A stretch of DNA of 64,000 nt. Source: Fodinibius halophilus. Its GTDB lineage: Bacteria > Bacteroidota > Rhodothermia > Balneolales > Balneolaceae. The DNA lies in the NCBI RefSeq assembly GCF_011059105.1, contig NZ_JAALLS010000012.1:1-64000 (forward strand), in the 5' to 3' direction. The translations under genes and the position numbers were made by a program. The notes beneath the pieces are model-generated. The model was not told the origin of the DNA. It saw only the letters and a list, made by a program, of their open reading frames with translations, and did not search any database. Of this stretch, positions 1 to 64,000 are shown one piece after another. The first letter of the stretch is position 1; each line of letters begins with the position of its first letter.

Positions 1-335
1 ATATATATTTGACTTGGTATTTTCTCACAGCCTCTGGAAGGGGGAATAACCTTGCTGTTTTCCAGCTCCTCAATCGTTTCTTTAACTTAAGATCATATCT
101 AAAAAAAACCATAGCATCATAACTATTATTTGATCCTTTCCCACTTTGAAGGTCGCCGACGCATCAAAGTACAGCCTACGTAGCTGAAATCTACTTCGGC
201 GCAGTAGGCCTTTAGCGACGTTGCGGTGAAAATGAATTCCGGTGTCAGCCGGAAGAAATAGGGGGAGGTTGTAACAACATTCCGACCAATCCTCCTAGCC
301 CACTTTGGAAGGGGAATGTTCTTGCTTTTGATGGA
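1..335. other. Non-coding stretch with short repeats and dyads
   Basis: No credible gene seen. Two similar blocks occur near 32-61 and 300-331 (a 'ggaaggggaat...cttgct' core in each). A dyad near 163-210 has gcctac/gtaggc arms, and a ccgg-tgtcag-ccgg hairpin lies near 240-253. The text around 210-232 resembles dispersed extragenic repeats common in bacterial genomes. It lies downstream of the minus-strand AraC-type gene. Confidence 0.35.
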
Positions 336-896
336 TCATAAATCCTCGAGATTCTTTTCCCGCTTCTCTTTCAACTCTTTGAAATAGGTGGGCGTAAGAC
401 CGGTTATCTTTTTAAACTGGTTAGACAGATGGGCAACACTGCTGTAGTGTAGCTTATGGGCAATCTCGGTCAGAGTCAGCTCATTATACAACAGCAGTTC
501 TTTCACCTTTTCAATCTTGTGCATAATAATATACTGCTGGATGGTGATCCCCTTCACCTCAGAAAATGTATTGGACAGATAAGTATAGTCATAGCCCAAC
601 TCCTCACTGATATAATCAGAATCATTTACTTTTGGGACCTCATCCTCGTAATGGATCATTTCCACAATGACGCTTTTTATCTTTTCAACCAGGATATTTC
701 TCTCGTTATCCAGCAGCTCCAACCCCGATTTCTTCAGGTTTTTCCCAAACGTTTCCAACTGTTTTTCAGTAACGTTATCCTCAATTTTAACCATACCAAG
801 GTCCACAGAAGTATAATTTATGCCGAGCTTTTCTAACTCTTCTTTGACCAACATCTTGCACCGCAGACTCACCATATATTTAATATATAGTTTCAT
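336..896 (-). CDS. AraC-family transcriptional regulator with small HMA-like N-terminal domain
   Basis: A 186-aa DNA-binding protein. Residues about 95-175 form a two-helix-turn-helix AraC domain ending in the typical 'FKKITGLTPTYFKELK' signature. The first 70 residues are not a sugar-binding cupin. Their beta-alpha-beta pattern, with one Cys in 'MVSLRCKMLV', recalls a degenerate heavy-metal-associated (HMA) fold; this is my reading of the pattern, not a database match. Short AraC proteins of this shape often sit near metal-resistance genes in Bacteroidetes, but no such gene is visible here because the downstream flank is outside the window. ATG start. Single gene, no operon partner seen. Confidence 0.8.
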   Translation of the reverse strand: MKLYIKYMVSLRCKMLVKEELEKLGINYTSVDLGMVKIEDNVTEKQLETFGKNLKKSGLELLDNERNILVEKIKSVIVEMIHYEDEVPKVNDSDYISEELGYDYTYLSNTFSEVKGITIQQYIIMHKIEKVKELLLYNELTLTEIAHKLHYSSVAHLSNQFKKITGLTPTYFKELKEKREKNLEDL

Positions 897-1518
897 AATG
901 TCCCGTCCTTAAAACCTTGACAAACACAATTGAACGAATCTTTTATGTAAGAAAAGTTTTTCCCATTACTTACATGGCAATCCACCGTAAGGTTTGATTC
1001 TTCATATCTTTATATAAAACAACAATGTTATATGATATGATTCCCCGCAGAGATGTAAATATAACCTAATCGTACCATCTCTCTAATGATTTTTTAGTCA
1101 CCCTCTTTTCTCATACTCATACCCCTATTGGCAATGCCAAAACCCTACCGCTGAGAACAGATCGACTACCACAACCTAGATGAATAATCGAAAATAATAC
1201 ACAAAACGATCTCCAACTTAACTGATCAGCGGGAAGATAAATTTATTCCTCAAACTCCATCAGTAGTTATATGATGCCTGCAGTTCTAGAACACACTTAT
1301 TGGTCACCTCAATTTCTTGTAAAAAGCAGCATTCAATAACCCTGTACCCATTATTAGCATACCTACCAGGCTAAAATATAAATAGGTAATGCATGTTATT
1401 AACACTACCTTGAAGTACTAAATTTAATTACCCACCTGATAAATATACTTTACTGAAAAGACGCGTTACCCAACTCCTTTCACAAGAGAAACTTAAGGGT
1501 GCATAAAACACAATACAT
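897..1518. other. Long AT-rich intergenic region before the cold-shock gene
   Basis: About 620 bases with no supported gene. It must contain the promoter of the minus-strand AraC-type gene and the promoter and 5' leader of the plus-strand cold-shock gene. Cold-shock mRNAs usually have long structured leaders, so part of 1380-1518 is probably untranslated leader; no specific motif was identified. Confidence 0.35.
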
Positions 1519-1731
1519 ATGTCACAACAAGGCAAAATAAAATTTTTCGATTCACAAAAAGGATTTGGATTTATCAACCCCGATGACGGCGATAAAGATA
1601 TTTTCGTTCACAGAAATAACATTGAAAATATTGGCTTTGATCAAGGTTTTGATGATGATGAAGTCGTAGAGTTCGATGTTGAAGAAACTCCCAAAGGCTT
1701 AAGTGCAATTAACGTACGAAGCCTGGCTTAA
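1519..1731 (+). CDS. Cold-shock protein (CspA family)
   Basis: A 70-aa single cold-shock domain, the usual family length. It binds single-stranded RNA and DNA and acts as an RNA chaperone in the cytoplasm. RNP1 is KGFGFI at residues 14-19 and RNP2 is DIFVH at 27-31. The C-terminal half is acidic (a DDDEVVEFDVEE run), as in the Bacteroidetes type. It is monocistronic and followed by an intrinsic terminator. Which csp paralogue this is cannot be decided. Confidence 0.95.
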   Translation: MSQQGKIKFFDSQKGFGFINPDDGDKDIFVHRNNIENIGFDQGFDDDEVVEFDVEETPKGLSAINVRSLA

Positions 1732-1760
1732 GATATTTTATCTTAGCTAATTTTTATTCT

Positions 1761-1792
1761 GAGCCCCGGCATTTGTTGGGGCTTTTTTTATT
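1761..1792 (+). terminator. Intrinsic terminator of the cold-shock gene
   Basis: An agcccc/ggggct stem (1762-1767 with 1777-1782) is followed by a run of T at 1783-1789, about 30 bases after the csp stop codon. Confidence 0.8.
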
Positions 1793-1877
1793 GGGATGTA
1801 TTTGCCCTCACGATTTGTGAGTCATAGTATACATTTAGCACATTCGAGTGCTTGCTATTTTGTGACCCCATCTTGTT

Positions 1878-1909
1878 CTTCCCCTGCGGGCAGGGGAAGA
1901 GACTTTTTT
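1878..1909 (+). terminator. Hairpin with T-run
   Basis: A perfect 9-bp stem (cttcccctg at 1878-1886 with caggggaag at 1891-1899) is followed by a T-run near 1903-1909. No gene directly upstream needs it, so it may be a second csp terminator or an extragenic repeat. Confidence 0.45.
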
Positions 1910-1993
1910 ATTACGTATTCAGCTGGAAATTAAACTGAGAGTCTCTGAAAAGATATACGCATTTAAACCCAGCACATATTGTAGATAAGCGTC

Positions 1994-2020
1994 CCTCTCC
2001 CTGCGAACAGTAGGGAGAGG
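1994..2020. repeat. Extragenic hairpin (cctctccct/agggagagg)
   Basis: A 9-bp perfect inverted repeat with a 9-base loop and no T-run. It resembles dispersed extragenic palindromes and lies just left of the insertion sequence. Confidence 0.4.
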
Positions 2021-2111
2021 CCAGGAGTGGGTCAGCATGACGGCAGTGAAGGCTTGGGACTTTCAACGTTTTAGCCTATTTCCCCGTTATTTTCCAACCT
2101 CCTCTTGGTCT

Positions 2112-2128
2112 GAGGCTGTCCAAAAAGT
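2112..2128. repeat. Left terminal inverted repeat of the IS
   Basis: gaggctgtccaaaaagt, a perfect 17/17 match to the reverse complement of 3828-3844. Confidence 0.9.
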
Positions 2129-2194
2129 CAGGGGGATAAGCTAATTAATTGGTATTTTAGCTGCGAATTATAATCCACGAATCCTGTTACTGTT

Positions 2195-3805
2195 ATGGCT
2201 GATCCTGTTTTTAAACCCTATGCCCCCACCCAAGCCACCTTTCTTCCGCCGAGCCTGGACCAGCTTATCGGAGCGGATCATCAGGTGCGGTTTATTAATC
2301 ATGTAATCGAACAAATGGATATCACGGAGATTATGGAGACCTACGAAGGGGGTGGGACCAGCAGCTATCATCCGCGGATGTTACTAAAAATTCTCATCTA
2401 CGGACATGTCCAGCGTATCTACTCTTGCCGCCGGCTAGCCAAGGCCACCCGGGAGAACATCGGGTTTATGTGGCTGTCCGGGGGACAGCGTCCTGATTTC
2501 CGCACCATTAATAACTTTCGCAAGCAACGACTGCCCGAGGGCGGGGGTAAAGCAATATTTACGCAGGTCATGTTGGTGCTGGTCGAGCACGGACTGGTGG
2601 ATTTAACGGAGTACACGGTCGATGGGACTACCCTGGAGGCAAACGCGAGCAAACATAGCGCCGTCTGGGCCAAAAATGCCGAGCGCTATCGCCACAAAGC
2701 CGTCGAACGGATAGCGGCTCTTTTTGATGAGATTCAGCGCCTTGCTGATCTCGAGGATGAGCAATACGGAGCTCGGGATTTGGCTGAAACCGGCCAGGAG
2801 GCCGATTGGGACAGCGCAGACATCGAAGCGGCGGCCGAGCGGGTCAGCGGGGCTTTGCGAGAACAGGCCAGCCAGCAGTCGGTGGAAGAACAATCCCTCA
2901 GCAAAGCCGCTACCCGGCTGCGCTGGATTACCGACCGGGAGCTTCCCAAGCTCAAAAAATATGAACGCCAACAGCAGACCTTAGCAGATCGAAACAGTTA
3001 CTCAAGGACGGATCCGGATGCCACCTTCATGCGACTAAAAGATCAGTCGCCGTTTGACAAGGTGCTCTCCCCGGCCTATAACCTGCAGATGGGCACCCAA
3101 AACCAATTTATTTTAGGGTACAGCCTGCACAGCAATGCCGCCGACAAGGTAAATCTTCGTGCCCACCTGGGGCAGCTGTCCTTTACCCCCGAGTGGCTGT
3201 GCGCTGACGCTGGGTACGGGAGTCTGGCAAATTACGAGCTATTAGCACAACGTGATATAGAAGCGGTGGTCAAATTTCCGGGCTACGACCGTAAACCTGC
3301 TCCCTACAGCCGCGATAGTTTTGAGCGCGAGGCGGGAACCGATACCTATCGCTGCCCAGAGGGGCGGACCATGCGGTATAAAGAAAGTGCCCCGTATGAG
3401 TACGGGCAAGGCCAAACGACTCCCGCGCGCACCTACCAGTGTGAGGATTGCAGGGATTGCCCGGTCAAAGCCGACTGCACCTATGGCAATGGGAACCGGA
3501 CAATAACCTTCAACAATGCCCTGGAGGCCTTCAAGCGGAATATTCGCCACAAATTAACGAGGAACAGTACCCCAAAAGCATTAATGGGTGGCCGAGGAGC
3601 GGAAATAGAAGCCGTCTTTGGGCAATTAAAACATAATGACCGAATGAGGAGGTTGCCAATGAGAGGGAAAAAGATGGCCGAGCTTGAAGTGGGGCTCAAG
3701 GCCATTGCTCATAACCTTAGGAAAATGGAAAAGATAGTGAAAACAAGATTTGTGTCAGCAGTAAAAAACAGAATGGGTGTGAATGCCTATGGAATGGCTG
3801 CTTAA
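2195..3805 (+). CDS. IS1182-family DDE transposase
   Basis: A 536-aa transposase. It has an N-terminal DUF772-like domain ('YHPRMLLKILIYG', about residues 57-70) and an IS4-like catalytic domain. The likely acidic triad is D143 (DGTTLEA), D338 (ADAGYG) and E472 (EAVFGQLKH). A Cys-rich stretch (CEDCRDCPVKADC, about 411-423) is typical of the family. No frameshift or stop interrupts it, so the protein should be functional. It starts 67 bases inside the left inverted repeat and stops 22 bases before the right one. Confidence 0.95.
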   Translation: MADPVFKPYAPTQATFLPPSLDQLIGADHQVRFINHVIEQMDITEIMETYEGGGTSSYHPRMLLKILIYGHVQRIYSCRRLAKATRENIGFMWLSGGQRPDFRTINNFRKQRLPEGGGKAIFTQVMLVLVEHGLVDLTEYTVDGTTLEANASKHSAVWAKNAERYRHKAVERIAALFDEIQRLADLEDEQYGARDLAETGQEADWDSADIEAAAERVSGALREQASQQSVEEQSLSKAATRLRWITDRELPKLKKYERQQQTLADRNSYSRTDPDATFMRLKDQSPFDKVLSPAYNLQMGTQNQFILGYSLHSNAADKVNLRAHLGQLSFTPEWLCADAGYGSLANYELLAQRDIEAVVKFPGYDRKPAPYSRDSFEREAGTDTYRCPEGRTMRYKESAPYEYGQGQTTPARTYQCEDCRDCPVKADCTYGNGNRTITFNNALEAFKRNIRHKLTRNSTPKALMGGRGAEIEAVFGQLKHNDRMRRLPMRGKKMAELEVGLKAIAHNLRKMEKIVKTRFVSAVKNRMGVNAYGMAA

Positions 3806-3827
3806 TCCAAAAGGAAAGATAACGTTT

Positions 3828-3844
3828 ACTTTTTGGACAGCCTC
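3828..3844. repeat. Right terminal inverted repeat of the IS
   Basis: actttttggacagcctc, the exact reverse complement of 2112-2128. Confidence 0.9.
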
Positions 3845-4279
3845 GGACAGGGGTGGTTGCCAAACCACTGCTCTATCAACCTCTTTATAATTTATAATGG
3901 AGAGAAATTTTCGCTGGCGATTTAAAAAGTGCCACTAAAACACTGGACTCACCAACTGGCTGATCTTCGCGGTTAATATCGTACAAAAATAATATAGGCT
4001 ATTGGGAGTAAGATAGGCCACCCTTCAGAAATTTTGCATATCATCAAAAGCAGCTCCTTATATACTGGGCAACTGTTGCAAAAGAGTACTTAGAGCAGAA
4101 AACACCTATCGGCTTAAAACCGAAAACCAAAAGATAATCATTGCTTGTACGAACTTTGTTTATTAACTATAAAATTAGTTGCATCCGGTAGCTGTTTAAC
4201 CTGTGGGAGATCAAGAGAATTACAATCCCCTGTATAAGTACTTTTTTATATAGGCCCTATTATTTAAAACCTTACTAAC
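3845..4279. other. Intergenic region right of the IS
   Basis: About 435 AT-rich bases with no gene, terminator or repeat that I can support. It presumably contains the promoter of the DUF900-type hydrolase gene. Confidence 0.3.
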
Positions 4280-5893
4280 ATGACTGAAGAAAGCCTCTCT
4301 TTACTGCAATCCTCCGAATCTTGGATAATTTCACTGCGAAATAGCGAACACATTGAATGGAGCGATGACTTCAAGACGGTCCATTTTAACTGGGAAGCGC
4401 TGGATGTCCCAGGTAATGCTAATAGAGTTCAAATAATTATCGCTGTTTCTAAACATCATACAGCAAAGAATACAGCTCAGATTAAAAGCATTTTTCGAAT
4501 TATTGCCGCGAGTTGGCAGATAACCGAAGGAGCAGGAGTTATCGGTGTTGATGAACAGGGAGAAGTAGATCGCATAGGTACTGTAATTGAAAACACGGGC
4601 TTACAGAATAACAACCGGGAAACCACCCTTACTATTAAATGGACAGAGGAGGGGATCGGTAACACTGCTACAATTCTGGATGAAGGAATTAATTTTAAAA
4701 AATTAACCAAAGCGAAATTAAAAAAACTGGATGTACCGACGGAATCAAATTTCAGTAAGAAAAGAAGATCTTTTTCTAAATCGCCGGTAGAAAAAGTAGT
4801 AAAATCGATACCTCCCGAAATGGCTTTTAAGGATATGGATGAATGGGCTGATGAGGATCATAAGGAGGAAACGGCCGATGAAGCCTCTCTGGACGACTCT
4901 GGCGGAAAAGTCACGCTGTTTTATGGGACAAACAGAAATAAAACAGGCAGCGATAAATGGAATGATTATTATGGGAATAAGCTTAAAAAGCTAAAGTTCG
5001 GATTTTGTGAAGTCAGCATTCCACCAAACCATAAGCTGGGAGAAATTGAACGCCCATTTGGTATCTGGAAACTTACCTTCCCCGAGAAAGAGGATAAACA
5101 TGTTATTATCCAGCACTTGGAGGAATATAATGAAGATACCTATTATGAGTTGCTGGCAGAGGAGTTTGAACAATTAGACAATAAAACAGGCCTCATTTTT
5201 TTACCGGGCTATAACAACACCTTTGCACAGGCAGCAAGAAGGGCCGGGCAGATAGCCTATGATCTTCCTTTCTTTGGGCTGGCAGGATTTTTCAGCTGGC
5301 CTTCGGCCGGAAAAACGCCTTTCTATGGTTCTGATATTGAATATGCTGATGCTTCTATCCCCGATTTTGAACGATTTTTGAAAAAATTTGTGTCTCAAAC
5401 CAATGTTAAACAACTGCATCTCATTGCTCACAGCATGGGAAACCGCATATTAACTACTACCTTGAAAGACCTGAGTGAGGATTCTTCTTTCGCACATCAG
5501 CTCAAAAAGTTCCACCAAATAGTTCTCGCCGCGCCGGATATCGACCAAGAGGTGTTTAAAAGAAATATCTTACCGCATTTTAAAAAAGTCGGAAAACGAA
5601 GAACCATTTACGCCTCCGACAAAGACAGGGCGTTAGCAGCTGCAGAATGGTTAAGAGGGAAAAGACCTCGGCTGGGTGACGGAGGAAACTCCATATTTGT
5701 AACAGAAGAAATAGATACTATTGATGCCTCTAATATTAATGGTCCGGGCTTTCTGGATCATTCCTATTTATTTGAAACAAGGCCATTGCTCACCGATTTA
5801 AATAGCTTGATTAATAATGATATTGAGCCCAAGGCAAGAAGTCTAAGAAAAAGAGATAAAAACAACCTGCCGTACTGGTTGTTTCCCAAATAG
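4280..5893 (+). CDS. Alpha/beta-hydrolase (DUF900/esterase-like) with unknown N-terminal domain
   Basis: A 537-aa protein. The C-terminal half (about residues 210-500) matches the DUF900 alpha/beta-hydrolase family: it opens with 'VTLFYGTNRNKTG' and has 'GLIFLPGYNNTF' and the nucleophile elbow AHSMGNR with Ser385. 'DIDQEVF' and 'FLDHSYLF' could supply the acid and His. The N-terminal 200 residues, starting 'MTEESLSLLQSSESWI', are not recognised and end in a charged Ser/Lys-rich linker. No signal peptide, so probably cytosolic. Substrate unknown. It stands alone, between the IS and a propeller gene. In some bacteria such hydrolases are fused to partner-binding or effector domains, so an effector role is possible but not shown. 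Confidence 0.75.
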   Translation: MTEESLSLLQSSESWIISLRNSEHIEWSDDFKTVHFNWEALDVPGNANRVQIIIAVSKHHTAKNTAQIKSIFRIIAASWQITEGAGVIGVDEQGEVDRIGTVIENTGLQNNNRETTLTIKWTEEGIGNTATILDEGINFKKLTKAKLKKLDVPTESNFSKKRRSFSKSPVEKVVKSIPPEMAFKDMDEWADEDHKEETADEASLDDSGGKVTLFYGTNRNKTGSDKWNDYYGNKLKKLKFGFCEVSIPPNHKLGEIERPFGIWKLTFPEKEDKHVIIQHLEEYNEDTYYELLAEEFEQLDNKTGLIFLPGYNNTFAQAARRAGQIAYDLPFFGLAGFFSWPSAGKTPFYGSDIEYADASIPDFERFLKKFVSQTNVKQLHLIAHSMGNRILTTTLKDLSEDSSFAHQLKKFHQIVLAAPDIDQEVFKRNILPHFKKVGKRRTIYASDKDRALAAAEWLRGKRPRLGDGGNSIFVTEEIDTIDASNINGPGFLDHSYLFETRPLLTDLNSLINNDIEPKARSLRKRDKNNLPYWLFPK

Positions 5894-6164
5894 AATAACC
5901 TGAATCATTTTCCGGCTTCTTCTTTAGCTGGTAGCAACAGATCTTCCAGAAAAAGACTTTATAACCACTGTGTCAGTACCCAGTTCCTTTATAAAAGTTA
6001 TCTGGCACATTGGACTGTACACCTAAGTGGTTGCTGGATTACTAAACCCTTAGATTGAATCGACTGTAAAACCTTGGCAATAATAACACATTAGTAGTAA
6101 CGGTAATTATATTGCCACCCACTATTTTCACATAAATTATTTTAGTAACTGAAGAAAGAAATTA

Positions 6165-7250
6165 ATGTACCTTAAAGATACAGTAGTATTAGCAGCCACT
6201 ATTTTTACCTTAGCAATTGCCCTTAATTGCAGTAAGCATTCTAAAAAACGCTCTTCTGGAGTAAAAGTTATTGAACATAAGGTGGTAGAGTTAGATAGTT
6301 CTGCTTCGAACCTTTTAGGGACCCTTTATCCAGTCATATCTGCAAGTCCAAATGAAGATTACTTGGCGCTTTCTAATGTGAAAGACCCACTTAGTATAAT
6401 CAAAGTTGATTATCAGGGAAATCTTATAGATCGATATGGCACGCGAGGCAGAGGACCTACGGAATTACTAAGTGCACGCTTTTTTGGTTTTGACGAAGAA
6501 AATAACATCAATATATACGATAAGTCACTTGGTCTGATTAAAGAATTCAACATCAAAACTAATACTGTGGAGAGCTTCACACCTCCAATATCTGAAGAAA
6601 TAACTATTAGTTCTAATATTCTTGAACAATGTCAATCGCACTGGTTTCTTGGCATTAATAACCTAAAAGAAAGTAACAATGCAATCATCGGTAAGTTTTC
6701 AGATGATTTCACGCTAAAAAAATCATTTGGTGAAATTGATCCCTATCTTAAAGAACGCAAAAGTATTTTCATGAATACCCTTTCGTCAGTAAATTGTGAA
6801 GAGGAAATGATATTCACCACTCACGCGAAAGTACCCTATATACAAGTTTGGGATTTAAATGACTTCTCAAGAATCAAGAGAATCTCCAGACCCCCACCAT
6901 CATTTAGACTTTCGGATGAATTTATTGATAAAGTCAAGGATGTACAAAAAGTAAAAGAGTTTACCATCAACGACCAAAGTACAACTGTTTTTCTGGCACA
7001 AACTGACGAATATATACTGCTTCCTTTCCGAAATGAAACATCAAAATTTTACAACACTAGAAATTACAATGACAGAAATCATTTCTTAGCTATTTACTCC
7101 AAAAACAATTTTCAATTTATTAAAGAAATTCCGTTATCAGGAGCTCCTCTGGGACATACTAAGGGAGGGTATATAATTACGTTAGTAAACGATAATCCAA
7201 GTAATTTTAAAATCAGGTTTTTAGAAATAACGAAAGATATTAATAGCTGA
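6165..7250 (+). CDS. Six-bladed beta-propeller lipoprotein
   Basis: A 361-aa exported protein with a lipoprotein signal (hydrophobic 7-20, then ALNC with Cys22). The body carries propeller repeats with the family signature 'GNLIDRYGTRGRGPTELL', close to the 'GKGPNEY' motif of Bacteroidetes six-bladed propeller (BF4221-like) proteins. These are extracytoplasmic, often near small Cys-rich NVEALA-type peptides; their function is not established. A second, divergent family member lies at 10426-11505. It is monocistronic and convergent with the LuxR gene. Confidence 0.8.
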   Translation: MYLKDTVVLAATIFTLAIALNCSKHSKKRSSGVKVIEHKVVELDSSASNLLGTLYPVISASPNEDYLALSNVKDPLSIIKVDYQGNLIDRYGTRGRGPTELLSARFFGFDEENNINIYDKSLGLIKEFNIKTNTVESFTPPISEEITISSNILEQCQSHWFLGINNLKESNNAIIGKFSDDFTLKKSFGEIDPYLKERKSIFMNTLSSVNCEEEMIFTTHAKVPYIQVWDLNDFSRIKRISRPPPSFRLSDEFIDKVKDVQKVKEFTINDQSTTVFLAQTDEYILLPFRNETSKFYNTRNYNDRNHFLAIYSKNNFQFIKEIPLSGAPLGHTKGGYIITLVNDNPSNFKIRFLEITKDINS

Positions 7251-7294
7251 TCGACCTGGTTGTTTTCCATATAGGATTAATCTGAGTTATTACT

Positions 7295-7813
7295 TCAGAC
7301 ACCCTCTTTAGTTGGCAGCAACAGGTCTTCCAGAAAAAAGGCGGAGAGCTCGGAGCGTCCCGATAGACCCGACTTTGTGTATATGGCATTGGTTTGGGAG
7401 CGCACGGTCTGGACGCTGGTATTCCTGACATTGGCAATCTCTTTATTGCTTAATCCTTTTAATAACAGAAAGGCGATCTCTTTTTCGGCTTCGGTCAATT
7501 CCCAACGGTCCAACTGGTTTTCAATTACAACACTGAGCCCCTCTACATATTTTTTTGATACCTGCCTCCACTTTCGGGCCTCTTGCTGGACCTCTTTTGA
7601 AAACTGCTGTTCTTCAACCAAAGATTGCTGCAGCTGAAAGCGCCCTCGTACCAGGTAGAAGACTCCAATCAAAGCAATAATACCCACTATGGATTCGATG
7701 GATATATGCCAACCGGCTACTCCTTCAAAGTAGTCGTTATAAATATCTATAGACGTTAATACAGCGATGACAAGAAGCACCACTGTAATAATCCAGCGTT
7801 CATTTTTATTCAT
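7295..7813 (-). CDS. Membrane-anchored LuxR-type HTH regulator
   Basis: A 172-aa protein. Two hydrophobic segments (about residues 8-25 and 42-58) are followed by a coiled-coil-like Gln/Glu-rich linker, then a LuxR/GerE HTH (about 108-165, with 'LTEAEKEIAFLLLKGLSNKE' at its start and TSVQTVRSQ recognition helix). No receiver domain. Its ATG overlaps the stop of the upstream cytochrome b561 gene (TAATG), so the two are translationally coupled and may form a membrane redox or signal-sensing pair. This pairing is inference. Confidence 0.85.
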   Translation of the reverse strand: MNKNERWIITVVLLVIAVLTSIDIYNDYFEGVAGWHISIESIVGIIALIGVFYLVRGRFQLQQSLVEEQQFSKEVQQEARKWRQVSKKYVEGLSVVIENQLDRWELTEAEKEIAFLLLKGLSNKEIANVRNTSVQTVRSQTNAIYTKSGLSGRSELSAFFLEDLLLPTKEGV

Positions 7814-8577
7814 TATAACATTACTTCATAATCCTTATTTTCGTCAGTTGCCTCATCCATTTCATACCCAGAACTGTGTTCATGCTCTTCTTCGCCGAGT
7901 ACCAACTCTTGTCCAAAAAGGTTCAAAGTTTGGGTAGCCGAGTCGTAACTAGAATATAAGTAACCCATCCATGTTATAGTAAGTATTAAAAACAGAAAAC
8001 CGGCAAAACGTTTACTACTGTTAATACCCATTTTACCCTCCACTTTCTCTTTTTTCCCGTCTACCATACTAAACCAGAGTGAATCTTTATGTTTGAAATG
8101 ATGGAATACTATGCCGGCAATATGGAGAATGACGGTAATCAAAAATAGGTTAGCCAGCAGCTCATGTATTTCTTCATAAATCTCACCTTCACCACCGCCG
8201 GCCATCATAATTCCGGTAAAAGCCAAACCTGCTGCACAGACAAACATAATAATTGCCGCATAGCTGGAGGCCGGGTTATGGCCCAGATAGCGTTTGGTCT
8301 TAGCAACCAGTGCCCCTTTCATATATGCCAGTAGCTTGGCTGGGGCTAAACTGAAAGAAGAAAAACGGGCATAGATAGTTCCAATAAATCCCCATACCAA
8401 ACGTAGTGTTAAAATAAAAGCAATGGTGAGCCCCGCCAACATATGAATAGAAAAAAGTGAGCTTTCATCACTTACTGTTTTAGCTATTAAAAAGGCTACC
8501 AGAAAGAGTCCGGCAAAAATACCGTGGAAAATACGTGTTGGCCAATCATATACTGTAACTTTGTTATTCTTTTTCAT
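7813..8577 (-). CDS. Cytochrome b561-family membrane protein
   Basis: An integral membrane di-haem b-type electron carrier. It starts 'MKKNNKVTVYDWPTRIFHG', typical of bacterial b561/NapC-linked cytochromes, with further candidate haem-ligand His in 'SIHMLAG', 'EIHELLANLF' and 'VILHIAGIVFHHF'. Five hydrophobic helices are visible. The C-terminal tail is acidic with His (EEEHEHSSG). An upstream in-frame extension (TTG at 8646 or ATG at 8643) exists, but the ATG at 8577 gives the family-typical N-terminus. It is coupled to the downstream LuxR gene. Electron partners are unknown. Confidence 0.85.
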   Translation of the reverse strand: MKKNNKVTVYDWPTRIFHGIFAGLFLVAFLIAKTVSDESSLFSIHMLAGLTIAFILTLRLVWGFIGTIYARFSSFSLAPAKLLAYMKGALVAKTKRYLGHNPASSYAAIIMFVCAAGLAFTGIMMAGGGEGEIYEEIHELLANLFLITVILHIAGIVFHHFKHKDSLWFSMVDGKKEKVEGKMGINSSKRFAGFLFLILTITWMGYLYSSYDSATQTLNLFGQELVLGEEEHEHSSGYEMDEATDENKDYEVML

Positions 8578-8855
8578 AGCGGAGTTCAATAAGTTGAAAG
8601 TAACAGCCCCAATATTTTTAAATTCCGCTTGTTGCGCATCCATCAAATGATGTATAAAAGCCCGGATATTCCATAAATAACAACAAAACGGAATATTTCA
8701 TGAGAATAGCTATTAAATTTTCATACCATACTATCTTATAAAATTTGTTCTATCCCAATAGTTATCAGGATGTAAATACTTGCCCCCTTGTAAGTGTTCA
8801 TTGCTCTTATTACCCTTTATTTTAAATAATTACATTCAAGAAAACTTCTTTAGAG

Positions 8856-9749
8856 ATGGGCTATAATTTCAAGAAATTGGTTTTTGCCATCCTTGGCGCT
8901 TCCAGTGGTTTAGCAGCATTAGCACTATTAATTATTTTTTTAACCGTTGACCTTGATGCCCAGGATCCTGAGGCAGAACCACTTGTTGTTGCACTTGCTA
9001 TTATTTTCGGAATTGCGAGCCTTATCTTATGGACCGCTAAAAAGCATTACGGCGAAAAAGCTGCATTTTATGAACAAGCCAAGAAAAAGTATCCCGATGA
9101 CCCTTGGAGACAACGTGAATCTTGGGCAAGCAATGAGATCATCGAGTGGTATCCCTCTCAACAGATCGGACTTTTCTTTGCTTATGCGGTCGTCTTATTT
9201 GTTGGCGGGATTATCACTTATTTCAATATTAACGATACATTATTAACCTACTCCACTATTACATGGAAAACGCTTCTTCCCATAGGGGTGCCGCTACTGC
9301 TACTCCCGTGGGCAGCTAAAAGAGGCTTTTTACTACTAAAGAGAGGGCCTTTCAAAGTGCAGTTGGCTGATATGCCATCTACTGTAGGCGAACCAATATC
9401 GGGGACTATCACCCTGAATGATGGCGGTGTACGTCTGCCCGAGAAGCTAACGGTGCAACTATTATGTCGTAAAGTCCGCACCCATCACAACAGCTCCAGC
9501 AATGATAAAGTAACGAACCGCGCCGAAGAAGATGCCCTCTGGTCAGAAAAGACAAAGCTCCCAATTTCACAACCCGATGCCGATCGAAACGTCACTATTT
9601 CCTTTCGTTTTACTCCGCCTGATGACCTCCCACCTGCAGATGTACAATCAAGCTCTACCCCGCGTATTGCATGGATGCTACGGCTACGTGATATCTATAA
9701 TAAACGCATGTATGATTACGCGGTAGAACTACCCGTTTTTGAGGAATAG
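8856..9749 (+). CDS. DUF3592-like membrane protein with arrestin-like C-terminal domain
   Basis: A 297-aa protein. Four hydrophobic segments occur (about 10-30, 45-60, 105-125, 135-155). Between segments 2 and 3 lies 'PDDPWRQRESWASNEI', a motif I associate with DUF3592 proteins. The C-terminal 130 residues look like a beta-sandwich that could be arrestin-like (starting 'PFKVQLADMPSTVGEPISG'). No enzyme motif. Monocistronic. The role is unknown; the fold assignment rests on motif resemblance. Confidence 0.6.
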   Translation: MGYNFKKLVFAILGASSGLAALALLIIFLTVDLDAQDPEAEPLVVALAIIFGIASLILWTAKKHYGEKAAFYEQAKKKYPDDPWRQRESWASNEIIEWYPSQQIGLFFAYAVVLFVGGIITYFNINDTLLTYSTITWKTLLPIGVPLLLLPWAAKRGFLLLKRGPFKVQLADMPSTVGEPISGTITLNDGGVRLPEKLTVQLLCRKVRTHHNSSSNDKVTNRAEEDALWSEKTKLPISQPDADRNVTISFRFTPPDDLPPADVQSSSTPRIAWMLRLRDIYNKRMYDYAVELPVFEE

Positions 9750-9777
9750 CCTGATAGTGGACTGTATTCAAACAGCG

Positions 9778-10422
9778 CTACTTATGTAATTCTTGTTGAA
9801 CAATCGTTTCCAGTTGCTGGTAACTAAGGGCTCCTAAAAAGCCCTTTCCATTGATTATAATGTAAGGCACCCCGCGAAATCCCAATTTGCTGGAACTACG
9901 TTCATCTTTTTTCACCTCTTCCTCTGTTGCCCTGTCTTCAATACAGCTTAGATATTCAGTATTATCTATTCGGTCGGTACTTTCTGCCAATCCCTTCCAA
10001 TCAACCTCTCGGCTTTCCTCCCCAAATAGCTTGCGATGTATAGTATCAAACCCTTTTTGACGCCCGGCGCAGTGTGCCGCAATGGCTGAAAAATAGTTAT
10101 AACCGAATTCGCCTAAATGAACGGGCTTGTAGTATATGGATACTTCTTGGGGAAAGGTTGTTCACAGCTTTGACAGTGAATGGTCCAACACCCGGCAATA
10201 GCCACATCCATAACTGTAATACTCAATTATTATCACTTGAGACTGCCCGTTGCCATGCAATGGAGAATAGGAGGTACGCAATGTATCCCAATTGTGGACT
10301 TTGTCATGTGCAGGAATAGCTACCTCACTGTTAAAAAAATTTGGGGTGGTTAGCCCAACAACGACTATAGCCAATGCTACCAACCCATAAGTGAGCCAGT
10401 CTACTTTTTCTTTTTGAGCCAT
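9778..10422 (-). pseudogene. DsbA/thioredoxin-fold protein interrupted by an in-frame TGA
   Basis: Reading one frame from ATG 10422 gives an N-terminal membrane anchor or signal segment (residues 10-28), the redox motif YGCGYCR (CGYC), then TGA at 10164-10162 (codon 87). The same frame stays open to 9778, with a normal DsbA-like second half ('EVSIYYKPVHLGEFGYN', and 'LGFRGVPYIIINGKGF' with the conserved cis-Pro). One C-to-T change from CGA (Arg) would create the stop; it is not at a catalytic Cys, so selenocysteine is unlikely. The gene starts 3 bases after the propeller gene's stop. Either it is a pseudogene, the stop is read through, or there is a sequencing error. Confidence 0.85.
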
Positions 10423-10425
10423 GTT

Positions 10426-11505
10426 TTATTTCGCTGATAAACTTTTCGGCAAGCTATACTGTATGATATCAACACCTTCTGCTGTTTTTTCAAGACATAA
10501 TAAATTTTCTCCCCCCGCGGTTGCCGTACAATCAGTAACTTCTCTATCCAGATGGATTTTTGTGTCTCGGTTACCATTCCAATCAAAAACATGAATAGTA
10601 TCACTGCTATCAGTTCGTTTATGACTCCGCTTTCGCCCGGAGTATAATGCGTATATATGATCAGCGGTGGTGCTAACATCAATATATGCCAGCCTTGTAT
10701 CTCCATCTTGAGCCATGCTGGTCCCCTGGGATGTTTGGCAAACAGAAAACAGTGGTGGGAAGAAATCACCCGAAGGCCTCACAGTTGCATTTTTCTTACC
10801 TGAGACTGAATAAATATCCAACTTATTGGTATAAAAATAAGCGAAAGCCACTTTAGTACCATCCCCATTTGTTGTTGGCAAAACAGTATATGCATGCTGT
10901 ATAACACTTAACGGGGTATCGCTCTCTTCATATTCAAACTCATCAGACTTTGCAGCAACACTACCCGTGCTGTCAATTGTTATAAATCGATGTCCCTTTT
11001 TGAAAATGCCGGTAGTTATAAACTCTCTTTTTTGGGGCCACCCCGTAATTCGCAGAGGAAGGCCTGCATCTGCACTCAACATTTGCGTATATGAAGGGGA
11101 ATAACTTGAACTATTGGCAACAGCATCCAAATCGTAACAAGTAACGCGCCTCAACTGGATATCATATATACAAAACTGCTGGGACCCATCCTTTACAGCA
11201 AACAGGTTCCATATACTTAAATACTCATTGGGGCCTTTCCCCTGCTTTCCGAATGCTTTAACAAGCTGCTTAGATTCCGGGTCATATATCCGGACCTTTT
11301 TATCAGCTACCTTATCAACAATAACAACATAGTCACCAACTGAAAGAATCTTTGCCGGATTATATAATGGGTCCTCTCCCTGCTCCCATACCTCAGAAGT
11401 TGTTATATCAATTTCTGAAAAATCCTGGGCAAAAAGGGTAGATACAGGGATCATTAGAAGAACTACCAGACTTACATACGATACTACCGATTTGACGTTT
11501 TTCAT
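10426..11505 (-). CDS. Six-bladed beta-propeller secreted protein
   Basis: A 359-aa exported protein. The signal peptide is residues 1-26 (hydrophobic core, cleavage after TLFA-Q). The propeller body carries 'KAFGKQGKGPNEYLSIWNLF', the hallmark of BF4221-like six-bladed propellers. It follows a small Cys-rich peptide gene (232-base gap) and precedes the thioredoxin-fold gene by 3 bases, so propeller and thioredoxin-fold protein are co-transcribed. The arrangement suggests an envelope cassette around a disulfide-rich peptide; the biochemical role is unknown. Confidence 0.85.
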   Translation of the reverse strand: MKNVKSVVSYVSLVVLLMIPVSTLFAQDFSEIDITTSEVWEQGEDPLYNPAKILSVGDYVVIVDKVADKKVRIYDPESKQLVKAFGKQGKGPNEYLSIWNLFAVKDGSQQFCIYDIQLRRVTCYDLDAVANSSSYSPSYTQMLSADAGLPLRITGWPQKREFITTGIFKKGHRFITIDSTGSVAAKSDEFEYEESDTPLSVIQHAYTVLPTTNGDGTKVAFAYFYTNKLDIYSVSGKKNATVRPSGDFFPPLFSVCQTSQGTSMAQDGDTRLAYIDVSTTADHIYALYSGRKRSHKRTDSSDTIHVFDWNGNRDTKIHLDREVTDCTATAGGENLLCLEKTAEGVDIIQYSLPKSLSAK

Positions 11506-11737
11506 TTCTTGTACTTTACTTTTTGATGAATGATGAACCCCATCTCCCTATTGAAGATGAGAAAAGATGTATATTGGCTACCGAAGATGATGGACCAATA
11601 ATATACAGATGGCATGACCACTATTACTTATAAGGATGCTGCCAAATAAGCGGCCGATTGGATATACTATTCCGGTTGCAGGTGTAGAAGATAGTCTTAA
11701 TATATTGCTCTGTCAGCTAACCTTTTTCTTAGAGGTA

Positions 11738-11965
11738 TTATCTTATCTCTTTTGCACCACAGCCGGTGCCAGGCTTGTTCATATAAGATTCTGTTATGGT
11801 ATGGTCGCCAATAACACATATGCCACTACCTGCACAACAAACTCCCATCGAAGCTTCAGCATCATTGAATACAGAAATGTTGCTGTCCCAAACAGTCAAT
11901 AAAATTGGAGCCGCCGCTAATATTATTGCCAAGCAGAAGATGCGAACAATTCGTTTTATTTTCAT
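11738..11965 (-). CDS. Small Cys-rich secreted peptide, NVEALA-like
   Basis: A 75-aa precursor. A basic start and hydrophobic segment (residues 5-25) lead to 'FNDAEAS' (33-39), the position and pattern of the NVEALA motif, then a short mature region with Cys43, Cys44, Cys50 and Cys69 and 'ICVIGDHTITES'. This matches the layout of NVEALA-type peptides of Bacteroidetes, whose function is unknown. Upstream of and same strand as a propeller and a CGYC thioredoxin-fold gene, which could bind and oxidise it. The family call is by motif resemblance. Confidence 0.7.
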   Translation of the reverse strand: MKIKRIVRIFCLAIILAAAPILLTVWDSNISVFNDAEASMGVCCAGSGICVIGDHTITESYMNKPGTGCGAKEIR

Positions 11966-12193
11966 AATAGCCCTTGATCGTATTATTTGGAATTACACTC
12001 TGTTATTTTTTATCGGTAACCGATTGCGCCCCACCTAACAAAAGCATAAACACGCCTTTGCACATTAATTATTTAATCATAGAATCTCAAAAAATTAATG
12101 GATTGAACACAGCAAATAAATTACTTAATGATAAAATCCACGGCAGGAAAACATCTGATGATGCCTGTACCCGTGACCCGTGGTTTACTTTCG

Positions 12194-12499
12194 CTATTTA
12201 TCATTCAGAATGCCTTTCATGCCCGTGAGGAACGAGCATATGAACGGATAGCCACCCGTTTTATGCGGAACTGTAAAAGTAACTTCAACAGTCTCATCAC
12301 TGGCAGCTAATCCTGTATAGGCGATAGGTTGAATGTCGGCGCTGTGTTGGGCTTCGTCCTTATTTTCAGAACTGCAAACTGTCACCCACAGGCCGTAACA
12401 AACAACAATACAAGAAGAAATATATACATTAAATACCGCACATATTATGATGAGATATAGTTGATTATAATTCAGTGAAAAATTATACCAATGTTGCAT
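12194..12499 (-). pseudogene. Remnant of a plastocyanin/azurin-like copper protein
   Basis: A 101-aa frame with a damaged hydrophobic start, a Cys followed by 'SSENKDEA' like a lipoprotein linker, then 'TVEVTFTVPHKTGGYPFICS'. That is the C-terminal strand of a blue-copper protein including the Cys ligand. It then jumps to 'LTGMKGIL', whereas cupredoxins have a PGH...MKG loop. The C-terminal His ligand and the upstream His ligand region are absent, so internal deletions have probably removed copper binding. It overlaps the 3' end of the OsmC gene by 17 bases. Confidence 0.6.
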
Positions 12500-12908
12500 T
12501 AAGAGTGATATCAGTTCCGGCTAATGCTTTCGATACTGGGCACCCTTCTTTTGCCCCCTCGGCAAATTGTTGAAACGTATCGTTATCAATATTAGGGATA
12601 TTCGCTTCTGCAATTAGCTTAATACCTGTTATAGCCGGGCCACCGTCGGTAACTTCAAAAGTGACCTCTGCCCGAGCTTCAACCGACTGTGGGTCGTGCC
12701 CCGCCTCGGCCAACTCATTCGATAGAGCCATAGCATAACATCCGGCATGGGCGGCCCCAATTAATTCTTCCGGATTTGTGCTTTCCCCATTCTCAAACCG
12801 AGAGGCAAACGTGTACTTCCCTTCATAGGAACCACTATCAAATTTCATAGTCCCATTTCCATTTTTTAGATCGCCATTCCATGTTGCATTTGCATTACTT
12901 GTAGGCAT
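12483..12908 (-). CDS. OsmC-family peroxiredoxin
   Basis: A 141-aa cytosolic thiol peroxidase of the OsmC branch, which reduces organic hydroperoxides using two Cys. The catalytic pair is visible: Cys57 in HAGCYAM and Cys123 in EGCPVSKAL. 'NPEELIGAAHAGCYAMALS' is the family hallmark. Full length. It lies downstream of the cbb3 oxidase genes on the same strand but faces away from them, with its own start; it probably protects against peroxide formed in respiration or acts in general stress. Confidence 0.93.
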   Translation of the reverse strand: MPTSNANATWNGDLKNGNGTMKFDSGSYEGKYTFASRFENGESTNPEELIGAAHAGCYAMALSNELAEAGHDPQSVEARAEVTFEVTDGGPAITGIKLIAEANIPNIDNDTFQQFAEGAKEGCPVSKALAGTDITLNATLV

Positions 12909-12958
12909 AATATTATCTGACTTTAATTATTATTTATATGATTAAGATTATATGAGTG

Positions 12959-13792
12959 CTAGTCTGAATTTCCTTTAACCCGTACTTTCTGTACTTGCTC
13001 AGCTGTAACAGTGGGAGCATTATTCCCCCAGCTTGTACGCTCATGATTAATGATTGCGGCCACTTCCTTATCAGAGAGTTGCTGAGAAAAGGGCGGCATA
13101 GCTGCAGAGTATTCTACCCCATCAATCGCTTTTCCCTGCATTCCAAATAAAATAATTTCAATATGGCGAGTGGGATCTTCAGCCGTTACAACGGAATCAT
13201 CCGAAAGTGGAGGAAAAGCACCGGGAACTCCCTCTCCGTTCCCCTGGTGACAACTGGCACAGCTCGTTCTATATAAGGTAGCTCCAATATTTGCTTTGGA
13301 ACCTGACGATGCCTGTTCTGCAGATTGAGTATTATTACCTTTGCCCGTAAAAAGACTGTAGGTGGGGGAACTTGCATATTCATCCGGCACATTCCACTGC
13401 TGGGCAATATAAAATGCGCTCCAAGCCACTACAACCAATAGCAAAACCCATGCCCATGTTGGTACCGGGGCAGGCGTTTCAGCCCTCGATGGTTCCCAAA
13501 ATGGCTCTTTGGCCCCTCCATACGCATTTAATAGAATAGGAACCTTCCCCTCCAGCATATCATTATCCTGCAAGCCTTCAACATCAATACCCGGGCCGTT
13601 TCTAACCTCGAAGGGAATAGAACGCACTCCTTTATGGCCGGTTGCATCGGTAGCTACCACCTTTAAGGTGTGGTGACCATCCTCTAACTGAGTTGTATCC
13701 AACTCAAACCGAACGGGAGGACGGTATGAAACAATCGGCTCATCCTCATCATCCAGATAAACATGTATTAAATTACTATTGTTTTCAGCCAT
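12959..13792 (-). CDS. CcoP-like membrane cytochrome c with N-terminal Ig-like domain
   Basis: A 277-aa subunit of the cbb3-type oxidase locus. Residues 20-92 look like an Ig-like beta-sandwich ('GHHTLKVVATDATGHKG'), followed by one transmembrane helix at 112-131, a Ser/Gln-rich linker and one class I cytochrome c domain with haem motif CASCH at 178-182. Usual CcoP has two haem domains and no Ig-like domain. The haem domain is nearly a copy of the C-terminal one in the CcoO-like protein (both end with 'AAIINHERTSWGN' or a close variant), pointing to intra-operon duplication. It should pass electrons to the CcoO/CcoN core. Confidence 0.85.
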   Translation of the reverse strand: MAENNSNLIHVYLDDEDEPIVSYRPPVRFELDTTQLEDGHHTLKVVATDATGHKGVRSIPFEVRNGPGIDVEGLQDNDMLEGKVPILLNAYGGAKEPFWEPSRAETPAPVPTWAWVLLLVVVAWSAFYIAQQWNVPDEYASSPTYSLFTGKGNNTQSAEQASSGSKANIGATLYRTSCASCHQGNGEGVPGAFPPLSDDSVVTAEDPTRHIEIILFGMQGKAIDGVEYSAAMPPFSQQLSDKEVAAIINHERTSWGNNAPTVTAEQVQKVRVKGNSD

Positions 13793-13803
13793 TGTGTTCG
13801 TAG

Positions 13804-14028
13804 TTAGGATTCGTCTTTTAAAATCTTTCGTTTGATATGATCCTCAGATTGCTCTCCCGGCCAGACAAACCATTTGACGGCAAAAATCACCACCCCCAAC
13901 ACAATAATGGATGAACCGATAAGCACGAGATAATAAAGCAGGCTGTCCGGCGGTGCATATTCTCGCCCCTCACTGGAGGTAGAGAATTCAGATACTTGCT
14001 GTATAAGCGTAAATAGGAGCATAAACAT
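13804..14028 (-). CDS. Small CcoQ-like membrane subunit
   Basis: A 74-aa protein with one strong transmembrane helix (about residues 31-53) ending 'FAVKWFVWPGE' and a charged tail, in the CcoQ position between the CcoO-like and CcoP-like genes. It is separated by 2 bases from the CcoO-like stop and 11 bases from the next gene. Sequence is not strongly diagnostic; the call rests on size, topology and operon position. CcoQ normally stabilises the oxidase. Confidence 0.65.
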   Translation of the reverse strand: MFMLLFTLIQQVSEFSTSSEGREYAPPDSLLYYLVLIGSSIIVLGVVIFAVKWFVWPGEQSEDHIKRKILKDES

Positions 14029-14030
14029 GA

Positions 14031-15044
14031 TTATTCCTCGGCTTGAATTTTATTTAACTCATCATTTTTACGGACTTTTGCTACATCTTCAGCCGTTACG
14101 GTAGGTGCATCATTGCCCCAGCTCGTTCGCTCATGATTAATGACTGCAGCTACTTCTTCATCAGATAACAGTTTTCCAAATGGCTGCATAGCCCCCTGAT
14201 ACGCCGTTCCCTTAATGGTTTTTCCCTGCAGTCCATAGAGTACAACTTGTATATGCTTGGTAGGATCTTTTGCCATTACAACCGGATCATCAACCATTGG
14301 AGGGAACACTCCTTGTACTCCTTTCCCGTCACTTTGGTGACAAGAGGCACAGTTATCGGCATAAATCGTAGCACCGCTTATTTCCTTTTTGGCCGCCTGA
14401 GCTGCAACCGAATCGGCCTTTGCTTTTTGGGCTGCTGTTGGTCGGGCGTCCGTCGACACTTGTTTCAGGGATTTTAAATACGCTACCAGTGCCTTGGCCT
14501 TTTCAGTAGCAATAATCTTCCCATTAGAGGGGCCATAATCCCCGGGCATAGACACAACCATAGCATTTTTAGATGGGTTTTCTGCCACCTTAAACAACCA
14601 GGGATAAGAAGGCATTATAGATTCTTCCACTACTGACCGAGGATTATACAAGTGCATATAATGCCAAACAGCACTTGGCTGGCGCTTGCCGATATTGCTT
14701 AGATCCGGACCCGTTCGCTCGCTACCTAATACAGCCGGTGTCTGTCTCCAAACACTGGGACGGTTAACACGCGCATAATCACCCGGAGCAGATGGGCGTC
14801 CCCAATTCTCATCCATTGCAATGGGGCGAACTTGTTGCGTATGGCAATACACACAACCTTCATTTATAAATACTTTCATTCCCCTTCGCTCGACCTCACT
14901 CATAGGCTCGCTGGCCGGAAGCGGTTTATTTTCTTGCTGTACCCAGAGAGCAGGAAAAACGGCAATAATGAGGCTAAGGAAAACAAAGCCCCAAAATATT
15001 ACACCAAAAAGCAGTTTATGATTTTTGTGAAAATTAAGTTTCAT
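14031..15044 (-). CDS. ccoO: CcoO-like cytochrome c subunit fused to a second cytochrome c domain
   Basis: A 337-aa protein. An N-terminal membrane anchor (about 12-34) precedes the CcoO domain with haem motif CVYCH at 64-68 and family-typical 'WGRPSAPGDYARVNRP', 'GSERTGPDLSNIG' and 'MPSYPWLF'. An Ala/Lys-rich linker (about 200-222) joins a second cytochrome c with CASCH at 232-236. Ordinary CcoO carries one haem; this fusion makes it di-haem, with the added domain paralogous to that of the downstream CcoP-like subunit. Periplasmic electron transfer to CcoN. Confidence 0.92.
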   Translation of the reverse strand: MKLNFHKNHKLLFGVIFWGFVFLSLIIAVFPALWVQQENKPLPASEPMSEVERRGMKVFINEGCVYCHTQQVRPIAMDENWGRPSAPGDYARVNRPSVWRQTPAVLGSERTGPDLSNIGKRQPSAVWHYMHLYNPRSVVEESIMPSYPWLFKVAENPSKNAMVVSMPGDYGPSNGKIIATEKAKALVAYLKSLKQVSTDARPTAAQKAKADSVAAQAAKKEISGATIYADNCASCHQSDGKGVQGVFPPMVDDPVVMAKDPTKHIQVVLYGLQGKTIKGTAYQGAMQPFGKLLSDEEVAAVINHERTSWGNDAPTVTAEDVAKVRKNDELNKIQAEE

Positions 15045-15058
15045 AGCACATACATTAT

Positions 15059-16489
15059 TTATGAGTTGGAAGGTTCATCAACGTTCTTATTGCTCTGAGG
15101 TCGCATTTTCCAGACGTTGTAGGCGAAAATCAGATGCGACATAAACATCATAGTACCGCCAACCGCACGCCATACCCAGTAAGGAGCCATCAGGGTTACT
15201 GATTCCATAAATGGGTCTCCTGCTATCCAGCTAAGCCCCTGCAATGTTCCACCGATCATCAGGGGAATACTGTACACCAACACCCCTATAAAGGCCAACC
15301 AGAAATGTGCGCCAACAGCAAATTGCGGCGGCTCATAACCGGTCATTCTCGGGATTAACCCATAAATGCCGCCCCACACCAAGAATGACACAAAACCATA
15401 CATACTCATATGTGAATGAGCAATTGTAAAGTTGGTGAAGTGCCACGTTTTATTCAGCGATCGGAAAGCTTCCAGCGTACCCTGGTAAGATACAATGGCA
15501 TAGAAAATGACGCCCACCAGAATAAAGGGCAGCGAATAACTACGAGCGATAGAGCGCCACTTACCGCGCATCGTCAACAAAAAATTTCCTGTTCCAGCTG
15601 TTACCGGTACAATCATCCCTACACTAAAAACGATAGCAACAGTTTGGATCCACCAGGGAATGGGACTAAATACAAAGTGATGCGAACCTATCATTGTATA
15701 AAAGACCATTTGCGTCCAAAAAGCCAGCACCCCCAGTGAGTAGGAATAAATGGGTCTGTTCAATAATTTGGGCAAGAAGTAATACGTCAACCCCAGCACC
15801 ATCGGTGTAAACCATTGCCCCACCCCTTGGTGCATGTAATACCCCTGAATTACCGTCTGGCTAATTCCGTCTTGTTGATATCCCGGCAAATAAGCGATGG
15901 CTGCCAGGATAATTGTCCACAGGCAGGCGGCCAGTATGTACCAGTTGGAAATATAGATCTCTTTTACATTACGGTTGGCAATCGTTTTGTACAGATTATA
16001 GGCAACCAAGATCAACCCGAATGCAAAAAGCGAAAAAATAGGCCAGATAAATTCGCGGTATTCCTGCGCCCCGTTATTAATACCGGCCATAAGGCTTATA
16101 ACTCCTAATATTACTGATAGATTCATCAGCCAGAGACTAGCCCATCCCACTCGGTAACTAAACAGCTCGCGTTGGCTGGTACGGGGTACCACATATAACG
16201 CCAGTGCAAGCATCGCCTGGGAAAGGAACCCCCAAAATACCACATTAGTATGCACCGGACGCAAGCGCCCGAATGATAGCCAGGAAATCGTGTCAATTTC
16301 CGGCCAAATAAATTTAAATCCTAAATATTCACCAACTAAGGTGCCAAACACCAGCCAAAAAGCGGAACAGGCAATAAAGGAAAATATCAGTTTAACAGAT
16401 TTAGAGGAGGTCTCTATGCGCTCTTCGGCTTTTGCTTTTTCGACCGTTAAGGGTCGCTCTACAGATTGTACAGCAGAAGGTTTATTCAT
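15059..16489 (-). CDS. ccoN: cbb3-type cytochrome c oxidase catalytic subunit I
   Basis: A 476-aa, 12-helix haem-copper oxidase core that reduces O2 to water at high affinity while pumping protons. Haem b ligand His is in 'LRPVHTNVVFWGF'; the CuB histidines are in 'YYMHQGVGQWFT' and GSHHFVFSP; 'FTIAHSHMSMYGFVSF' carries the distal haem ligands. A cytosolic N-terminal extension of about 30 residues precedes helix 1. First gene of the ccoN-ccoO-ccoQ-ccoP-like operon, 14 bases before ccoO. Divergence around the CuB site (HQGVGQ instead of HNAVGF) suggests a distinct cbb3 subgroup. Confidence 0.95.
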   Translation of the reverse strand: MNKPSAVQSVERPLTVEKAKAEERIETSSKSVKLIFSFIACSAFWLVFGTLVGEYLGFKFIWPEIDTISWLSFGRLRPVHTNVVFWGFLSQAMLALALYVVPRTSQRELFSYRVGWASLWLMNLSVILGVISLMAGINNGAQEYREFIWPIFSLFAFGLILVAYNLYKTIANRNVKEIYISNWYILAACLWTIILAAIAYLPGYQQDGISQTVIQGYYMHQGVGQWFTPMVLGLTYYFLPKLLNRPIYSYSLGVLAFWTQMVFYTMIGSHHFVFSPIPWWIQTVAIVFSVGMIVPVTAGTGNFLLTMRGKWRSIARSYSLPFILVGVIFYAIVSYQGTLEAFRSLNKTWHFTNFTIAHSHMSMYGFVSFLVWGGIYGLIPRMTGYEPPQFAVGAHFWLAFIGVLVYSIPLMIGGTLQGLSWIAGDPFMESVTLMAPYWVWRAVGGTMMFMSHLIFAYNVWKMRPQSNKNVDEPSNS

Positions 16490-16603
16490 TTTTGATTTCT
16501 ATTTTTGAAGTCAATCTTCATTTTAATGCTTTATCTCTTGTTTCCAAGCTGTTTAGGTTTTGTTGATAGTTGTTAGATATAAAATCCCAATTACAAATAG
16601 GCA

Positions 16604-16954
16604 TTACACAGGTTTTTCTTTCCAACTTTCGATTAAATGCTCTCGCTTATTTTCCTTTCCGCTCCATTGGTCAACATTGGGCAGTTCCTCTTTGGCTTGG
16701 TTGATGACATGGTCAGCCCATTCTTCAGAAAGCTGTTCATTTAACGCTATATAATCTTCCCACTCCATAGGCACTTCATCATCCGGATAGATAGCCTCTT
16801 CAGGACATTCGGCCACACATGCATCACAATCAATACATTCAAAAGGATCAATCACCAAAAAATTGGGGCCTTCTCGAAATGCATCCACCGGGCATACGGC
16901 TGCACAATTTGTATGCTTACATTGGATGCATGGGTCGGTAACTACGTAAGCCAT
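16604..16954 (-). CDS. fdxA: 7Fe-8S ferredoxin (FdxA type)
   Basis: A 116-aa ferredoxin. The N-terminus is 'MAYVVTDPCIQCKHTNCAAV', with CPVDAF following, which holds the 3Fe-4S/4Fe-4S cysteine pattern of FdxA, and the second cluster is 'CIDCDACVAECPEEAI'. The C-terminal 50 residues are acidic and helical, also typical. A soluble low-potential electron carrier. It lies upstream of ccoN on the same strand (115-base gap) and is divergent from the RIC-like di-iron and SufR-like genes, giving an iron-sulfur/oxygen themed cluster. Confidence 0.93.
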   Translation of the reverse strand: MAYVVTDPCIQCKHTNCAAVCPVDAFREGPNFLVIDPFECIDCDACVAECPEEAIYPDDEVPMEWEDYIALNEQLSEEWADHVINQAKEELPNVDQWSGKENKREHLIESWKEKPV

Positions 16955-17114
16955 CTCTACTTAGGTTAGTTATTTTCTTTGCTTCAACCCAAAGGTATGA
17001 GTCGGCAAAACTAATTTCAACTATTAAAACGGTTTTATCCGATTTAATTGATTAAATACATTTAGATGCCTATTTTCTAATTGCCGAGTTGATAATATAC
17101 AAAGACAAACTATT

Positions 17115-17864
17115 ATGGATAACAGCCAATCACTTAAAGATCTCACGCCCGATGCTACAATTGGCCAAATAATTAATGCAGAAAAAAACGCAGAAGAGTT
17201 ACTTACATCTATTGGATTATCCCCTGAACACCACAAGCCTGAGACTTTACGATCAATCTGCCAGCAAAAGAAATGGAGTGAAGTAGAAATACTTCAATGG
17301 CTCAAAAAAAACCAACAGAACAATGGTGAGCAGAATGTAGACAATAATAAAGGGCTACCGAACCTCAATGATAACTTAAAAAGGTGGTGCAACTATCTTA
17401 AAAAGCACTTTATAACAAAGAATAGTGGACTTCTTGATGAAATTAGCAGTGATTTTCCTCGCATCCATAAGATACATGGTAACCAATACCAGTGGCTTAA
17501 AAATATGCAGCCGCACCTTGAAAAACTCGAAGAGAAACTAACCTATTACTTTTATTTCCAGCGTCACAAGCTATTTCCTCTACTCCATGAGTTGAACAGT
17601 TCAAAGAAAAAGATTTTACATGGTACTACCACAAAAATCGAGAGTGGAATTCATATTATCGAAGAAGATCATAATGAAATTATAGATTTCATAGAGACTA
17701 TTGAGCAGAAAGGACAAGGATTAAAAAATCCGGAAGGAGCATGTTCTACCCTTCGCATTCTGAACTACAATATCAAAGCACTTTTTTCTTCGCTGAAAAA
17801 ACAAATAGAAATTGAACGAGATCACTTCATCCCCTTGGTAAAACAAAAGTTAAACTCGGGATAA
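17115..17864 (+). CDS. Divergent RIC/hemerythrin-like di-iron protein
   Basis: A 249-aa cytosolic protein. Residues 10-65 resemble the DUF542 (ScdA N-terminal) domain ('LTPDATIGQIINAEKNAEEL') but lack its usual Cys pair. The rest is a four-helix bundle with His/Glu spaced as in hemerythrin-like proteins: 'RIHKIHGN', 'FYFQRHKLFPLLHE', 'IIEEDHNEIIDFIETIE', 'IERDHFIPLV'. It may repair or protect iron-sulfur centres, as RIC proteins do, or sense O2/NO. Likely co-transcribed with the SufR-like regulator 29 bases downstream. A canonical RIC lies separately at 47794-48513. Confidence 0.75.
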   Translation: MDNSQSLKDLTPDATIGQIINAEKNAEELLTSIGLSPEHHKPETLRSICQQKKWSEVEILQWLKKNQQNNGEQNVDNNKGLPNLNDNLKRWCNYLKKHFITKNSGLLDEISSDFPRIHKIHGNQYQWLKNMQPHLEKLEEKLTYYFYFQRHKLFPLLHELNSSKKKILHGTTTKIESGIHIIEEDHNEIIDFIETIEQKGQGLKNPEGACSTLRILNYNIKALFSSLKKQIEIERDHFIPLVKQKLNSG

Positions 17865-17893
17865 CTTGACCATATTTACTGAATCCTACTGTT

Positions 17894-18526
17894 ATGTTTA
17901 AAGGATCAAAAAAACAATTACTTGAACTTATTAAAAGAAATGGAACCACTACTATTGATGTGGCAGTCGAAAGTACCGACTTAGCTAAAACTACCCTCCG
18001 GGAACATTTCTTGCAATTAGAACGAGACGGATATATACAACACGATTATGTACGTTCGGGGCCCGGTCGGCCAAGCCTTGAATACCAACTAACCCAAAAG
18101 GGAAATGCCCTATTCCCTTCCCTTGAATCAACACTCATCTCAGAGTTACTTAACTTTTTAAAATCAAAAGACGACGAGAAAACGATACAAGAGTTTTTCA
18201 AGTTTTTTTGGGAAGATCGAATTAAAAAAGCTCGCCATCACATGGATCAACCCTCAAAAACAACATTTGAGAGTAAGATGGAATCTTTAACATCTATGTT
18301 AAAAGAAGAAGGGTTTATGCCCGAATTTGATATAGATAAAGAGAATAATACTCTTACCATTAAGGAATGCAATTGCCCATTCAGCGAAGTGGTAAAAGAA
18401 ACCAGACTTCCTTGCAAGCTGGAAGCCATGTTTTTTAAAGAGCTGTTCAATAAAGATGCTAAACGTACTACCCATATCGCAGAAGGAGATTTTTCATGCA
18501 CGTATAACATCCCCACCAATGCATAA
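17894..18526 (+). CDS. SufR-like HTH transcriptional regulator with C-terminal Cys cluster
   Basis: A 210-aa regulator. The winged helix (about 1-75) contains 'KTTLREHFLQLERDGYIQHD' and the wing RSGPGRPSLEYQLT, typical of the COG2345/SufR group. The C-terminal region has Cys residues in 'IKECNCPFSEVV', 'LPCKLEAMFF' and 'GDFSCTYNI', matching the spaced cysteines that bind an iron-sulfur cluster in SufR. It probably senses Fe-S or oxidative/nitrosative state and controls its own operon and perhaps the divergent ferredoxin/cbb3 genes. Confidence 0.85.
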   Translation: MFKGSKKQLLELIKRNGTTTIDVAVESTDLAKTTLREHFLQLERDGYIQHDYVRSGPGRPSLEYQLTQKGNALFPSLESTLISELLNFLKSKDDEKTIQEFFKFFWEDRIKKARHHMDQPSKTTFESKMESLTSMLKEEGFMPEFDIDKENNTLTIKECNCPFSEVVKETRLPCKLEAMFFKELFNKDAKRTTHIAEGDFSCTYNIPTNA

Positions 18527-18580
18527 ATTTTATTACATCATATCCCTAATATTCCCATAAACCTGTTAAAGGTGATAGCC

Positions 18581-19948
18581 ATGATTGTACATGACTTATC
18601 TAAATTTGTGAACAGTGCAACATATAATGATTTATCTGCTGAAGCAATTAAGCAACTTAAAATTAGGCTCCTTGATTCTTTAGGAACTGCTATTGGAGCT
18701 ATTAAAGGCCCGCCGCTTGAATCAATCAGAAAAATGGTTGACGATTTGGGTGGATCGCAACAGAGTACCTTAATCGGCAGCGGCAAAACGACGCCCGACC
18801 GTGCAGCTCTATACAACAGTGGACTGGTTCGCTACCTCGATTTCAATGACAGTTATCTGGCGAAGGGCGAAACATGTCATCCGAGTGATAATATCGGATC
18901 TATTTTGGCGGCCGGAGAAACAACCGGTCTAAGCGGCAAAGATTTTTTGACAGCACTCGGAGTTGCCTACCAGGTGCAATGTCGGCTGAGTGACGAAGCG
19001 CCCGTGCGCGACAAGGGATTCGACCATACCACCCAAGGCTCCTATGCTGTAGCAGTCGGCGTTTCTAACGCACTGGGATTAGATGAGGATAAGACGGCTA
19101 ACGCTATTTCGATTGCAGGTACCGCCCTGAATGCCCTCCGCGTGACACGAACTGGTGCCCTGTCTAACTGGAAAGGACTGGCATATCCTCATACTGCTTT
19201 TGGCGGGACCCACGCGGCGCTCCTCGCAAAGTATGGGATCACCGGTCCGCCGGCTGTTTTCGAAGGTAACAAAGGATTTATGGATTCCATTGCCGGTGAA
19301 TTCTCCATCGATTGGTCAAATGAAGATTTGGAGCGCGTTACCAACACAATTATTAAGAAATACAATGCCGAAATCCATTCTCAATCGTCCATTGAAGGAA
19401 TGATTGAATTGAAGGAGAAACAGGGCTTTACGGCCGATGACGTTGATAAGATTAATATCGAAATATTCGATGTGGCGTATCACATTATCGGCGGCGGTGA
19501 AGAAGGTGACAAGACGATTGTGCGTACGAAAGAAGAGGCCGATCACAGCCTGCAGTATATGGTGTCGGCCGCTCTGCTTGATGAACAGGTGATGCCGGAG
19601 CAATATGAAAAAGACCGGATTGAAGCCGATGATATTCAGACGCTGTTGCAAAAAGTGGAAGTTTCACCGAAGCAGGAATACAGCGATCGCTTTCCCGATG
19701 AGATGCCGACCAAACTGACGGTACATCTCAAAAACGGAGAATCCCACACCATCGAAAAGCATGATTACGAGGGTTTTCATACGCGTCCCATGAGCTGGGA
19801 GACGATTATCGCCAAGTTTGAAGGATTGGCTGAACCCTTCACCTCAAAAGAATTACGCGAACAGATTGTAAGCATCGTTCAGGATTTTGACCAACAAAGT
19901 GTAAATAAGCTGATGAAATTACTTAGAGAAGTTAAAATTAGAAAATAG
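18581..19948 (+). CDS. MmgE/PrpD-family protein (2-methylcitrate dehydratase-like)
   Basis: About 455 aa. The MmgE/PrpD fold is recognisable by 'LDSLGTAIGAIKGPP', 'ALYNSGLVRYLDFNDSYL', 'HPSDNIGSILAAGE', 'GSYAVAVGVSNALGL' and 'NWKGLAYPHTAFGGTHAALL'. The family includes 2-methylcitrate and cis-aconitate-type (de)hydratases; the substrate here cannot be told. ATG at 18581 with AAAGG 8 bases upstream is preferred over the GTG at 18572. No prpB/prpC genes are adjacent; instead a phosphosulfolactate synthase-like gene follows, suggesting another carboxylic-acid pathway. Confidence 0.9.
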   Translation: MIVHDLSKFVNSATYNDLSAEAIKQLKIRLLDSLGTAIGAIKGPPLESIRKMVDDLGGSQQSTLIGSGKTTPDRAALYNSGLVRYLDFNDSYLAKGETCHPSDNIGSILAAGETTGLSGKDFLTALGVAYQVQCRLSDEAPVRDKGFDHTTQGSYAVAVGVSNALGLDEDKTANAISIAGTALNALRVTRTGALSNWKGLAYPHTAFGGTHAALLAKYGITGPPAVFEGNKGFMDSIAGEFSIDWSNEDLERVTNTIIKKYNAEIHSQSSIEGMIELKEKQGFTADDVDKINIEIFDVAYHIIGGGEEGDKTIVRTKEEADHSLQYMVSAALLDEQVMPEQYEKDRIEADDIQTLLQKVEVSPKQEYSDRFPDEMPTKLTVHLKNGESHTIEKHDYEGFHTRPMSWETIIAKFEGLAEPFTSKELREQIVSIVQDFDQQSVNKLMKLLREVKIRK

Positions 19949-19997
19949 TTATTGGTTAATGGTTATGCGCAGTTCTGATCTCCAATTAACCAATAAC
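19948..19997. repeat. 12-bp inverted repeat between the MmgE/PrpD and ComA-like genes
   Basis: gttattggttaa (19948-19959) and its exact reverse complement (19986-19997) are separated by 26 bases. It begins at the last base of the upstream stop codon. No T-run follows, so it is a stem-loop or dispersed palindrome rather than a clear terminator. Confidence 0.6.
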
Positions 19998-20020
19998 TGA
20001 TAACCAAAATACTCAACCTT

Positions 20021-20845
20021 ATGGCCAACGAAAAAACATTCGACTTTTTAAATAAAAACCAACGAGAACCTAAACCCAGGAAAACAGGTATTACCGAAAT
20101 CCGCGGTCCATACTACGCTGTTATGGGCAAACGATATCTTAATGATATCATGGAAACTATGGGCGAGCACGTAGATTCGCTGAAGTTTTCGGGCGGATCG
20201 TTTTCGATCATGCCGAAAAAATCCGTACAAGAGCTTATTGATATTGCCCACGACCACGATGCGCTGGTATCCACCGGTGGATTTATGGAGTATGTGCTTA
20301 CGCAGGGCAAAGACGCCGTTGATCAGTATATAGATACCTGCAAAGATTACGGTTTCGATATTATTGAGCTCTCGGCCGGATTCATCACCCTGCCCACCGA
20401 CGACTGGCTGCGACTGATCGAAAAAGTGCAGGAAGCCGGACTGAAAGCCAAACCCGAAATCGGTATCCAGTTTGGTGCCGGTGGTGATACCGCGCAGGGC
20501 GAACTGGAATCGGAAGGTACACTTGATACTGAATATGCCGTCAAGCAGGCCAAACGATTTGTAGATGCCGGAGCCTATATGATTATGATCGAATCGGAAG
20601 GTATCACCGAGAATGCGAATCCATGGCGAACTGAAGTGCCGGCGGAGTTTATTAACGAAATCGGCCTGGAGAAGCTGATGTTTGAAGCGGCTGATCCGGA
20701 AGTATTCGCATGGTACATCAAGAACTATGGTCCTGAAGTAAATATGTTTGTGGATCACAGTCAGATTGTGCAGCTTGAAACGCTGCGCCGCGGCATCTGG
20801 GGTACCAAAAGTCTCTGGGGACGCGTGCTTACGTATAAAGAGTAA
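20021..20845 (+). CDS. Phosphosulfolactate synthase-like protein (ComA family)
   Basis: A 274-aa TIM-barrel protein. Family signatures include 'KFSGGSFSIMPKKSVQELID', 'VSTGGFMEYVLTQG', 'GFDIIELSAGFITLP', 'KPEIGIQFGAGGDT', 'MIMIESEGITE' and 'MFVDHSQIVQLETLR'. ComA joins sulfite and phosphoenolpyruvate in coenzyme M synthesis, but bacterial relatives occur without the rest of that pathway and their reaction is uncertain. It follows the MmgE/PrpD gene by 72 bases and is probably co-expressed. Confidence 0.88.
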   Translation: MANEKTFDFLNKNQREPKPRKTGITEIRGPYYAVMGKRYLNDIMETMGEHVDSLKFSGGSFSIMPKKSVQELIDIAHDHDALVSTGGFMEYVLTQGKDAVDQYIDTCKDYGFDIIELSAGFITLPTDDWLRLIEKVQEAGLKAKPEIGIQFGAGGDTAQGELESEGTLDTEYAVKQAKRFVDAGAYMIMIESEGITENANPWRTEVPAEFINEIGLEKLMFEAADPEVFAWYIKNYGPEVNMFVDHSQIVQLETLRRGIWGTKSLWGRVLTYKE

Positions 20846-20858
20846 TCCTATCATTTGG

Positions 20859-20887
20859 AAAGAGTCCATCTCTAAGGTGGACTCTTT
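20859..20887 (+). terminator. Terminator after the ComA-like gene
   Basis: A perfect 10-bp stem (aaagagtcca at 20859-20868, tggactcttt at 20878-20887) with a 9-base loop, 14 bases after the stop. The T-run is short. Confidence 0.7.
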
Positions 20888-20905
20888 CTCATAAAGAAAC
20901 CTAAA

Positions 20906-21211
20906 ATGTATAAAAAACAGTTCGACCTACGATATTTCGAGATGGGCCAGCATGGAGAAGCAACTCCTGTTACTATTTTAACACTGCTGGAAGAAGCCGC
21001 AGCTGACCATTGTTTGTCTATTGGATACAGCCTCTATGATCTGCTTGAAAAAGGGATTGGGTGGGGTCTATTGTCAGAACGTATGAAGATGAATCAATGT
21101 CAGATATCTCAAAAACTCTTGATGCAAATAGAAAAGAATCATTTTCCGATTAACAACAAGAGATTTTGTATTGGCCCTCAATTGCGGAATCAGCTTCCGG
21201 ACATCCGCTAG
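20906..21211 (+). pseudogene. N-terminal remnant of an acyl-ACP thioesterase-like protein
   Basis: Residues 1-60 read as the start of a hot-dog-fold acyl-ACP/acyl-CoA thioesterase ('FDLRYFEMGQHGEATPVTIL', 'DHCLSIGYSLYDLLEKGIGW'). After 'LLSERMKMNQ' the similarity stops and the frame runs through unrelated sequence to a stop. A normal protein is about 240 aa, so this is a truncated relic. Its tail overlaps in another frame a fragment resembling a P-type ATPase. Confidence 0.65.
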
Positions 21212-21453
21212 CCGATGTCATTTGGGAGACTATAAATAACAGCACTGAAATAGCAGAAGCCAATCAATTTACTGCTCACACCGCACAGGGAATAGAAACA
21301 GAATATCAATCGAATGACATTTTAGTTGGCCGACCGGAGTTTATCACAGAACAGGGAGTTATCGTTGATATCAGCGCCGAACTTTTTAATCTGCTCGCCG
21401 ATAAAGCCTTGCTCATCTTCGCCGAGCATATCGTTGGCTGCCTGCATGGCTAG
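21166..21453 (+). pseudogene. Fragment resembling the nucleotide-binding domain of a heavy-metal P-type ATPase
   Basis: Within this 95-aa frame, 'IAESASGHPLADVI' matches the ATPase N-domain (HP motif), and 'FTAHTAQGIETEYQSNDILV' with GRPEFI matches the following GxG...VLVG region. Everything before and after (actuator, DKTG phosphorylation site, membrane helices) is missing. From about 21360 the frame is unrelated to ATPases. It is a decayed internal gene fragment joined to the thioesterase remnant. Confidence 0.55.
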
Positions 21454-21534
21454 TCCTTCCATCTCAACGAGGTTATCCATAATGGCGGTAATCCTGAACG
21501 GGATGCGATTGCGGTGGGCATAGATTACTGACAA
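21322..21534 (-). pseudogene. Unidentified gene fragment
   Basis: A 70-aa minus-strand frame, of which about residues 5-58 look protein-like ('MDNLVEMEGLAMQAANDMLG' and 'EDEQGFIGEQIKKFGADIN', helical and acidic). I do not recognise the family. Its 3' end overlaps the P-type ATPase fragment and there is no ribosome binding site. Probably a relic of a third gene in this decayed stretch, though a shadow frame cannot be excluded. Confidence 0.3.
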
Positions 21535-21789
21535 GTAAGAAACTCTTGGGGTACAATTGTATTTGATAAGAATGCCGTTGGCCGCCTTCCATTGGCAAAT
21601 AATCCATAAGTTAAATCAGGGGTGGATATACTATTTAAAAATAGTTAAAAGATGCAGCATTTTTCTTATAGTCGGGATAGTTTTAAGCTGCTCTTCGAAC
21701 AATTATTTTAATCCAAAAACTGCTAATATTGCCCTAAGGCCTCTAATGCTTGGGAGATAAACTCATGGATATAGCCCCCCCCCATTCTC

Positions 21790-22113
21790 CTATGCCTTTT
21801 CGGCAAGTTCCAGTTGCTGGCTTGGAAAATAGATCTCGACCTCTTTATTATAAGTAGCTTCTTTAAACTGGGGCAATACGATAAGTTCATACCATTTTAA
21901 AAACTCTTTTGCCGAAATAGGATCCATGCTACTCCAGCTGTCGATATCCACGGCAATAACATTTAAGCCATCGACATCCCTTTTTTTAAGATAGGTTACC
22001 ACTTCCCGATAATCTCCCTGGCACAGGGGGCGGTTAATCTTTTCATCCTCACTGATAACCTCAAACCGTAGTTTCATCAGATCTCGCTTGGTGGGCATCG
22101 TTTTTTCGCTCAT
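21790..22113 (-). CDS. Small conserved-looking protein of unknown function
   Basis: A 107-aa cytosolic protein preceded by a strong AAGGAG ribosome binding site 11-12 bases before the ATG, which supports expression. Features: 'RFEVISEDEKINRPLCQGDY', a central 'VIAVDIDSWSSMDPISAKEF', and a charged C-terminus. One Cys. No family recognised. It stands alone among remnants on one side and a non-coding stretch on the other. Confidence 0.7.
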   Translation of the reverse strand: MSEKTMPTKRDLMKLRFEVISEDEKINRPLCQGDYREVVTYLKKRDVDGLNVIAVDIDSWSSMDPISAKEFLKWYELIVLPQFKEATYNKEVEIYFPSQQLELAEKA

Positions 22114-22334
22114 GGTAGTTAGTCTCCTTTTTTAAAATAGCTGTAAATATAACGTTATAATTTCAAATAAGACAGTTTATCCAACGTACAACAATAGAAA
22201 ATATGATTGGTTTTCTCAGAACAGTATGTAAGACCTTTGGCAAGGTAAATCCTTACAAATTTATTTATCTCACAGCAATTATGTCTCATTATGTTAGTAG
22301 TTAATACTGCTCTACTTTAGAGTAACCAGTGATT

Positions 22335-22370
22335 AAAAAACGGGGAGGCTTTTCAACCTCCCCGCCATCG
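22335..22370 (-). terminator. Minus-strand intrinsic terminator with no visible gene upstream
   Basis: On the minus strand the stem cggggagg/cctccccg (22357-22364 with 22341-22348) is followed by six T. A strong terminator shape, but no minus-strand protein gene lies to its right, so it may end a small RNA encoded at about 22370-22520. Confidence 0.65.
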
Positions 22371-22540
22371 GCTTCTGTAGCGCTCTCTGTGCTATTTGAA
22401 CCGGCTTTTAAGGGGACACTCCCGACGAACCATCTCCGCCAGGAATATTGGGGTACCGGTTCCGTCTGCCTTAATCATATATTGTTCTATTCCGAATTTA
22501 TTTATCTGCTTTTGTGATCATTCTCTATAAACAGTACACA
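22371..22540 (-). ncRNA. Possible structured small RNA ending at the 22.34-kb terminator
   Basis: The stretch is GC-richer than its flanks and folds: gaaccgg and ccggttc pair around a 50-base interior (about 22397-22462), and agc/gct arms flank a loop near 22380. Minus-strand transcription would end at the strong terminator at 22335-22370. No long reading frame explains it. Identity unknown; 6S RNA, tmRNA and SRP RNA hallmarks were looked for and not seen. Confidence 0.3.
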
Positions 22541-22736
22541 CAACACGCCCCCCATCCCCCAAAGGTTTTTTATTTTTTTTGAATGGATGTAGCAAAGACA
22601 AAATTAAATCGGCAAATGATATAACAACGCCTTTGCAAACGCTTATTACCGCTATAAATGCTAAGTGGAGACTTAAATATTGTTTCGAGCCGGATAATTT
22701 ATATTATTGAGTCAATTGTTTGACTAACCACCACTG
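22541..22736. promoter_or_regulatory. AT-rich leader of the ECF sigma gene
   Basis: About 200 AT-rich bases upstream of the sigma-factor ATG at 22737. It should hold the promoter of the sigma/lipoprotein/FecR/receptor cassette. No motif is confident. Confidence 0.3.
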
Positions 22737-23327
22737 ATGACAAACGTACTATCACTTTCATACGCCCTTATTGCCCTGGCCTCGACGCTGGACACAGAGG
22801 CGGACAAACAGGATCTTGCCCAAAAGATTAAAGAGGGAGATCATAAAGCATTTCGCACTTTTTACGATGCTCATTTCGATTCCCTGCTCCGTTTTCTAGT
22901 CAGCAGAAACACCTCGAAAGAGGCCGCCAAAGATATTATCCAAAAGGCTTTTATCTATATATGGGAACACCGCTCAAAGATCGATCCCGATAAATCATTA
23001 AAGTCGTATATTTTTCGCATTGCCTATACCCGAATGCTCAACCACCACCGGGATCATAAAAAGTTTAGTAACGACGAAGCTGTACCGGAGCAAGAATCCA
23101 GATTAACACCGGAAGACCATGCCCGGGAAACCGATTTAAAAAAGGCGATAGATCGCGCGATAGAAGAGATGCCGGAAAAGCGGGGAATGGTATTTCGACT
23201 CTGTTTTGTCGAAGACCTTACCTATAAAGAAGCAGCTGAAACGATGGAGGTTACTCCCAAAACCATTGAAAACCATATGGGGCTGGCCCTTAAAGATATT
23301 CGGAAATCATTGGAACGGTTCAGATAG
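22737..23327 (+). CDS. ECF RNA polymerase sigma factor (FecI-like)
   Basis: A 196-aa sigma-70 family protein of Bacteroidetes FecI type. Region 2 is 'FRTFYDAHFDSLLRFLVSRN' through KDIIQKAFIYIWEHR; region 4 is 'MPEKRGMVFRLCFVEDLTYK' with the HTH 'EAAETMEVTPKTIENHMGLA'. It directs polymerase to the receptor cassette, released by the FecR-type anti-sigma encoded two genes later. First gene of a four-gene plus-strand group running to 27971. Confidence 0.92.
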   Translation: MTNVLSLSYALIALASTLDTEADKQDLAQKIKEGDHKAFRTFYDAHFDSLLRFLVSRNTSKEAAKDIIQKAFIYIWEHRSKIDPDKSLKSYIFRIAYTRMLNHHRDHKKFSNDEAVPEQESRLTPEDHARETDLKKAIDRAIEEMPEKRGMVFRLCFVEDLTYKEAAETMEVTPKTIENHMGLALKDIRKSLERFR

Positions 23328-23399
23328 TTTTAAAAGTGATTGGGGGTTACCACCCGGCTGATGTGTATAGCAACATAACGGACATGAAAAGGCAGAAAA

Positions 23400-24299
23400 A
23401 TGAAAAAACAACTTTATATCATACTCTTTGTCGCAACCACTATTTTCAGCAGCTGCACCCTGGATCATCTGGAGGATACCGGCAGTGACCCAATCACCAA
23501 AGAAGATCTTGCCATGGCCAGCCAAATAATTGGCAACTCGCTCTCTAATAATAATAGCGGGGTAGTGCTAAGTATAAGTGATGCGCTTACTATTATTTCT
23601 CAAACCAGCTTTACAGAAACAAACAGTAAGGCCAAAAGGAAAGAACAAGATCTCAGTGGTCGTGGCAAAGAAACGAATTACAATTATCGGTATAACGAAG
23701 GTACCGGGGTGCATCATGTTTCTTTTATGAGAGAGGTTATGTTTGATGCTCCCTTTTTCATGAAGACTGTTACTGATAGCTTAAAATATATATACCGGGA
23801 TGCAGAGGGTAACTTTATACCTTTTCCCAGGGAACAAGAAAATGACATTGCCTCCGTCAATTATACGGGGCAACGCAATGGACAAATTAATACCGGTGAA
23901 GAACGAATCTCTTTCTCCAGAACCGATACCTTTATGGTAGGCGGCTATACAGATAACAGCACCGCACTTACAGTAGAAGGCAACCATGCCGGCAGTAGCA
24001 CTACGAGCACGGAGCAAGCTGACGGTTCTGGCTCTACATACACATATGATTTAACAATTACGTTTTTAAATATTCAAATCGGTAAAGAGGCTCTAGACCA
24101 AATCCATCCCGGGCTTGCACTAGCCGGAAGGCTGCAGTGGCAGCTCACAGTATGGGCCAATGCCAAAAGAGAAGGAACCGGTAACAAGATGACCGGAACC
24201 ATCAAAGCTCTGGGTAACGGTACGGCCCAGTTGTATTTTGAAAACAGTACAGCACAGTTCCTGCTGAACCTGCAAACAGGCGAAGTAAGCGAACTATAA
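23400..24299 (+). CDS. Hypothetical lipoprotein within the sigma/FecR cassette
   Basis: A 299-aa exported protein. The signal ends in a lipobox (FSSC, Cys19). The mature part is Ser/Thr/Asn-rich with beta-strand pattern ('GSTYTYDLTITFLNIQIG', 'GRLQWQLTVWANAKREGTGN') and no known motif. Its place between an ECF sigma gene and the FecR gene is unusual; the order is normally sigma-FecR-receptor. It may be a surface or periplasmic part of the same uptake or signalling system. Confidence 0.75.
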   Translation: MKKQLYIILFVATTIFSSCTLDHLEDTGSDPITKEDLAMASQIIGNSLSNNNSGVVLSISDALTIISQTSFTETNSKAKRKEQDLSGRGKETNYNYRYNEGTGVHHVSFMREVMFDAPFFMKTVTDSLKYIYRDAEGNFIPFPREQENDIASVNYTGQRNGQINTGEERISFSRTDTFMVGGYTDNSTALTVEGNHAGSSTTSTEQADGSGSTYTYDLTITFLNIQIGKEALDQIHPGLALAGRLQWQLTVWANAKREGTGNKMTGTIKALGNGTAQLYFENSTAQFLLNLQTGEVSEL

Positions 24300-24335
24300 T
24301 ATGATTAATTAAATATGTAACATGCAGTAATTACA

Positions 24336-25316
24336 ATGGGTGATCAACAATCACATAACGACCCTGATTCCAAGCGAGCAGAGTTCATCAAAAAAGCGCG
24401 GGAGCAGAATATACCGCTGGCAGAACTTGATGACGACTTCATTCAAGAACTTGCAGAATATGTTGAAACCAAAAAGGATGAAAGCCCATCATTCGAGGCG
24501 GATAAAAAAGAGGTTTGGAACAATATTAATGCAGCTACTCAGCAGGCCGATAAAGTGGATTCTACGGCCAATATCACTACGATTTTTTCTTCTTCAACAG
24601 TACGCTGGGCTGCAGCCGCCATCCTTATTGTCGGGTTGCTCTCCGGTGCAATCTACATGCAGTTCTTCGCTCAACAAAAAAGGCTACTGGCTCAATCAAC
24701 ATCTACAATCACTACTATTACTTTAGATGATGGGAGCACGGTAACGTTGCGACCTCACTCTCGATTATATACTAGTGATAATAGTAAAATACTCCAGTCG
24801 TACCACCTTGAGGGAGAAGCATTTTTCGAGGTAACCAAACAGAACAACCGAACTTTTTCGGTTACTACTGATATCGGGAAAGTAAGCGTGCTTGGTACTC
24901 GCTTTAACCTCAGCTCATGGGGTGAGCAACTGCAAGTTTACCTTGAAGAAGGATCTGTTGAAGTCAAACCTTCGGATAGGGAAAACCGTGTCATCCTAAA
25001 ACCCGGGGAATCGGCGACTCTTGCCAGTGCAAAAGCCACACCAAACAAAACGGTAGCCAATGCAGAGGAGTTTACCGACTGGATTGACGGAGAACTTATT
25101 TTTAATGACAAATCAGTCCAGCAAATAGCTGCTGAGCTGGAGCAACAATTCGGCATCACCGTACTACTGCCCAACCCGGTGGCACAACAGCAACTTACAG
25201 GACGCCTGTCACTGGATAAAGTAAATACGGCTCTCGAGGATCTCGAACTCGCCCTTAATGGTACGTTCACTCAAACCGGGGATAGTCGCTATACTTTTGA
25301 ACCCAACAGCCAGTAA
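24336..25316 (+). CDS. FecR-family anti-sigma factor
   Basis: A 326-aa single-pass membrane regulator. The cytosolic N-terminal 90 residues are acidic, with the transmembrane helix at about 92-112 ('WAAAAILIVGLLSGAIYMQF'). The periplasmic FecR domain has 'TTITLDDGSTVTLRPHSRLY', 'YHLEGEAFFEVTKQ' and 'GTRFNLSSW', and a C-terminal DUF4974-like secretin/TonB-short fold begins at 'ELIFNDKSVQQIAAELEQQF'. It relays receptor occupancy to the ECF sigma factor at 22737. 12 bases before the receptor gene. Confidence 0.93.
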   Translation: MGDQQSHNDPDSKRAEFIKKAREQNIPLAELDDDFIQELAEYVETKKDESPSFEADKKEVWNNINAATQQADKVDSTANITTIFSSSTVRWAAAAILIVGLLSGAIYMQFFAQQKRLLAQSTSTITTITLDDGSTVTLRPHSRLYTSDNSKILQSYHLEGEAFFEVTKQNNRTFSVTTDIGKVSVLGTRFNLSSWGEQLQVYLEEGSVEVKPSDRENRVILKPGESATLASAKATPNKTVANAEEFTDWIDGELIFNDKSVQQIAAELEQQFGITVLLPNPVAQQQLTGRLSLDKVNTALEDLELALNGTFTQTGDSRYTFEPNSQ

Positions 25317-25328
25317 TAATATGATAAC

Positions 25329-27971
25329 ATGAAGAAAATAAAGATCTTTAAATATGTGCTGCTCATCGGGGTTTTTATGGGGATATGTACGCTTCCCTCA
25401 AAAGGCCAGTACCGATACCATGAACAATCTGTGTTGGATGTCATTCAAGATTTAGAGGAAAAAACCTCTTTTCGCTTCTTATACCGCGAGGCTTTACTGG
25501 CAGACATTACCCTCTCTTTTACGGCTGACAGCACCAATCCTCTTACGACACTAAAAGAGGCTTTGCACCCTTTTAATCTGAGTTTGAAAGTGAACAGTGA
25601 GCGTCAGCAAGCGATCATTTTTCAACAACAAGCAACTGCGCAAAAACAACAACTAACTATTCACGGGCAAGTTGTTGATGGCACTACCGGCGAACGGTTG
25701 CCCTATGCTACAATAACCTGGAAAGAGCACGATAGAATTAATGGTCTAAGTACCAAAGAGAGTGGCAACTTTACCATCAAAGATACTTTTCAACAAAAAA
25801 GCCTGGAACTGGAGTGCAGGTATGTCGGCTATGGGTCCAAAAAGATAACATTAGATCTCGATGAAGCTTCACAAATTCAAGAGTTGACCTTTCGGCTTAC
25901 TCCCGAACGTATTGATGGCAATTATATCCTGATAACCGGGAGTAACTCGTACAGCAACCTCAATAAGCAGCATTCGACGATGGTAGATATTGGCACCTTT
26001 AGCCCCATGGGAGAGAGCAATACCCTGCGGGCCCTTCAGGCGCTGCCTTCTATCTCCCTGTCGCCCCTGATGAGTGATGGCATGCATGTGAGGGGGAGCC
26101 CATCGGACGCGCTCCAGGTAAAAGTTGATAATATTACCATCTATAACAGAAGCCACCTATTTGGACTTATAGACAGTTTTAATGGTGATATCCTTAAACG
26201 CAGTGGGTTCTATTACGATATTGCACCTTTAAAGCTGGAGGCTCCGCCGGGTGGTACTTTATCTCTTCTGACTAAAACCGGATCGATGGACCATATATCG
26301 GGGACCGCCGGTATCAGTAACTCCTCGATACGCATGTCACTGGAAGGCCCTCTGAAAAAAGGGCGCAGCAGCTGGCTAATCTCAGGTCGGCGCTCATATA
26401 TGAACACCGTTGACTGGTTCCATAATTCAGAACTTGTACAATGGGGGCTCAATGTAAATCGCCCACAACAAGAACTTACTGCCGGCCTGGTAGACTTACA
26501 AAACCGACTGCTGAAAACACAAAGCACCTCTGCTTCTTTTTACGACCTGCACGGCAAACTCTATTTTGAAGGTATAGCTGGAAGCAGGCTCATTCTAAGC
26601 GGTTACTGGGGAGGCGATGACACGAACCAAAACTCAAAACGATTATTCCAAACCCTTTCATTTTCAGGCAATAACAACTTCGAATATCGACCGGTAACCA
26701 CTACAAATGATTGGCAAAACGGTGCTGCAACAGCAAAATATCAGTACTGGCTTGGAGAAGATATATTCAGTACTTCGTTACTGGGTACCAGCATCTACCA
26801 GACCTCTTTTATTAAAGATGACTTTACCTACATGGAAACCAATCAGGGCACCGGTAACCTTCAGGCTTTTATTTTCCCTTTCGGCAATGAAAGTGTACTA
26901 AATAAATTCAAGGCAAAGCAGCAATTTGAATTTGATAATAAAGACTGGCTGATAAGCAGCGGTATTTCGTATAACTACTTTTTGGGCGAATACTATGAGC
27001 AATCTTTCGGTTATTCAGGATATTTTAATTCTACCAAAGCCCACAAGATTGATGGATATGCCCAACTGGATTTTAACAAATGGGATAATGTTGTCGATGT
27101 CTTTGGAGGCATACGGTTTCATTATTACTCAAACGGTCGCTATCTCAAATGGTCTCCCCGTGTCAAAATAAAATTATTCCCGAACTCCAACGTATCATGG
27201 TCTGCAGGTTTTAGCCGGAACCATCAATTCATTAATCAGCTTTCTCTCAGCAACACCGTTACAGCCAATGTTTGGATCCTTGCAGACAGCCAACAACCTC
27301 CCACAACAGTAAATTATTTTTCTACCGGTTCGTATTTTGATATTTCTGATTGGCTATATGCCCAAATTGAAGGATATCACAAAACATTTGATAATGTTCG
27401 AATGCATGAAGTTAACACCTTCTCACTAAGTAATACGACCTCAACGAACCCCTGGTATACCAATAATACAGGCACCGCAAAAGGAGCTGAATTCCTGCTG
27501 CAATCTCAATGGTCAATATTCACACTCTCTCAAACGTTTGCCCTTTCCGAAGTAACATTTTCGAACCCCGATATTAATAACGGTCAATCTTTTTATGCGG
27601 ATTGGGACCGCACCTACCGATACAGTGCAATGGTAGAAGCTAATCCTTTTGATGAGCTCTCCCTTTATCTTTCGTGGATGTATGCTTCGGGTACCCCAAA
27701 TAGGCTGGCAACTTTTGGCCCCCAGAGAGACAAACGCCTGGACCATTACCAACGCACCGATATTTCAGCCGAATACAAGCGTAACTTTCCAGCATTTCGC
27801 ATTGTGTTTTCGGCCTCGGTTATGAACTTATTCGATCGCAACAACCCCTGGTATCGTGAGCTTAATATTGCCGTCAACCAGAATGTAACCCCTAATCAAT
27901 TTCACGCTGCCCCAGTAGATGTGTATGATATCGGGCTGCAACCTTCATTTAATATTCGCATTTTGTTTTAG
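25329..27971 (+). CDS. TonB-dependent outer-membrane receptor with STN and carboxypeptidase-like domains
   Basis: An 880-aa FecA-type transducer. Order: signal peptide (1-26, ending SKGQ); STN domain (about 30-95, 'LDVIQDLEEKTSFRFLYREA'), which contacts FecR; carboxypeptidase-regulatory-like beta-sandwich (about 112-190, 'HGQVVDGTTGERLPYATITW'); plug (about 210-330); 22-strand barrel to a C-terminal Phe. The substrate cannot be read from sequence; the plug lacks a full canonical TonB box. Regulation by the sigma/FecR pair upstream is expected. Confidence 0.9.
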   Translation: MKKIKIFKYVLLIGVFMGICTLPSKGQYRYHEQSVLDVIQDLEEKTSFRFLYREALLADITLSFTADSTNPLTTLKEALHPFNLSLKVNSERQQAIIFQQQATAQKQQLTIHGQVVDGTTGERLPYATITWKEHDRINGLSTKESGNFTIKDTFQQKSLELECRYVGYGSKKITLDLDEASQIQELTFRLTPERIDGNYILITGSNSYSNLNKQHSTMVDIGTFSPMGESNTLRALQALPSISLSPLMSDGMHVRGSPSDALQVKVDNITIYNRSHLFGLIDSFNGDILKRSGFYYDIAPLKLEAPPGGTLSLLTKTGSMDHISGTAGISNSSIRMSLEGPLKKGRSSWLISGRRSYMNTVDWFHNSELVQWGLNVNRPQQELTAGLVDLQNRLLKTQSTSASFYDLHGKLYFEGIAGSRLILSGYWGGDDTNQNSKRLFQTLSFSGNNNFEYRPVTTTNDWQNGAATAKYQYWLGEDIFSTSLLGTSIYQTSFIKDDFTYMETNQGTGNLQAFIFPFGNESVLNKFKAKQQFEFDNKDWLISSGISYNYFLGEYYEQSFGYSGYFNSTKAHKIDGYAQLDFNKWDNVVDVFGGIRFHYYSNGRYLKWSPRVKIKLFPNSNVSWSAGFSRNHQFINQLSLSNTVTANVWILADSQQPPTTVNYFSTGSYFDISDWLYAQIEGYHKTFDNVRMHEVNTFSLSNTTSTNPWYTNNTGTAKGAEFLLQSQWSIFTLSQTFALSEVTFSNPDINNGQSFYADWDRTYRYSAMVEANPFDELSLYLSWMYASGTPNRLATFGPQRDKRLDHYQRTDISAEYKRNFPAFRIVFSASVMNLFDRNNPWYRELNIAVNQNVTPNQFHAAPVDVYDIGLQPSFNIRILF

Positions 27972-28085
27972 GCAAATGCAATATTAAAATATTTTCTCCA
28001 CTATTTAAGGAAATTGCAATTTATCACGATAATGTTGTTTATATAACTGCACTTCGTGTATAGAATCTTCTAACCTCCTTAACAA

Positions 28086-28820
28086 ATGATGCGGCTTACT
28101 TTTTGCACTCTTTTATTTTTCCTTCTTTTGTCTTGCAAATCCAACGATCGTTCAGCAGCGAACCTTTCGTTAGAACAAAAACAGGATCAAATATTAATGG
28201 CCTTTCCAAAGCTGGAGTTAAGTGGCAATAGTTATACAAATAAAAAAGCGCTTCTTGACTCTACACACTTTACAGATCGCACTTATTATCTAAAAGATAA
28301 AGAGCAAACTTTTACCGGGACTTTGGAAAACAAAAATTGGAACGACAGTTTGAAAACCAAGGGCATCTTCAAGAATGGAAAAATACAGACATTTACTTCC
28401 TGGTACCCCAACGGCGAGAAAAATTCCAAAATGGTGGTAACTCCAGATAGTACAGACCAGCAATATAGAACAACCACCTGGTACTATTCCGGAGCTCTAA
28501 AATCCAGATACAATAAACATTCCGGCAAACGCTATTTTGAGGATGGTTCACTCAAATCAAAGTGGAATAAAAAGAAAGCCATCGACTTTTGGGAGAACGG
28601 CAACCCTAAAGCCATTTGGCCGCTAAAAAATAATAAGCGGGTCTCTTTCTATCACGGCGAGTTTACAGGCTGGTATCCCGATCATACAATTTCTGCCAAA
28701 GGTACGTTCAAAGATGGACGTAAACATGGCAAGTGGGTGTATCACGATAGTACGGGCACCATCGAAAAAATTATTTACTACAAAAATGGCAAAGCAGACT
28801 CTACGGCTAGCCCCGCTTAA
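28086..28820 (+). CDS. Lipoprotein with MORN/YwqK-like repeats
   Basis: A 244-aa exported lipoprotein: the signal ends LLLSC (Cys17). It carries tandem MORN_2/YwqK-type repeats of the form 'GxxxxWYPNGxxKxK', seen as FTSWYPNGEKNSK, WYYSGALKSRYN, 'FEDGSLKSKWNKKK', 'FTGWYPDHTISAKGTFKDG' and WVYHDSTGTIEKIIYYKNG. Such repeats are common in Bacteroidetes surface proteins; YwqK-family annotation as an antitoxin is not supported here since no toxin is adjacent. Function unknown. Confidence 0.8.
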   Translation: MMRLTFCTLLFFLLLSCKSNDRSAANLSLEQKQDQILMAFPKLELSGNSYTNKKALLDSTHFTDRTYYLKDKEQTFTGTLENKNWNDSLKTKGIFKNGKIQTFTSWYPNGEKNSKMVVTPDSTDQQYRTTTWYYSGALKSRYNKHSGKRYFEDGSLKSKWNKKKAIDFWENGNPKAIWPLKNNKRVSFYHGEFTGWYPDHTISAKGTFKDGRKHGKWVYHDSTGTIEKIIYYKNGKADSTASPA

Positions 28821-28852
28821 CTAGTTAATGCGAGACTATACAACAAAGGGAC

Positions 28853-28971
28853 CTTTGCAAAACCAGGCAGTCATCCTGAATGTAATGAAGGATCTCCCTT
28901 TCAACGGCAACAGATGGATACTGGAGATTCTTCGACAAGCTCAGAATGACGAAATCAAAGGTTTTGCAAAG
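28853..28971. repeat. MITE-like extragenic palindrome with 12-bp terminal inverted repeats
   Basis: ctttgcaaaacc (28853-28864) and its exact reverse complement (28960-28971) bound a 119-base element. A second inner dyad pairs gtcatcctga (28870-28879) with tcagaatgac (28941-28950) with one mismatch. The inner text resembles a widespread bacterial repeat family ('attcttcgacaagctcagaa'). Confidence 0.65.
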
Positions 28972-29018
28972 CCCTCACAAAATCACAATTCCGCATTCCG
29001 ACTCAGATATTTTCACAC

Positions 29019-29693
29019 TCATTTATTTCCCTTTAGTATAAATGTAATGGGCAAACTGTATTGAACCCGAACAGTAACCCCTCTTTGTCGACCGGGCTCA
29101 AACTTGGCAAGCTTAACCACTCGAATAGCTTCTTGATCGCAGCCCCCTCCAATACCACGAATAACTCTGGGGTTCTCCACTTCTCCCTTTTCATTCACCA
29201 CGAATTGTACAATCACTCGTCCTTCAATACCAGCCATTCGGGCTTTCTTAGGATATTCGATATGTTTCTGTATTGACTTCAGCCCTCCTTTCAAAACGGG
29301 CATCTGTTCAACAGCTATAAAAAAATCCTCTTCCTCCGACGTTGATTCCTCTTCCCCTTCTTTCGGCGGTGGAGGTAACCGGTCCACTTCTTGATTTATA
29401 TCCAGTTCAGCGTCAAGGTCTAAAATCTGCTCCTCAATGATTTCATCATTAGGAACCGCCACCGGAGCTACCGGCCGCGGGGGAGGCGGTGGCCTTTTCT
29501 CTTGTTTTGTCTGCTCTATATCTTCCATGGCAATCACTTCGCTCTGTTCACTAATAGTAAACTCTTGTTCCCCACTTCCACTAATGGGTAGTTTGGCAAG
29601 AGCTACAAAAATGAGCAAACTCATTATTAAACCGCTTTCAAAAATGAGCACATAATACTTTTCGAGGTTCGATCTGTTTTTGAAAGGAATCAT
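29019..29693 (-). CDS. tonB: TonB-family energy transducer
   Basis: A 224-aa inner-membrane protein that couples the proton-motive force to TonB-dependent receptors. Order: short cytosolic start, transmembrane helix (about 16-36), periplasmic Pro-rich linker (KRPPPPPRPVAPVAVP, then acidic Glu-rich), and C-terminal TonB domain (about 145-222: 'IEYPKKARMAGIEGRVIVQF', 'EGEVENPRVIRGIGGGCDQE'). Strong AGGAGG ribosome binding site just before the ATG. Several receptors in the window could use it; exbBD are not here. Confidence 0.93.
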   Translation of the reverse strand: MIPFKNRSNLEKYYVLIFESGLIMSLLIFVALAKLPISGSGEQEFTISEQSEVIAMEDIEQTKQEKRPPPPPRPVAPVAVPNDEIIEEQILDLDAELDINQEVDRLPPPPKEGEEESTSEEEDFFIAVEQMPVLKGGLKSIQKHIEYPKKARMAGIEGRVIVQFVVNEKGEVENPRVIRGIGGGCDQEAIRVVKLAKFEPGRQRGVTVRVQYSLPITFILKGNK

Positions 29694-30064
29694 ATGAACC
29701 TCCTATCTTATATTAAAAGATATGAGACAACTTTATCTCTAAAATGTCTCTTTAATCACACCATCGTTTATATACATAACCCTTATTTAAGATTAATGAT
29801 TCCGAAATCTTAAATAAATTTAAATTCTTATGGACTCATCCTTTGTTAGCAAGTAGATCCAAACAAGAACCTAGTATCGGTTACTGGAGACGCTGGCTAT
29901 GTCGCTGATCATGCTGATTGGAATGATCTCCGGAATTAGCCATCCCTCCTAAAATTGCGGGGATATCCTTGTACTGCACCTTATATACGAAGGTATCCTG
30001 AGGTAAAAATTACATCGTTCTATTAATTCGACACAATAAAAATAAGAAAATCTACCTTGATATT
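29694..30064. other. Intergenic region upstream of tonB and a gene relic
   Basis: AT-rich. Contains the tonB promoter (reading left). No gene or terminator is supported. Confidence 0.3.
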
Positions 30065-30184
30065 ATGTCTGAAGACCAACCTAATGCTTGCGATCTAACT
30101 GCAATTGCTGACAATAAAAGAAAAATTCATCGAGCAGTGAAAACACTTGACTTATTCGAATTTAGTACTAACTATTTGTGTTGA
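30065..30184 (+). pseudogene. N-terminal relic of a small cytosolic protein
   Basis: A 39-codon frame starting MSEDQPNACDLTAIADNKRK resembles the start of small proteins of unknown function that I associate with mercury/metal loci, which continue to about 100 aa with a CC motif. Here the frame stops after 'FEFSTNYLC'. The identification is by recollection of sequence style and is weak. Confidence 0.35.
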
Positions 30185-30320
30185 TGCTGCATCATACTAT
30201 AATGGTACAAGTTCACCTTGAACAACTAAGTATGCGACTAAATGTTTGATGCAATACCTTAAAAATGGTATCAACCATGTTGCTGATCATCCATTACCTT
30301 CTAACCTCAAAAAGGATCAT

Positions 30321-31646
30321 ATGTCACAGTCGGCTAAAGAGCTATCAACAAAAGAAGCTGCTTCAAAACTCCAAGAAGGAAACGTTCAGTTCATTGATGT
30401 CCGTCCTATTGCTGCTTATAACGGTTGGAAACTTGAAGGTGAACCAAGAGGAGGTCATATCCCCGGAGCCAAAAGTATTCCCCTGCAGTGGACCGATTAT
30501 ATGGATTGGGTAGAAGTGCTCGAAGAAAAAAGTATCATCCCTAACAACCCGGTCATCATCTACGGTTACTCTGTCGATGAAACGAATGCTATGGCTGAAA
30601 AACTGGATGCACTCGGCTACGATAAGCTTTATACCTACCACAGTTTCACTGATGAATGGGCTGCTAATGAGAGCCAACCGCTAGATAACCTCCCCAGATA
30701 TCAACAACTGGTTTATCCTGATTGGGTAAAACAACTAGTTGATGGAAATAATCCTCCACATTATGATAATGATGATTTTGTGATCTGTCACAGTCATTAC
30801 GATCATATTGAAGACTACCACCGCGGTCATATCCCCGGAGCTATTCCGGTGGATACCAACAGCCTGGAATCTACTGAAACATGGAATCGGCGGTCTCCGG
30901 AGGAATTAAGAGAAACTCTTGCACAGCTGGGCATTCGCCACGATACGACGGTTGTACTTTACGGCCGTTTCTCATCTCCTACTTTCGACAAAGAGAAATT
31001 TCCCGGCAAAAGTGCTGGTCATCTGGGAGCCTTGCGCTCTGCCGCCATCATGTTATATGCCGGTGTAAAGGATGTACGTATTCTTAATGGCGGCATCACC
31101 AGCTGGGAAACAGCAGGGCGGTCCCTATCCGCCGAACCTATCTCCCCACAACCTATTGAAAACTTTGGTGCCGAAATACCCGGACGTCCCGAAGTAATGA
31201 TTGATACTCCTAAAGCCAAACAGCTCATTGCCGCTGATGATGGCGAATTAGTGAGCATTCGCAGCTGGGAAGAGTTCATCGGTAACAGAAGCGGATATCA
31301 CTATATCGAAAAAACCGGGCGAATTCCCGGTGCAGTGTTTGGCAACTGTGGCAGTGATGCTTACCATATGGAGAACTATCGCAACTTCGATCACACAATG
31401 CGTGAATTCCAGGAAGTAGAACAAACATGGAAAGAAGCCGGTATTACTCCTGATAAACATATTGCCTTCTACTGCGGTACCGGTTGGCGCGGCAGCGAAG
31501 CCTTCTGGAATGCCTGGATGATGGGGTGGCCGAAGGTGTCGGTATACGATGGTGGATGGTATGAGTGGTGTAGTGACCCCCAAAATCCTATAAAAACCGG
31601 TCTGCCTAAAGAACCATCCACGCAAGAAAAACCGCTTGCCAAATAG
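30321..31646 (+). CDS. Multi-domain rhodanese sulfurtransferase
   Basis: About 441 aa from the ATG at 30321, chosen because AAAAGGA lies 5 bases upstream; an in-frame ATG at 30249 lacks one. Three rhodanese-like domains are visible: 'NVQFIDVRPIAAYNGW...GHIPGAKSIP', 'DFVICHSHYDHIEDYHRGHI...' and 'ELVSIRSWEEFIG...GRIPGAVFG'. Only the third has the active-site loop YCGTGWRG with Cys385; the first two lack the catalytic Cys (IYGYSVDET, LYGRFSSP). It transfers sulfur from thiosulfate-like donors; the physiological donor is unknown. No signal peptide from this start. Monocistronic. Confidence 0.9.
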   Translation: MSQSAKELSTKEAASKLQEGNVQFIDVRPIAAYNGWKLEGEPRGGHIPGAKSIPLQWTDYMDWVEVLEEKSIIPNNPVIIYGYSVDETNAMAEKLDALGYDKLYTYHSFTDEWAANESQPLDNLPRYQQLVYPDWVKQLVDGNNPPHYDNDDFVICHSHYDHIEDYHRGHIPGAIPVDTNSLESTETWNRRSPEELRETLAQLGIRHDTTVVLYGRFSSPTFDKEKFPGKSAGHLGALRSAAIMLYAGVKDVRILNGGITSWETAGRSLSAEPISPQPIENFGAEIPGRPEVMIDTPKAKQLIAADDGELVSIRSWEEFIGNRSGYHYIEKTGRIPGAVFGNCGSDAYHMENYRNFDHTMREFQEVEQTWKEAGITPDKHIAFYCGTGWRGSEAFWNAWMMGWPKVSVYDGGWYEWCSDPQNPIKTGLPKEPSTQEKPLAK

Positions 31647-31673
31647 GTCATTTGCAACAAATTATTTAAAAAA

Positions 31674-31696
31674 GGGAAGGCTTTACCAGCCTTCCC
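31674..31696. terminator. Hairpin downstream of the rhodanese gene
   Basis: A perfect 9-bp stem (gggaaggct/agccttccc). The T-run lies on the minus-strand side, so as a terminator it fits leftward transcription better; for the rhodanese gene it may only serve as a 3'-end hairpin. Confidence 0.5.
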
Positions 31697-32080
31697 CTCA
31701 GAAAAAATACAAACCAGATCTCATCAAAATCCGGTTGCATTTCTACCCTTGGGTATACACCTACCCAATCTCCTTTATGTGATTAACCTTCTACCCATCT
31801 GAGTATAATAGCCCTTCAGGGTATCATTCAAAGCAAACAGGGCCTCGTTTATATATTGATGATATCGGTAGAACATTTCTTACGCTATTTTAGTTTTCCA
31901 TAAAAATCCGGTGCAATTGCTGTCTCTGTCAAAAATATTGATGAGGTCTTTTGTTCATATCCACAAGAAAAAATACTCAGGCTTATCCTTTCTTTACGGC
32001 TAAAATCATGATATTTTCCCCGCTATTTAAAAAGGCATTTGATCAGTACAATTTTTAACTACACTACCACGAGCTACATC
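31697..32080. other. Leader region of the BtuB-like receptor gene
   Basis: About 380 AT-rich bases. I looked for a cobalamin riboswitch (B12 box) because the downstream gene is BtuB-like and did not find one. The promoter presumably lies here. Confidence 0.3.
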
Positions 32081-34066
32081 ATGTTCTCATTTCGAAATTC
32101 AGCATCATTATTTATTGAGATCACAACCCGGATCCCCAAATCCATTCTGTTACTGCTATTTTTTATGACCACTGTAGCGGGGCATGCCCAACAAACCGAA
32201 ACGCTGGATACCCTGGTGGTATCAAAAGAAGTGCTTGTTTCTTCAAGCCATATCCCCCAGACAGTAGCGGGTTCCGGACGAAATATTACGATCATCCCGG
32301 CAAAAACAATTCGCAGCCTGCCGGTACATACTACTGACGAAGTACTGCGCTATGCTTCCGGAATAGAAGTACAGTCACGCGGTGCCTTCGGAACTCAATC
32401 TGACTTTAGTATTCGCGGTAGTTCATTTTCCCAAGTGTTGGTAATGGTGGATGGAATGCGCCTAAACGACCCCTTAACGGCGCACTACAGTTCTAATATT
32501 CCGGTATCACCCTCAGAAATTGACCGCATTGAGGTGCTTCACGGTCCGGCAGCCGCACAATACGGGGCCGATGCTGTTGGCGGTGTCATAAATATTATCA
32601 CACGTAGTTTCAGCCAACAAAACAGTGCTGACCAAACTGATATAAATGCTAAAATCGGCTATGGTCAAGAGGATCTCAAAATCGGCCAGGGAGGATTTTT
32701 CTACTCAGAATCTGATTATAGAATTGCAGGGGGCGGCATGTGGTTTAATACCCCCGGTCAAGAATTAGCTGACAATTATACTAATCATTTTAATATCGGC
32801 AAAGCTTCTCTTTCAGCCGGATTTGATTTAGGTGATGGCTGGGACCTGGCCGCTCGCGGCGCTTATGATTATCGCGATTACAACGCCAAGTATTTCTACA
32901 CAGCAAGTTCTTATGATGAGGCGACAGACCATACCAAAGCCTGGTGGACACAACTTAAGCTTACCAAACATGATGACAATGCGTTAACCACTTTAAAAGG
33001 AGCATTTAAACACAATACCGATGACTTTGTATTTAACCCCGCCTTTCCGGCAAACCATCACACCACAAAACTGCTGAATCTACAACTTACGCAATATCGA
33101 GAACTGTCAAACGAATGGTCGTTAACCTATGGTGCTCAAACTACCGGACGCAGTATTGAAAGTAATGATCGCGGCGATCACAACGACTGGCACTATGCCG
33201 GCTTTTCAATGGCCGAATGGCAGCCGACTGGCTCCTTTACCTTGACGGGGAGTTTACGTCTTGATCATGATGAAAACTATGGCACCGAATTGATGCCCCA
33301 ACTAAGTGCTTCTTATGATACCGGCAACTGGATCTTGCGCACTTCCGGCGGTCGCAGCATTCGGTCGGCCAGTTATACCGAGCGATACATTTCTACGAAC
33401 CTTGCTGGACCTTTATCAGCAGGACGCAATCTTGGGAACCCGAACTTAAAAGCAGAGCGTTCATGGTCTGGCGAGTTGGGCTTCGACTTTGTAGGGGTAT
33501 CACATATTCGTTTTTCTGCCACCGGCTTTGTACGCGCATCAGATAATCTGATAGACTATGTAGAAACCAATTCTGCCAATATCCCCAACGACAAAAACCT
33601 GGCTAACAGCACGAATTATCTGTATGCTCAGAACTTAAGCAATGTAGAAACCGTTGGGCTGGAATCAGAAATAACCATCCATAAAAACCTGGGAGCCGAT
33701 TGGTGGCTCAGCAGTCGTATTGGATATACTTTTTCCAACCTGCTAAATGATGATAATATTGATTCAAAATATATCGCTAACTATGCCCGTCACCTGGTCA
33801 ACGGAACAGCATCTATTCAAAAAGGACCCGCCAGCGTTGCGTTAACGGGCCTTTGGAAAGAGCGAGACTCCGACCAGGCTCCATCGATTGGGGCTTTTAA
33901 AGCCTCGAGCTACAGTGTTTGGAATCTGAAAGCGGAATATTCCGTCTACCAAAACCTCACTGTTGGAATTGAAATCGATAACCTATTTAATGAAAAATAC
34001 CAGGATATCCTTGGTGCACACATGCCCAAACGCTGGATTATTGGTACTCTCAGCTGGAAACTGTAA
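32081..34066 (+). CDS. TonB-dependent receptor, BtuB/vitamin-B12-like
   Basis: About 662 aa from the ATG at 32081; a TTG 14 codons upstream gives no better signal peptide. Signal peptide ends GHAQ. Plug: 'EVLRYASGIEVQSRGAFGTQ', 'DFSIRGSSFSQVLVMVDGMR', 'LHGPAAAQYGADAVGGVINI'. The barrel ends with a YQDILGAHMPKRW-type C-terminus typical of BtuB relatives. A TonB-box-like stretch follows the signal ('ETLDTLVVSKEVLV'). Imports cobalamin-like or metal-chelate ligands; no btuFCD neighbours. A strong terminator follows. Confidence 0.88.
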   Translation: MFSFRNSASLFIEITTRIPKSILLLLFFMTTVAGHAQQTETLDTLVVSKEVLVSSSHIPQTVAGSGRNITIIPAKTIRSLPVHTTDEVLRYASGIEVQSRGAFGTQSDFSIRGSSFSQVLVMVDGMRLNDPLTAHYSSNIPVSPSEIDRIEVLHGPAAAQYGADAVGGVINIITRSFSQQNSADQTDINAKIGYGQEDLKIGQGGFFYSESDYRIAGGGMWFNTPGQELADNYTNHFNIGKASLSAGFDLGDGWDLAARGAYDYRDYNAKYFYTASSYDEATDHTKAWWTQLKLTKHDDNALTTLKGAFKHNTDDFVFNPAFPANHHTTKLLNLQLTQYRELSNEWSLTYGAQTTGRSIESNDRGDHNDWHYAGFSMAEWQPTGSFTLTGSLRLDHDENYGTELMPQLSASYDTGNWILRTSGGRSIRSASYTERYISTNLAGPLSAGRNLGNPNLKAERSWSGELGFDFVGVSHIRFSATGFVRASDNLIDYVETNSANIPNDKNLANSTNYLYAQNLSNVETVGLESEITIHKNLGADWWLSSRIGYTFSNLLNDDNIDSKYIANYARHLVNGTASIQKGPASVALTGLWKERDSDQAPSIGAFKASSYSVWNLKAEYSVYQNLTVGIEIDNLFNEKYQDILGAHMPKRWIIGTLSWKL

Positions 34067-34138
34067 ACTTATTTCTATTTACTCTACAAACTCATCCTGC
34101 AACTCTGCTATGTAATGAGTATAAGTTGTATAATCATC

Positions 34139-34178
34139 ATCTCCTCCCGTAGCTCTGCTGCGGGAGGAGATATTTTAT
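34139..34178 (+). terminator. Intrinsic terminator of the BtuB-like receptor gene
   Basis: A perfect 11-bp stem (atctcctcccg at 34139-34149, cgggaggagat at 34161-34171), extended by agc/gct in the loop, then a T-rich tract. Confidence 0.85.
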
Positions 34179-34223
34179 TTAACGCCTAGTATCGGCACCC
34201 TGTCTTTATACCTGGCTACCGAC

Positions 34224-35003
34224 TTAGTTTTCAACAGATGATTTTTGAGCCCATGTTAGTTGCTTGTAGTCAAAGCCCGCTTCGATAGTTGGTTTAACTA
34301 TTTGAAAATAGGGAGATACATCAAAATCACGAGGGGCAAACAAGCTGTGGTGCCGGATATGTAAAATTTCTTCTTGTAGCTTTACTTCAGCCCTATTACT
34401 GTTTTCATCCAGATCAATAGTGGGCAATATGGGATAGTTTACTCCCTGGAATGCTTGCGCTATAAGTGACGAACATATTGCTTTTGTGGGATCCCCACTG
34501 CCCAACGCCAATAACTTTCTTCGATGGCGTTCAGGAACGGGAGGCGTACGAATAAGGTAACGTGCCAAGTCAAGAATATTCTTTAAATCATACTGATATC
34601 CTATCCGCTCTTTCATGTAATCAATAACCTTCCGAATCTCATCAGAGGAAAGTCCTACCGCTCTACAGATACGTACATGCATATGGCAATACTTTGCCAA
34701 CGGAACAGCCCGTACACCCTCCGCCACATCAGCCTCAATAAGCCAAGGACCTTCCCCTTCATCGTCTGACACTTCCTCGTCATACCCAACATTCAGTGCT
34801 ACATGAGACCAAGTAGATTGGGTAATATATTTTATTGCTGTACTAATTCGGCTCGTCCCTTCAATGAGCAGAATATCTCCCGGCTGTAGCGATTGCTCCA
34901 ATGCTTTTCGAGAGCAGGTTGTAATCGATTGCTGCTCTTCATCCGAACGACTGAGATAACGGGCCAGGCGGTATCCCAAACGATTCAAAAGGCTGTCCAT
35001 CAT
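34224..35003 (-). CDS. YiiX/YebB-like permuted papain-fold hydrolase (NlpC/P60 superfamily)
   Basis: A 259-aa protein. 'LQPGDILLIEGTSRISTAIK' and 'TQSTWSHVALNVGYDEE' (catalytic His) come first; the likely catalytic Cys follows in 'DPTKAICSSLIAQAFQGVNY'. This His-before-Cys order is the circularly permuted papain fold, which acts on amide or ester bonds of peptides or lipids. No signal peptide. ATG at 35003 is used; the frame also has a TTG at 35006. 22 bases after the alpha/beta-hydrolase stop, so probably co-transcribed with it. Confidence 0.82.
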   Translation of the reverse strand: MMDSLLNRLGYRLARYLSRSDEEQQSITTCSRKALEQSLQPGDILLIEGTSRISTAIKYITQSTWSHVALNVGYDEEVSDDEGEGPWLIEADVAEGVRAVPLAKYCHMHVRICRAVGLSSDEIRKVIDYMKERIGYQYDLKNILDLARYLIRTPPVPERHRRKLLALGSGDPTKAICSSLIAQAFQGVNYPILPTIDLDENSNRAEVKLQEEILHIRHHSLFAPRDFDVSPYFQIVKPTIEAGFDYKQLTWAQKSSVEN

Positions 35004-35025
35004 CAATAAGGCCTACAAATTAAAA

Positions 35026-35784
35026 TTAAAGGTACCGATCTACCCAAGCAGCAGCCACAGATCCTACATAACGGGCATCTTCTTCGTTAGTTAGCAAGTG
35101 ATCCGCATCATCAAGCGAAATAAAACTCTTGGGGTGTTTGGCCAGCTTATAAATATGGGCTGCGTTATCAATACCTACTGTCTTATCCACGGGAGAATGA
35201 AAAATTATCAGCGGCGTATCTAACTCCTTAATCATCTTATTCATTTTTTGTTCTTTAAGGTCATCCAGAAACTGTTTTTTGATGGTAAATTCGCGTCCGG
35301 CTAGCTTAACCCGAGCCTTACCCTGCTCTTTTATTTGATCCTTTTTGTTCACCAAAAGATGCGTAACGTGTTCGGGATTACAAGGGGCTCCTACTGTAGC
35401 TACTGCTTCAATTGATGATATTTGATGAGTGGCTTGTAGCACGGCCGCACCTCCCAACGAGTGGCCAATCAACATCCGGGCTGTGGCCCATTCCTTTTCC
35501 ATATACGATGCAGCTGCTTTGAGATCTTCAATATTTGATGAGAAATTAGTATCAGCGAAATCCCCTTCACTTTCTCCCAAGCCCGTAAAATCGAAGCGAA
35601 ACACTCCCATCCCCTGATCGGTGAGGGCGTGGCTGATACGTCCAACGGCCTTCAAATCTTTACTACAGGTAAAACAGTGTGCAAAAAGCACCGCCCCTTT
35701 TGAAATACCGCCATTAGGTTCGTCGATACGAGCCGAAAGTGTATCGCCTTGGCTGCTGGCAAATTCTATTTTATTACTTTTCAT
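35026..35784 (-). CDS. Alpha/beta hydrolase (OsmC-associated type)
   Basis: A 252-aa cytosolic hydrolase. Nucleophile elbow GHSLGGAA, oxyanion region 'VLFAHCFTCSKDLKAVGRIS', acid in FHSPVDKTVGI and catalytic His in LDDADHLLTNEED. The pattern 'FRFDFTGLGESEGDFADTNF' is typical of the subfamily often fused to or next to OsmC domains; here no OsmC follows. Substrate unknown. First gene of a two-gene unit with the papain-fold hydrolase. Confidence 0.88.
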   Translation of the reverse strand: MKSNKIEFASSQGDTLSARIDEPNGGISKGAVLFAHCFTCSKDLKAVGRISHALTDQGMGVFRFDFTGLGESEGDFADTNFSSNIEDLKAAASYMEKEWATARMLIGHSLGGAAVLQATHQISSIEAVATVGAPCNPEHVTHLLVNKKDQIKEQGKARVKLAGREFTIKKQFLDDLKEQKMNKMIKELDTPLIIFHSPVDKTVGIDNAAHIYKLAKHPKSFISLDDADHLLTNEEDARYVGSVAAAWVDRYL

Positions 35785-35871
35785 AAATAAATGATTGACT
35801 AAAAATAAACCTTATAATGAATTCGCTACTTTGTCAATAGCTTATTTAGCCTCATAAATATTTGTCTCCGA

Positions 35872-36105
35872 CTAAAACGCAAGCCAGCTATCAGCATCAT
35901 CAGAAGTAATAAATTTCGGATCATCAATAGAGGGAATACCATCTTTGGGCGGGCCGCCTTTTTTAAACTCGCTGAGCTCAATAAGGGCTTTTTCAGTATT
36001 CGTTTCCCATCCCTTTAAAAGATTCGTTTGCCCATAACTCACTGAAGTCATTCCAATCATCAATATTATTATATACCTTAAGCGATGCAGGTTGAATGAA
36101 AGCAT
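35872..36105 (-). pseudogene. N-terminal remnant of a DUF3179-type secreted protein
   Basis: 77 aa. A signal peptide (to about residue 25, SYGQ) is followed by 'ELSEFKKGGPPKDGIPSIDD' and PKFITSDDADSWLAF, the characteristic start of DUF3179 proteins, which are usually over 300 aa. The frame then stops and no continuation is found in the 87 bases before the hydrolase gene. A deletion relic, or a very short derivative. Confidence 0.65.
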
Positions 36106-36149
36106 GGCTATTGTTATTTAGGATTTAATCAATAAGCAAAAAACTTTGT

Positions 36150-36806
36150 ATGCTCAACTGGTTTAAAAGACGTCGTAAGGATGACAGTTCTTACGAGACA
36201 AACGAAGAGTGGATCCGGGGACTTTCAGCACCGGCAGATGAAAAGGCGGTGGAACAACTTCGGGACAAGCTCATCCGGGGGCTAAAACCTGCGCTCCACA
36301 AATATGTAGATCGCGAACTGGATCAGTTTGTTGAAGACGTTGCCCAAGATGCCCTGCTAAAGATATTGGACAATATTGACACCTTTCGCGGAGAGAGCAA
36401 ACTCACTACCTGGGCCATGAAAATAGCAGTCCGTGAGGGCCTTACCGAACTGCGACGAAAAAAATATGATGACTCTTCTATTGAGGACTTTAAATACCCC
36501 AATGATGAGGGTAGAGATGAACTGACATCATTAACATTTGCTACTGAACTGCCCGACCCTGAAGAAGCAACCCATGAACAGATGATTCTTAGAAAGGTGC
36601 TTCGCATTATTAACGAAGAGTTAACCGAGAAACAACGAAGGGCCATGAAAGCACTTATGATGCAAGGTCTTTCAGCTACGGTGGTCGCCGAACAGATGGG
36701 CACCAACCGGAATGCCCTTTATAAATTGGTTCATGATGCTCGTTTGAAAATAAAAAACCAACTTGAACTGGAGGGGGTTGATCCGGCGAAACTGTTTAAT
36801 AATTAG
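36150..36806 (+). CDS. ECF-type RNA polymerase sigma factor
   Basis: A 218-aa sigma-70 protein. Region 2: 'ELDQFVEDVAQDALLKILDN' and 'GESKLTTWAMKIAVREGLTE'; region 4: 'LTEKQRRAMKALMMQGLSAT' with HTH 'VVAEQMGTNRNALYKLVHDA'. It pairs with the small zinc-type anti-sigma gene 54 bases downstream, so it is likely kept inactive until a redox or other signal. Target genes unknown. Confidence 0.92.
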   Translation: MLNWFKRRRKDDSSYETNEEWIRGLSAPADEKAVEQLRDKLIRGLKPALHKYVDRELDQFVEDVAQDALLKILDNIDTFRGESKLTTWAMKIAVREGLTELRRKKYDDSSIEDFKYPNDEGRDELTSLTFATELPDPEEATHEQMILRKVLRIINEELTEKQRRAMKALMMQGLSATVVAEQMGTNRNALYKLVHDARLKIKNQLELEGVDPAKLFNN

Positions 36807-36860
36807 TAAGATTGTATTACCTCTTGTTGTCAGAATGGGTAATACCAGGAATAACAAATT

Positions 36861-37097
36861 ATGAAGATCACAAAAAAAGTTATAAAAAAGCTTATTAATG
36901 CGGCCTTTAACTCGCATGAAGACGAGATTGGGTGTGGTAAATGCTTTGATAAGCTTAATAAATTTGCAGAGTTAGAACTTAAAGGAAAGTCAGCAGCAGA
37001 AGCTATGCCTTTGGTAGAAGACCATCTCAAAAGATGTGGAGAGTGTCGTGAAGAATATGAAGCATTGCTTGAAGCCCTTCGAGCAGTACAAGGATAA
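36861..37097 (+). CDS. Small zinc-finger anti-sigma factor
   Basis: A 78-aa soluble protein with the zinc-binding anti-sigma motif H-x3-C-x2-C (DHLKRCGEC) plus an N-terminal CGKC pair. No transmembrane segment, unlike many ZAS proteins. Position directly after an ECF sigma gene supports the call. Cys/His zinc sites of this kind can respond to oxidation. Confidence 0.8.
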   Translation: MKITKKVIKKLINAAFNSHEDEIGCGKCFDKLNKFAELELKGKSAAEAMPLVEDHLKRCGECREEYEALLEALRAVQG

Positions 37098-37161
37098 GCC
37101 TATCTCGTAAGAGTATTTGGTAGCTGGTCGTCTAAAGAAAAAATGAACCAAGCTGCCGAAT

Positions 37162-37326
37162 ATGATTAGTCGATATATTCCCACATTATTAGTAGTAGCT
37201 CTTATTCTTACCCCACTCTATGTATCAGCCCAAACATGTAGCTGCGCAGGAGCCCCTCTCATAAGTTCGCAAAGCGTTAGTTCAGCAGCTAAAGGAAATC
37301 TTTTACTGGGAGTTACCTATCTATGA
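37162..37326 (+). pseudogene. N-terminal remnant of an exported protein
   Basis: A 54-aa frame starting MISRYIPTLL, with a signal peptide ending VSAQ, then 'TCSCAGAPLISSQSVSSAAK' and GNLLLGVTYL before the stop. The mature start resembles that of large Bacteroidetes outer-membrane beta-barrel proteins I have seen, so this is probably a truncated copy. Family assignment is tentative. Confidence 0.4.
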
Positions 37327-37353
37327 AAGCAGCTCTTCTCAATAACTAGGAAT

Positions 37354-37833
37354 TCATTTTTTGCCAATCCATCGGCTATCAAGAAAACCCAATATGTATC
37401 CATAAACTAAATGAACCAATAATGTTATAATGATATAAGAGGCCGTACCTTTCAAAAACAAGGGGTGATCAGGAGCAAGGCTTTGGGCATAACCGAATCC
37501 GAAAATCCCCCAGCCAATTAAAGGACTGTACACGAGCATCATAAAAACCCAAAGTGTTATAGATAATAGAAGTGCTTTCTTAATGGTTGTATCTTCTTCA
37601 AAAGTGTATACCAATACAAAGGACCAAAACATACCATAAGCGAAGTGTAAAAGCAGAGCATATATTTGGTTTTCTACTCCCAGGTTATATAGAAATGCTG
37701 CCGACGGCGGCACATTAAACGGAGCAAACTCCAGTACGTTTATACCCAGAAAAATAAGTAAAAACATTGCCAGGCTTGCGATAAAACCGGCTCCTGCCAC
37801 TTTCAAGCCTTTCCTTATATTATACTCACTCAT
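37354..37833 (-). CDS. Hypothetical four-helix membrane protein
   Basis: A 159-aa integral membrane protein with hydrophobic helices at about 12-32, 55-77, 88-108 and 128-150, short loops and no catalytic motif. Similar small proteins are widespread in this superphylum without known function. It lies 35 bases after the histidine kinase stop on the same strand, so it may be co-expressed. Confidence 0.75.
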   Translation of the reverse strand: MSEYNIRKGLKVAGAGFIASLAMFLLIFLGINVLEFAPFNVPPSAAFLYNLGVENQIYALLLHFAYGMFWSFVLVYTFEEDTTIKKALLLSITLWVFMMLVYSPLIGWGIFGFGYAQSLAPDHPLFLKGTASYIIITLLVHLVYGYILGFLDSRWIGKK

Positions 37834-37868
37834 AATACTTCGCTATGTCTATTACAGATAAAGACTGT

Positions 37869-39233
37869 TTACAAATTAGCATTACCAGCCCCGGCCGCAT
37901 CAGACTTTTGGAACTTAAGTTCAAAATAAACCCCTTCTTTATCTTGAAGTGTTACCTCACCTTCCAGTTGTTGGACTAATGTCTTTACAATCACCATTCC
38001 TGATGAGTCGGCACGCTCATAACTTACTTCCTCCGGTAACCCCGGACCATTATCTTTTATTGACAGGGTCACTAGCTCATCCCTCTCGGAAAGTGAAACG
38101 GTAATATCTCCATCACAGGAGGGATTACATCCATATTTAACAGCATTAGCTAACATCTCATTTACTATTAATCCTAATGGAACAGCTTGATTAATATTTA
38201 GTGTTACCTCTTCGAAATAGGTTTTTAAAGAAATATCGACATCATCTTGGATATGAACATCAACAATATAAGAGGTTAGTTTTTTGAGATAGTGACTCAG
38301 ATTTACTCTTGAAAATGAATCTGACTGGTACAGCTCTTCATGGATCATCGCCATCGACTGAATACGATCTTGGCTATCTTGCAGAGCCTGCTCCGGATCT
38401 CCACCCTGCATATTTTCCAATTCCAAAAGGCCTGATACTACCGCCATATTATTTTTGACGCGATGGTGAATTTCTGATAATAACACTTCCTTTTCATTGA
38501 GTGTTTGCTCCCAGCGTCCAATACTTTTACGTGCACGTACTGTAAATACTACCCCGATAAGTACCAATAGGATACCCAGGAGAACGCTAATCCAGAGACC
38601 TGTACGTTTAATAATGGTTGATGCCAGCCCTACCCTTCTCATCAACTGCTGATTATGAATATCCCAGTTGCTACTTAACTCATTATAAGAGATTAGATAT
38701 TGATCGATCCGGGATTGGTCCGTTTTTTTCTTTTCCCACTCCTGAGATATTTTTTCTGCCAACTGCAGCTGCTCTTCCTCAATCCTGCTAACTTCCTGCC
38801 ATGCAGCCTGAATCTCCTTGATCTTATCAAATGACTTAAACTGCTTGAATGCAAATATCAGACTCGATATCTCATTGGGGTATACAATATCAGGAGGAAA
38901 AGCATTAAAAATAACTTGTACATCGGGCTCCTCCGTAAAGAGCTCATCTACTGCTTGTTCATACGTATTTTGCTTTTTCTGAAGTGCCCGGAACTTACGG
39001 TACTCACTGATATCACCACTGTGCCCATAGCTTTCAATAGCACTATTTGCCTGGTAATGCAGCTGCCCCCACTTAGATAACAGCGTTAAATAATCAGTGG
39101 AAGCCGCTATCATATTGATGGAAAAGTTTGTCAATACTACCAACATACTGGCAGCAGCGATAAAAGCAGCTACGACTCCTATTAACTTTCTGCTCAAATA
39201 AAACCGGTTATCCTCTGAGCCAACTTTTTCCAT
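37869..39233 (-). CDS. Sensor histidine kinase (HisKA_2 type)
   Basis: A 454-aa membrane kinase. Helix 1 at about 15-35, a periplasmic helical sensor with coiled-coil character (about 36-205), helix 2 at about 213-233, then HisKA_2 dimerisation domain 'SEIHHRVKNNMAVVSGLLEL' with phospho-His256, and HATPase ('GLIVNEMLANAVKYGC', 'LSIKDNGPGLPEEV'). Its response regulator is not adjacent. The ligand is unknown. Confidence 0.92.
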   Translation of the reverse strand: MEKVGSEDNRFYLSRKLIGVVAAFIAAASMLVVLTNFSINMIAASTDYLTLLSKWGQLHYQANSAIESYGHSGDISEYRKFRALQKKQNTYEQAVDELFTEEPDVQVIFNAFPPDIVYPNEISSLIFAFKQFKSFDKIKEIQAAWQEVSRIEEEQLQLAEKISQEWEKKKTDQSRIDQYLISYNELSSNWDIHNQQLMRRVGLASTIIKRTGLWISVLLGILLVLIGVVFTVRARKSIGRWEQTLNEKEVLLSEIHHRVKNNMAVVSGLLELENMQGGDPEQALQDSQDRIQSMAMIHEELYQSDSFSRVNLSHYLKKLTSYIVDVHIQDDVDISLKTYFEEVTLNINQAVPLGLIVNEMLANAVKYGCNPSCDGDITVSLSERDELVTLSIKDNGPGLPEEVSYERADSSGMVIVKTLVQQLEGEVTLQDKEGVYFELKFQKSDAAGAGNANL

Positions 39234-39464
39234 ATATATTACTATACCTATTTATAGGTATTTTAGTGAATAAACAGACAACCCCAATCCTTATTTTATT
39301 ACATAAGTAGGTTATACCATTATTGACAGGGTTTCAAATAGATCCTTTTAACTTAATATCTCTCTTAATACCATATTATTAGCATAATATACATTATAAG
39401 TAAGAGATTTACCCTTGTATACATCTGTTACTTTACACTGGTACAATAACATCAAATAACAGTA

Positions 39465-40025
39465 ATGGCTTATATCGATATCGTTGAACCTGAAGAAGCA
39501 ACAGGAAACCTCAAAGAGATCTACGAAGAGTTGGAACAGCGACGGGGTAAGATAGCTCAAATCCATAAAATCCAAAGCCTGAATCCCGATAGCATTATGA
39601 AACATATGGACCTGTATATGTCCATCATGTTTGGCAGCTCTCCTTTAAAACGAGCCCAGCGAGAAATGATAGCTGTCGTGGTTTCAGCGGCTAACGAATG
39701 CGAATATTGCCAACTACACCATGGAGAGGCTCTCAACCATTACTGGAAAGAGGAGGAACGTGTAAAAAAATTACGAGACGATTATACAAGTATTGACCTC
39801 AATGATATTGATACGGCGTTGTGCCGACTGGCCTGGGAACTGACTCGCAATCCTGAAGCTATAAATAAGGAAGAATACATTAAGCCCCTTAAAGAACTGG
39901 AGCTTTCTGACCGGGCGATCCTGGATGCAGTGCTGGGTATCAGCTATTTCAACTTTGTGAATCGAATTGTTATGGGATTGGGCGTTGAAGCCGACAAGAA
40001 AGAGGTGCAAGGGTATAAATACTAA
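39465..40025 (+). CDS. AhpD-like carboxymuconolactone decarboxylase-family peroxidase
   Basis: A 186-aa protein of the peroxidase-related/CMD family. The redox motif is 'NECEYCQLHHGEAL' with Cys79, Cys82 and His85/86, matching AhpD-like disulfide reductases. 'SPLKRAQREMIAVVVSAANE' precedes it as in the family. It probably reduces peroxides with a thiol partner. Monocistronic; followed by a long non-coding stretch. Confidence 0.9.
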   Translation: MAYIDIVEPEEATGNLKEIYEELEQRRGKIAQIHKIQSLNPDSIMKHMDLYMSIMFGSSPLKRAQREMIAVVVSAANECEYCQLHHGEALNHYWKEEERVKKLRDDYTSIDLNDIDTALCRLAWELTRNPEAINKEEYIKPLKELELSDRAILDAVLGISYFNFVNRIVMGLGVEADKKEVQGYKY

Positions 40026-40548
40026 TCCTGTAGGCAAAAGGACAGGAAGATTGACTACCTATGGTATTATAGGGTTACCTAGCATCCCAAGGGCACCCTT
40101 CAGACATCAACCAGCTTTTTCAGGGAGATTGCCACGTCGTCCCGCCAAGCCACGGCACTCCTCGCAATGACAGCCGTTGGTTTTAATAATTTAAAAGCAG
40201 TGTCACTGCGCCGTGCACCATTCTACGGTGAGGGATTCCGGTGACTGTTCGGAAGACCGTGGTAGCCTCCATTATTTTGTTCGCGTAGGAAAAAACTCCC
40301 ACCCCTCGTCGGGAGGCTGGGGGCGCCGTCCGACGAATGAAAGAAGCACCATGAAGAGAAGCCCTTTTTGTGACTATAACACAGATAGAACTGCAACAGA
40401 AGCCGACGGAGGTGCAGCTATGTGCCTCGAAGTTTTAACGTAGTGGCGGAGAATAAATCACAAAACCCGAGGAATTAAATACAATCAGACGATTGTTGAG
40501 AGAACTCACCAGCCTGCTTAATCACTGAACAAAACCATATTAATTGCT
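40026..40548. other. 520-base non-coding region with repeats and GC-rich structured segment
   Basis: Positions 40110-40170 resemble a dispersed repeat ('gagattgccac...cactcctcgcaatgacag'). 40200-40450 is GC-richer and fold-prone (caccattctacggtg; ctcccacccctcgtcgggag), unlike nearby spacers, with one non-convincing reading frame. It could be a structured RNA or the relic of an element. No known RNA family was recognised. Confidence 0.35.
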
Positions 40549-41304
40549 ATGACTTTAAATAAAAAACAAGAGACGTTATGTGATCAGAACCAATGGGACT
40601 TTTCCAATCTGAGCGCACTATTCCTGAACTGCACCCTTAAACCTAATCCCAAAGAATCACACACCAAAACCCTTATAGAGGTTTCCCGGCAGATAATGGA
40701 GAAAAATAGTGTGGCCACAGAGGTTTTGCGTCCCGCAGACTATGATATTGCCCCGGGCGTGTATCCCGATATGACCAAACACGGTTTTGAAAAAGATGAC
40801 TGGCCGGAAATCCAACAGAAAGTAATGGATGCAAATATTCTGGTAATTGGCTCTCCCATCTGGCTAGGCGAAAAGTCCTCAATTTGTACGAAAGTAATCG
40901 AGCGCTTATATGGATATTCAGGCAACCTCAATGAGGAAGGGCAGTATGCGTATTATGGCCGCGTGGGCGGCTGTCTGATTACGGGGAATGAGGACGGCAT
41001 CAAACACTGCTCTATGAGCATCCTCTATGGATTACAACATCTTGGCTATGTGGTGCCTCCACAAGCCGATGCCGGATGGATTGGCGAAGCCGGTCCCGGC
41101 CCCAGCTATGGAGATGAGGGGGAAGACGGGCCCGTTGGTTTCGATAATGAATTTACCCAGCGAAATACTACTTTTATAACCTGGAATCTCATGCATATGG
41201 CCTATATGCTTGACCAGGCGGATGGTATTCCGGCGTATGGCAATCAGCGGTCGGAATGGGATGCCGGTTGCCGATTTGATCACCCCAACCCTGAACATCG
41301 CTAA
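40549..41304 (+). CDS. Flavodoxin-fold NADPH-dependent FMN reductase-like protein
   Basis: A 251-aa flavoprotein of the NAD(P)H-dependent FMN reductase/flavodoxin family. 'NLSALFLNCTLKPNPKESHT' is the phosphate-binding start and 'ANILVIGSPIWLGEKSSICT' the second FMN loop; 'GRVGGCLITGNEDGIKHCSM' follows. It reduces FMN or quinone-type substrates in the cytosol. Monocistronic. Confidence 0.88.
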   Translation: MTLNKKQETLCDQNQWDFSNLSALFLNCTLKPNPKESHTKTLIEVSRQIMEKNSVATEVLRPADYDIAPGVYPDMTKHGFEKDDWPEIQQKVMDANILVIGSPIWLGEKSSICTKVIERLYGYSGNLNEEGQYAYYGRVGGCLITGNEDGIKHCSMSILYGLQHLGYVVPPQADAGWIGEAGPGPSYGDEGEDGPVGFDNEFTQRNTTFITWNLMHMAYMLDQADGIPAYGNQRSEWDAGCRFDHPNPEHR

Positions 41305-41345
41305 AATAAAAAGGGATGAGGTTTATCCCCATCCCTTAAATAGTA
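41305..41345 (-). terminator. Terminator between the flavodoxin-fold and CoA-transferase genes
   Basis: Stem aagggatg/catccctt (41311-41318 with 41330-41337). The strong T-run is on the minus strand, so it mainly serves the CoA-transferase gene; it also sits right after the plus-strand stop. Confidence 0.8.
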
Positions 41346-41368
41346 TTCAAAATTCTATATTGAGATTA

Positions 41369-42664
41369 TCAGTCCAAGTGATTAAACCGCTCGGCAGCTA
41401 CTTTCTCCAGCTCTTCACGGTGATCGGGATGAGCAATCTCAATCATAGCCTTGGCTCGCTCTCGCAGGTTTTTGCCATACAAATTGGCAACGCCATACTC
41501 GGTAACCACATAGTGCACGTGGGCACGGGTAGTTACAACTCCAGCCCCCTGTTTCAGGTGTGGCACAATTTTGCTCACTCCTTTGCCGGTAGCTGAGGGC
41601 AGGGCAATAATAGGCTTCCCTCCTTCACTGAGTGATGCCCCGCGAATAAAGTCCATCTGGCCGCCTACACCAGAATAATGGTAAGTTCCGATAGAGTCGG
41701 CACAAACCTGCCCCGTAATATCTACTTCTACCGCACTGTTAATAGCAGTAACTTTGGGGTTTTTTCGGATCACCGCTGTATCATTAACATAGGCGATATC
41801 GAGCATTGCAATCATAGGGTTGTCATCCACAAAATCGTACAGGCGACGACTTCCCATCACAAAGCCGGCTACAATTTTCTCTGGGTGCTTGGCCTTCTTC
41901 TTGTTTGTTATGACGCCCTTTTCTACCAGGTCGATCACTCCATCAGAGAACATTTCGGTATGGATTCCCAGGTCTTTGTGGTTCCCCAAGGATTGTAGTA
42001 CCGCATTGGGGATAGCACCAATTCCCATCTGCAGAGTGGCACCATCTTCTACCAGTTCGGCGCAATGTTTCCCAATCTTTTTCTCCACTTCGTTTGGTTC
42101 CGGAATCGTAAGTTCGTGCAACGGCTCATTAGTTTCCACGAGGGCATTAAAACGACTGGCGTGAAAAATACCATCGCCATGGGTTCGCGGCATATTAGGA
42201 TTGACCAAAGCAATAGCTTTGTCGGCCTCTTGCAGTGCGGCACGTGTGGCATCTACCGATACCCCCAGCGAGCAATAGCCGTGCTGATCGGGCGGCGACA
42301 CCTGTACCAGGGCCATATCTATATGCATAATATCTTTACGAAATAGTCCCGGAACTTCACTTAAAAAAATCGGCAAATAATCGGCACTGCCCTCGTTTAC
42401 TGCTTTGCGAACGTTGGAACCCACAAAGAGAGCGTTGGTATGAAAGGTATCACTGTATTCAGGTTTTGCATAGGGAGCATCACCTTCGGTATGCAGGTGC
42501 ACAATTTCTATATCTTCGAGCTCGGGAGCCCGGGCAGTCATTGCATCTATAAGGGGTTGCGGTGCAGCAGCAACACTGTGGACAAACACCCTGTCACCTG
42601 AATTGATTAGTTTAACGGCATCTTTGGCAGTCGTATACTTGGTTTTATATTCTTTAAAAGACAT
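41369..42664 (-). CDS. Acetyl-CoA hydrolase/transferase family protein (4-hydroxybutyrate CoA-transferase-like)
   Basis: A 431-aa CoA-transferase. Motifs: 'SGDRVFVHSVAAAPQPLIDA', 'VQVSPPDQHGYCSLGVSVDA', 'LQMGIGAIPNAVLQSLGNHK', 'IHTEMFSDGVIDLVEKGVIT', 'GVGGQMDFIRGASLSEGGKP' and 'YVVTEYGVANLYGKNLRERA'. It moves CoA between acetate and another acid such as butyrate or 4-hydroxybutyrate; the substrate cannot be assigned. Last gene of the long minus-strand run, 36 bases after the mini-CcoN gene. Confidence 0.92.
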   Translation of the reverse strand: MSFKEYKTKYTTAKDAVKLINSGDRVFVHSVAAAPQPLIDAMTARAPELEDIEIVHLHTEGDAPYAKPEYSDTFHTNALFVGSNVRKAVNEGSADYLPIFLSEVPGLFRKDIMHIDMALVQVSPPDQHGYCSLGVSVDATRAALQEADKAIALVNPNMPRTHGDGIFHASRFNALVETNEPLHELTIPEPNEVEKKIGKHCAELVEDGATLQMGIGAIPNAVLQSLGNHKDLGIHTEMFSDGVIDLVEKGVITNKKKAKHPEKIVAGFVMGSRRLYDFVDDNPMIAMLDIAYVNDTAVIRKNPKVTAINSAVEVDITGQVCADSIGTYHYSGVGGQMDFIRGASLSEGGKPIIALPSATGKGVSKIVPHLKQGAGVVTTRAHVHYVVTEYGVANLYGKNLRERAKAMIEIAHPDHREELEKVAAERFNHLD

Positions 42665-42700
42665 CTATAGTTTTATTTCAGTTAGTAAATTTAATTTTCT

Positions 42701-43117
42701 TTAGGTGGTGCTGGCCCGGTAACTTACAATGCGATCCCAATGAAGAATTACAAACAGGACAACAGCACTTAATTCCAATATTCGTCCCAACAGCCCGAGC
42801 CCCCATGAAACTGAGAGTAGGATATCGGCAATAATAACGAGAATTCCCAGATTTAGCGCTACTACCATACCTATAGCTAATTGGGGATTCCCGCGTTGAG
42901 GTTGTTCTAAAAATCTGGGAAGCATCCAGTAGGCTGTACCCAGCGTAAGCTGAATAACCCATCCAAAAATTACCACCTCTATGTGGATGGGTAACAGTGC
43001 CCATACTGACGGGTGGATCACATATGCTTTATTGACAAGCATTATTGCCCCTGATACCATTCCCACCAAAAGGTACAGCAAGGAAATCCGAATCATCCAA
43101 CGACTTATTGCAGGCAT
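42701..43117 (-). CDS. Small membrane protein resembling the first helices of CcoN (copy 1)
   Basis: 138 aa, four hydrophobic helices. 'LLPIHIEVVIFGWVIQLTLG' followed by TAYWMLPRF lines up with CcoN helix II, where the ccoN in this window has 'RPVHTNVVFWGFLSQAMLAL'; the shared His is the low-spin haem b ligand. No CuB His pair, so it is not an oxidase by itself. It is homologous to the next gene (43120-43566), 2 bases away. Possible haem-b protein; role unknown. Confidence 0.75.
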   Translation of the reverse strand: MPAISRWMIRISLLYLLVGMVSGAIMLVNKAYVIHPSVWALLPIHIEVVIFGWVIQLTLGTAYWMLPRFLEQPQRGNPQLAIGMVVALNLGILVIIADILLSVSWGLGLLGRILELSAVVLFVILHWDRIVSYRASTT

Positions 43118-43119
43118 TA

Positions 43120-43566
43120 TCAGCTCCTATTTCGTTGACGTTTCCGTTTTTTACGCTGTGCTTTTTTCGACATTACCCGAGGCCATATCTCAATGAGATA
43201 CGTTATTCCTGCCAACATATGCAGAACCGAGGATATCACAATAAGAATCTTCCATACCTCAGCACTTTGCCCACTGATCATAGGCTCGGCAACAACACGC
43301 AGTGCCAAACCGATATTTAAGAAAATAAAAGTGCCCCAGTTCCATTTCTGGTTCCAAAATCCTTCTTCTTTGTTACGGCCGGGAAACATCCATACCGAAA
43401 CCCCGATAATGATCTGGGTAATCCAGCCTAACATCAACATATGCCAAAAGAGAGGCATCAGGGCCGGGAATGAAAACTGCTCTATCTCCAACAATAGGCC
43501 TGCTACTAGGGATAACACAAAATAGACCATCCCTGATTTGATAAAAGTACGACTAACAAATGGCAT
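43120..43566 (-). CDS. Small membrane protein resembling the first helices of CcoN (copy 2)
   Basis: 148 aa, four hydrophobic helices with a very basic C-terminal tail (KKAQRKKRKRQRNR). 'ALMPLFWHMLMLGWITQIII' and GVSVWMFPG match the helix II pattern of copy 1 and of CcoN, again with a single candidate haem-ligand His. The start codon overlaps the DUF3565 stop (TAATG), so translation is coupled. Paralogue of 42701-43117; the two may form a heterodimer. Function unknown. Confidence 0.75.
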   Translation of the reverse strand: MPFVSRTFIKSGMVYFVLSLVAGLLLEIEQFSFPALMPLFWHMLMLGWITQIIIGVSVWMFPGRNKEEGFWNQKWNWGTFIFLNIGLALRVVAEPMISGQSAEVWKILIVISSVLHMLAGITYLIEIWPRVMSKKAQRKKRKRQRNRS

Positions 43567-43775
43567 TACAATTCGAAATCTTTGGGTTCACTTCTGTCAC
43601 ATTTCTTGCACTCTAATTGATGGCCAAGCCTGCTTTTTCGCCCCTCTCGGGTTGTTACCCAAGGACGCAGCTGCCAGGGTGGATTGTGGCGCACATGCTG
43701 GTTATGTCCACAACCAAGCTCGGCCACCCAATCATCTTCCTCATCTTTGTGATAACCGATTATGGGCTGCTTCAT
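43566..43775 (-). CDS. DUF3565 protein
   Basis: A 69-aa soluble protein from the ATG at 43775; the frame extends to a TTG at 43787 but 'MKQPIIGYHKDEEDDWVAEL' is the family-typical start. Cys/His-rich: GCGHNQHVRH, HQLECKKCDRSE, likely a metal site. DUF3565 proteins recur next to respiratory and nitrogen-oxide genes; biochemical role unknown. Coupled to the downstream mini-CcoN gene. Confidence 0.85.
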   Translation of the reverse strand: MKQPIIGYHKDEEDDWVAELGCGHNQHVRHNPPWQLRPWVTTREGRKSRLGHQLECKKCDRSEPKDFEL

Positions 43776-43797
43776 AACACAATCCAATATTTAAACT

Positions 43798-44247
43798 TTA
43801 CTTATTTACTGCTGAAATCTGTTTCCGGTAATTGGAATGGCAGTCCACACACCCCTGCTGTACAATTCGATAATGGGTTAGCACCTCTTCCATATTCTGC
43901 TCAACAGCTGCCTTTCGCATCGAATCAGCGTGATGGTGTACCGTCTTATCAAAGGCCACAAACTGTTTAATTTCCTTTCCCAATACCTTTTTAACCATTG
44001 CCTTATCCTCGGGCGTCATCACCGGGTGATGAGCAATACCTGCCGCCCCCTGTGCAATAACCTCATAATCTTCGGTATAAATACCCTGATCAACGGTTTG
44101 CATATCATTGAGCAGAAGCTGCATCATCGGCACCAGCTTCATTGTTTCGGGCTGAGACTCCTCTCCCTGAAAATAGGACCAGCCAATCATTGAAACTGAT
44201 GAAACTACAACAACTAGTAATACTGCCACTGATTCTCGCGCTATCAT
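43798..44247 (-). CDS. Exported cytochrome with C-terminal CXXCH
   Basis: About 149 aa from ATG 44247; a TTG four codons earlier also exists. N-terminal hydrophobic anchor (7-25), a helical middle, and haem motif CVDCH at 133-137 near the C-terminus, the arrangement of cytochrome c-prime/c-554-like proteins, which bind NO or act in electron transfer. HHPVM and FDKTVHHHADSM are additional His-rich sites. Starts 1 base after the stop of the membrane-globin fusion gene. Confidence 0.82.
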   Translation of the reverse strand: MIARESVAVLLVVVVSSVSMIGWSYFQGEESQPETMKLVPMMQLLLNDMQTVDQGIYTEDYEVIAQGAAGIAHHPVMTPEDKAMVKKVLGKEIKQFVAFDKTVHHHADSMRKAAVEQNMEEVLTHYRIVQQGCVDCHSNYRKQISAVNK

Positions 44248-44248
44248 A

Positions 44249-45877
44249 TTAATCTTCAAATTTTCCTTCCATTTCCATTCTCACCGAAAATGATGACGCA
44301 ATCTTAGCCGCCATCTCTTTTGCATAATCTGCTTTTGTCCCTTCAAAATGATCGTCTACGGTTTGCTCAAAAAGATTGTACCAGCGACCAAAATCCATCT
44401 TCTCAATGGGCAGATCCATATGTTGCCGAAAGGGACGACCGTTATACCGCCGTGTTTTAAACAGTATATTCGACCAGAAGTCAACCATATTGGGCAGGTG
44501 CTTATCCCAATCAACCTCCGCATAATCATTAAAAACATATCCCAGGCGCTCATCTTCTTGTACTTTGCTATAAAAGGCATGTACCAGCGTCTTTATATCT
44601 TCATCATTTTTAATATCGGACATCGGTTCTGTTTTTTGTAGCGTCTTAAGATTCATCCATTGTAAAAGTACAGCCAACACCGGCAGTATTGCAGCAACAG
44701 CAAGTGCATAAAAAACCCACATACCGCTCCATGAAGCCGGCCATAGATGGGTGGGCATCACTAAGCTGAGAAGTAGTGCCAATATTGATCCCACAACACC
44801 ATAAAAGTATTTGTTAGCGGCTTTGGCCTGCAGGTGTAAACTGCCCAACATCATAAGTGTAAAAGCTCCCAGTAATAATACATGCAGGTAAAATATGCGG
44901 AGCCCATGATCTGATAGCCAAAAAGAAGCAGGGCCTGCCGAAGCTGTTATCTGCATAACCGCTTTTATGGCAATTAAAGAAATAGGCCAAATCCATATCG
45001 GCGTATTTGTTTTCCATTTTCCGGACTTAACCAAAGTATATAAAAAGAGCACTAATCCCAGTGCTGCAATGCCGCCTCCCAGCCGTGCTACTCCCAATAA
45101 AAGAGGGGACAACAGAGATTCTGAAATCCCATAGGGAAAGGTCAATGGGGCACCGATAGCAATGCATCCCAGCGACCACGATTCCTGTATCGTCCAGTCC
45201 TTGGCTTTTAGATCCAGCTGCACTACCATAATAGCCAATAAAGCTAACACTACCCATCCCTCGGTAAAGGTAGCCAGGAAAAAGTGCGTCATCCCCTTCA
45301 TCAACATAAAGTTCGAGGGAGCAAGTGCTTGCACAACAGCCACACTCCAGGCCCCCAGCGAACATACAAAAAGCATGACCAGCGCACCGTCGAACCAAGG
45401 CTGGGCCGAATCATCTTTTAGATGACTGCGAACCCTGTAATATCCCCACATAAAGGCATACCAACAGAGCATTACCAGCCCTGATAGGATTACCGACAAC
45501 GGTAATGTACCTGTGCCAATGGGAACCGGGCGATAGCCGTAGAGCAGGAAAAAGGGATAAGATAAAGCACCAAATATAAGCCCGCCCCATATTCCATACT
45601 TCATCCAGCGAAAAGCCGATTTAGTAATCGCTATTTTTTCACTGAGGTATCTCAGCAAAAGATACAGGGGTAAAGGCACAGCCCATCCGAAAAACATCAG
45701 GTGCGAATGGGCATGCCTTATATTTTCAAGTGATAACCCCAATGAGGATGTAACCCAACCGATCATCCCGAGACGATACAGAAAGCCCGTTAGACCTGCT
45801 ATAATAAAACAAGCCACTGATACCTTCCACAGGGAGTTAATAGCCGATTGGGGTTTGTTATCCATTGCTGTCTGCAT
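44249..45877 (-). CDS. Multi-helix membrane protein fused to a truncated haemoglobin
   Basis: A 542-aa single reading frame. Residues 1-410 hold about 12 hydrophobic helices; helix II contains 'ENIRHAHSHLMFFGWAVPLP', like haem-copper oxidase helix II, and later 'KGMTHFFLATFTEG' and 'LRIFYLHVLLLGAF' give further His, but no HH CuB pair. Residues 419-542 are a group III truncated globin ('VHAFYSKVQEDERLGYVFND', 'DFWSNILFKTRRYNGRPFRQ', probable proximal His486, 'FGRWYNLFEQTVDDHFEG'). An internal ATG at 44623 could start a separate globin but lacks a ribosome binding site. A likely NO/O2-binding membrane sensor or reductase. Confidence 0.8.
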   Translation of the reverse strand: MQTAMDNKPQSAINSLWKVSVACFIIAGLTGFLYRLGMIGWVTSSLGLSLENIRHAHSHLMFFGWAVPLPLYLLLRYLSEKIAITKSAFRWMKYGIWGGLIFGALSYPFFLLYGYRPVPIGTGTLPLSVILSGLVMLCWYAFMWGYYRVRSHLKDDSAQPWFDGALVMLFVCSLGAWSVAVVQALAPSNFMLMKGMTHFFLATFTEGWVVLALLAIMVVQLDLKAKDWTIQESWSLGCIAIGAPLTFPYGISESLLSPLLLGVARLGGGIAALGLVLFLYTLVKSGKWKTNTPIWIWPISLIAIKAVMQITASAGPASFWLSDHGLRIFYLHVLLLGAFTLMMLGSLHLQAKAANKYFYGVVGSILALLLSLVMPTHLWPASWSGMWVFYALAVAAILPVLAVLLQWMNLKTLQKTEPMSDIKNDEDIKTLVHAFYSKVQEDERLGYVFNDYAEVDWDKHLPNMVDFWSNILFKTRRYNGRPFRQHMDLPIEKMDFGRWYNLFEQTVDDHFEGTKADYAKEMAAKIASSFSVRMEMEGKFED

Positions 45878-45897
45878 CCTTAAGTGGCAGGTCTTTT

Positions 45898-47703
45898 TTA
45901 TGCCGGTTGTGCTAACTGCTGAAAGATAGCATTCAGTCGTTCTCGCTGCTCTACCACTGTAACAGGAATGGAGTCCAGATTTTCATCTTTGTAAGATTCT
46001 GATTCAGCAATCTCCAGGCAGTAATCCATTCCGTTCTCGAGATTATTCTTAAACTTTTTGAGTTTTTTTATGTTCCCCGATGAACCGTCATGTTGTTCAA
46101 CGAGCTCCTCAAAATAATCCACATAAAGAACAATCTCTTTGGCAAACATATGGGGTCGTTCGGAAGGAACCAAAGATTCCCCGCGACCGTAAATATGGTC
46201 TATCATTTCACGGAGACTGTATTCTCCGTCGAACCAAGCAATATTGGGTCCGGGACAGATCGCCTGCGGTGCTCGGTGCTCAGCCAAAATTCCCAGATCA
46301 ATAAGCGCGCCGTTACCCAAATGGTCACACAGGCACGCTTTCTCCAACACCTTTTCTCGCCTTTTTTCTTTTTCCTCCTCATCCATATCGCTTTGATTAA
46401 TTTCATCAAGTTTCAACAGCTGATACTGATTAGAGGCCGTACAAATTGGATTTTCCGTGAATTCCGTATTGGATTCCAAGAAACCCTTTGGACAGGGCGA
46501 GCCGGGCTTTCCTTTTTCAATACGCTCTTCGTGATACTGATGCGAACCGGTGTTACGTACATTATTAAAAGGCACACCCAGCGGTGAGACCCCACTTAAA
46601 TATAGATCCTCTTCGGTTGCATTTTCGAGCAGTTCGCGTGTAGGCTTATCCACCGTCGTCGCTTCAGGAACCAACAAAAACGGACTCCCCCAACCGGTGG
46701 CATCCATTCCAAAATCTTCCAACAGTCGGTGTGCTTCACCGCTTACTCCAATTCCACCTTGAACAGTGAGACGTGGCTCGTCAAAATCCCAATCGTCAGA
46801 GAACCCATCGGCATTTTTCTCATAATACTTTTCTATCAAAGGCTTCACTGCTGTACTTAACATTTCTCGCTTTTCTCTAAACTCTTTGAGCAGTGAAGGC
46901 AGCAGGTATCCGTCGGAGGCAAATGCGTGTCCGCCACAGTTCAACCCGGACTCTATACGATATTCAAAAACCTCGAGTCCTTTTTTCGCCAGGTATTTAC
47001 CCTGAATTAGTGCTGATCTAAAATCACTTACTTTCAAGATGATTTTCTTTTTGATATCTCCTTTTGCATCCCGGTAAAAATCCTTGAATTCACTCATATA
47101 ATTATACAAGCGGGGATTAAAACCAGCAGACAGAATAAGACTTGATGACAGGTCACTTTCTGCATAACCACGCAAAGCAGCATTAGCATCACTAAATTCG
47201 CCACTCATTGGGGTTCCGTCCTTCTCGTAGTTTAACCCATCGACCTTAGCCATAATATTGACATCAATCGAGCCGGGTTCCATCAGCTGCGAGAGCTTGC
47301 AAGAGATTTTATCACGCAGGGTGCCCTCCTCGGTTTGCATCAGCTCATTGTACCTGGCTTTCAGCTCACTAGTATCCGGCAACAGGTCAAAGTACTTGGC
47401 CTTTTCATTATCCTCAAAAAACGGCTGCGACTTGATCGCTTCGAACTGATCCTGAACTACCTTCTGTGCCAGATTCAAGTAAGCTGTTATCCTGCGGGCG
47501 CGGCCATCCTCTGCGCTACGCGGGATATTATTATATGGAAGTTCCAATTTCTTACAGTAATGCTTGCGGATGCGCTCTACCAGCAGATCATCCACAATTG
47601 AGATTACTGAGTCAATGCCGTACGGTCCAACACGGATGGGAGAGTCGATAGAATGCCCCGTTCCCATAACCGGTATTGAAAATGTGTGTGAAGAGTTTGA
47701 CAT
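45898..47703 (-). CDS. Conserved 601-aa protein of unknown function in the nitrogen-oxide block
   Basis: A 601-aa soluble protein. It starts 'FSIPVMGTGHSIDSPIRVGP' and 'YGIDSVISIVDDLLVERIRK', then 'GLNCGGHAFASDGYLLPSLL' and 'GGIGVSGEAHRLLEDFGMDA', which together recall a TIM-barrel flavoenzyme of the nitronate monooxygenase/NPD type. The C-terminal third has spaced cysteines (SPCPKG, PICTAS, ACLCDH, AICPGP) that could hold an iron-sulfur cluster. Family and reaction are not established. Placed between RIC and the membrane-globin gene. Confidence 0.7.
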   Translation of the reverse strand: MSNSSHTFSIPVMGTGHSIDSPIRVGPYGIDSVISIVDDLLVERIRKHYCKKLELPYNNIPRSAEDGRARRITAYLNLAQKVVQDQFEAIKSQPFFEDNEKAKYFDLLPDTSELKARYNELMQTEEGTLRDKISCKLSQLMEPGSIDVNIMAKVDGLNYEKDGTPMSGEFSDANAALRGYAESDLSSSLILSAGFNPRLYNYMSEFKDFYRDAKGDIKKKIILKVSDFRSALIQGKYLAKKGLEVFEYRIESGLNCGGHAFASDGYLLPSLLKEFREKREMLSTAVKPLIEKYYEKNADGFSDDWDFDEPRLTVQGGIGVSGEAHRLLEDFGMDATGWGSPFLLVPEATTVDKPTRELLENATEEDLYLSGVSPLGVPFNNVRNTGSHQYHEERIEKGKPGSPCPKGFLESNTEFTENPICTASNQYQLLKLDEINQSDMDEEEKEKRREKVLEKACLCDHLGNGALIDLGILAEHRAPQAICPGPNIAWFDGEYSLREMIDHIYGRGESLVPSERPHMFAKEIVLYVDYFEELVEQHDGSSGNIKKLKKFKNNLENGMDYCLEIAESESYKDENLDSIPVTVVEQRERLNAIFQQLAQPA

Positions 47704-47751
47704 AACAAAGATTTAGATTTTAAATCGCCTATGTTTTATTAAAAAGTGATA

Positions 47752-47787
47752 AAAATGTAGCCTGCCCTACCGACAGGCTACCTTGCA
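47752..47787 (-). terminator. Terminator of the RIC gene
   Basis: A perfect 8-bp stem gtagcctg/caggctac (47757-47764, 47774-47781). On the minus strand it is followed by a T-rich tract just after the RIC stop, before the 601-aa gene. Confidence 0.8.
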
Positions 47788-47793
47788 TTAGCG

Positions 47794-48513
47794 TTAGTTT
47801 AATCGATTTTCCAACCTCAAAGCTTTTGGAAACAGTACATTGTTTTCCAAGTGGACATGCTTGTGCAGGTCATCCTGAAACCCTTCTAAGTTTTGAAACA
47901 GCACTCTATACGTTGCACATGCATCCTGGGGAGGCGTAAAACCGTTACTTAGTTCCTCTATCTGTGCCATCAGGTTACCGGCATCCTCATGTTCGGCCTC
48001 CATCATCGCTACGGGATTAGCTGCAGTTCCAAAATCAGGTTCATCAATAGCACTATCATTCTTGTCAGCTTCTACCAGCTTTTTGATATACGGAAACAGA
48101 ATTTCTTCTTCCTTCATCAGGTGACTTAACATCTCTTCTTTCAGCTTCAGAAATGTATCCCGAATCCCTATCAGCTCTTCATGACGGTCGCCATGTACAC
48201 GGGCTACCTTGCGAGCATACATCTCAATTTCAGATGTTTTGGATCGCACAAATTCGTGATGCCGCTCTATGATATAATCTACAAGCAGGGCAGGAGACCA
48301 ATCATTGTAATTGTGATTTGCAGTGTTGGCATTACCTAATGAAGTCAATTCTTCTGAAACTTTTTCAAGGTCCACACCTTTCTTTTCACAAGCTTCTGAA
48401 ACTGTGCGCTTTCCACCGCAACAAAAATCCAGGCCAAACTTTTTAAATACTCCGGCCGTTCTGTAATCCTCGGCTACAATTTCACCTATCGTCTGTCCAT
48501 TTAACTTTTCCAT
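47794..48513 (-). CDS. ric: Iron-sulfur cluster repair di-iron protein RIC (ScdA/YtfE)
   Basis: A 239-aa cytosolic protein that repairs Fe-S clusters damaged by NO or peroxide. The N-terminal DUF542 domain has 'KKFGLDFCCGGKRTVSEACE' with the Cys pair; the hemerythrin-like bundle supplies iron ligands in ERHHEFVR, HGDRHEEL, 'HLMKEEEILFPYI', MEAEHEDAG and HVHLENNVLFP. Canonical length. An AAGAGTATTTT half-site like the one in the Rrf2 promoter lies just upstream, so it may belong to the NO-responsive regulon. Confidence 0.95.
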   Translation of the reverse strand: MEKLNGQTIGEIVAEDYRTAGVFKKFGLDFCCGGKRTVSEACEKKGVDLEKVSEELTSLGNANTANHNYNDWSPALLVDYIIERHHEFVRSKTSEIEMYARKVARVHGDRHEELIGIRDTFLKLKEEMLSHLMKEEEILFPYIKKLVEADKNDSAIDEPDFGTAANPVAMMEAEHEDAGNLMAQIEELSNGFTPPQDACATYRVLFQNLEGFQDDLHKHVHLENNVLFPKALRLENRLN

Positions 48514-48541
48514 AATGTTATTGTTATTTGATTAACTATAT

Positions 48542-48560
48542 ATGAGTATAAAATACTCTT
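48542..48560 (-). promoter_or_regulatory. Candidate Rrf2/NsrR half-site upstream of RIC
   Basis: On the minus strand aagagtattttatactcat; its first 11 bases match those in the Rrf2 gene's own palindrome at 60881-60891. The dyad is imperfect, so this is a weaker site. Confidence 0.4.
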
Positions 48561-48570
48561 TTATCTTAAA

Positions 48571-49632
48571 CTATAATAACCTTTCCTTAAATTCCCGCTT
48601 TAAACCCCAAGCCCGATACATAACGGTAATCCAGCTTATCCAAACCAGCATAGCAGCCAGCTGATGGATTACCCCGGCTTCTATAGGCACGTTCCATAGC
48701 AGGGTAACGACCCCCAGAATAAACTGGGCTACAACCAGACCAACCAAAACTTGTGCTCTGTGATACAGGACCTCGTCAGCGACTTTCTTTGCTTTGAACC
48801 ATGTGATCGCAGCTGTTACAACCAATATTATGGCCAACAACCTGTGAATCCATTGTACCGTACCGGGATTTTCTACAAAATTAAGCAGCATCGGCTGCAA
48901 GGTCGTAAAATTTTGTGGCAACCAGCTACCGTTCATCAAGGGAAACGTATTATAAATCAAGCCGGCATCGAGGCCTGCCACCAGGGCTCCCCAAACTATT
49001 TGGAGCCCTAATATAATCCCCACAAAAAAAACCAGTGGAGACAGATAATGGTCAACCTTTTTAATATTAATCGTAATATCTTTTCGCATATCCAAGGCAA
49101 ACCAGGTACAAAACCCAACCAAACCAAATGCCAAAATTAAATGCATCATCAACCGGTAGTGGCTTACCCGGGGCACATCAACCAAGCCACTTTTAACCAT
49201 TATCCAACCCATAACGCCCTGTGCTGCACCTAGTACAAATAAGAACAGCGAACGTTTTATAAGTCGAGATGTTAAATAACCGCGGACCAAAAACCATAAA
49301 AAAGGAACCATGAAAGCTAAGCCTACAATCCTTCCCAGCAGGCGGTGCGAATATTCCCAAAAAAAGATCGATTTAAATTCGCCCAGGGTCATCCCGATAT
49401 TCAATTGTTGATACTCAGGAAACTGCTTGTACCTGCTAAATACTTCTTGCCAAGCCGTCTCTGAAAAGGGGGGCAATACCCCCATAATCACATTCCAGTC
49501 GGTCATAGACAGACCAGAACCGGTAAGACGCGTAATACCGCCGACTATCAGCATCAGCGTAACCAGACCGGCTCCGGACCAAAACCACCATTCAATATAT
49601 TTTTTAGATTTATGGGTTCTTGTTTCTGCCAT
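48571..49632 (-). CDS. ctaA: Haem A synthase
   Basis: A 353-aa eight-helix membrane enzyme (CtaA/COX15) that oxidises the haem O methyl to make haem A for aa3-type oxidases. Signatures: 'GGITRLTGSGLSMTDWNVIM', EYSHRLLGRIVG, 'GWIMVKSGLVDVPRVSHYRL', 'ALVAGLDAGLIYNTFPLMNG', IHRLLAIILV and VIHQLAAMLVW with the four haem-ligand His. 2 bases downstream of ppdK. ctaB and aa3 oxidase genes are not in this window; only a cbb3 oxidase is. Confidence 0.95.
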   Translation of the reverse strand: MAETRTHKSKKYIEWWFWSGAGLVTLMLIVGGITRLTGSGLSMTDWNVIMGVLPPFSETAWQEVFSRYKQFPEYQQLNIGMTLGEFKSIFFWEYSHRLLGRIVGLAFMVPFLWFLVRGYLTSRLIKRSLFLFVLGAAQGVMGWIMVKSGLVDVPRVSHYRLMMHLILAFGLVGFCTWFALDMRKDITINIKKVDHYLSPLVFFVGIILGLQIVWGALVAGLDAGLIYNTFPLMNGSWLPQNFTTLQPMLLNFVENPGTVQWIHRLLAIILVVTAAITWFKAKKVADEVLYHRAQVLVGLVVAQFILGVVTLLWNVPIEAGVIHQLAAMLVWISWITVMYRAWGLKREFKERLL

Positions 49633-49634
49633 CT

Positions 49635-52325
49635 CTAGCTGCTAACCAGCTCTGATCTTCTGTTATTATTTTCAGTTTGCTGCTCACCGTTGAGTTTAAG
49701 TCGTGCCTGTGCTGCTGCAAGTCGGGCCACCGGCACGCGATAAGGCGAACATGACACGTAGTTGAGCCCCAGGTTATAGCAGAACCGAACACTTGACGGA
49801 TCACCGCCGTGCTCTCCACAAATCCCGACTTTAAGCTTCGGCTGTACCTTACGTCCTTTATTTGTTGCTATCTCAACCAGGCGGCCTACCCCTTCTTCAT
49901 CTAAGGTTTGGAACGGGTCATTCTCCAGAATCCCTTCTTTCATGTAGGTTTCCAGGAATTTGCCCGCATCATCACGACTGTATCCATAAGTCATCTGTGT
50001 AAGGTCATTTGTACCAAAGGAGAAGAACTCAGCCTCTTCGGCAATCTTATCGGCCACAATTGCAGCACGTGGAATCTCAATCATGGTTCCCACTTTATAA
50101 TCGACGACCTCATTTTCAAGGGCAAACACATCAGCAGCGGTATGGTCCACTATTTCATGTTGATGGATAAACTCCTCTGCCGTGCCCACCAGTGGTATCA
50201 TGATCTCGGGCTGTACTTTCTTACCCTCTTTCTTGAGATGCACCGCTGCCTCCAAAATAGCACGGGTCTGCATCTCCGTAATTTCGGGATAGGTAATACC
50301 CAACCGGCAACCACGGTGCCCCAGCATGGGGTTAAACTCTTTGAGCAACCGAATTTTTCTATTGAGATCTCGAACACTTATTTGAAGATCATCTGCCAGC
50401 GCTTTGATCTCTTCTTCATCATCAGGCAGAAACTCATGCAAGGGCGGGTCGAGCAACCGAACGGTTACCGGCAGACCTTCCATTGCTTCAAATATTTGTA
50501 TGAAATCTTGCTTTTGATAGGGTAGAAGGACCTTCAAAGCTTTTCTTCGTTCCCCATCACTTTCAGCCATTATCATTCTACGCATCGCTTTAATACGCTC
50601 TTCACCAAAGAACATATGCTCGGTCCGTGCCAAACCTATTCCCTGCGCACCGAATTTTCGTGCACGAATCGCATCCTCAGGAGTATCGGCATTGGTACGT
50701 ACCTTCATATCGCGCAAGCTATCCACCCATCCCATGAAAGTGTGGAAATCGTCCCCGAAATCAGGTTCTTCAACCGGTTTTTGACCTTTTATAACAAGAC
50801 CTCGAGCCCCATCAATAGAGATCCAATCGCCTGCTTTGATCGTAACTTCACCATTGGTAAAAGACTGGGCTTCGTAATTTATCACAATATCATCACAACC
50901 GGCCACACACGGCTTACCCCAACCACGGGCAACTACGGCCGCATGGCTCGTCATTCCACCGCGAGAGGTCAATATTCCCTCGGCTGCCGACATGCCCCCT
51001 ACATCTTCGGGGCTGGTTTCAATGCGGACTAGAATTACGGGATGGTCCTGGGCATGCTCTTTTTCTGCTTGCTCAGAACTAAATACTACTTTCCCTACCG
51101 CCGCACCCGGCGATGCCGGCAATCCTTCTCCGATAATCTCCTTCTCATCTACATCAGACTGACTAAGTTGCGGGTGTAACAACTGATCTAAGTGGCCGGG
51201 ATTTACTAAATTTAACACGGCCCCTTCTTTATCAATCAATCCTTCATTTACCATATCATCCGCAATCTTTATTGCAGCCGTGCCCGTTCGCTTTCCATTC
51301 CGGGTTTGCAGAATAAAGAGCTCCCCCTGCTGTATGGTAAATTCGATATCCTGCATATCCTGATAATGCTCTTCCAGCTTTTCTGTCACTTCCTGAAGCT
51401 CATCATAACTTTTGGGCATCACCTCCTTCAACTTGCTGATATTCTGGGGCGTCCGAATACCCGCTACCACATCTTCGCCCTGCGCATTGATTAAAAACTC
51501 TCCATACAGCTCGTTGGTCCCGTCGGCAGGATTACGAGTAAAACAGACCCCGGTGGCACAGTCATCCCCCATATTACCATACACCATTGCCTGTACATTT
51601 ACTGCCGTACCCAACAGGCCGGTAATACGGTTGATTTTGCGGTAGGTTTTGGCGCGTTTACTGCTCCACGATCCAAAGACAGCATTTATAGCATAATGCA
51701 ATTGCTCGTTGGGGTTCTGGGGAAACATATAGCCTGTACTTTTACGATATACGGCTTTATAGCGATCTACGAGCTCCTTCAGCTCTTCTACGCCTAGATC
51801 GGTATCCAGCTCAGCCCCTTCCTCATCTTTCAACTTTTGGATTACTTCTTCAAAACGATCATGATCAATACCCATCACCACGCAGCCAAACATATCTATA
51901 AAACGGCGGTAGCAATCATAGGCAAACCGTTCGTTGTCGGTTTTGCGAGCCAATCCTTTTACCGACTGATCGTTAAGCCCCAGGTTTAGCACCGTATCCA
52001 TCATGCCGGGCATCGACTTTGCAGCTCCCGAACGGACAGAAACCAGAAGGGGATCGGCAGCATCTCCAAAGGTCAGGTCCATGAGCTCTTCAAGCTGGTG
52101 GATACCTTGCTGAACCTGCTTTTCGACCCCGTCTTGCCATTGTTCATCATGCTCATTGTAGTACTTGCATACTTCTGCAGAGATCGTAAAACCGGGAGGG
52201 ATAGGTAATCCGATAGAGCTCATCTCAGCAAGATTTGCCCCTTTGCCTCCCAGCAGATCTTTCATCGACTTATTGCCTTCTGCTACTCCGCCGCCAAATG
52301 TGTATACATATTTTTCGGTGCTCAT
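49635..52325 (-). CDS. ppdK: Pyruvate, phosphate dikinase
   Basis: An 896-aa enzyme interconverting pyruvate, ATP and phosphate with PEP, AMP and pyrophosphate. N-terminal ATP-grasp ('[20 protein letters not shown]', '[10 protein letters not shown]'-like region near '[20 protein letters not shown]'), central swivelling domain with phospho-His in '[20 protein letters not shown]', C-terminal PEP-utilising barrel with '[10 protein letters not shown]', '[20 protein letters not shown]' and catalytic Cys in [10 protein letters not shown]. Full length. 12 bases after hemN, 2 before ctaA; its place inside the nos run is a compaction effect or metabolic link. Confidence 0.97.
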
Positions 52326-52337
52326 AATAATTCCTCT

Positions 52338-53747
52338 TTAGACAGTTTTTGAAAATGAGCGGTCAGCTTTTGATGTATTCAAATAACGATCAAAACACAT
52401 CGCGATGTTCCGAAGAAAAAGCCGGCCTTGTTCAGTGATACGTATTGCATCGCGATCAACTTGTACAAAACCATCGGCCTCAATTGAAGCCAGACGGTCT
52501 AAGCTATCACTAAAGTAATCCTCAAAAACTATGCCCCATTTTTCTTCCATTTCAGCATAGCTGAGGCCCATCTGACACATCAATTGCATAATTACATCTT
52601 TTCGAATCTGATCATCCTTGCAAAGGTGCAATACTTTTGCAACAGGCAGCTCTCCATCATCAAGCTGAGAGTAGTAGGAACCGAGATCTTTGGTGTTCTG
52701 CCAATAGTACTCTCCAACATTTGAGATACCGGACATCCCGAAAGCATAGAGATCGGCCCCCGCCAGGGTACTGTAACCCTGGAAATTTCTTTGCAGTGTG
52801 CCGTTATCCATAGCTTGGGTAAGCTCCTCATCTTCCCGAGAGAAGTGATCCATCCCAATAAAACGATATCCATTTTCGGTAAGGTGCGAGATCCCCAGCT
52901 GTAGCATAGAAAGCTTCTGATCTGTTGACGGCATATCATCGGCATTCAATAACTTCTGGGCCGGCATCAGGCTTGGTATATGTGCATAGCTGTATACAGC
53001 CAGCCGATCGGGCTGCAGGCTCAGCACATCATCCATCGTTTTACGGTATGTTTCTAAGGTCTGAAGAGGTAACCCATAAATAAGATCAAAGTTGATCGAA
53101 TTGATTCCCTCATCACGCAGCCAACCGGTAACCTCCTGGGTTTGCTCAAACGGCTGGATACGATGGATCGCTTCCTGTACTTCTTCATTGGTATCTTGCA
53201 CTCCCAGAGATGCGCGGTTACAGCCGATATCTGCCAAAGCTGCAATATGTTCCCGGCTGCATCGACGCGGATCAATTTCTACGCCAAACTCAGTTTCTTC
53301 AGTCACATTAAACCGACTGTGGATTTCTGCCCCCAACCGGCGAAGTTGCTCCGGTTTCAGGAAGGTGGGCGTGCCCCCGCCAAAATGAATCTGAATAACT
53401 TCGGAGTCGGAATGCAGCATCGCTGCAATACTATCCATCTCCTTTTCCAGATAATCGAGGTAAAGGTCTCCGCGATCCTGATCTTTGGTGATAACTTTAG
53501 TACATCCGCAGTACCAACACAGGGAGAAGCAGAAGGGGATGTGGAAATACAGTGATACGGCACGCGGATCACTGTTCCTTTCTAACAGATAACGTTTGAG
53601 TTCATCCCCTTTCTGCTCCGAAATTTCTTGAAATTGTACAGCCGTAGGATAGGAGGTATAGCGCGGCCCTTTAACATTATACTTTTTAATAAGGTCCAGC
53701 GACACATCCGTTGTAGAAACAGCAGTTTGTTGTTCGTCCGTATCCAT
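52338..53747 (-). CDS. hemN: Oxygen-independent coproporphyrinogen III oxidase
   Basis: A 469-aa radical-SAM enzyme that decarboxylates coproporphyrinogen III anaerobically. Cluster motif C-x3-C-x2-C in 'YFHIPFCFSLCWYCGC'; 'IHFGGGTPTFLKPEQLRRLG' and 'INFDLIYGLPLQTLETYRKT' are further SAM/HemN signatures. Length and C-terminal domain fit HemN rather than HemW. Lies 3 bases after nosY; it supplies haem for cytochromes under the low-oxygen conditions where nos genes act. Confidence 0.95.
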   Translation of the reverse strand: MDTDEQQTAVSTTDVSLDLIKKYNVKGPRYTSYPTAVQFQEISEQKGDELKRYLLERNSDPRAVSLYFHIPFCFSLCWYCGCTKVITKDQDRGDLYLDYLEKEMDSIAAMLHSDSEVIQIHFGGGTPTFLKPEQLRRLGAEIHSRFNVTEETEFGVEIDPRRCSREHIAALADIGCNRASLGVQDTNEEVQEAIHRIQPFEQTQEVTGWLRDEGINSINFDLIYGLPLQTLETYRKTMDDVLSLQPDRLAVYSYAHIPSLMPAQKLLNADDMPSTDQKLSMLQLGISHLTENGYRFIGMDHFSREDEELTQAMDNGTLQRNFQGYSTLAGADLYAFGMSGISNVGEYYWQNTKDLGSYYSQLDDGELPVAKVLHLCKDDQIRKDVIMQLMCQMGLSYAEMEEKWGIVFEDYFSDSLDRLASIEADGFVQVDRDAIRITEQGRLFLRNIAMCFDRYLNTSKADRSFSKTV

Positions 53748-53750
53748 AGC

Positions 53751-54542
53751 TTAAAAATCCTTTTTGTTAAACAATCGCTTGCCACTCCAAAGCGGTATAC
53801 CTAACCATAGTCCCAGGCAGGCCGTTGCTACACCTATTCCTATTACACTACCAAAGAACCGGTTAAAAACAGCGCCGGTATAACCCATTAGAGCTGAAAT
53901 ATCGAACTCTAATAGCACGGTGATTCGAGCCAGGTCAATGGGGTTTAGCATGGTCATGGCCAGCATTGGCTCCTCGATGGGATAGTCGCCCAACATAAAT
54001 ACGGCCAACAGAACCAAGCCGTCATAAATAACAGCTAGAAACAACCAGCTAACCAGGGCATATCCCAATCCCTTGATGCGGTTTTCGAAAAACTTGAGTC
54101 CCATCCAAAAGCCCAGCCCTGTAAATAACAGGGTTAACACATTTCCCAGGATAACCAGCAGTGCAAGAGATTGGAACTTTGCTGAAAGTACCATCCCTGT
54201 ATAGATCATTGGAATAAGGATGCCCGCGGTAAAGGCAAATGCCAATGGCAGGGCCAGTCCTCCGAACAATCCCCAAAACAAGGTGTTTCTATCTAAGGGC
54301 TGTGCTAATAGTAACTCGGTAAATTCGCGCGACTGGTATAAGTAGAGAGCTCCGTAAATGACACCAACCAAAGGTATCAGCAGCAGCATAATATTTGCGA
54401 TACTGATCATGGCCTTGGGCCCGGTACCAGCAAAACGAATCATTGCATCAGACATAAGCAGATAAATTAGCCCATAACCGATAATCCACTTTCCTCGAAA
54501 CAGGTCTTTCCACTGATATTTTAAAATGGTCAATGTCTTCAT
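53751..54542 (-). CDS. nosY: Nos ABC transporter permease
   Basis: A 263-aa six-helix membrane protein of the ABC-2 type. N-terminus 'LKYQWKDLFRGKWIIGYGLI' and 'LYQSREFTELLLAQPLDRNT' are typical of NosY. With NosF it moves a sulfur species or assists NosD for CuZ assembly in NosZ. Its ATG overlaps the nosF stop (ATGA). Confidence 0.93.
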   Translation of the reverse strand: MKTLTILKYQWKDLFRGKWIIGYGLIYLLMSDAMIRFAGTGPKAMISIANIMLLLIPLVGVIYGALYLYQSREFTELLLAQPLDRNTLFWGLFGGLALPLAFAFTAGILIPMIYTGMVLSAKFQSLALLVILGNVLTLLFTGLGFWMGLKFFENRIKGLGYALVSWLFLAVIYDGLVLLAVFMLGDYPIEEPMLAMTMLNPIDLARITVLLEFDISALMGYTGAVFNRFFGSVIGIGVATACLGLWLGIPLWSGKRLFNKKDF

Positions 54543-55249
54543 GCCGCTACCTCCGCCATCATTTTTGCTACGGCGCCTTCAAGTCGCTGCTCTTGTTGTT
54601 TTTCAATCAGTTCTTTCATCGGTCCGTGATACCTGATCTGCCCTTCTACAATAAAAATCAGATAATCAGCAAGTTCCTCAATTTCGCTCATAATATGAGT
54701 TGTCAGGAGCACGGTTTTTCCTTTCTCCTTCTCGCGGTGTACCATATTCTTGAACTGTACACTGGCATGGGGATCAAGCCCGGCCGTGGGCTCATCGAAG
54801 ATCAAGATCTCCGGATCAAACATCATAGCTAACACTGCACCTACCTTCTGGCGATTACCACCGGAGAGGGTGCGCATTCGTTTCTCAAGCTCCGGCTCTA
54901 ATCCGAAGTATGAAATTAATTCATCTTTATTCGTTTCCCCTGTTTCACGAATATTCTTTATAAACTCAAACAGTTCGCTAACAGTCATATTCTCGGGATA
55001 TCGTGCAATTTGGGGCATGTACCCAATCTTTTTGCGATAGTCCCATTGCCCCTTTATAGATTCGCCGTCAATAAGTATATCTCCGGCATTAGGCTTCACC
55101 AGTCCCAGCAATGCTTTTATAGCTGTGGTTTTTCCCGACCCGTTAGGGCCTACTATTCCGGTGGCCTGACCCGATGGAATATCTAAATCGATATCATCGA
55201 GCACTGTAAGGGGACCAAACTTTTTCCTCAATCCTTTTATTGAAATCAT
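54539..55249 (-). CDS. nosF: Nos ABC transporter ATPase
   Basis: A 236-aa ABC ATPase. Walker A GPNGSGKTT (about 34-42), signature LSGGNRQK, Walker B ILIFDEPTAGLDP, H-loop LTTHIMSEIEE. Powers NosDFY in CuZ maturation. ATG overlaps the nosD stop and its own stop overlaps nosY, giving a tightly coupled DFY unit. Confidence 0.95.
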   Translation of the reverse strand: MISIKGLRKKFGPLTVLDDIDLDIPSGQATGIVGPNGSGKTTAIKALLGLVKPNAGDILIDGESIKGQWDYRKKIGYMPQIARYPENMTVSELFEFIKNIRETGETNKDELISYFGLEPELEKRMRTLSGGNRQKVGAVLAMMFDPEILIFDEPTAGLDPHASVQFKNMVHREKEKGKTVLLTTHIMSEIEELADYLIFIVEGQIRYHGPMKELIEKQQEQRLEGAVAKMMAEVAA

Positions 55250-56487
55250 GATACTTTGGTCATTTTCGGTTGGGAGTCAACGAGTGTTTCGGGGGTAAGT
55301 ACCGGCATAATACGCTCGGCTGCATCCAGGATATCGATAAGCAAGCTGCGAAGCAGTAACAAAGACTGCGGCTGCTTTTCTACCAATATGGAAAACAGGC
55401 GTACCGGTCGGTGAGGGACGTCGCCTATTCCGTCCCTGTCTAAATCGTACCCTTCGTAGTGACTCCAGTAGTTATTGTTAAATTCGTTATAGTTTTTCAT
55501 GCTGTTGGTAGCCACTTCAAAACTATTCGCTATAAAATTGTTTTTGGTAAAGATGTTGTCTGTAGAATTGGCCATCAGCTTAACAGCCCATCCATTTTGA
55601 CGGAATGTATTGTGCTTAAACTCATTTCTGCTGGTCGCCTCGATATACAGCCCTACCGAATTGTTATAAAACTCATTGCCAATAATCTTGCTTCTGTTAA
55701 TCTCTTTAAGAAGCATGCCATAGGCCGAAGACCCCCAATTGTCTTCGAACCGGTTATTAATAATCTCTACGTGAGAAGTGTACATTACGGCTACTCCACC
55801 GCCATTATTTCTAAAGGTATTATCTTCATACCGACAGTGATCGGAATACATAAAGTGTATACCATAACGAATGTTATTCTCACTCACATTTCCGGATATG
55901 GTTGCTCCTTCTACAAACTCGAAATAGAGTCCGTCTCGATGCCCGGTTACATAGTTATCCTCAATAGTAACATCTTTACTGTACCAGAGATGGATAGCAT
56001 TTCCTGATTGTGTTTCGCGTTTGGCGGATGCGGTAATATGATTATTCCTGATCACAGAGTTGGTTGATTTGGCCAGGTAGATGGCAAAATAGTTATCCGT
56101 GAGTGTTACATTTTCGATAACCGTATTATCTGTTTGCTCAATTAGAATGCCCGCATAATCTTCCATAAAACTGGTACTGGCGTGTTTAACCTCAAGATTC
56201 TTAACGGTTACATCATCGGCCGTTATTACCAGTATAAATCCTTTTCTATTGCCGTCAATAACGACATCCCCATCACCCAGAATGGTTAGCGGTTTGTCCA
56301 CTTTTATATCGTATTCGTTATAAAGCCCTTCCTCAATTATCAGGGTATCGCCCGGTTCTGCCCGGCTGACCCCTTCTTTGATAGAGCTTCCGCTAGACAC
56401 TACCACCGGCTGACTTTGAACAAGTTGTACCGATAGTAATAGCAGCAGGACTATAAGAAGTCCGGTTATTTTATTATTCGCCCACAT
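55246..56487 (-). CDS. nosD: Nitrous-oxide reductase maturation protein NosD
   Basis: About 413 aa from ATG 56487 (GAGG upstream); a TTG two codons earlier is less likely. Sec signal peptide to about residue 26, then a right-handed beta-helix of CASH repeats, with NosD-specific 'AIHLWYSKDVTIEDNYVTGH', 'DGLYFEFVEGATISGN', 'RYGIHFMYSDHCRYEDN' and 'GVAVMYTSHVEIINN'. Periplasmic; delivers the sulfur of CuZ to NosZ together with NosFY. Confidence 0.95.
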   Translation of the reverse strand: MWANNKITGLLIVLLLLLSVQLVQSQPVVVSSGSSIKEGVSRAEPGDTLIIEEGLYNEYDIKVDKPLTILGDGDVVIDGNRKGFILVITADDVTVKNLEVKHASTSFMEDYAGILIEQTDNTVIENVTLTDNYFAIYLAKSTNSVIRNNHITASAKRETQSGNAIHLWYSKDVTIEDNYVTGHRDGLYFEFVEGATISGNVSENNIRYGIHFMYSDHCRYEDNTFRNNGGGVAVMYTSHVEIINNRFEDNWGSSAYGMLLKEINRSKIIGNEFYNNSVGLYIEATSRNEFKHNTFRQNGWAVKLMANSTDNIFTKNNFIANSFEVATNSMKNYNEFNNNYWSHYEGYDLDRDGIGDVPHRPVRLFSILVEKQPQSLLLLRSLLIDILDAAERIMPVLTPETLVDSQPKMTKVS

Positions 56488-56531
56488 TTTCAATCCTCAA
56501 TCCTTATTTACCTTTAACGCCTAGTATTCAA

Positions 56532-56975
56532 TCACATATTCGTCTTAATCTCAGAAACCTTGCTCCACTTCAGTAACTCACCCGGCTTTTCACTTGTATG
56601 CTCGTTAGCTACCTCAGCAGATGGAAAAGCTAACAGCGACTCTCCCATAGGACTGTTGACAACCTCGCTTTTCACATACTGGGCCTTTGACGCTTCGAGC
56701 CATTGACCGGGCTTCTCATAGTTGCTTACCCACAGTTTAGCATCTTTTAATTCGCTATCATGATTCCTGTGGTAAACGGCCATACATTCAATCGCATCAA
56801 ATTTAATTGCTTTTCCTTTATCCGTTACAATTTGAGATGCAAACCGATCGTCCGTGATCATCATTTTGCAGTGAGCACACTCATCACTACCATAGTGCAC
56901 TTCCTCCGGTTCCTGGCTGCATGCCACTACCAGCATAAACAAAACAAGCAGTATGGTTGTTCTTATTGCAGTCAT
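56532..56975 (-). CDS. nosL: Copper chaperone lipoprotein NosL
   Basis: A 147-aa lipoprotein (signal ending VVAC, Cys19). 'GSDECAHCKMMITDDRFASQ' contains the Cu(I)-binding C-x2-C-K-M site of NosL, and 'KAIKFDAIECMAVY' is a second family motif. Donates copper to NosZ in the periplasm. 18 bases after the NosB-like gene and 45 before nosD. Confidence 0.95.
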   Translation of the reverse strand: MTAIRTTILLVLFMLVVACSQEPEEVHYGSDECAHCKMMITDDRFASQIVTDKGKAIKFDAIECMAVYHRNHDSELKDAKLWVSNYEKPGQWLEASKAQYVKSEVVNSPMGESLLAFPSAEVANEHTSEKPGELLKWSKVSEIKTNM

Positions 56976-56993
56976 TGCGATCTCCGGATACGA

Positions 56994-57617
56994 TTAAGCA
57001 GCCTTTCGAGTATTGTTATTCATAGTCTTTTCACTTTTTCCGCCATCATCAGTCTTACCTTCTTTCCACCACACCATAGAAGCAATACCCATAGAAATCA
57101 GGGCCACATAGAAACCGATATGGGGCAGTGAGGTTGCATTAATATTCAGCAGTTGTTTACTACCTATAAGAGGTGGCTGATAGGTCATTCCAGGCACCTT
57201 GATCGGGGCATTCGGATTTAAGTTATGCCCGTAATCATAACCCCAGATATAGAAATCTACCAAGCCCGCGATAGCCAGCAGTACAAACAGCCCAAGCCAG
57301 ACAACAATCCACTTTCGGCTGCCCCATAGTGCAATCATCAAACCAGTTGCAATCAAAAAGGCAAAGATATAGGGCATAATTTTTAACTCGGGAATAGAAT
57401 CAGGCGTAATAGCCTTCATTCCGATATAGTGATTCAGTCCATTGATATTACCAAGGTCATGCGGTTCCTTACCGGTGATATCATTGACTGTAATATTCAT
57501 TCCAATGCCTTCAGGATATTGCGGTGCTTCCATGCTGATACCCCACAACGGGAAAAAGTATACCAAGATCAGCATTAGTGAAGCCAGCGCCATCCATAAT
57601 CTGTTTTTCTTACTCAT
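56994..57617 (-). CDS. Four-helix membrane protein of the nos cluster (NosB-like)
   Basis: 207 aa. Helices at about 9-27, 83-103, 107-128 and 167-185, with a periplasmic loop containing 'GLNHYIGMKAITPDSIPELK' between helices 1 and 2. Clade II nos clusters typically carry a small four-helix protein (NosB) right after nosZ, which this resembles by position and topology; direct sequence identity to NosB was not tested. It may link NosZ to electron donors or copper supply. Lies 85 bases after nosZ behind a terminator. Confidence 0.7.
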   Translation of the reverse strand: MSKKNRLWMALASLMLILVYFFPLWGISMEAPQYPEGIGMNITVNDITGKEPHDLGNINGLNHYIGMKAITPDSIPELKIMPYIFAFLIATGLMIALWGSRKWIVVWLGLFVLLAIAGLVDFYIWGYDYGHNLNPNAPIKVPGMTYQPPLIGSKQLLNINATSLPHIGFYVALISMGIASMVWWKEGKTDDGGKSEKTMNNNTRKAA

Positions 57618-57649
57618 AACAACCTCTGTCTATATATTTCTACAATTTT

Positions 57650-57690
57650 TAAAAAGAGGAAGGGAGCTTTCACCCTCCCCTCCACGAAGG
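57650..57690 (-). terminator. Attenuating terminator after nosZ
   Basis: On the minus strand an imperfect gggag/ctccc-centred stem is followed by a T-run within 'ctctttttaaaaattg', between nosZ and the NosB-like gene. It would make nosZ more abundant than the downstream maturation genes. Confidence 0.7.
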
Positions 57691-57702
57691 ATTGAGGTCG
57701 TT

Positions 57703-59679
57703 TTACTGACCTGTTCCGTAGGCGATTTCTACATCAGATCCTTTTGGCGATACTCGTACATAACCCTGCATCTCTTGGTGCAGTGCTGAACAGAAGTCCG
57801 TACAGTAGAATGGGAACACGCCTTCTTTTTGAGGCTCCCACTTAAAGGACAAGGTTTCGCCGGGCATAATAAGCAGTTCTGCATTATTAGCACCCTTTAT
57901 GGCAAAGCCGTGGGGTACATCCCAGTCCTGCTCAAGATTTGTAATGTGGAAGTACACTTCATCTCCCACTTTCACACCTTCAATATTATCCGGAGTAAAG
58001 TGACTTCGGATGGCGGTCATGTAAATGTGAACCTCATTGCCGTCACGCTCAACTCTTGCCTGCTTTTCGCTGGTTATAGCATCTGGGTGACCATTATCTT
58101 CAAGCTTGTAGAACCGCTTTTGGTTCTCAATCACTTTCTCAGCAGCAATACCCTGCGCATAGTGCGGCTCTCCCTCTGTTGGGAAGTCGAGCAAAAGCTT
58201 CATTTTTTCACCGGAAATATCGATCAACTGTGCAGAGTGGAACATCTCAGGACCTGTAGGCAGGTAACGATCCTTGGTAATCTTATTCAGAGCTACCAGG
58301 TATTTACCATCAGGTTTCTGACTGTCTCCACCGGGAATCATCAAGTGACCGGGAGAGTAATACGTGTTGATACGGTCGACAACTTCTGTCTTTTCAATAT
58401 CCCATTTTACAATCTCAGAAGAGATAAAAGCAGTGGTATAAGCATTGCCTTTGCCGTCAAACTCGGTGTGTAGCGGTCCGAGGCCCGGATTCTCAACTTC
58501 ACCGTAAAGAATAGAATCATAGTTAAGAACAGGAACGCCCATTACTTCACCTTCAAACTCTTCGTTCTCAATTGCTTTTTTCATTTTAGCAAAAGAGTGT
58601 ACCGGAATAACAGTAGAAAGCTTACCACCGGCTACTATGTACTTCCCTGAAGGATCTACATCAACCCCGTGCGGAGACTTAGGAGTAGGCAAGAAATATA
58701 CTAACCCATCAAGTTTGCGAGGATCAAGAACGCGTACTTCTTCAATTGTTTCGCTTTTGGCAATACCGCCTTCTTCGTGATCAATATAGTTGCGGACGTG
58801 CTCACCGGGCATCATGGTACCTTTACCCTGTTTCACATACTCCGCAGCTTTCTTCCAGTTTACCGCTGCAATAAAGTCCTTATCATTCTTAGAAGCGTTA
58901 ATTTCCAATAGTGTATTTGCTTCTTCACTGTTGTAGCTTGTAAAGAACGACCATCCATCAGAAGGACCTTTACCGGCATGAGACAAGTCATAGTCAAAGC
59001 CCGGCATCAAGATCTGAAAGTCTATATTCATCTTACCTTTATCAGAAACCTTAATAAAGGAGAGTGTACCCCTGAAGTTCTCTTTATAAGAATCAATTGG
59101 CACATCCATATTCTGCATATCTTTATCATCCATCGGGATACTAAAGCGTGTTGCTGCAGAAATGTACTCCGTATTAGGAGTTACAAAAGGGGAAGCGTGG
59201 TTACCTGCAGAGTTGGGGATCTCAATAATCTCCTGCGTCTTAAAATCATCAAGCCCAATACGTGCTACACGAGGTGTATTGTTCTCATTGATAAAGATCC
59301 AACGCCCATCGGTTTCACCGTTAGTTTGAGACAACTCAGGGTGGTGCGCATCGCCCCAAGGTACAAATCCGTGCGAGGTGTTCAGCATCGCCTTGGTTTC
59401 TTCACTGTACCCGTATCCATTTACAGGAGCCTGAGAAAATACAGGAACCGTAAACAGGTGACGCCCGGAAGGCAGCCCGTAGATTCCCAATTGTCCGTTA
59501 TATCCCCCGGAAAAGAATCCGTAGAATTCGTCATGTTCACCCGGAGCAACATATACTTTTGATGCTGCGTCATCTGATGAACCGATCTGTTGACCGTTCT
59601 GGCATCCTGCCAGCAACACTCCTGATACTACCAGAAGAGGTAGCGCCCAGGTGCCTATTATTTTATGTATGGTATTCAT
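57703..59679 (-). CDS. nosZ: Nitrous-oxide reductase, clade II (Sec-type), predicted lipoprotein
   Basis: A 658-aa enzyme reducing N2O to N2. The signal has a hydrophobic core without a twin-arginine motif and ends LLAGC (Cys25), a lipobox, so the enzyme is probably membrane-tethered. The CuZ propeller has 'GDAHHPELSQTNGETDGRWI' and 'FLPTPKSPHGVDVDPSGKYI'; the CuA domain ends 'FPFYCTDFCSALHQEMQGYV' with the two Cys, His and Met ligands. Second gene of the transcript after the cytochrome c gene; maturation genes nosL, nosDFY follow. Confidence 0.97.
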   Translation of the reverse strand: MNTIHKIIGTWALPLLVVSGVLLAGCQNGQQIGSSDDAASKVYVAPGEHDEFYGFFSGGYNGQLGIYGLPSGRHLFTVPVFSQAPVNGYGYSEETKAMLNTSHGFVPWGDAHHPELSQTNGETDGRWIFINENNTPRVARIGLDDFKTQEIIEIPNSAGNHASPFVTPNTEYISAATRFSIPMDDKDMQNMDVPIDSYKENFRGTLSFIKVSDKGKMNIDFQILMPGFDYDLSHAGKGPSDGWSFFTSYNSEEANTLLEINASKNDKDFIAAVNWKKAAEYVKQGKGTMMPGEHVRNYIDHEEGGIAKSETIEEVRVLDPRKLDGLVYFLPTPKSPHGVDVDPSGKYIVAGGKLSTVIPVHSFAKMKKAIENEEFEGEVMGVPVLNYDSILYGEVENPGLGPLHTEFDGKGNAYTTAFISSEIVKWDIEKTEVVDRINTYYSPGHLMIPGGDSQKPDGKYLVALNKITKDRYLPTGPEMFHSAQLIDISGEKMKLLLDFPTEGEPHYAQGIAAEKVIENQKRFYKLEDNGHPDAITSEKQARVERDGNEVHIYMTAIRSHFTPDNIEGVKVGDEVYFHITNLEQDWDVPHGFAIKGANNAELLIMPGETLSFKWEPQKEGVFPFYCTDFCSALHQEMQGYVRVSPKGSDVEIAYGTGQ

Positions 59680-59733
59680 AGTAGTTATTATTTGTGTTTG
59701 ATTAATTGAGATAACTCTTTGTTTAAAAGACTC

Positions 59734-60228
59734 TTAAATTTCGTCCACATCCTGGTTCTTATTCATATACCGCAGAAACTCTACAATAGACCGAGCTTCT
59801 TCTTGGCTCAGATTCTGATTCGGCATCGGAGTCATAAATTCAGCCAGCTTTTTCTTTGCTTCGGGATGTTTTTTGACCATTTCGGCCGGATTCAAAATCA
59901 TATTCATCACATATTCGGGTGTTCGCTCCTCCGTAGTATTACGTAGTTGAGGGCCCACATATCGCTCGTCCATTTTGTGACATGCCGAACATTTGGTCTC
60001 AAACATATTTTGACCTTTTTTTGCCAGCTCTTTATCGATCTCACCCAGATCTAACTTTTCTGTTACCGGACCTATACCATTCTTTTGCTCAAAAGAACTA
60101 AGTCCATTTTCATTTTCTTGTGATGACTGATCGGATGCCTGGTCGCCATTTCCGGAACCGCCGCAGCCTACGAACAGTACACTTGCCATTATGGCCAATC
60201 CTATTATTTGTTTAATGCTATATTTCAT
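59734..60228 (-). CDS. Lipoprotein cytochrome c, probable electron donor to NosZ
   Basis: A 164-aa exported lipoprotein (lipobox FVGC, Cys22), an acidic Ser/Gln-rich linker, then a class I cytochrome c with haem motif CSACH (about 83-87) and axial Met in FMTPMPNQNLSQEEA. It precedes nosZ by 54 bases on the same transcript, where it may pass electrons to the CuA centre. A TTAAGA-N8-TCTT box lies just upstream of the start. Confidence 0.92.
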   Translation of the reverse strand: MKYSIKQIIGLAIMASVLFVGCGGSGNGDQASDQSSQENENGLSSFEQKNGIGPVTEKLDLGEIDKELAKKGQNMFETKCSACHKMDERYVGPQLRNTTEERTPEYVMNMILNPAEMVKKHPEAKKKLAEFMTPMPNQNLSQEEARSIVEFLRYMNKNQDVDEI

Positions 60229-60252
60229 AACTACCTGTTGCTGTTTGTAGAT

Positions 60253-60272
60253 TTAAGAGTACTTTATCTTTT
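60253..60272. promoter_or_regulatory. Candidate Rrf2 operator upstream of the cytochrome c/nosZ genes
   Basis: TTAAGA (60253-60258), 8-base spacer, TCTTTT (60267-60272). One arm matches the palindromes at 60879 and 61079 fully, the other by four of six bases. It is 25 bases before the cytochrome c start. Confidence 0.5.
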
Positions 60273-60409
60273 ATTGTTATTGCAAACAACTTCTGTGCCA
60301 ATCTTTGTGTTTACCTCAGATTAATCTAAAAGAAGTTTTCTGCAGATGATTATTGCATCAATGCAATACTTTTCAATTTAAAAGAGTGTACATTTGCAAC
60401 ACCCTTTTA

Positions 60410-60862
60410 CTAAATCCATTCGAACCCGCCGTCCTCAGTAATCCTTAAATTTTGTTTCTTACCCTTTTCAGCCAATTCAAGCAAGTTGGTGTCTTCTAAC
60501 ATCTGGCGAATACCGTCGCGCGTTCCGGCCCACTTATCGTGCAGGGGACAAGGTTTTTTAACACCGCAGCCCGGCAACCCTAATGCACATTCGGTAAAGA
60601 GCTCTGTTCCATCAATAGCTGCAACGATCTCGTACAAACTCACTTCAGAGCCTGCTTTGGTAAGTCGCACACCGCCCTTTGGACCTTTGTGAGACTCCAT
60701 CAACCCTGCACCAGTTAGCTCCTGTAAAATCTTAGTTAAAAAATGAAAGGAGATATCCAACTGATCGCTCATTTCTCGAATAGAAGTATATCCATCTCCT
60801 TTACAGGAAGCGAGAAAAAGCGAGGACCTCAATCCATAAACACACGCTTTTGATAACAGCAT
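60410..60862 (-). CDS. Rrf2-family transcriptional regulator (NsrR-like)
   Basis: A 150-aa winged-helix regulator. 'ISFHFLTKILQELTGAGLME' and SHKGPKGGVRLTK are the Rrf2 recognition helix and wing. Three Cys in 'CALGLPGCGVKKPC' (about residues 85-98) are the usual Fe-S ligands for NsrR-type NO sensing. It precedes and shares direction with the cytochrome c/nos genes. A perfect palindrome in its own promoter suggests autoregulation. NsrR, IscR or another Rrf2 subgroup cannot be separated with certainty. Confidence 0.9.
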   Translation of the reverse strand: MLLSKACVYGLRSSLFLASCKGDGYTSIREMSDQLDISFHFLTKILQELTGAGLMESHKGPKGGVRLTKAGSEVSLYEIVAAIDGTELFTECALGLPGCGVKKPCPLHDKWAGTRDGIRQMLEDTNLLELAEKGKKQNLRITEDGGFEWI

Positions 60863-60878
60863 TTTTGTTAAAAAGGGT

Positions 60879-60898
60879 TTAAGAGTATTTTGTCTTAA
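60879..60898. promoter_or_regulatory. Candidate Rrf2 operator in the Rrf2 gene promoter
   Basis: TTAAGA-gtattttg-TCTTAA, a perfect 6+6 palindrome with an 8-base spacer, 17 bases upstream of the Rrf2 start codon. Confidence 0.65.
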
Positions 60899-62590
<1,692 letters not shown>

Positions 62591-62618
62591 CCCTTTTATT
62601 TACATCTGATAATAATAT

Positions 62619-62653
62619 GCAGCCGAGCAGCTATAGCTCGGCTGCCTTTTTTT
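62619..62653 (+). terminator. Terminator of the lyase gene
   Basis: A perfect 10-bp stem gcagccgagc/gctcggctgc (62619-62628, 62636-62645) followed by seven or eight T. Confidence 0.92.
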
Positions 62654-62825
62654 GTACCCTTCCTAAACTTTATTTCTTATTGAGGCCCAATCGTTTAAGA
62701 AATTACACCCTTCTGCCGATAAGCATATCTCTGAATTAATAAACTGGTACTTTATTTGGGGAGGAAGCCTCCCAGCTCTATCATAACGAACCGAATATTT
62801 TATCTTAGCAAACTTATTCATTTCA

Positions 62826-64000
62826 ATGAATTTATTCTTACGAATTTTTCTGGCTGTTGTAATCGTACCATTCTTAACTTTCTGCAACAATAGCACCAGC
62901 CCTTCTCCCGAACCCACTTCCGGCACTTTAAAAGTCATTACTGCCACCGGCGGTGAAGATTTAGATGCAGAATATACTGTTACTGTAGATGGGCAATCTC
63001 TCACAGTCTCTTCAAACGATACCATTCGTGTTGATCTAAGCAAAGGAACCTACAGCACCGAACTCAGCGACATCAATGCCAACTGTGAAAGTAGTAGTAA
63101 CAACCCCGATAATGTAATTATAACGCTTGGAGATACGACCGAAACAAAATTTGATATCGACTGTAAAAAGATGATTCGTAATAAAATTGTCTTCTCCTCT
63201 GATAGAATGTCAAATGATAACGACAGAGACATTTTCATCATGAATGCTGATGGGGCAAATCCAACCCGCTTAACAACAAGTACTTATACTGATGAATTTC
63301 CCACTATTTCTAATGATGGCACCCAAATTGCTTTTCACAGCTACAGAAATACCGGATCATACAATGTTTATATCATGGATGCGGACCAAACGAACCTCCG
63401 AAAAGTAACCAATATTGAATCACACGTATATGGTGCTATCAGCTTCTCACCCGATGATTCTAAGCTGGTTTTTAAAAGTAATCATGAAGGTGATATGGAA
63501 ATATATAGTATCAATGTAGATGGAAGCGGCTTAACAAACTTAACTAATCACCCGGCTATTGATGAATCTCCCGAATGGTCACCAAATGGCAATAGAATAT
63601 TGTTTGAGAGCTATAGGAGTGGAGAAAAACAGCTACATACAATGAACCCGGATGGCACTGGGGTTAAACAGCTAACAACCACGAGTTTTACAGAAGCAGC
63701 CGAAACCCCTTCATGGTCTCCGGATGGAGAAAAAATTGCGTTTTCAGGATATCGAAACGGTCAACAGGATATCTATACTATGAACAAAGATGGGGCCGGA
63801 ATTACTCAAATAACTAATAACCCCGGGCTAAATATTAATCCCGCATGGTCTGCAGATGGTACAGAAATTATTTTCACAACAGATCGTGACGGACAGGCAG
63901 AAATTTACAAGGTCAATGCGGGTGGCTCTGGCATCCCCACCAATATGACAGCAAGCCAAGCTGCAGATGTATCAGCAAATTGGAGCCCGGTTGGCAGCTA
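62826..64000 (+). CDS. TolB-like beta-propeller lipoprotein (3' end outside window)
   Basis: The frame opens at ATG 62826 and is still open at the window edge, at least 391 codons. A lipoprotein signal ends LTFC (Cys20), then a Ser/Pro linker, a small beta domain with a Cys pair ('NANCESSSN', 'FDIDCKKM'), then tandem TolB/PD40 propeller repeats of the form 'IVFSSDR...DIFIMNADG', 'IAFHSYRNTGSYNVYIMDAD', 'LVFKSNHEGDMEIYSINVDG'. At least six repeats are seen. A surface or periplasmic binding protein; partner unknown. Confidence 0.88.
   Translation, partial: MNLFLRIFLAVVIVPFLTFCNNSTSPSPEPTSGTLKVITATGGEDLDAEYTVTVDGQSLTVSSNDTIRVDLSKGTYSTELSDINANCESSSNNPDNVIITLGDTTETKFDIDCKKMIRNKIVFSSDRMSNDNDRDIFIMNADGANPTRLTTSTYTDEFPTISNDGTQIAFHSYRNTGSYNVYIMDADQTNLRKVTNIESHVYGAISFSPDDSKLVFKSNHEGDMEIYSINVDGSGLTNLTNHPAIDESPEWSPNGNRILFESYRSGEKQLHTMNPDGTGVKQLTTTSFTEAAETPSWSPDGEKIAFSGYRNGQQDIYTMNKDGAGITQITNNPGLNINPAWSADGTEIIFTTDRDGQAEIYKVNAGGSGIPTNMTASQAADVSANWSPVGS

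Follow-up and report, generated by a model that had tools for sequence, protein, structure and literature searches.

A membrane protein of predicted haem-copper oxidase fold shares a reading frame with a group III truncated haemoglobin near the nos genes of Fodinibius halophilus

The locus and its neighbours

The stretch of DNA analysed here, called the window throughout, comprises the first 64,000 nt of contig NZ_JAALLS010000012.1 of Fodinibius halophilus. As assembled it contains an open frame of 542 codons from an ATG (44249-45877, minus strand) that runs through a membrane protein and on into a globin without interruption, just as an earlier note on this DNA had claimed. The two halves of this frame and the genes around them, given in order of position, are as follows.

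42701-43117 and 43120-43566, minus strand: two small membrane proteins, of 138 and 148 aa respectively, that both match Pfam COX1 below threshold
43566-43787, minus strand: DUF3565 protein, part of the same conserved block
43798-44259, minus strand: cytochrome c'-like protein with CVDCH, its match to Pfam Cytochrom_C_2 just under the cut-off; TTG start; 11-nt overlap with the end of the globin
44249-44623, minus strand: globin half of the joint frame (residues 419-542), a group III truncated haemoglobin with its own ATG at 44621-44623
44627-45877, minus strand: membrane half of the joint frame (residues 1-417), a 12-helix protein of predicted haem-copper oxidase (HCO) subunit I fold without the CuB His pair
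44632-44637, minus strand: run of six A (A6) before the globin start
45898-47703, minus strand: 601-aa protein of no recognised family, immediately upstream of the membrane gene
47794-48513, minus strand: RIC/YtfE di-iron protein of Fe-S cluster repair
48571-49632, minus strand: CtaA/COX15 haem A synthase (Pfam)
53751-60862, minus strand: nos block of NosY, NosF, NosD, NosL, a 207-aa protein, NosZ, a cytochrome c and an Rrf2 regulator
57703-59679, minus strand: NosZ, within the nos block
60410-60862, minus strand: Rrf2 regulator, within the nos block

NosY and NosF are an ABC permease and an ATPase that were named from their position, and a HemN gene is also found on the same strand in this context. 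Four of the neighbours are NO-related, namely RIC (to whose family we take dnrN to belong), the cytochrome c'-like protein, the group III globin and the Rrf2 regulator, and the description of the surroundings as a NO/N2O block is upheld. The 601-aa protein is 94.5% identical in the nearest relative, and many loci have it close to the membrane gene or to RIC.

The 138- and 148-aa proteins resemble each other in a hydrophobic motif that includes a His (IHIEVVIFGW; FWHMLMLGW), and the 148-aa type touches the NnrS profile in two relatives. The pair is possibly a two-piece haem protein.

The globin half and the joint frame

Residues 419-542 had been read as a complete group III truncated globin with His486 as its probable proximal ligand, and both readings are confirmed. 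Pfam places Bac_globin at residues 425-514 (22.7 bits against a cut-off of 21, E 1.2e-4), the only other Pfam match to the full 542-aa protein being at chance level, and NCBIfam gave no match to the full protein. Over residues 6-113 of 124 the globin half matches Ctb, the group III haemoglobin of Campylobacter jejuni, at E 1.5e-15 (2IG3); FRQHMDLP falls on KKHLDLP in this alignment, which puts His486 at the proximal position. The alignment to 2IG3 keeps the haem-pocket residues Y436, H460, W468, H486 and W499, at helix positions that we take to be B10, E7, E15, F8 and G8 respectively, so that a Tyr B10, a proximal His F8 and a Trp G8 are all present. A His at E7 and a Trp at E15, found here as H460 and W468, are given as the hallmark of group III, or P, haemoglobins in a published account (PMC4720485). 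Unlike Ctb, the present globin is encoded in frame with a membrane protein, or adjoining one in relatives.

Genome G395, the nearest relative, shares 81% identity with the window in the membrane half and 83-85% in the globin; its membrane protein ends NRTDARY*, and the gene runs 14 nt past the beginning of the globin gene in a different frame. Upstream of the globin ATG the net difference between G395 and the window, which reads CAAAAAAC, is one base, and if one extra A is placed in the A6 run the membrane frame of the window ends NRTDVRY* inside the globin start. Whether the joint frame is open thus depends on a single base in the A6 run; it probably arose through the loss of one A, either a true deletion or an artefact of assembly, shortly ahead of a would-be 14-nt overlap.

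We think it probable that the A was lost by a real deletion in the cell. Of 40 ORFs of G395 with over 55% identity to the window, none has to be matched there in more than one frame, in a comparison that includes shadow frames and lies mostly in the 28-64 kb part of the window with few matches before it, which indicates that this stretch is not rich in indel errors; furthermore six A is a short run. An error of sequencing or assembly, such that the true sequence has one more A and a 14-nt overlap like that of the nearest relative, is nevertheless a real possibility, albeit one that we hold in some doubt: a single added A yields an ending that matches that of the relative, the one-base difference falls in a homopolymer, and the fused frame occurs in only one of the 12 genomes of the genus. 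Even after a real deletion the globin would keep its own ATG within the fused frame, and so free globin may also be produced. Slippage on the A6 run as a source of both products was considered and rejected, as by hand reading one additional A would create a heptamer that the membrane frame reads as A AAA AAC, yet a -1 shift there would miss the globin frame.

The earlier note had proposed a search for the same fusion in other genomes, and relatives within the genus turn out to keep the two halves as separate genes. With the whole protein as query at E 1e-3 the single match in its own genome is the gene itself. The membrane half is present in all 12 of the genus genomes examined, where it is fused to the globin once (the window), adjoins a separate globin gene in nine and has no adjacent globin in two; G250 has a globin match about 20 kb from the membrane gene, and the genome of G081 has no globin match. 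The membrane frame is closed by its own stop in each of the nine genomes with an adjacent pair, and the distance from where that gene ends to the globin ATG is -14, 9, 3, 9, -1, -8, 62, 2 and 10 nt.

Looking further afield, among the matches listed for the 394 genomes of the phylum-level group three extend across membrane and globin parts alike, namely the window itself and two that are interrupted by a stop, and among the 64 listed matches to the membrane half an open frame of more than 500 aa is found only in the window (577 aa) and in G135 (881 aa). The frame in G135 (L108, read as 813 codons) was considered as a second fusion and dropped, since the membrane protein begins well inside it and the preceding part resembles, by eye, a GC-rich overrun. 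Among 72,556 plasmid records there were 163 matches to the query, none covering 80% of it, and a contig from an uncultured Aliifodinibius MAG is a relative with the membrane and globin genes separate. Among the open-access papers searched we recognised none that treats the membrane family or this fusion with a globin.

One frame across both halves was thus seen in a single species, the window standing alone among the 12 genus genomes and the matches listed elsewhere, and the joining is probably incidental rather than a conserved trait. The view that the fusion is a functional design gains no support from a genus in which nine of the 11 relatives have separate adjacent genes and the other two no adjacent globin; covalent joining would add at most a membrane tether. 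As the genes are separate or overlapping in relatives, it is likely that the two proteins are expressed together and serve a common pathway.

Predicted fold, histidines and topology of the membrane half

It had been proposed that the membrane half is HCO-like and has about 12 hydrophobic helices, and the predicted structure agrees on both counts. When modelled alone with AlphaFold2 (pLDDT 92.9, pTM 0.92) its helices, once grouped, number 12 within residues 9-416. VIA-align matched the model to CcoN (3mk7_D) with a Z of 34.0, at 3.0 A over 399 of the 417 residues and 9% identity, and to a NO reductase with a Z of 31.9, whilst the top 38 rows from Foldseek were all oxidases, NO reductases or their supercomplexes, the best of them (E 5e-7) to a CcoN-type chain. 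These matches indicate an HCO subunit I fold in the model, and such a fold for residues 1-417 is supported at the level of structure prediction.

At the level of sequence, Pfam COX1 has no match at E 10 in the window protein or in 28 close relatives, and matches one of ten distant relatives at E 0.76 and 9 bits. Scans with Pfam and NCBIfam, run on the membrane half of the window with those 28 relatives and on the ten distant ones, found nothing common to more than two members; the lowest Pfam E among the 29 sequences was that of PF11070 DUF2871 (0.035, in two of the 29), the lowest among the distant relatives that of PF00032 (0.024, in one of the ten) and the lowest NCBIfam E that of a "hypothetical protein" model (0.0011, in one of the 29). 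A sequence profile of the membrane half found no chain at E 10 among the sequences of the PDB. Comparisons with hhalign, whose E-values and probabilities are here those of single comparisons and therefore rough, placed R54-x-x-H57 on the R-x-x-H of helix II in CcoN-type proteins of related genomes (local alignment, E 0.0035, probability 9%), gave no useful global alignment to CcoN and aligned only 27 columns with COX1.

The same method placed H332 on the conserved LH of a late helix of NnrS, with E 0.028 and probability 1.8% in local mode and E 0.0006 and probability 12% in global mode. The Pfam NnrS model (PF05940) has no match in the window protein at E 10, and its matches at E 0.001 across the genome of the window and 57 relatives are two small proteins only, both below the cut-off and neither of them in the genome of the window; an NnrS query against the plasmid records gave no match.

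In CcoN the low-spin haem is held by His on helices II and X, the high-spin haem by His on helix X and the copper by His on helices VI and VII, the helix VII pair and the helix VI His being the CuB/FeB ligands. Helix II of the membrane half does bear HAHSHLMFFGW, as had been remarked, which is to say HxHxH. In an alignment of 29 sequences that includes the window (A1), R54, H55, H57 and H59 of helix II and Y330 and H332 of helix X are invariant, among others, and H198 of helix VI is present in at least 90% of the sequences. A further alignment (A4) of 27 sequences sets the window beside 26 relatives that share 17-81% identity with it; here H57, H59 and H332 are invariant, and H55 and S58 are kept at 90% or more. 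In this alignment the helix VI His does not keep to one position across the family: it is at 198 in 11 rows, is aligned to 202, one turn deeper, in 15 distant rows and is missing in L029.

Distant relatives (L133-L150) have an LHFQxNGW-like motif in helix VI in place of the THFFLATFTEGW of the window family, which puts the helix VI His one turn deeper in these proteins.

Helix VII of the window protein (232-250) contains no His and the corresponding columns of A1 and A4 no conserved one, so the earlier remark that no CuB pair can be seen stands. There is likewise no HxH on helix X, where H332 is the sole invariant His and has Y330 and L334 at -2 and +2 in the window protein. The tentative assignment to the low-spin haem comes from the hhalign comparison (E 0.0035, probability 9%) for H57 and from register only for H332. 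From the positions of these His in a cofactor-free model we infer that the protein probably still binds haem b between H57 and H332, and the two would hold a single bis-His haem near the periplasmic face. The site for reduction of oxygen or NO would have been lost, there being neither a CuB pair nor a helix X HxH. The membrane half resembles CcoN and NorB in its predicted 12-helix fold, its R-x-x-H on helix II and, by hand reading, a single invariant helix X His followed by Gly at +5, in the register of the low-spin haem ligand; it differs from them in having 9-11% identity to the CcoN and NOR rows, in the missing His pair of helix VII and HxH of helix X, and in the three His of helix II.

Canonical oxidases leave empty the pore in which H59 and the helix VI His would lie. 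That these two form a second site, giving the protein two haems or a haem and a metal and with them a NO chemistry of its own, seems unlikely to us. In its favour, H59 is invariant and H55 and S58 are kept at 90% or more in the 27 sequences, and every row except that of L029 has a helix VI His, one turn away in the 15 distant rows; the lack of this His in L029 argues against a site that depends on it. A more elaborate and decidedly improbable variant would have the HxH moved from helix X to helix II, with the haem b of H57 and H332 and the site of H59 and helix VI occupying pores that oxidases use otherwise, NO being handled without CuB; a true tether to a cytosolic globin in this species would then make the protein a NO trap on both faces of the membrane.

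The loops on the side of the N- and C-termini hold 14 K+R (and 9 D+E) versus 5 K+R (and 3 D+E) on the opposite side, a bias that places the termini and the globin in the cytoplasm, and the globin would on this charge distribution be cytosolic. With the sides so assigned, 7-9 residues separate H57, H59, H198 and H332 from the ends of their helices opposite the globin, and 19-24 from those on its side, and a putative haem site near the far face makes a direct electron path to the globin unlikely. A model of the full-length protein, built on an alignment (A3) whose membrane rows are trimmed by about 28 codons, has a pLDDT of 90.3 and a pTM of 0.76, with the linker at 412-416 below a pLDDT of 50; the lower pTM and the poorly predicted linker point to two good domains on a loose tether, the globin not being docked with confidence.

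It had also been suggested that electrons from the quinone pool are passed to the globin, and the placing of the His on the opposite face and the missing docking speak against this; transfer from quinol to globin is unlikely. In a genuine functional fusion quinol would supply electrons to the membrane haem or haems, these would pass them to the tethered globin, and the globin would in turn reduce or dioxygenate NO. Whilst the joint frame is open, both halves are modelled with confidence and the gene context is that of NO and N2O, the candidate haem His are on the side away from the globin (K+R 14 versus 5), the full-length model has no confident docking and the genes are separate in all nine relatives with an adjacent pair, and we regard such a fusion as very improbable indeed.

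Linkage to nosZ and proposed role

A profile of the membrane half has matches in 63 of the 394 genomes of the phylum-level group, 35 of them strong and 28 weak. The weak matches, to distant relatives, are mostly partial profile matches with 17-20% identity where aligned, and 17 of 18 weak-match loci hold a protein of 376-429 aa with a profile match at E 1e-3; these 28 distant relatives may not share the function of the membrane protein. NosZ, counted as present at E 1e-60, is found in 128 of the 394 genomes, being in 51 of the 63 with a membrane-half match and 77 of the 331 without, which corresponds to a Fisher odds ratio of 14, uncorrected for kinship. In 36 of the 51 genomes that have both, the membrane gene and nosZ are within 25 kb of each other, and in the other 15 nosZ is more than 25 kb away or on another contig; 12 of the 63 have no NosZ match, six of them among the 35 with a strong membrane-half match and six among the 28 with a weak one.

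At closer range 44 loci were examined, 43 of which have a membrane-half match. In these 43, where flank lengths differ, stretches are at most 19 kb and some loci were chosen for their nearness to NosZ, 26 have a nos gene within 10 kb, and at that distance 33 have at least one of nos, NOR575 and RIC whereas ten have none of these; within 6 kb of the membrane gene RIC occurs in 14 and a globin in 12. In three of the ten (L092, L097 and L098) NosZ lies 18-21 kb away. A globin is within 10 kb of the membrane gene in at least 13 genomes, at least seven of which are outside the genus, and in L127, L128 and L129 a globin stands beside cytochrome c' in stretches with no membrane gene.

We somewhat favour the explanation that two genes of one NO/N2O block have come to share a frame in the assembly, that the membrane protein belongs to an undescribed family of HCO fold, CuB-less and linked to nos clusters, which binds haem and has a role in NO tolerance during N2O/NO respiration, and that the globin is co-expressed with it. 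This explanation retains from the earlier interpretation the HCO-like character, the absence of a CuB pair, the group III globin and the NO/N2O block, and gives up the functional fusion and the transfer of electrons from quinol to globin. By analogy with NnrS, the membrane protein would bind or buffer NO at a haem towards the periplasmic side and protect N2O/NO respiration; the soluble group III globin, which would bind NO or O2, would do likewise in the cytosol.

The comparison with NnrS extends to a similar length (seven NnrS are of 381-414 aa), a late-helix LH followed by Gly at +5 in the hhalign comparison and a gene in a NO/N2O context, nnrS being in a published source termed a hypothetical haem-copper membrane protein and found with dnrN in proteobacterial NO regulons (PMC1274295). 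According to a second source, NnrS does not itself remove NO but shields the iron pool against dinitrosyl complexes (PMC9246220). Unlike NnrS, the membrane gene has no PF05940 match and the profile match between the two is weak.

The main rival to a role in NO tolerance is electron supply to NosZ, whereby the membrane protein would be a b-type cytochrome that passes electrons from menaquinol to a periplasmic cytochrome c and thence to NosZ, the link with the globin being secondary. This would be in keeping with the linkage of the membrane gene to nosZ, with a putative haem close to the periplasmic face and with the 11 of 43 loci that encode, no more than 6 kb away, a relative of the 164-aa cytochrome c. 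However, nosZ is missing from 12 of the 63 genomes that have a relative, the RIC and globin genes within 6 kb (14 and 12 of the 43 loci) fit NO defence better and a NOR-like gene is within 6 kb in two of the 43, and on balance we think a donor to NosZ unlikely.

It is the membrane family and not the globin fusion that appears worth following. Proteins of predicted HCO fold without the active-site copper ligands lie in or near the N2O-reductase clusters of many genomes of the phylum-level group, and they may serve an undescribed step in N2O/NO respiration or protect against NO, besides offering a test case for the re-use of the three-pore oxidase fold.

Finally, other proteins of oxidase type were observed in and around the window. 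In the 20 kb after it (L119) a NO-reductase-like HCO protein of 575 aa (8521-10248 of that stretch, minus strand) adjoins an HCO-like protein of 487 aa (10985-12448, minus strand) in which the helix VII His pair seems, by eye, to be absent. Within the window a CcoN-like protein and a FixO/cytochrome c partner (14031-16489, minus strand) form a cbb3-type variant near a hemerythrin-like gene, and in relatives (L110-L112) the CcoN-like/FixO block also comes with a group III globin.
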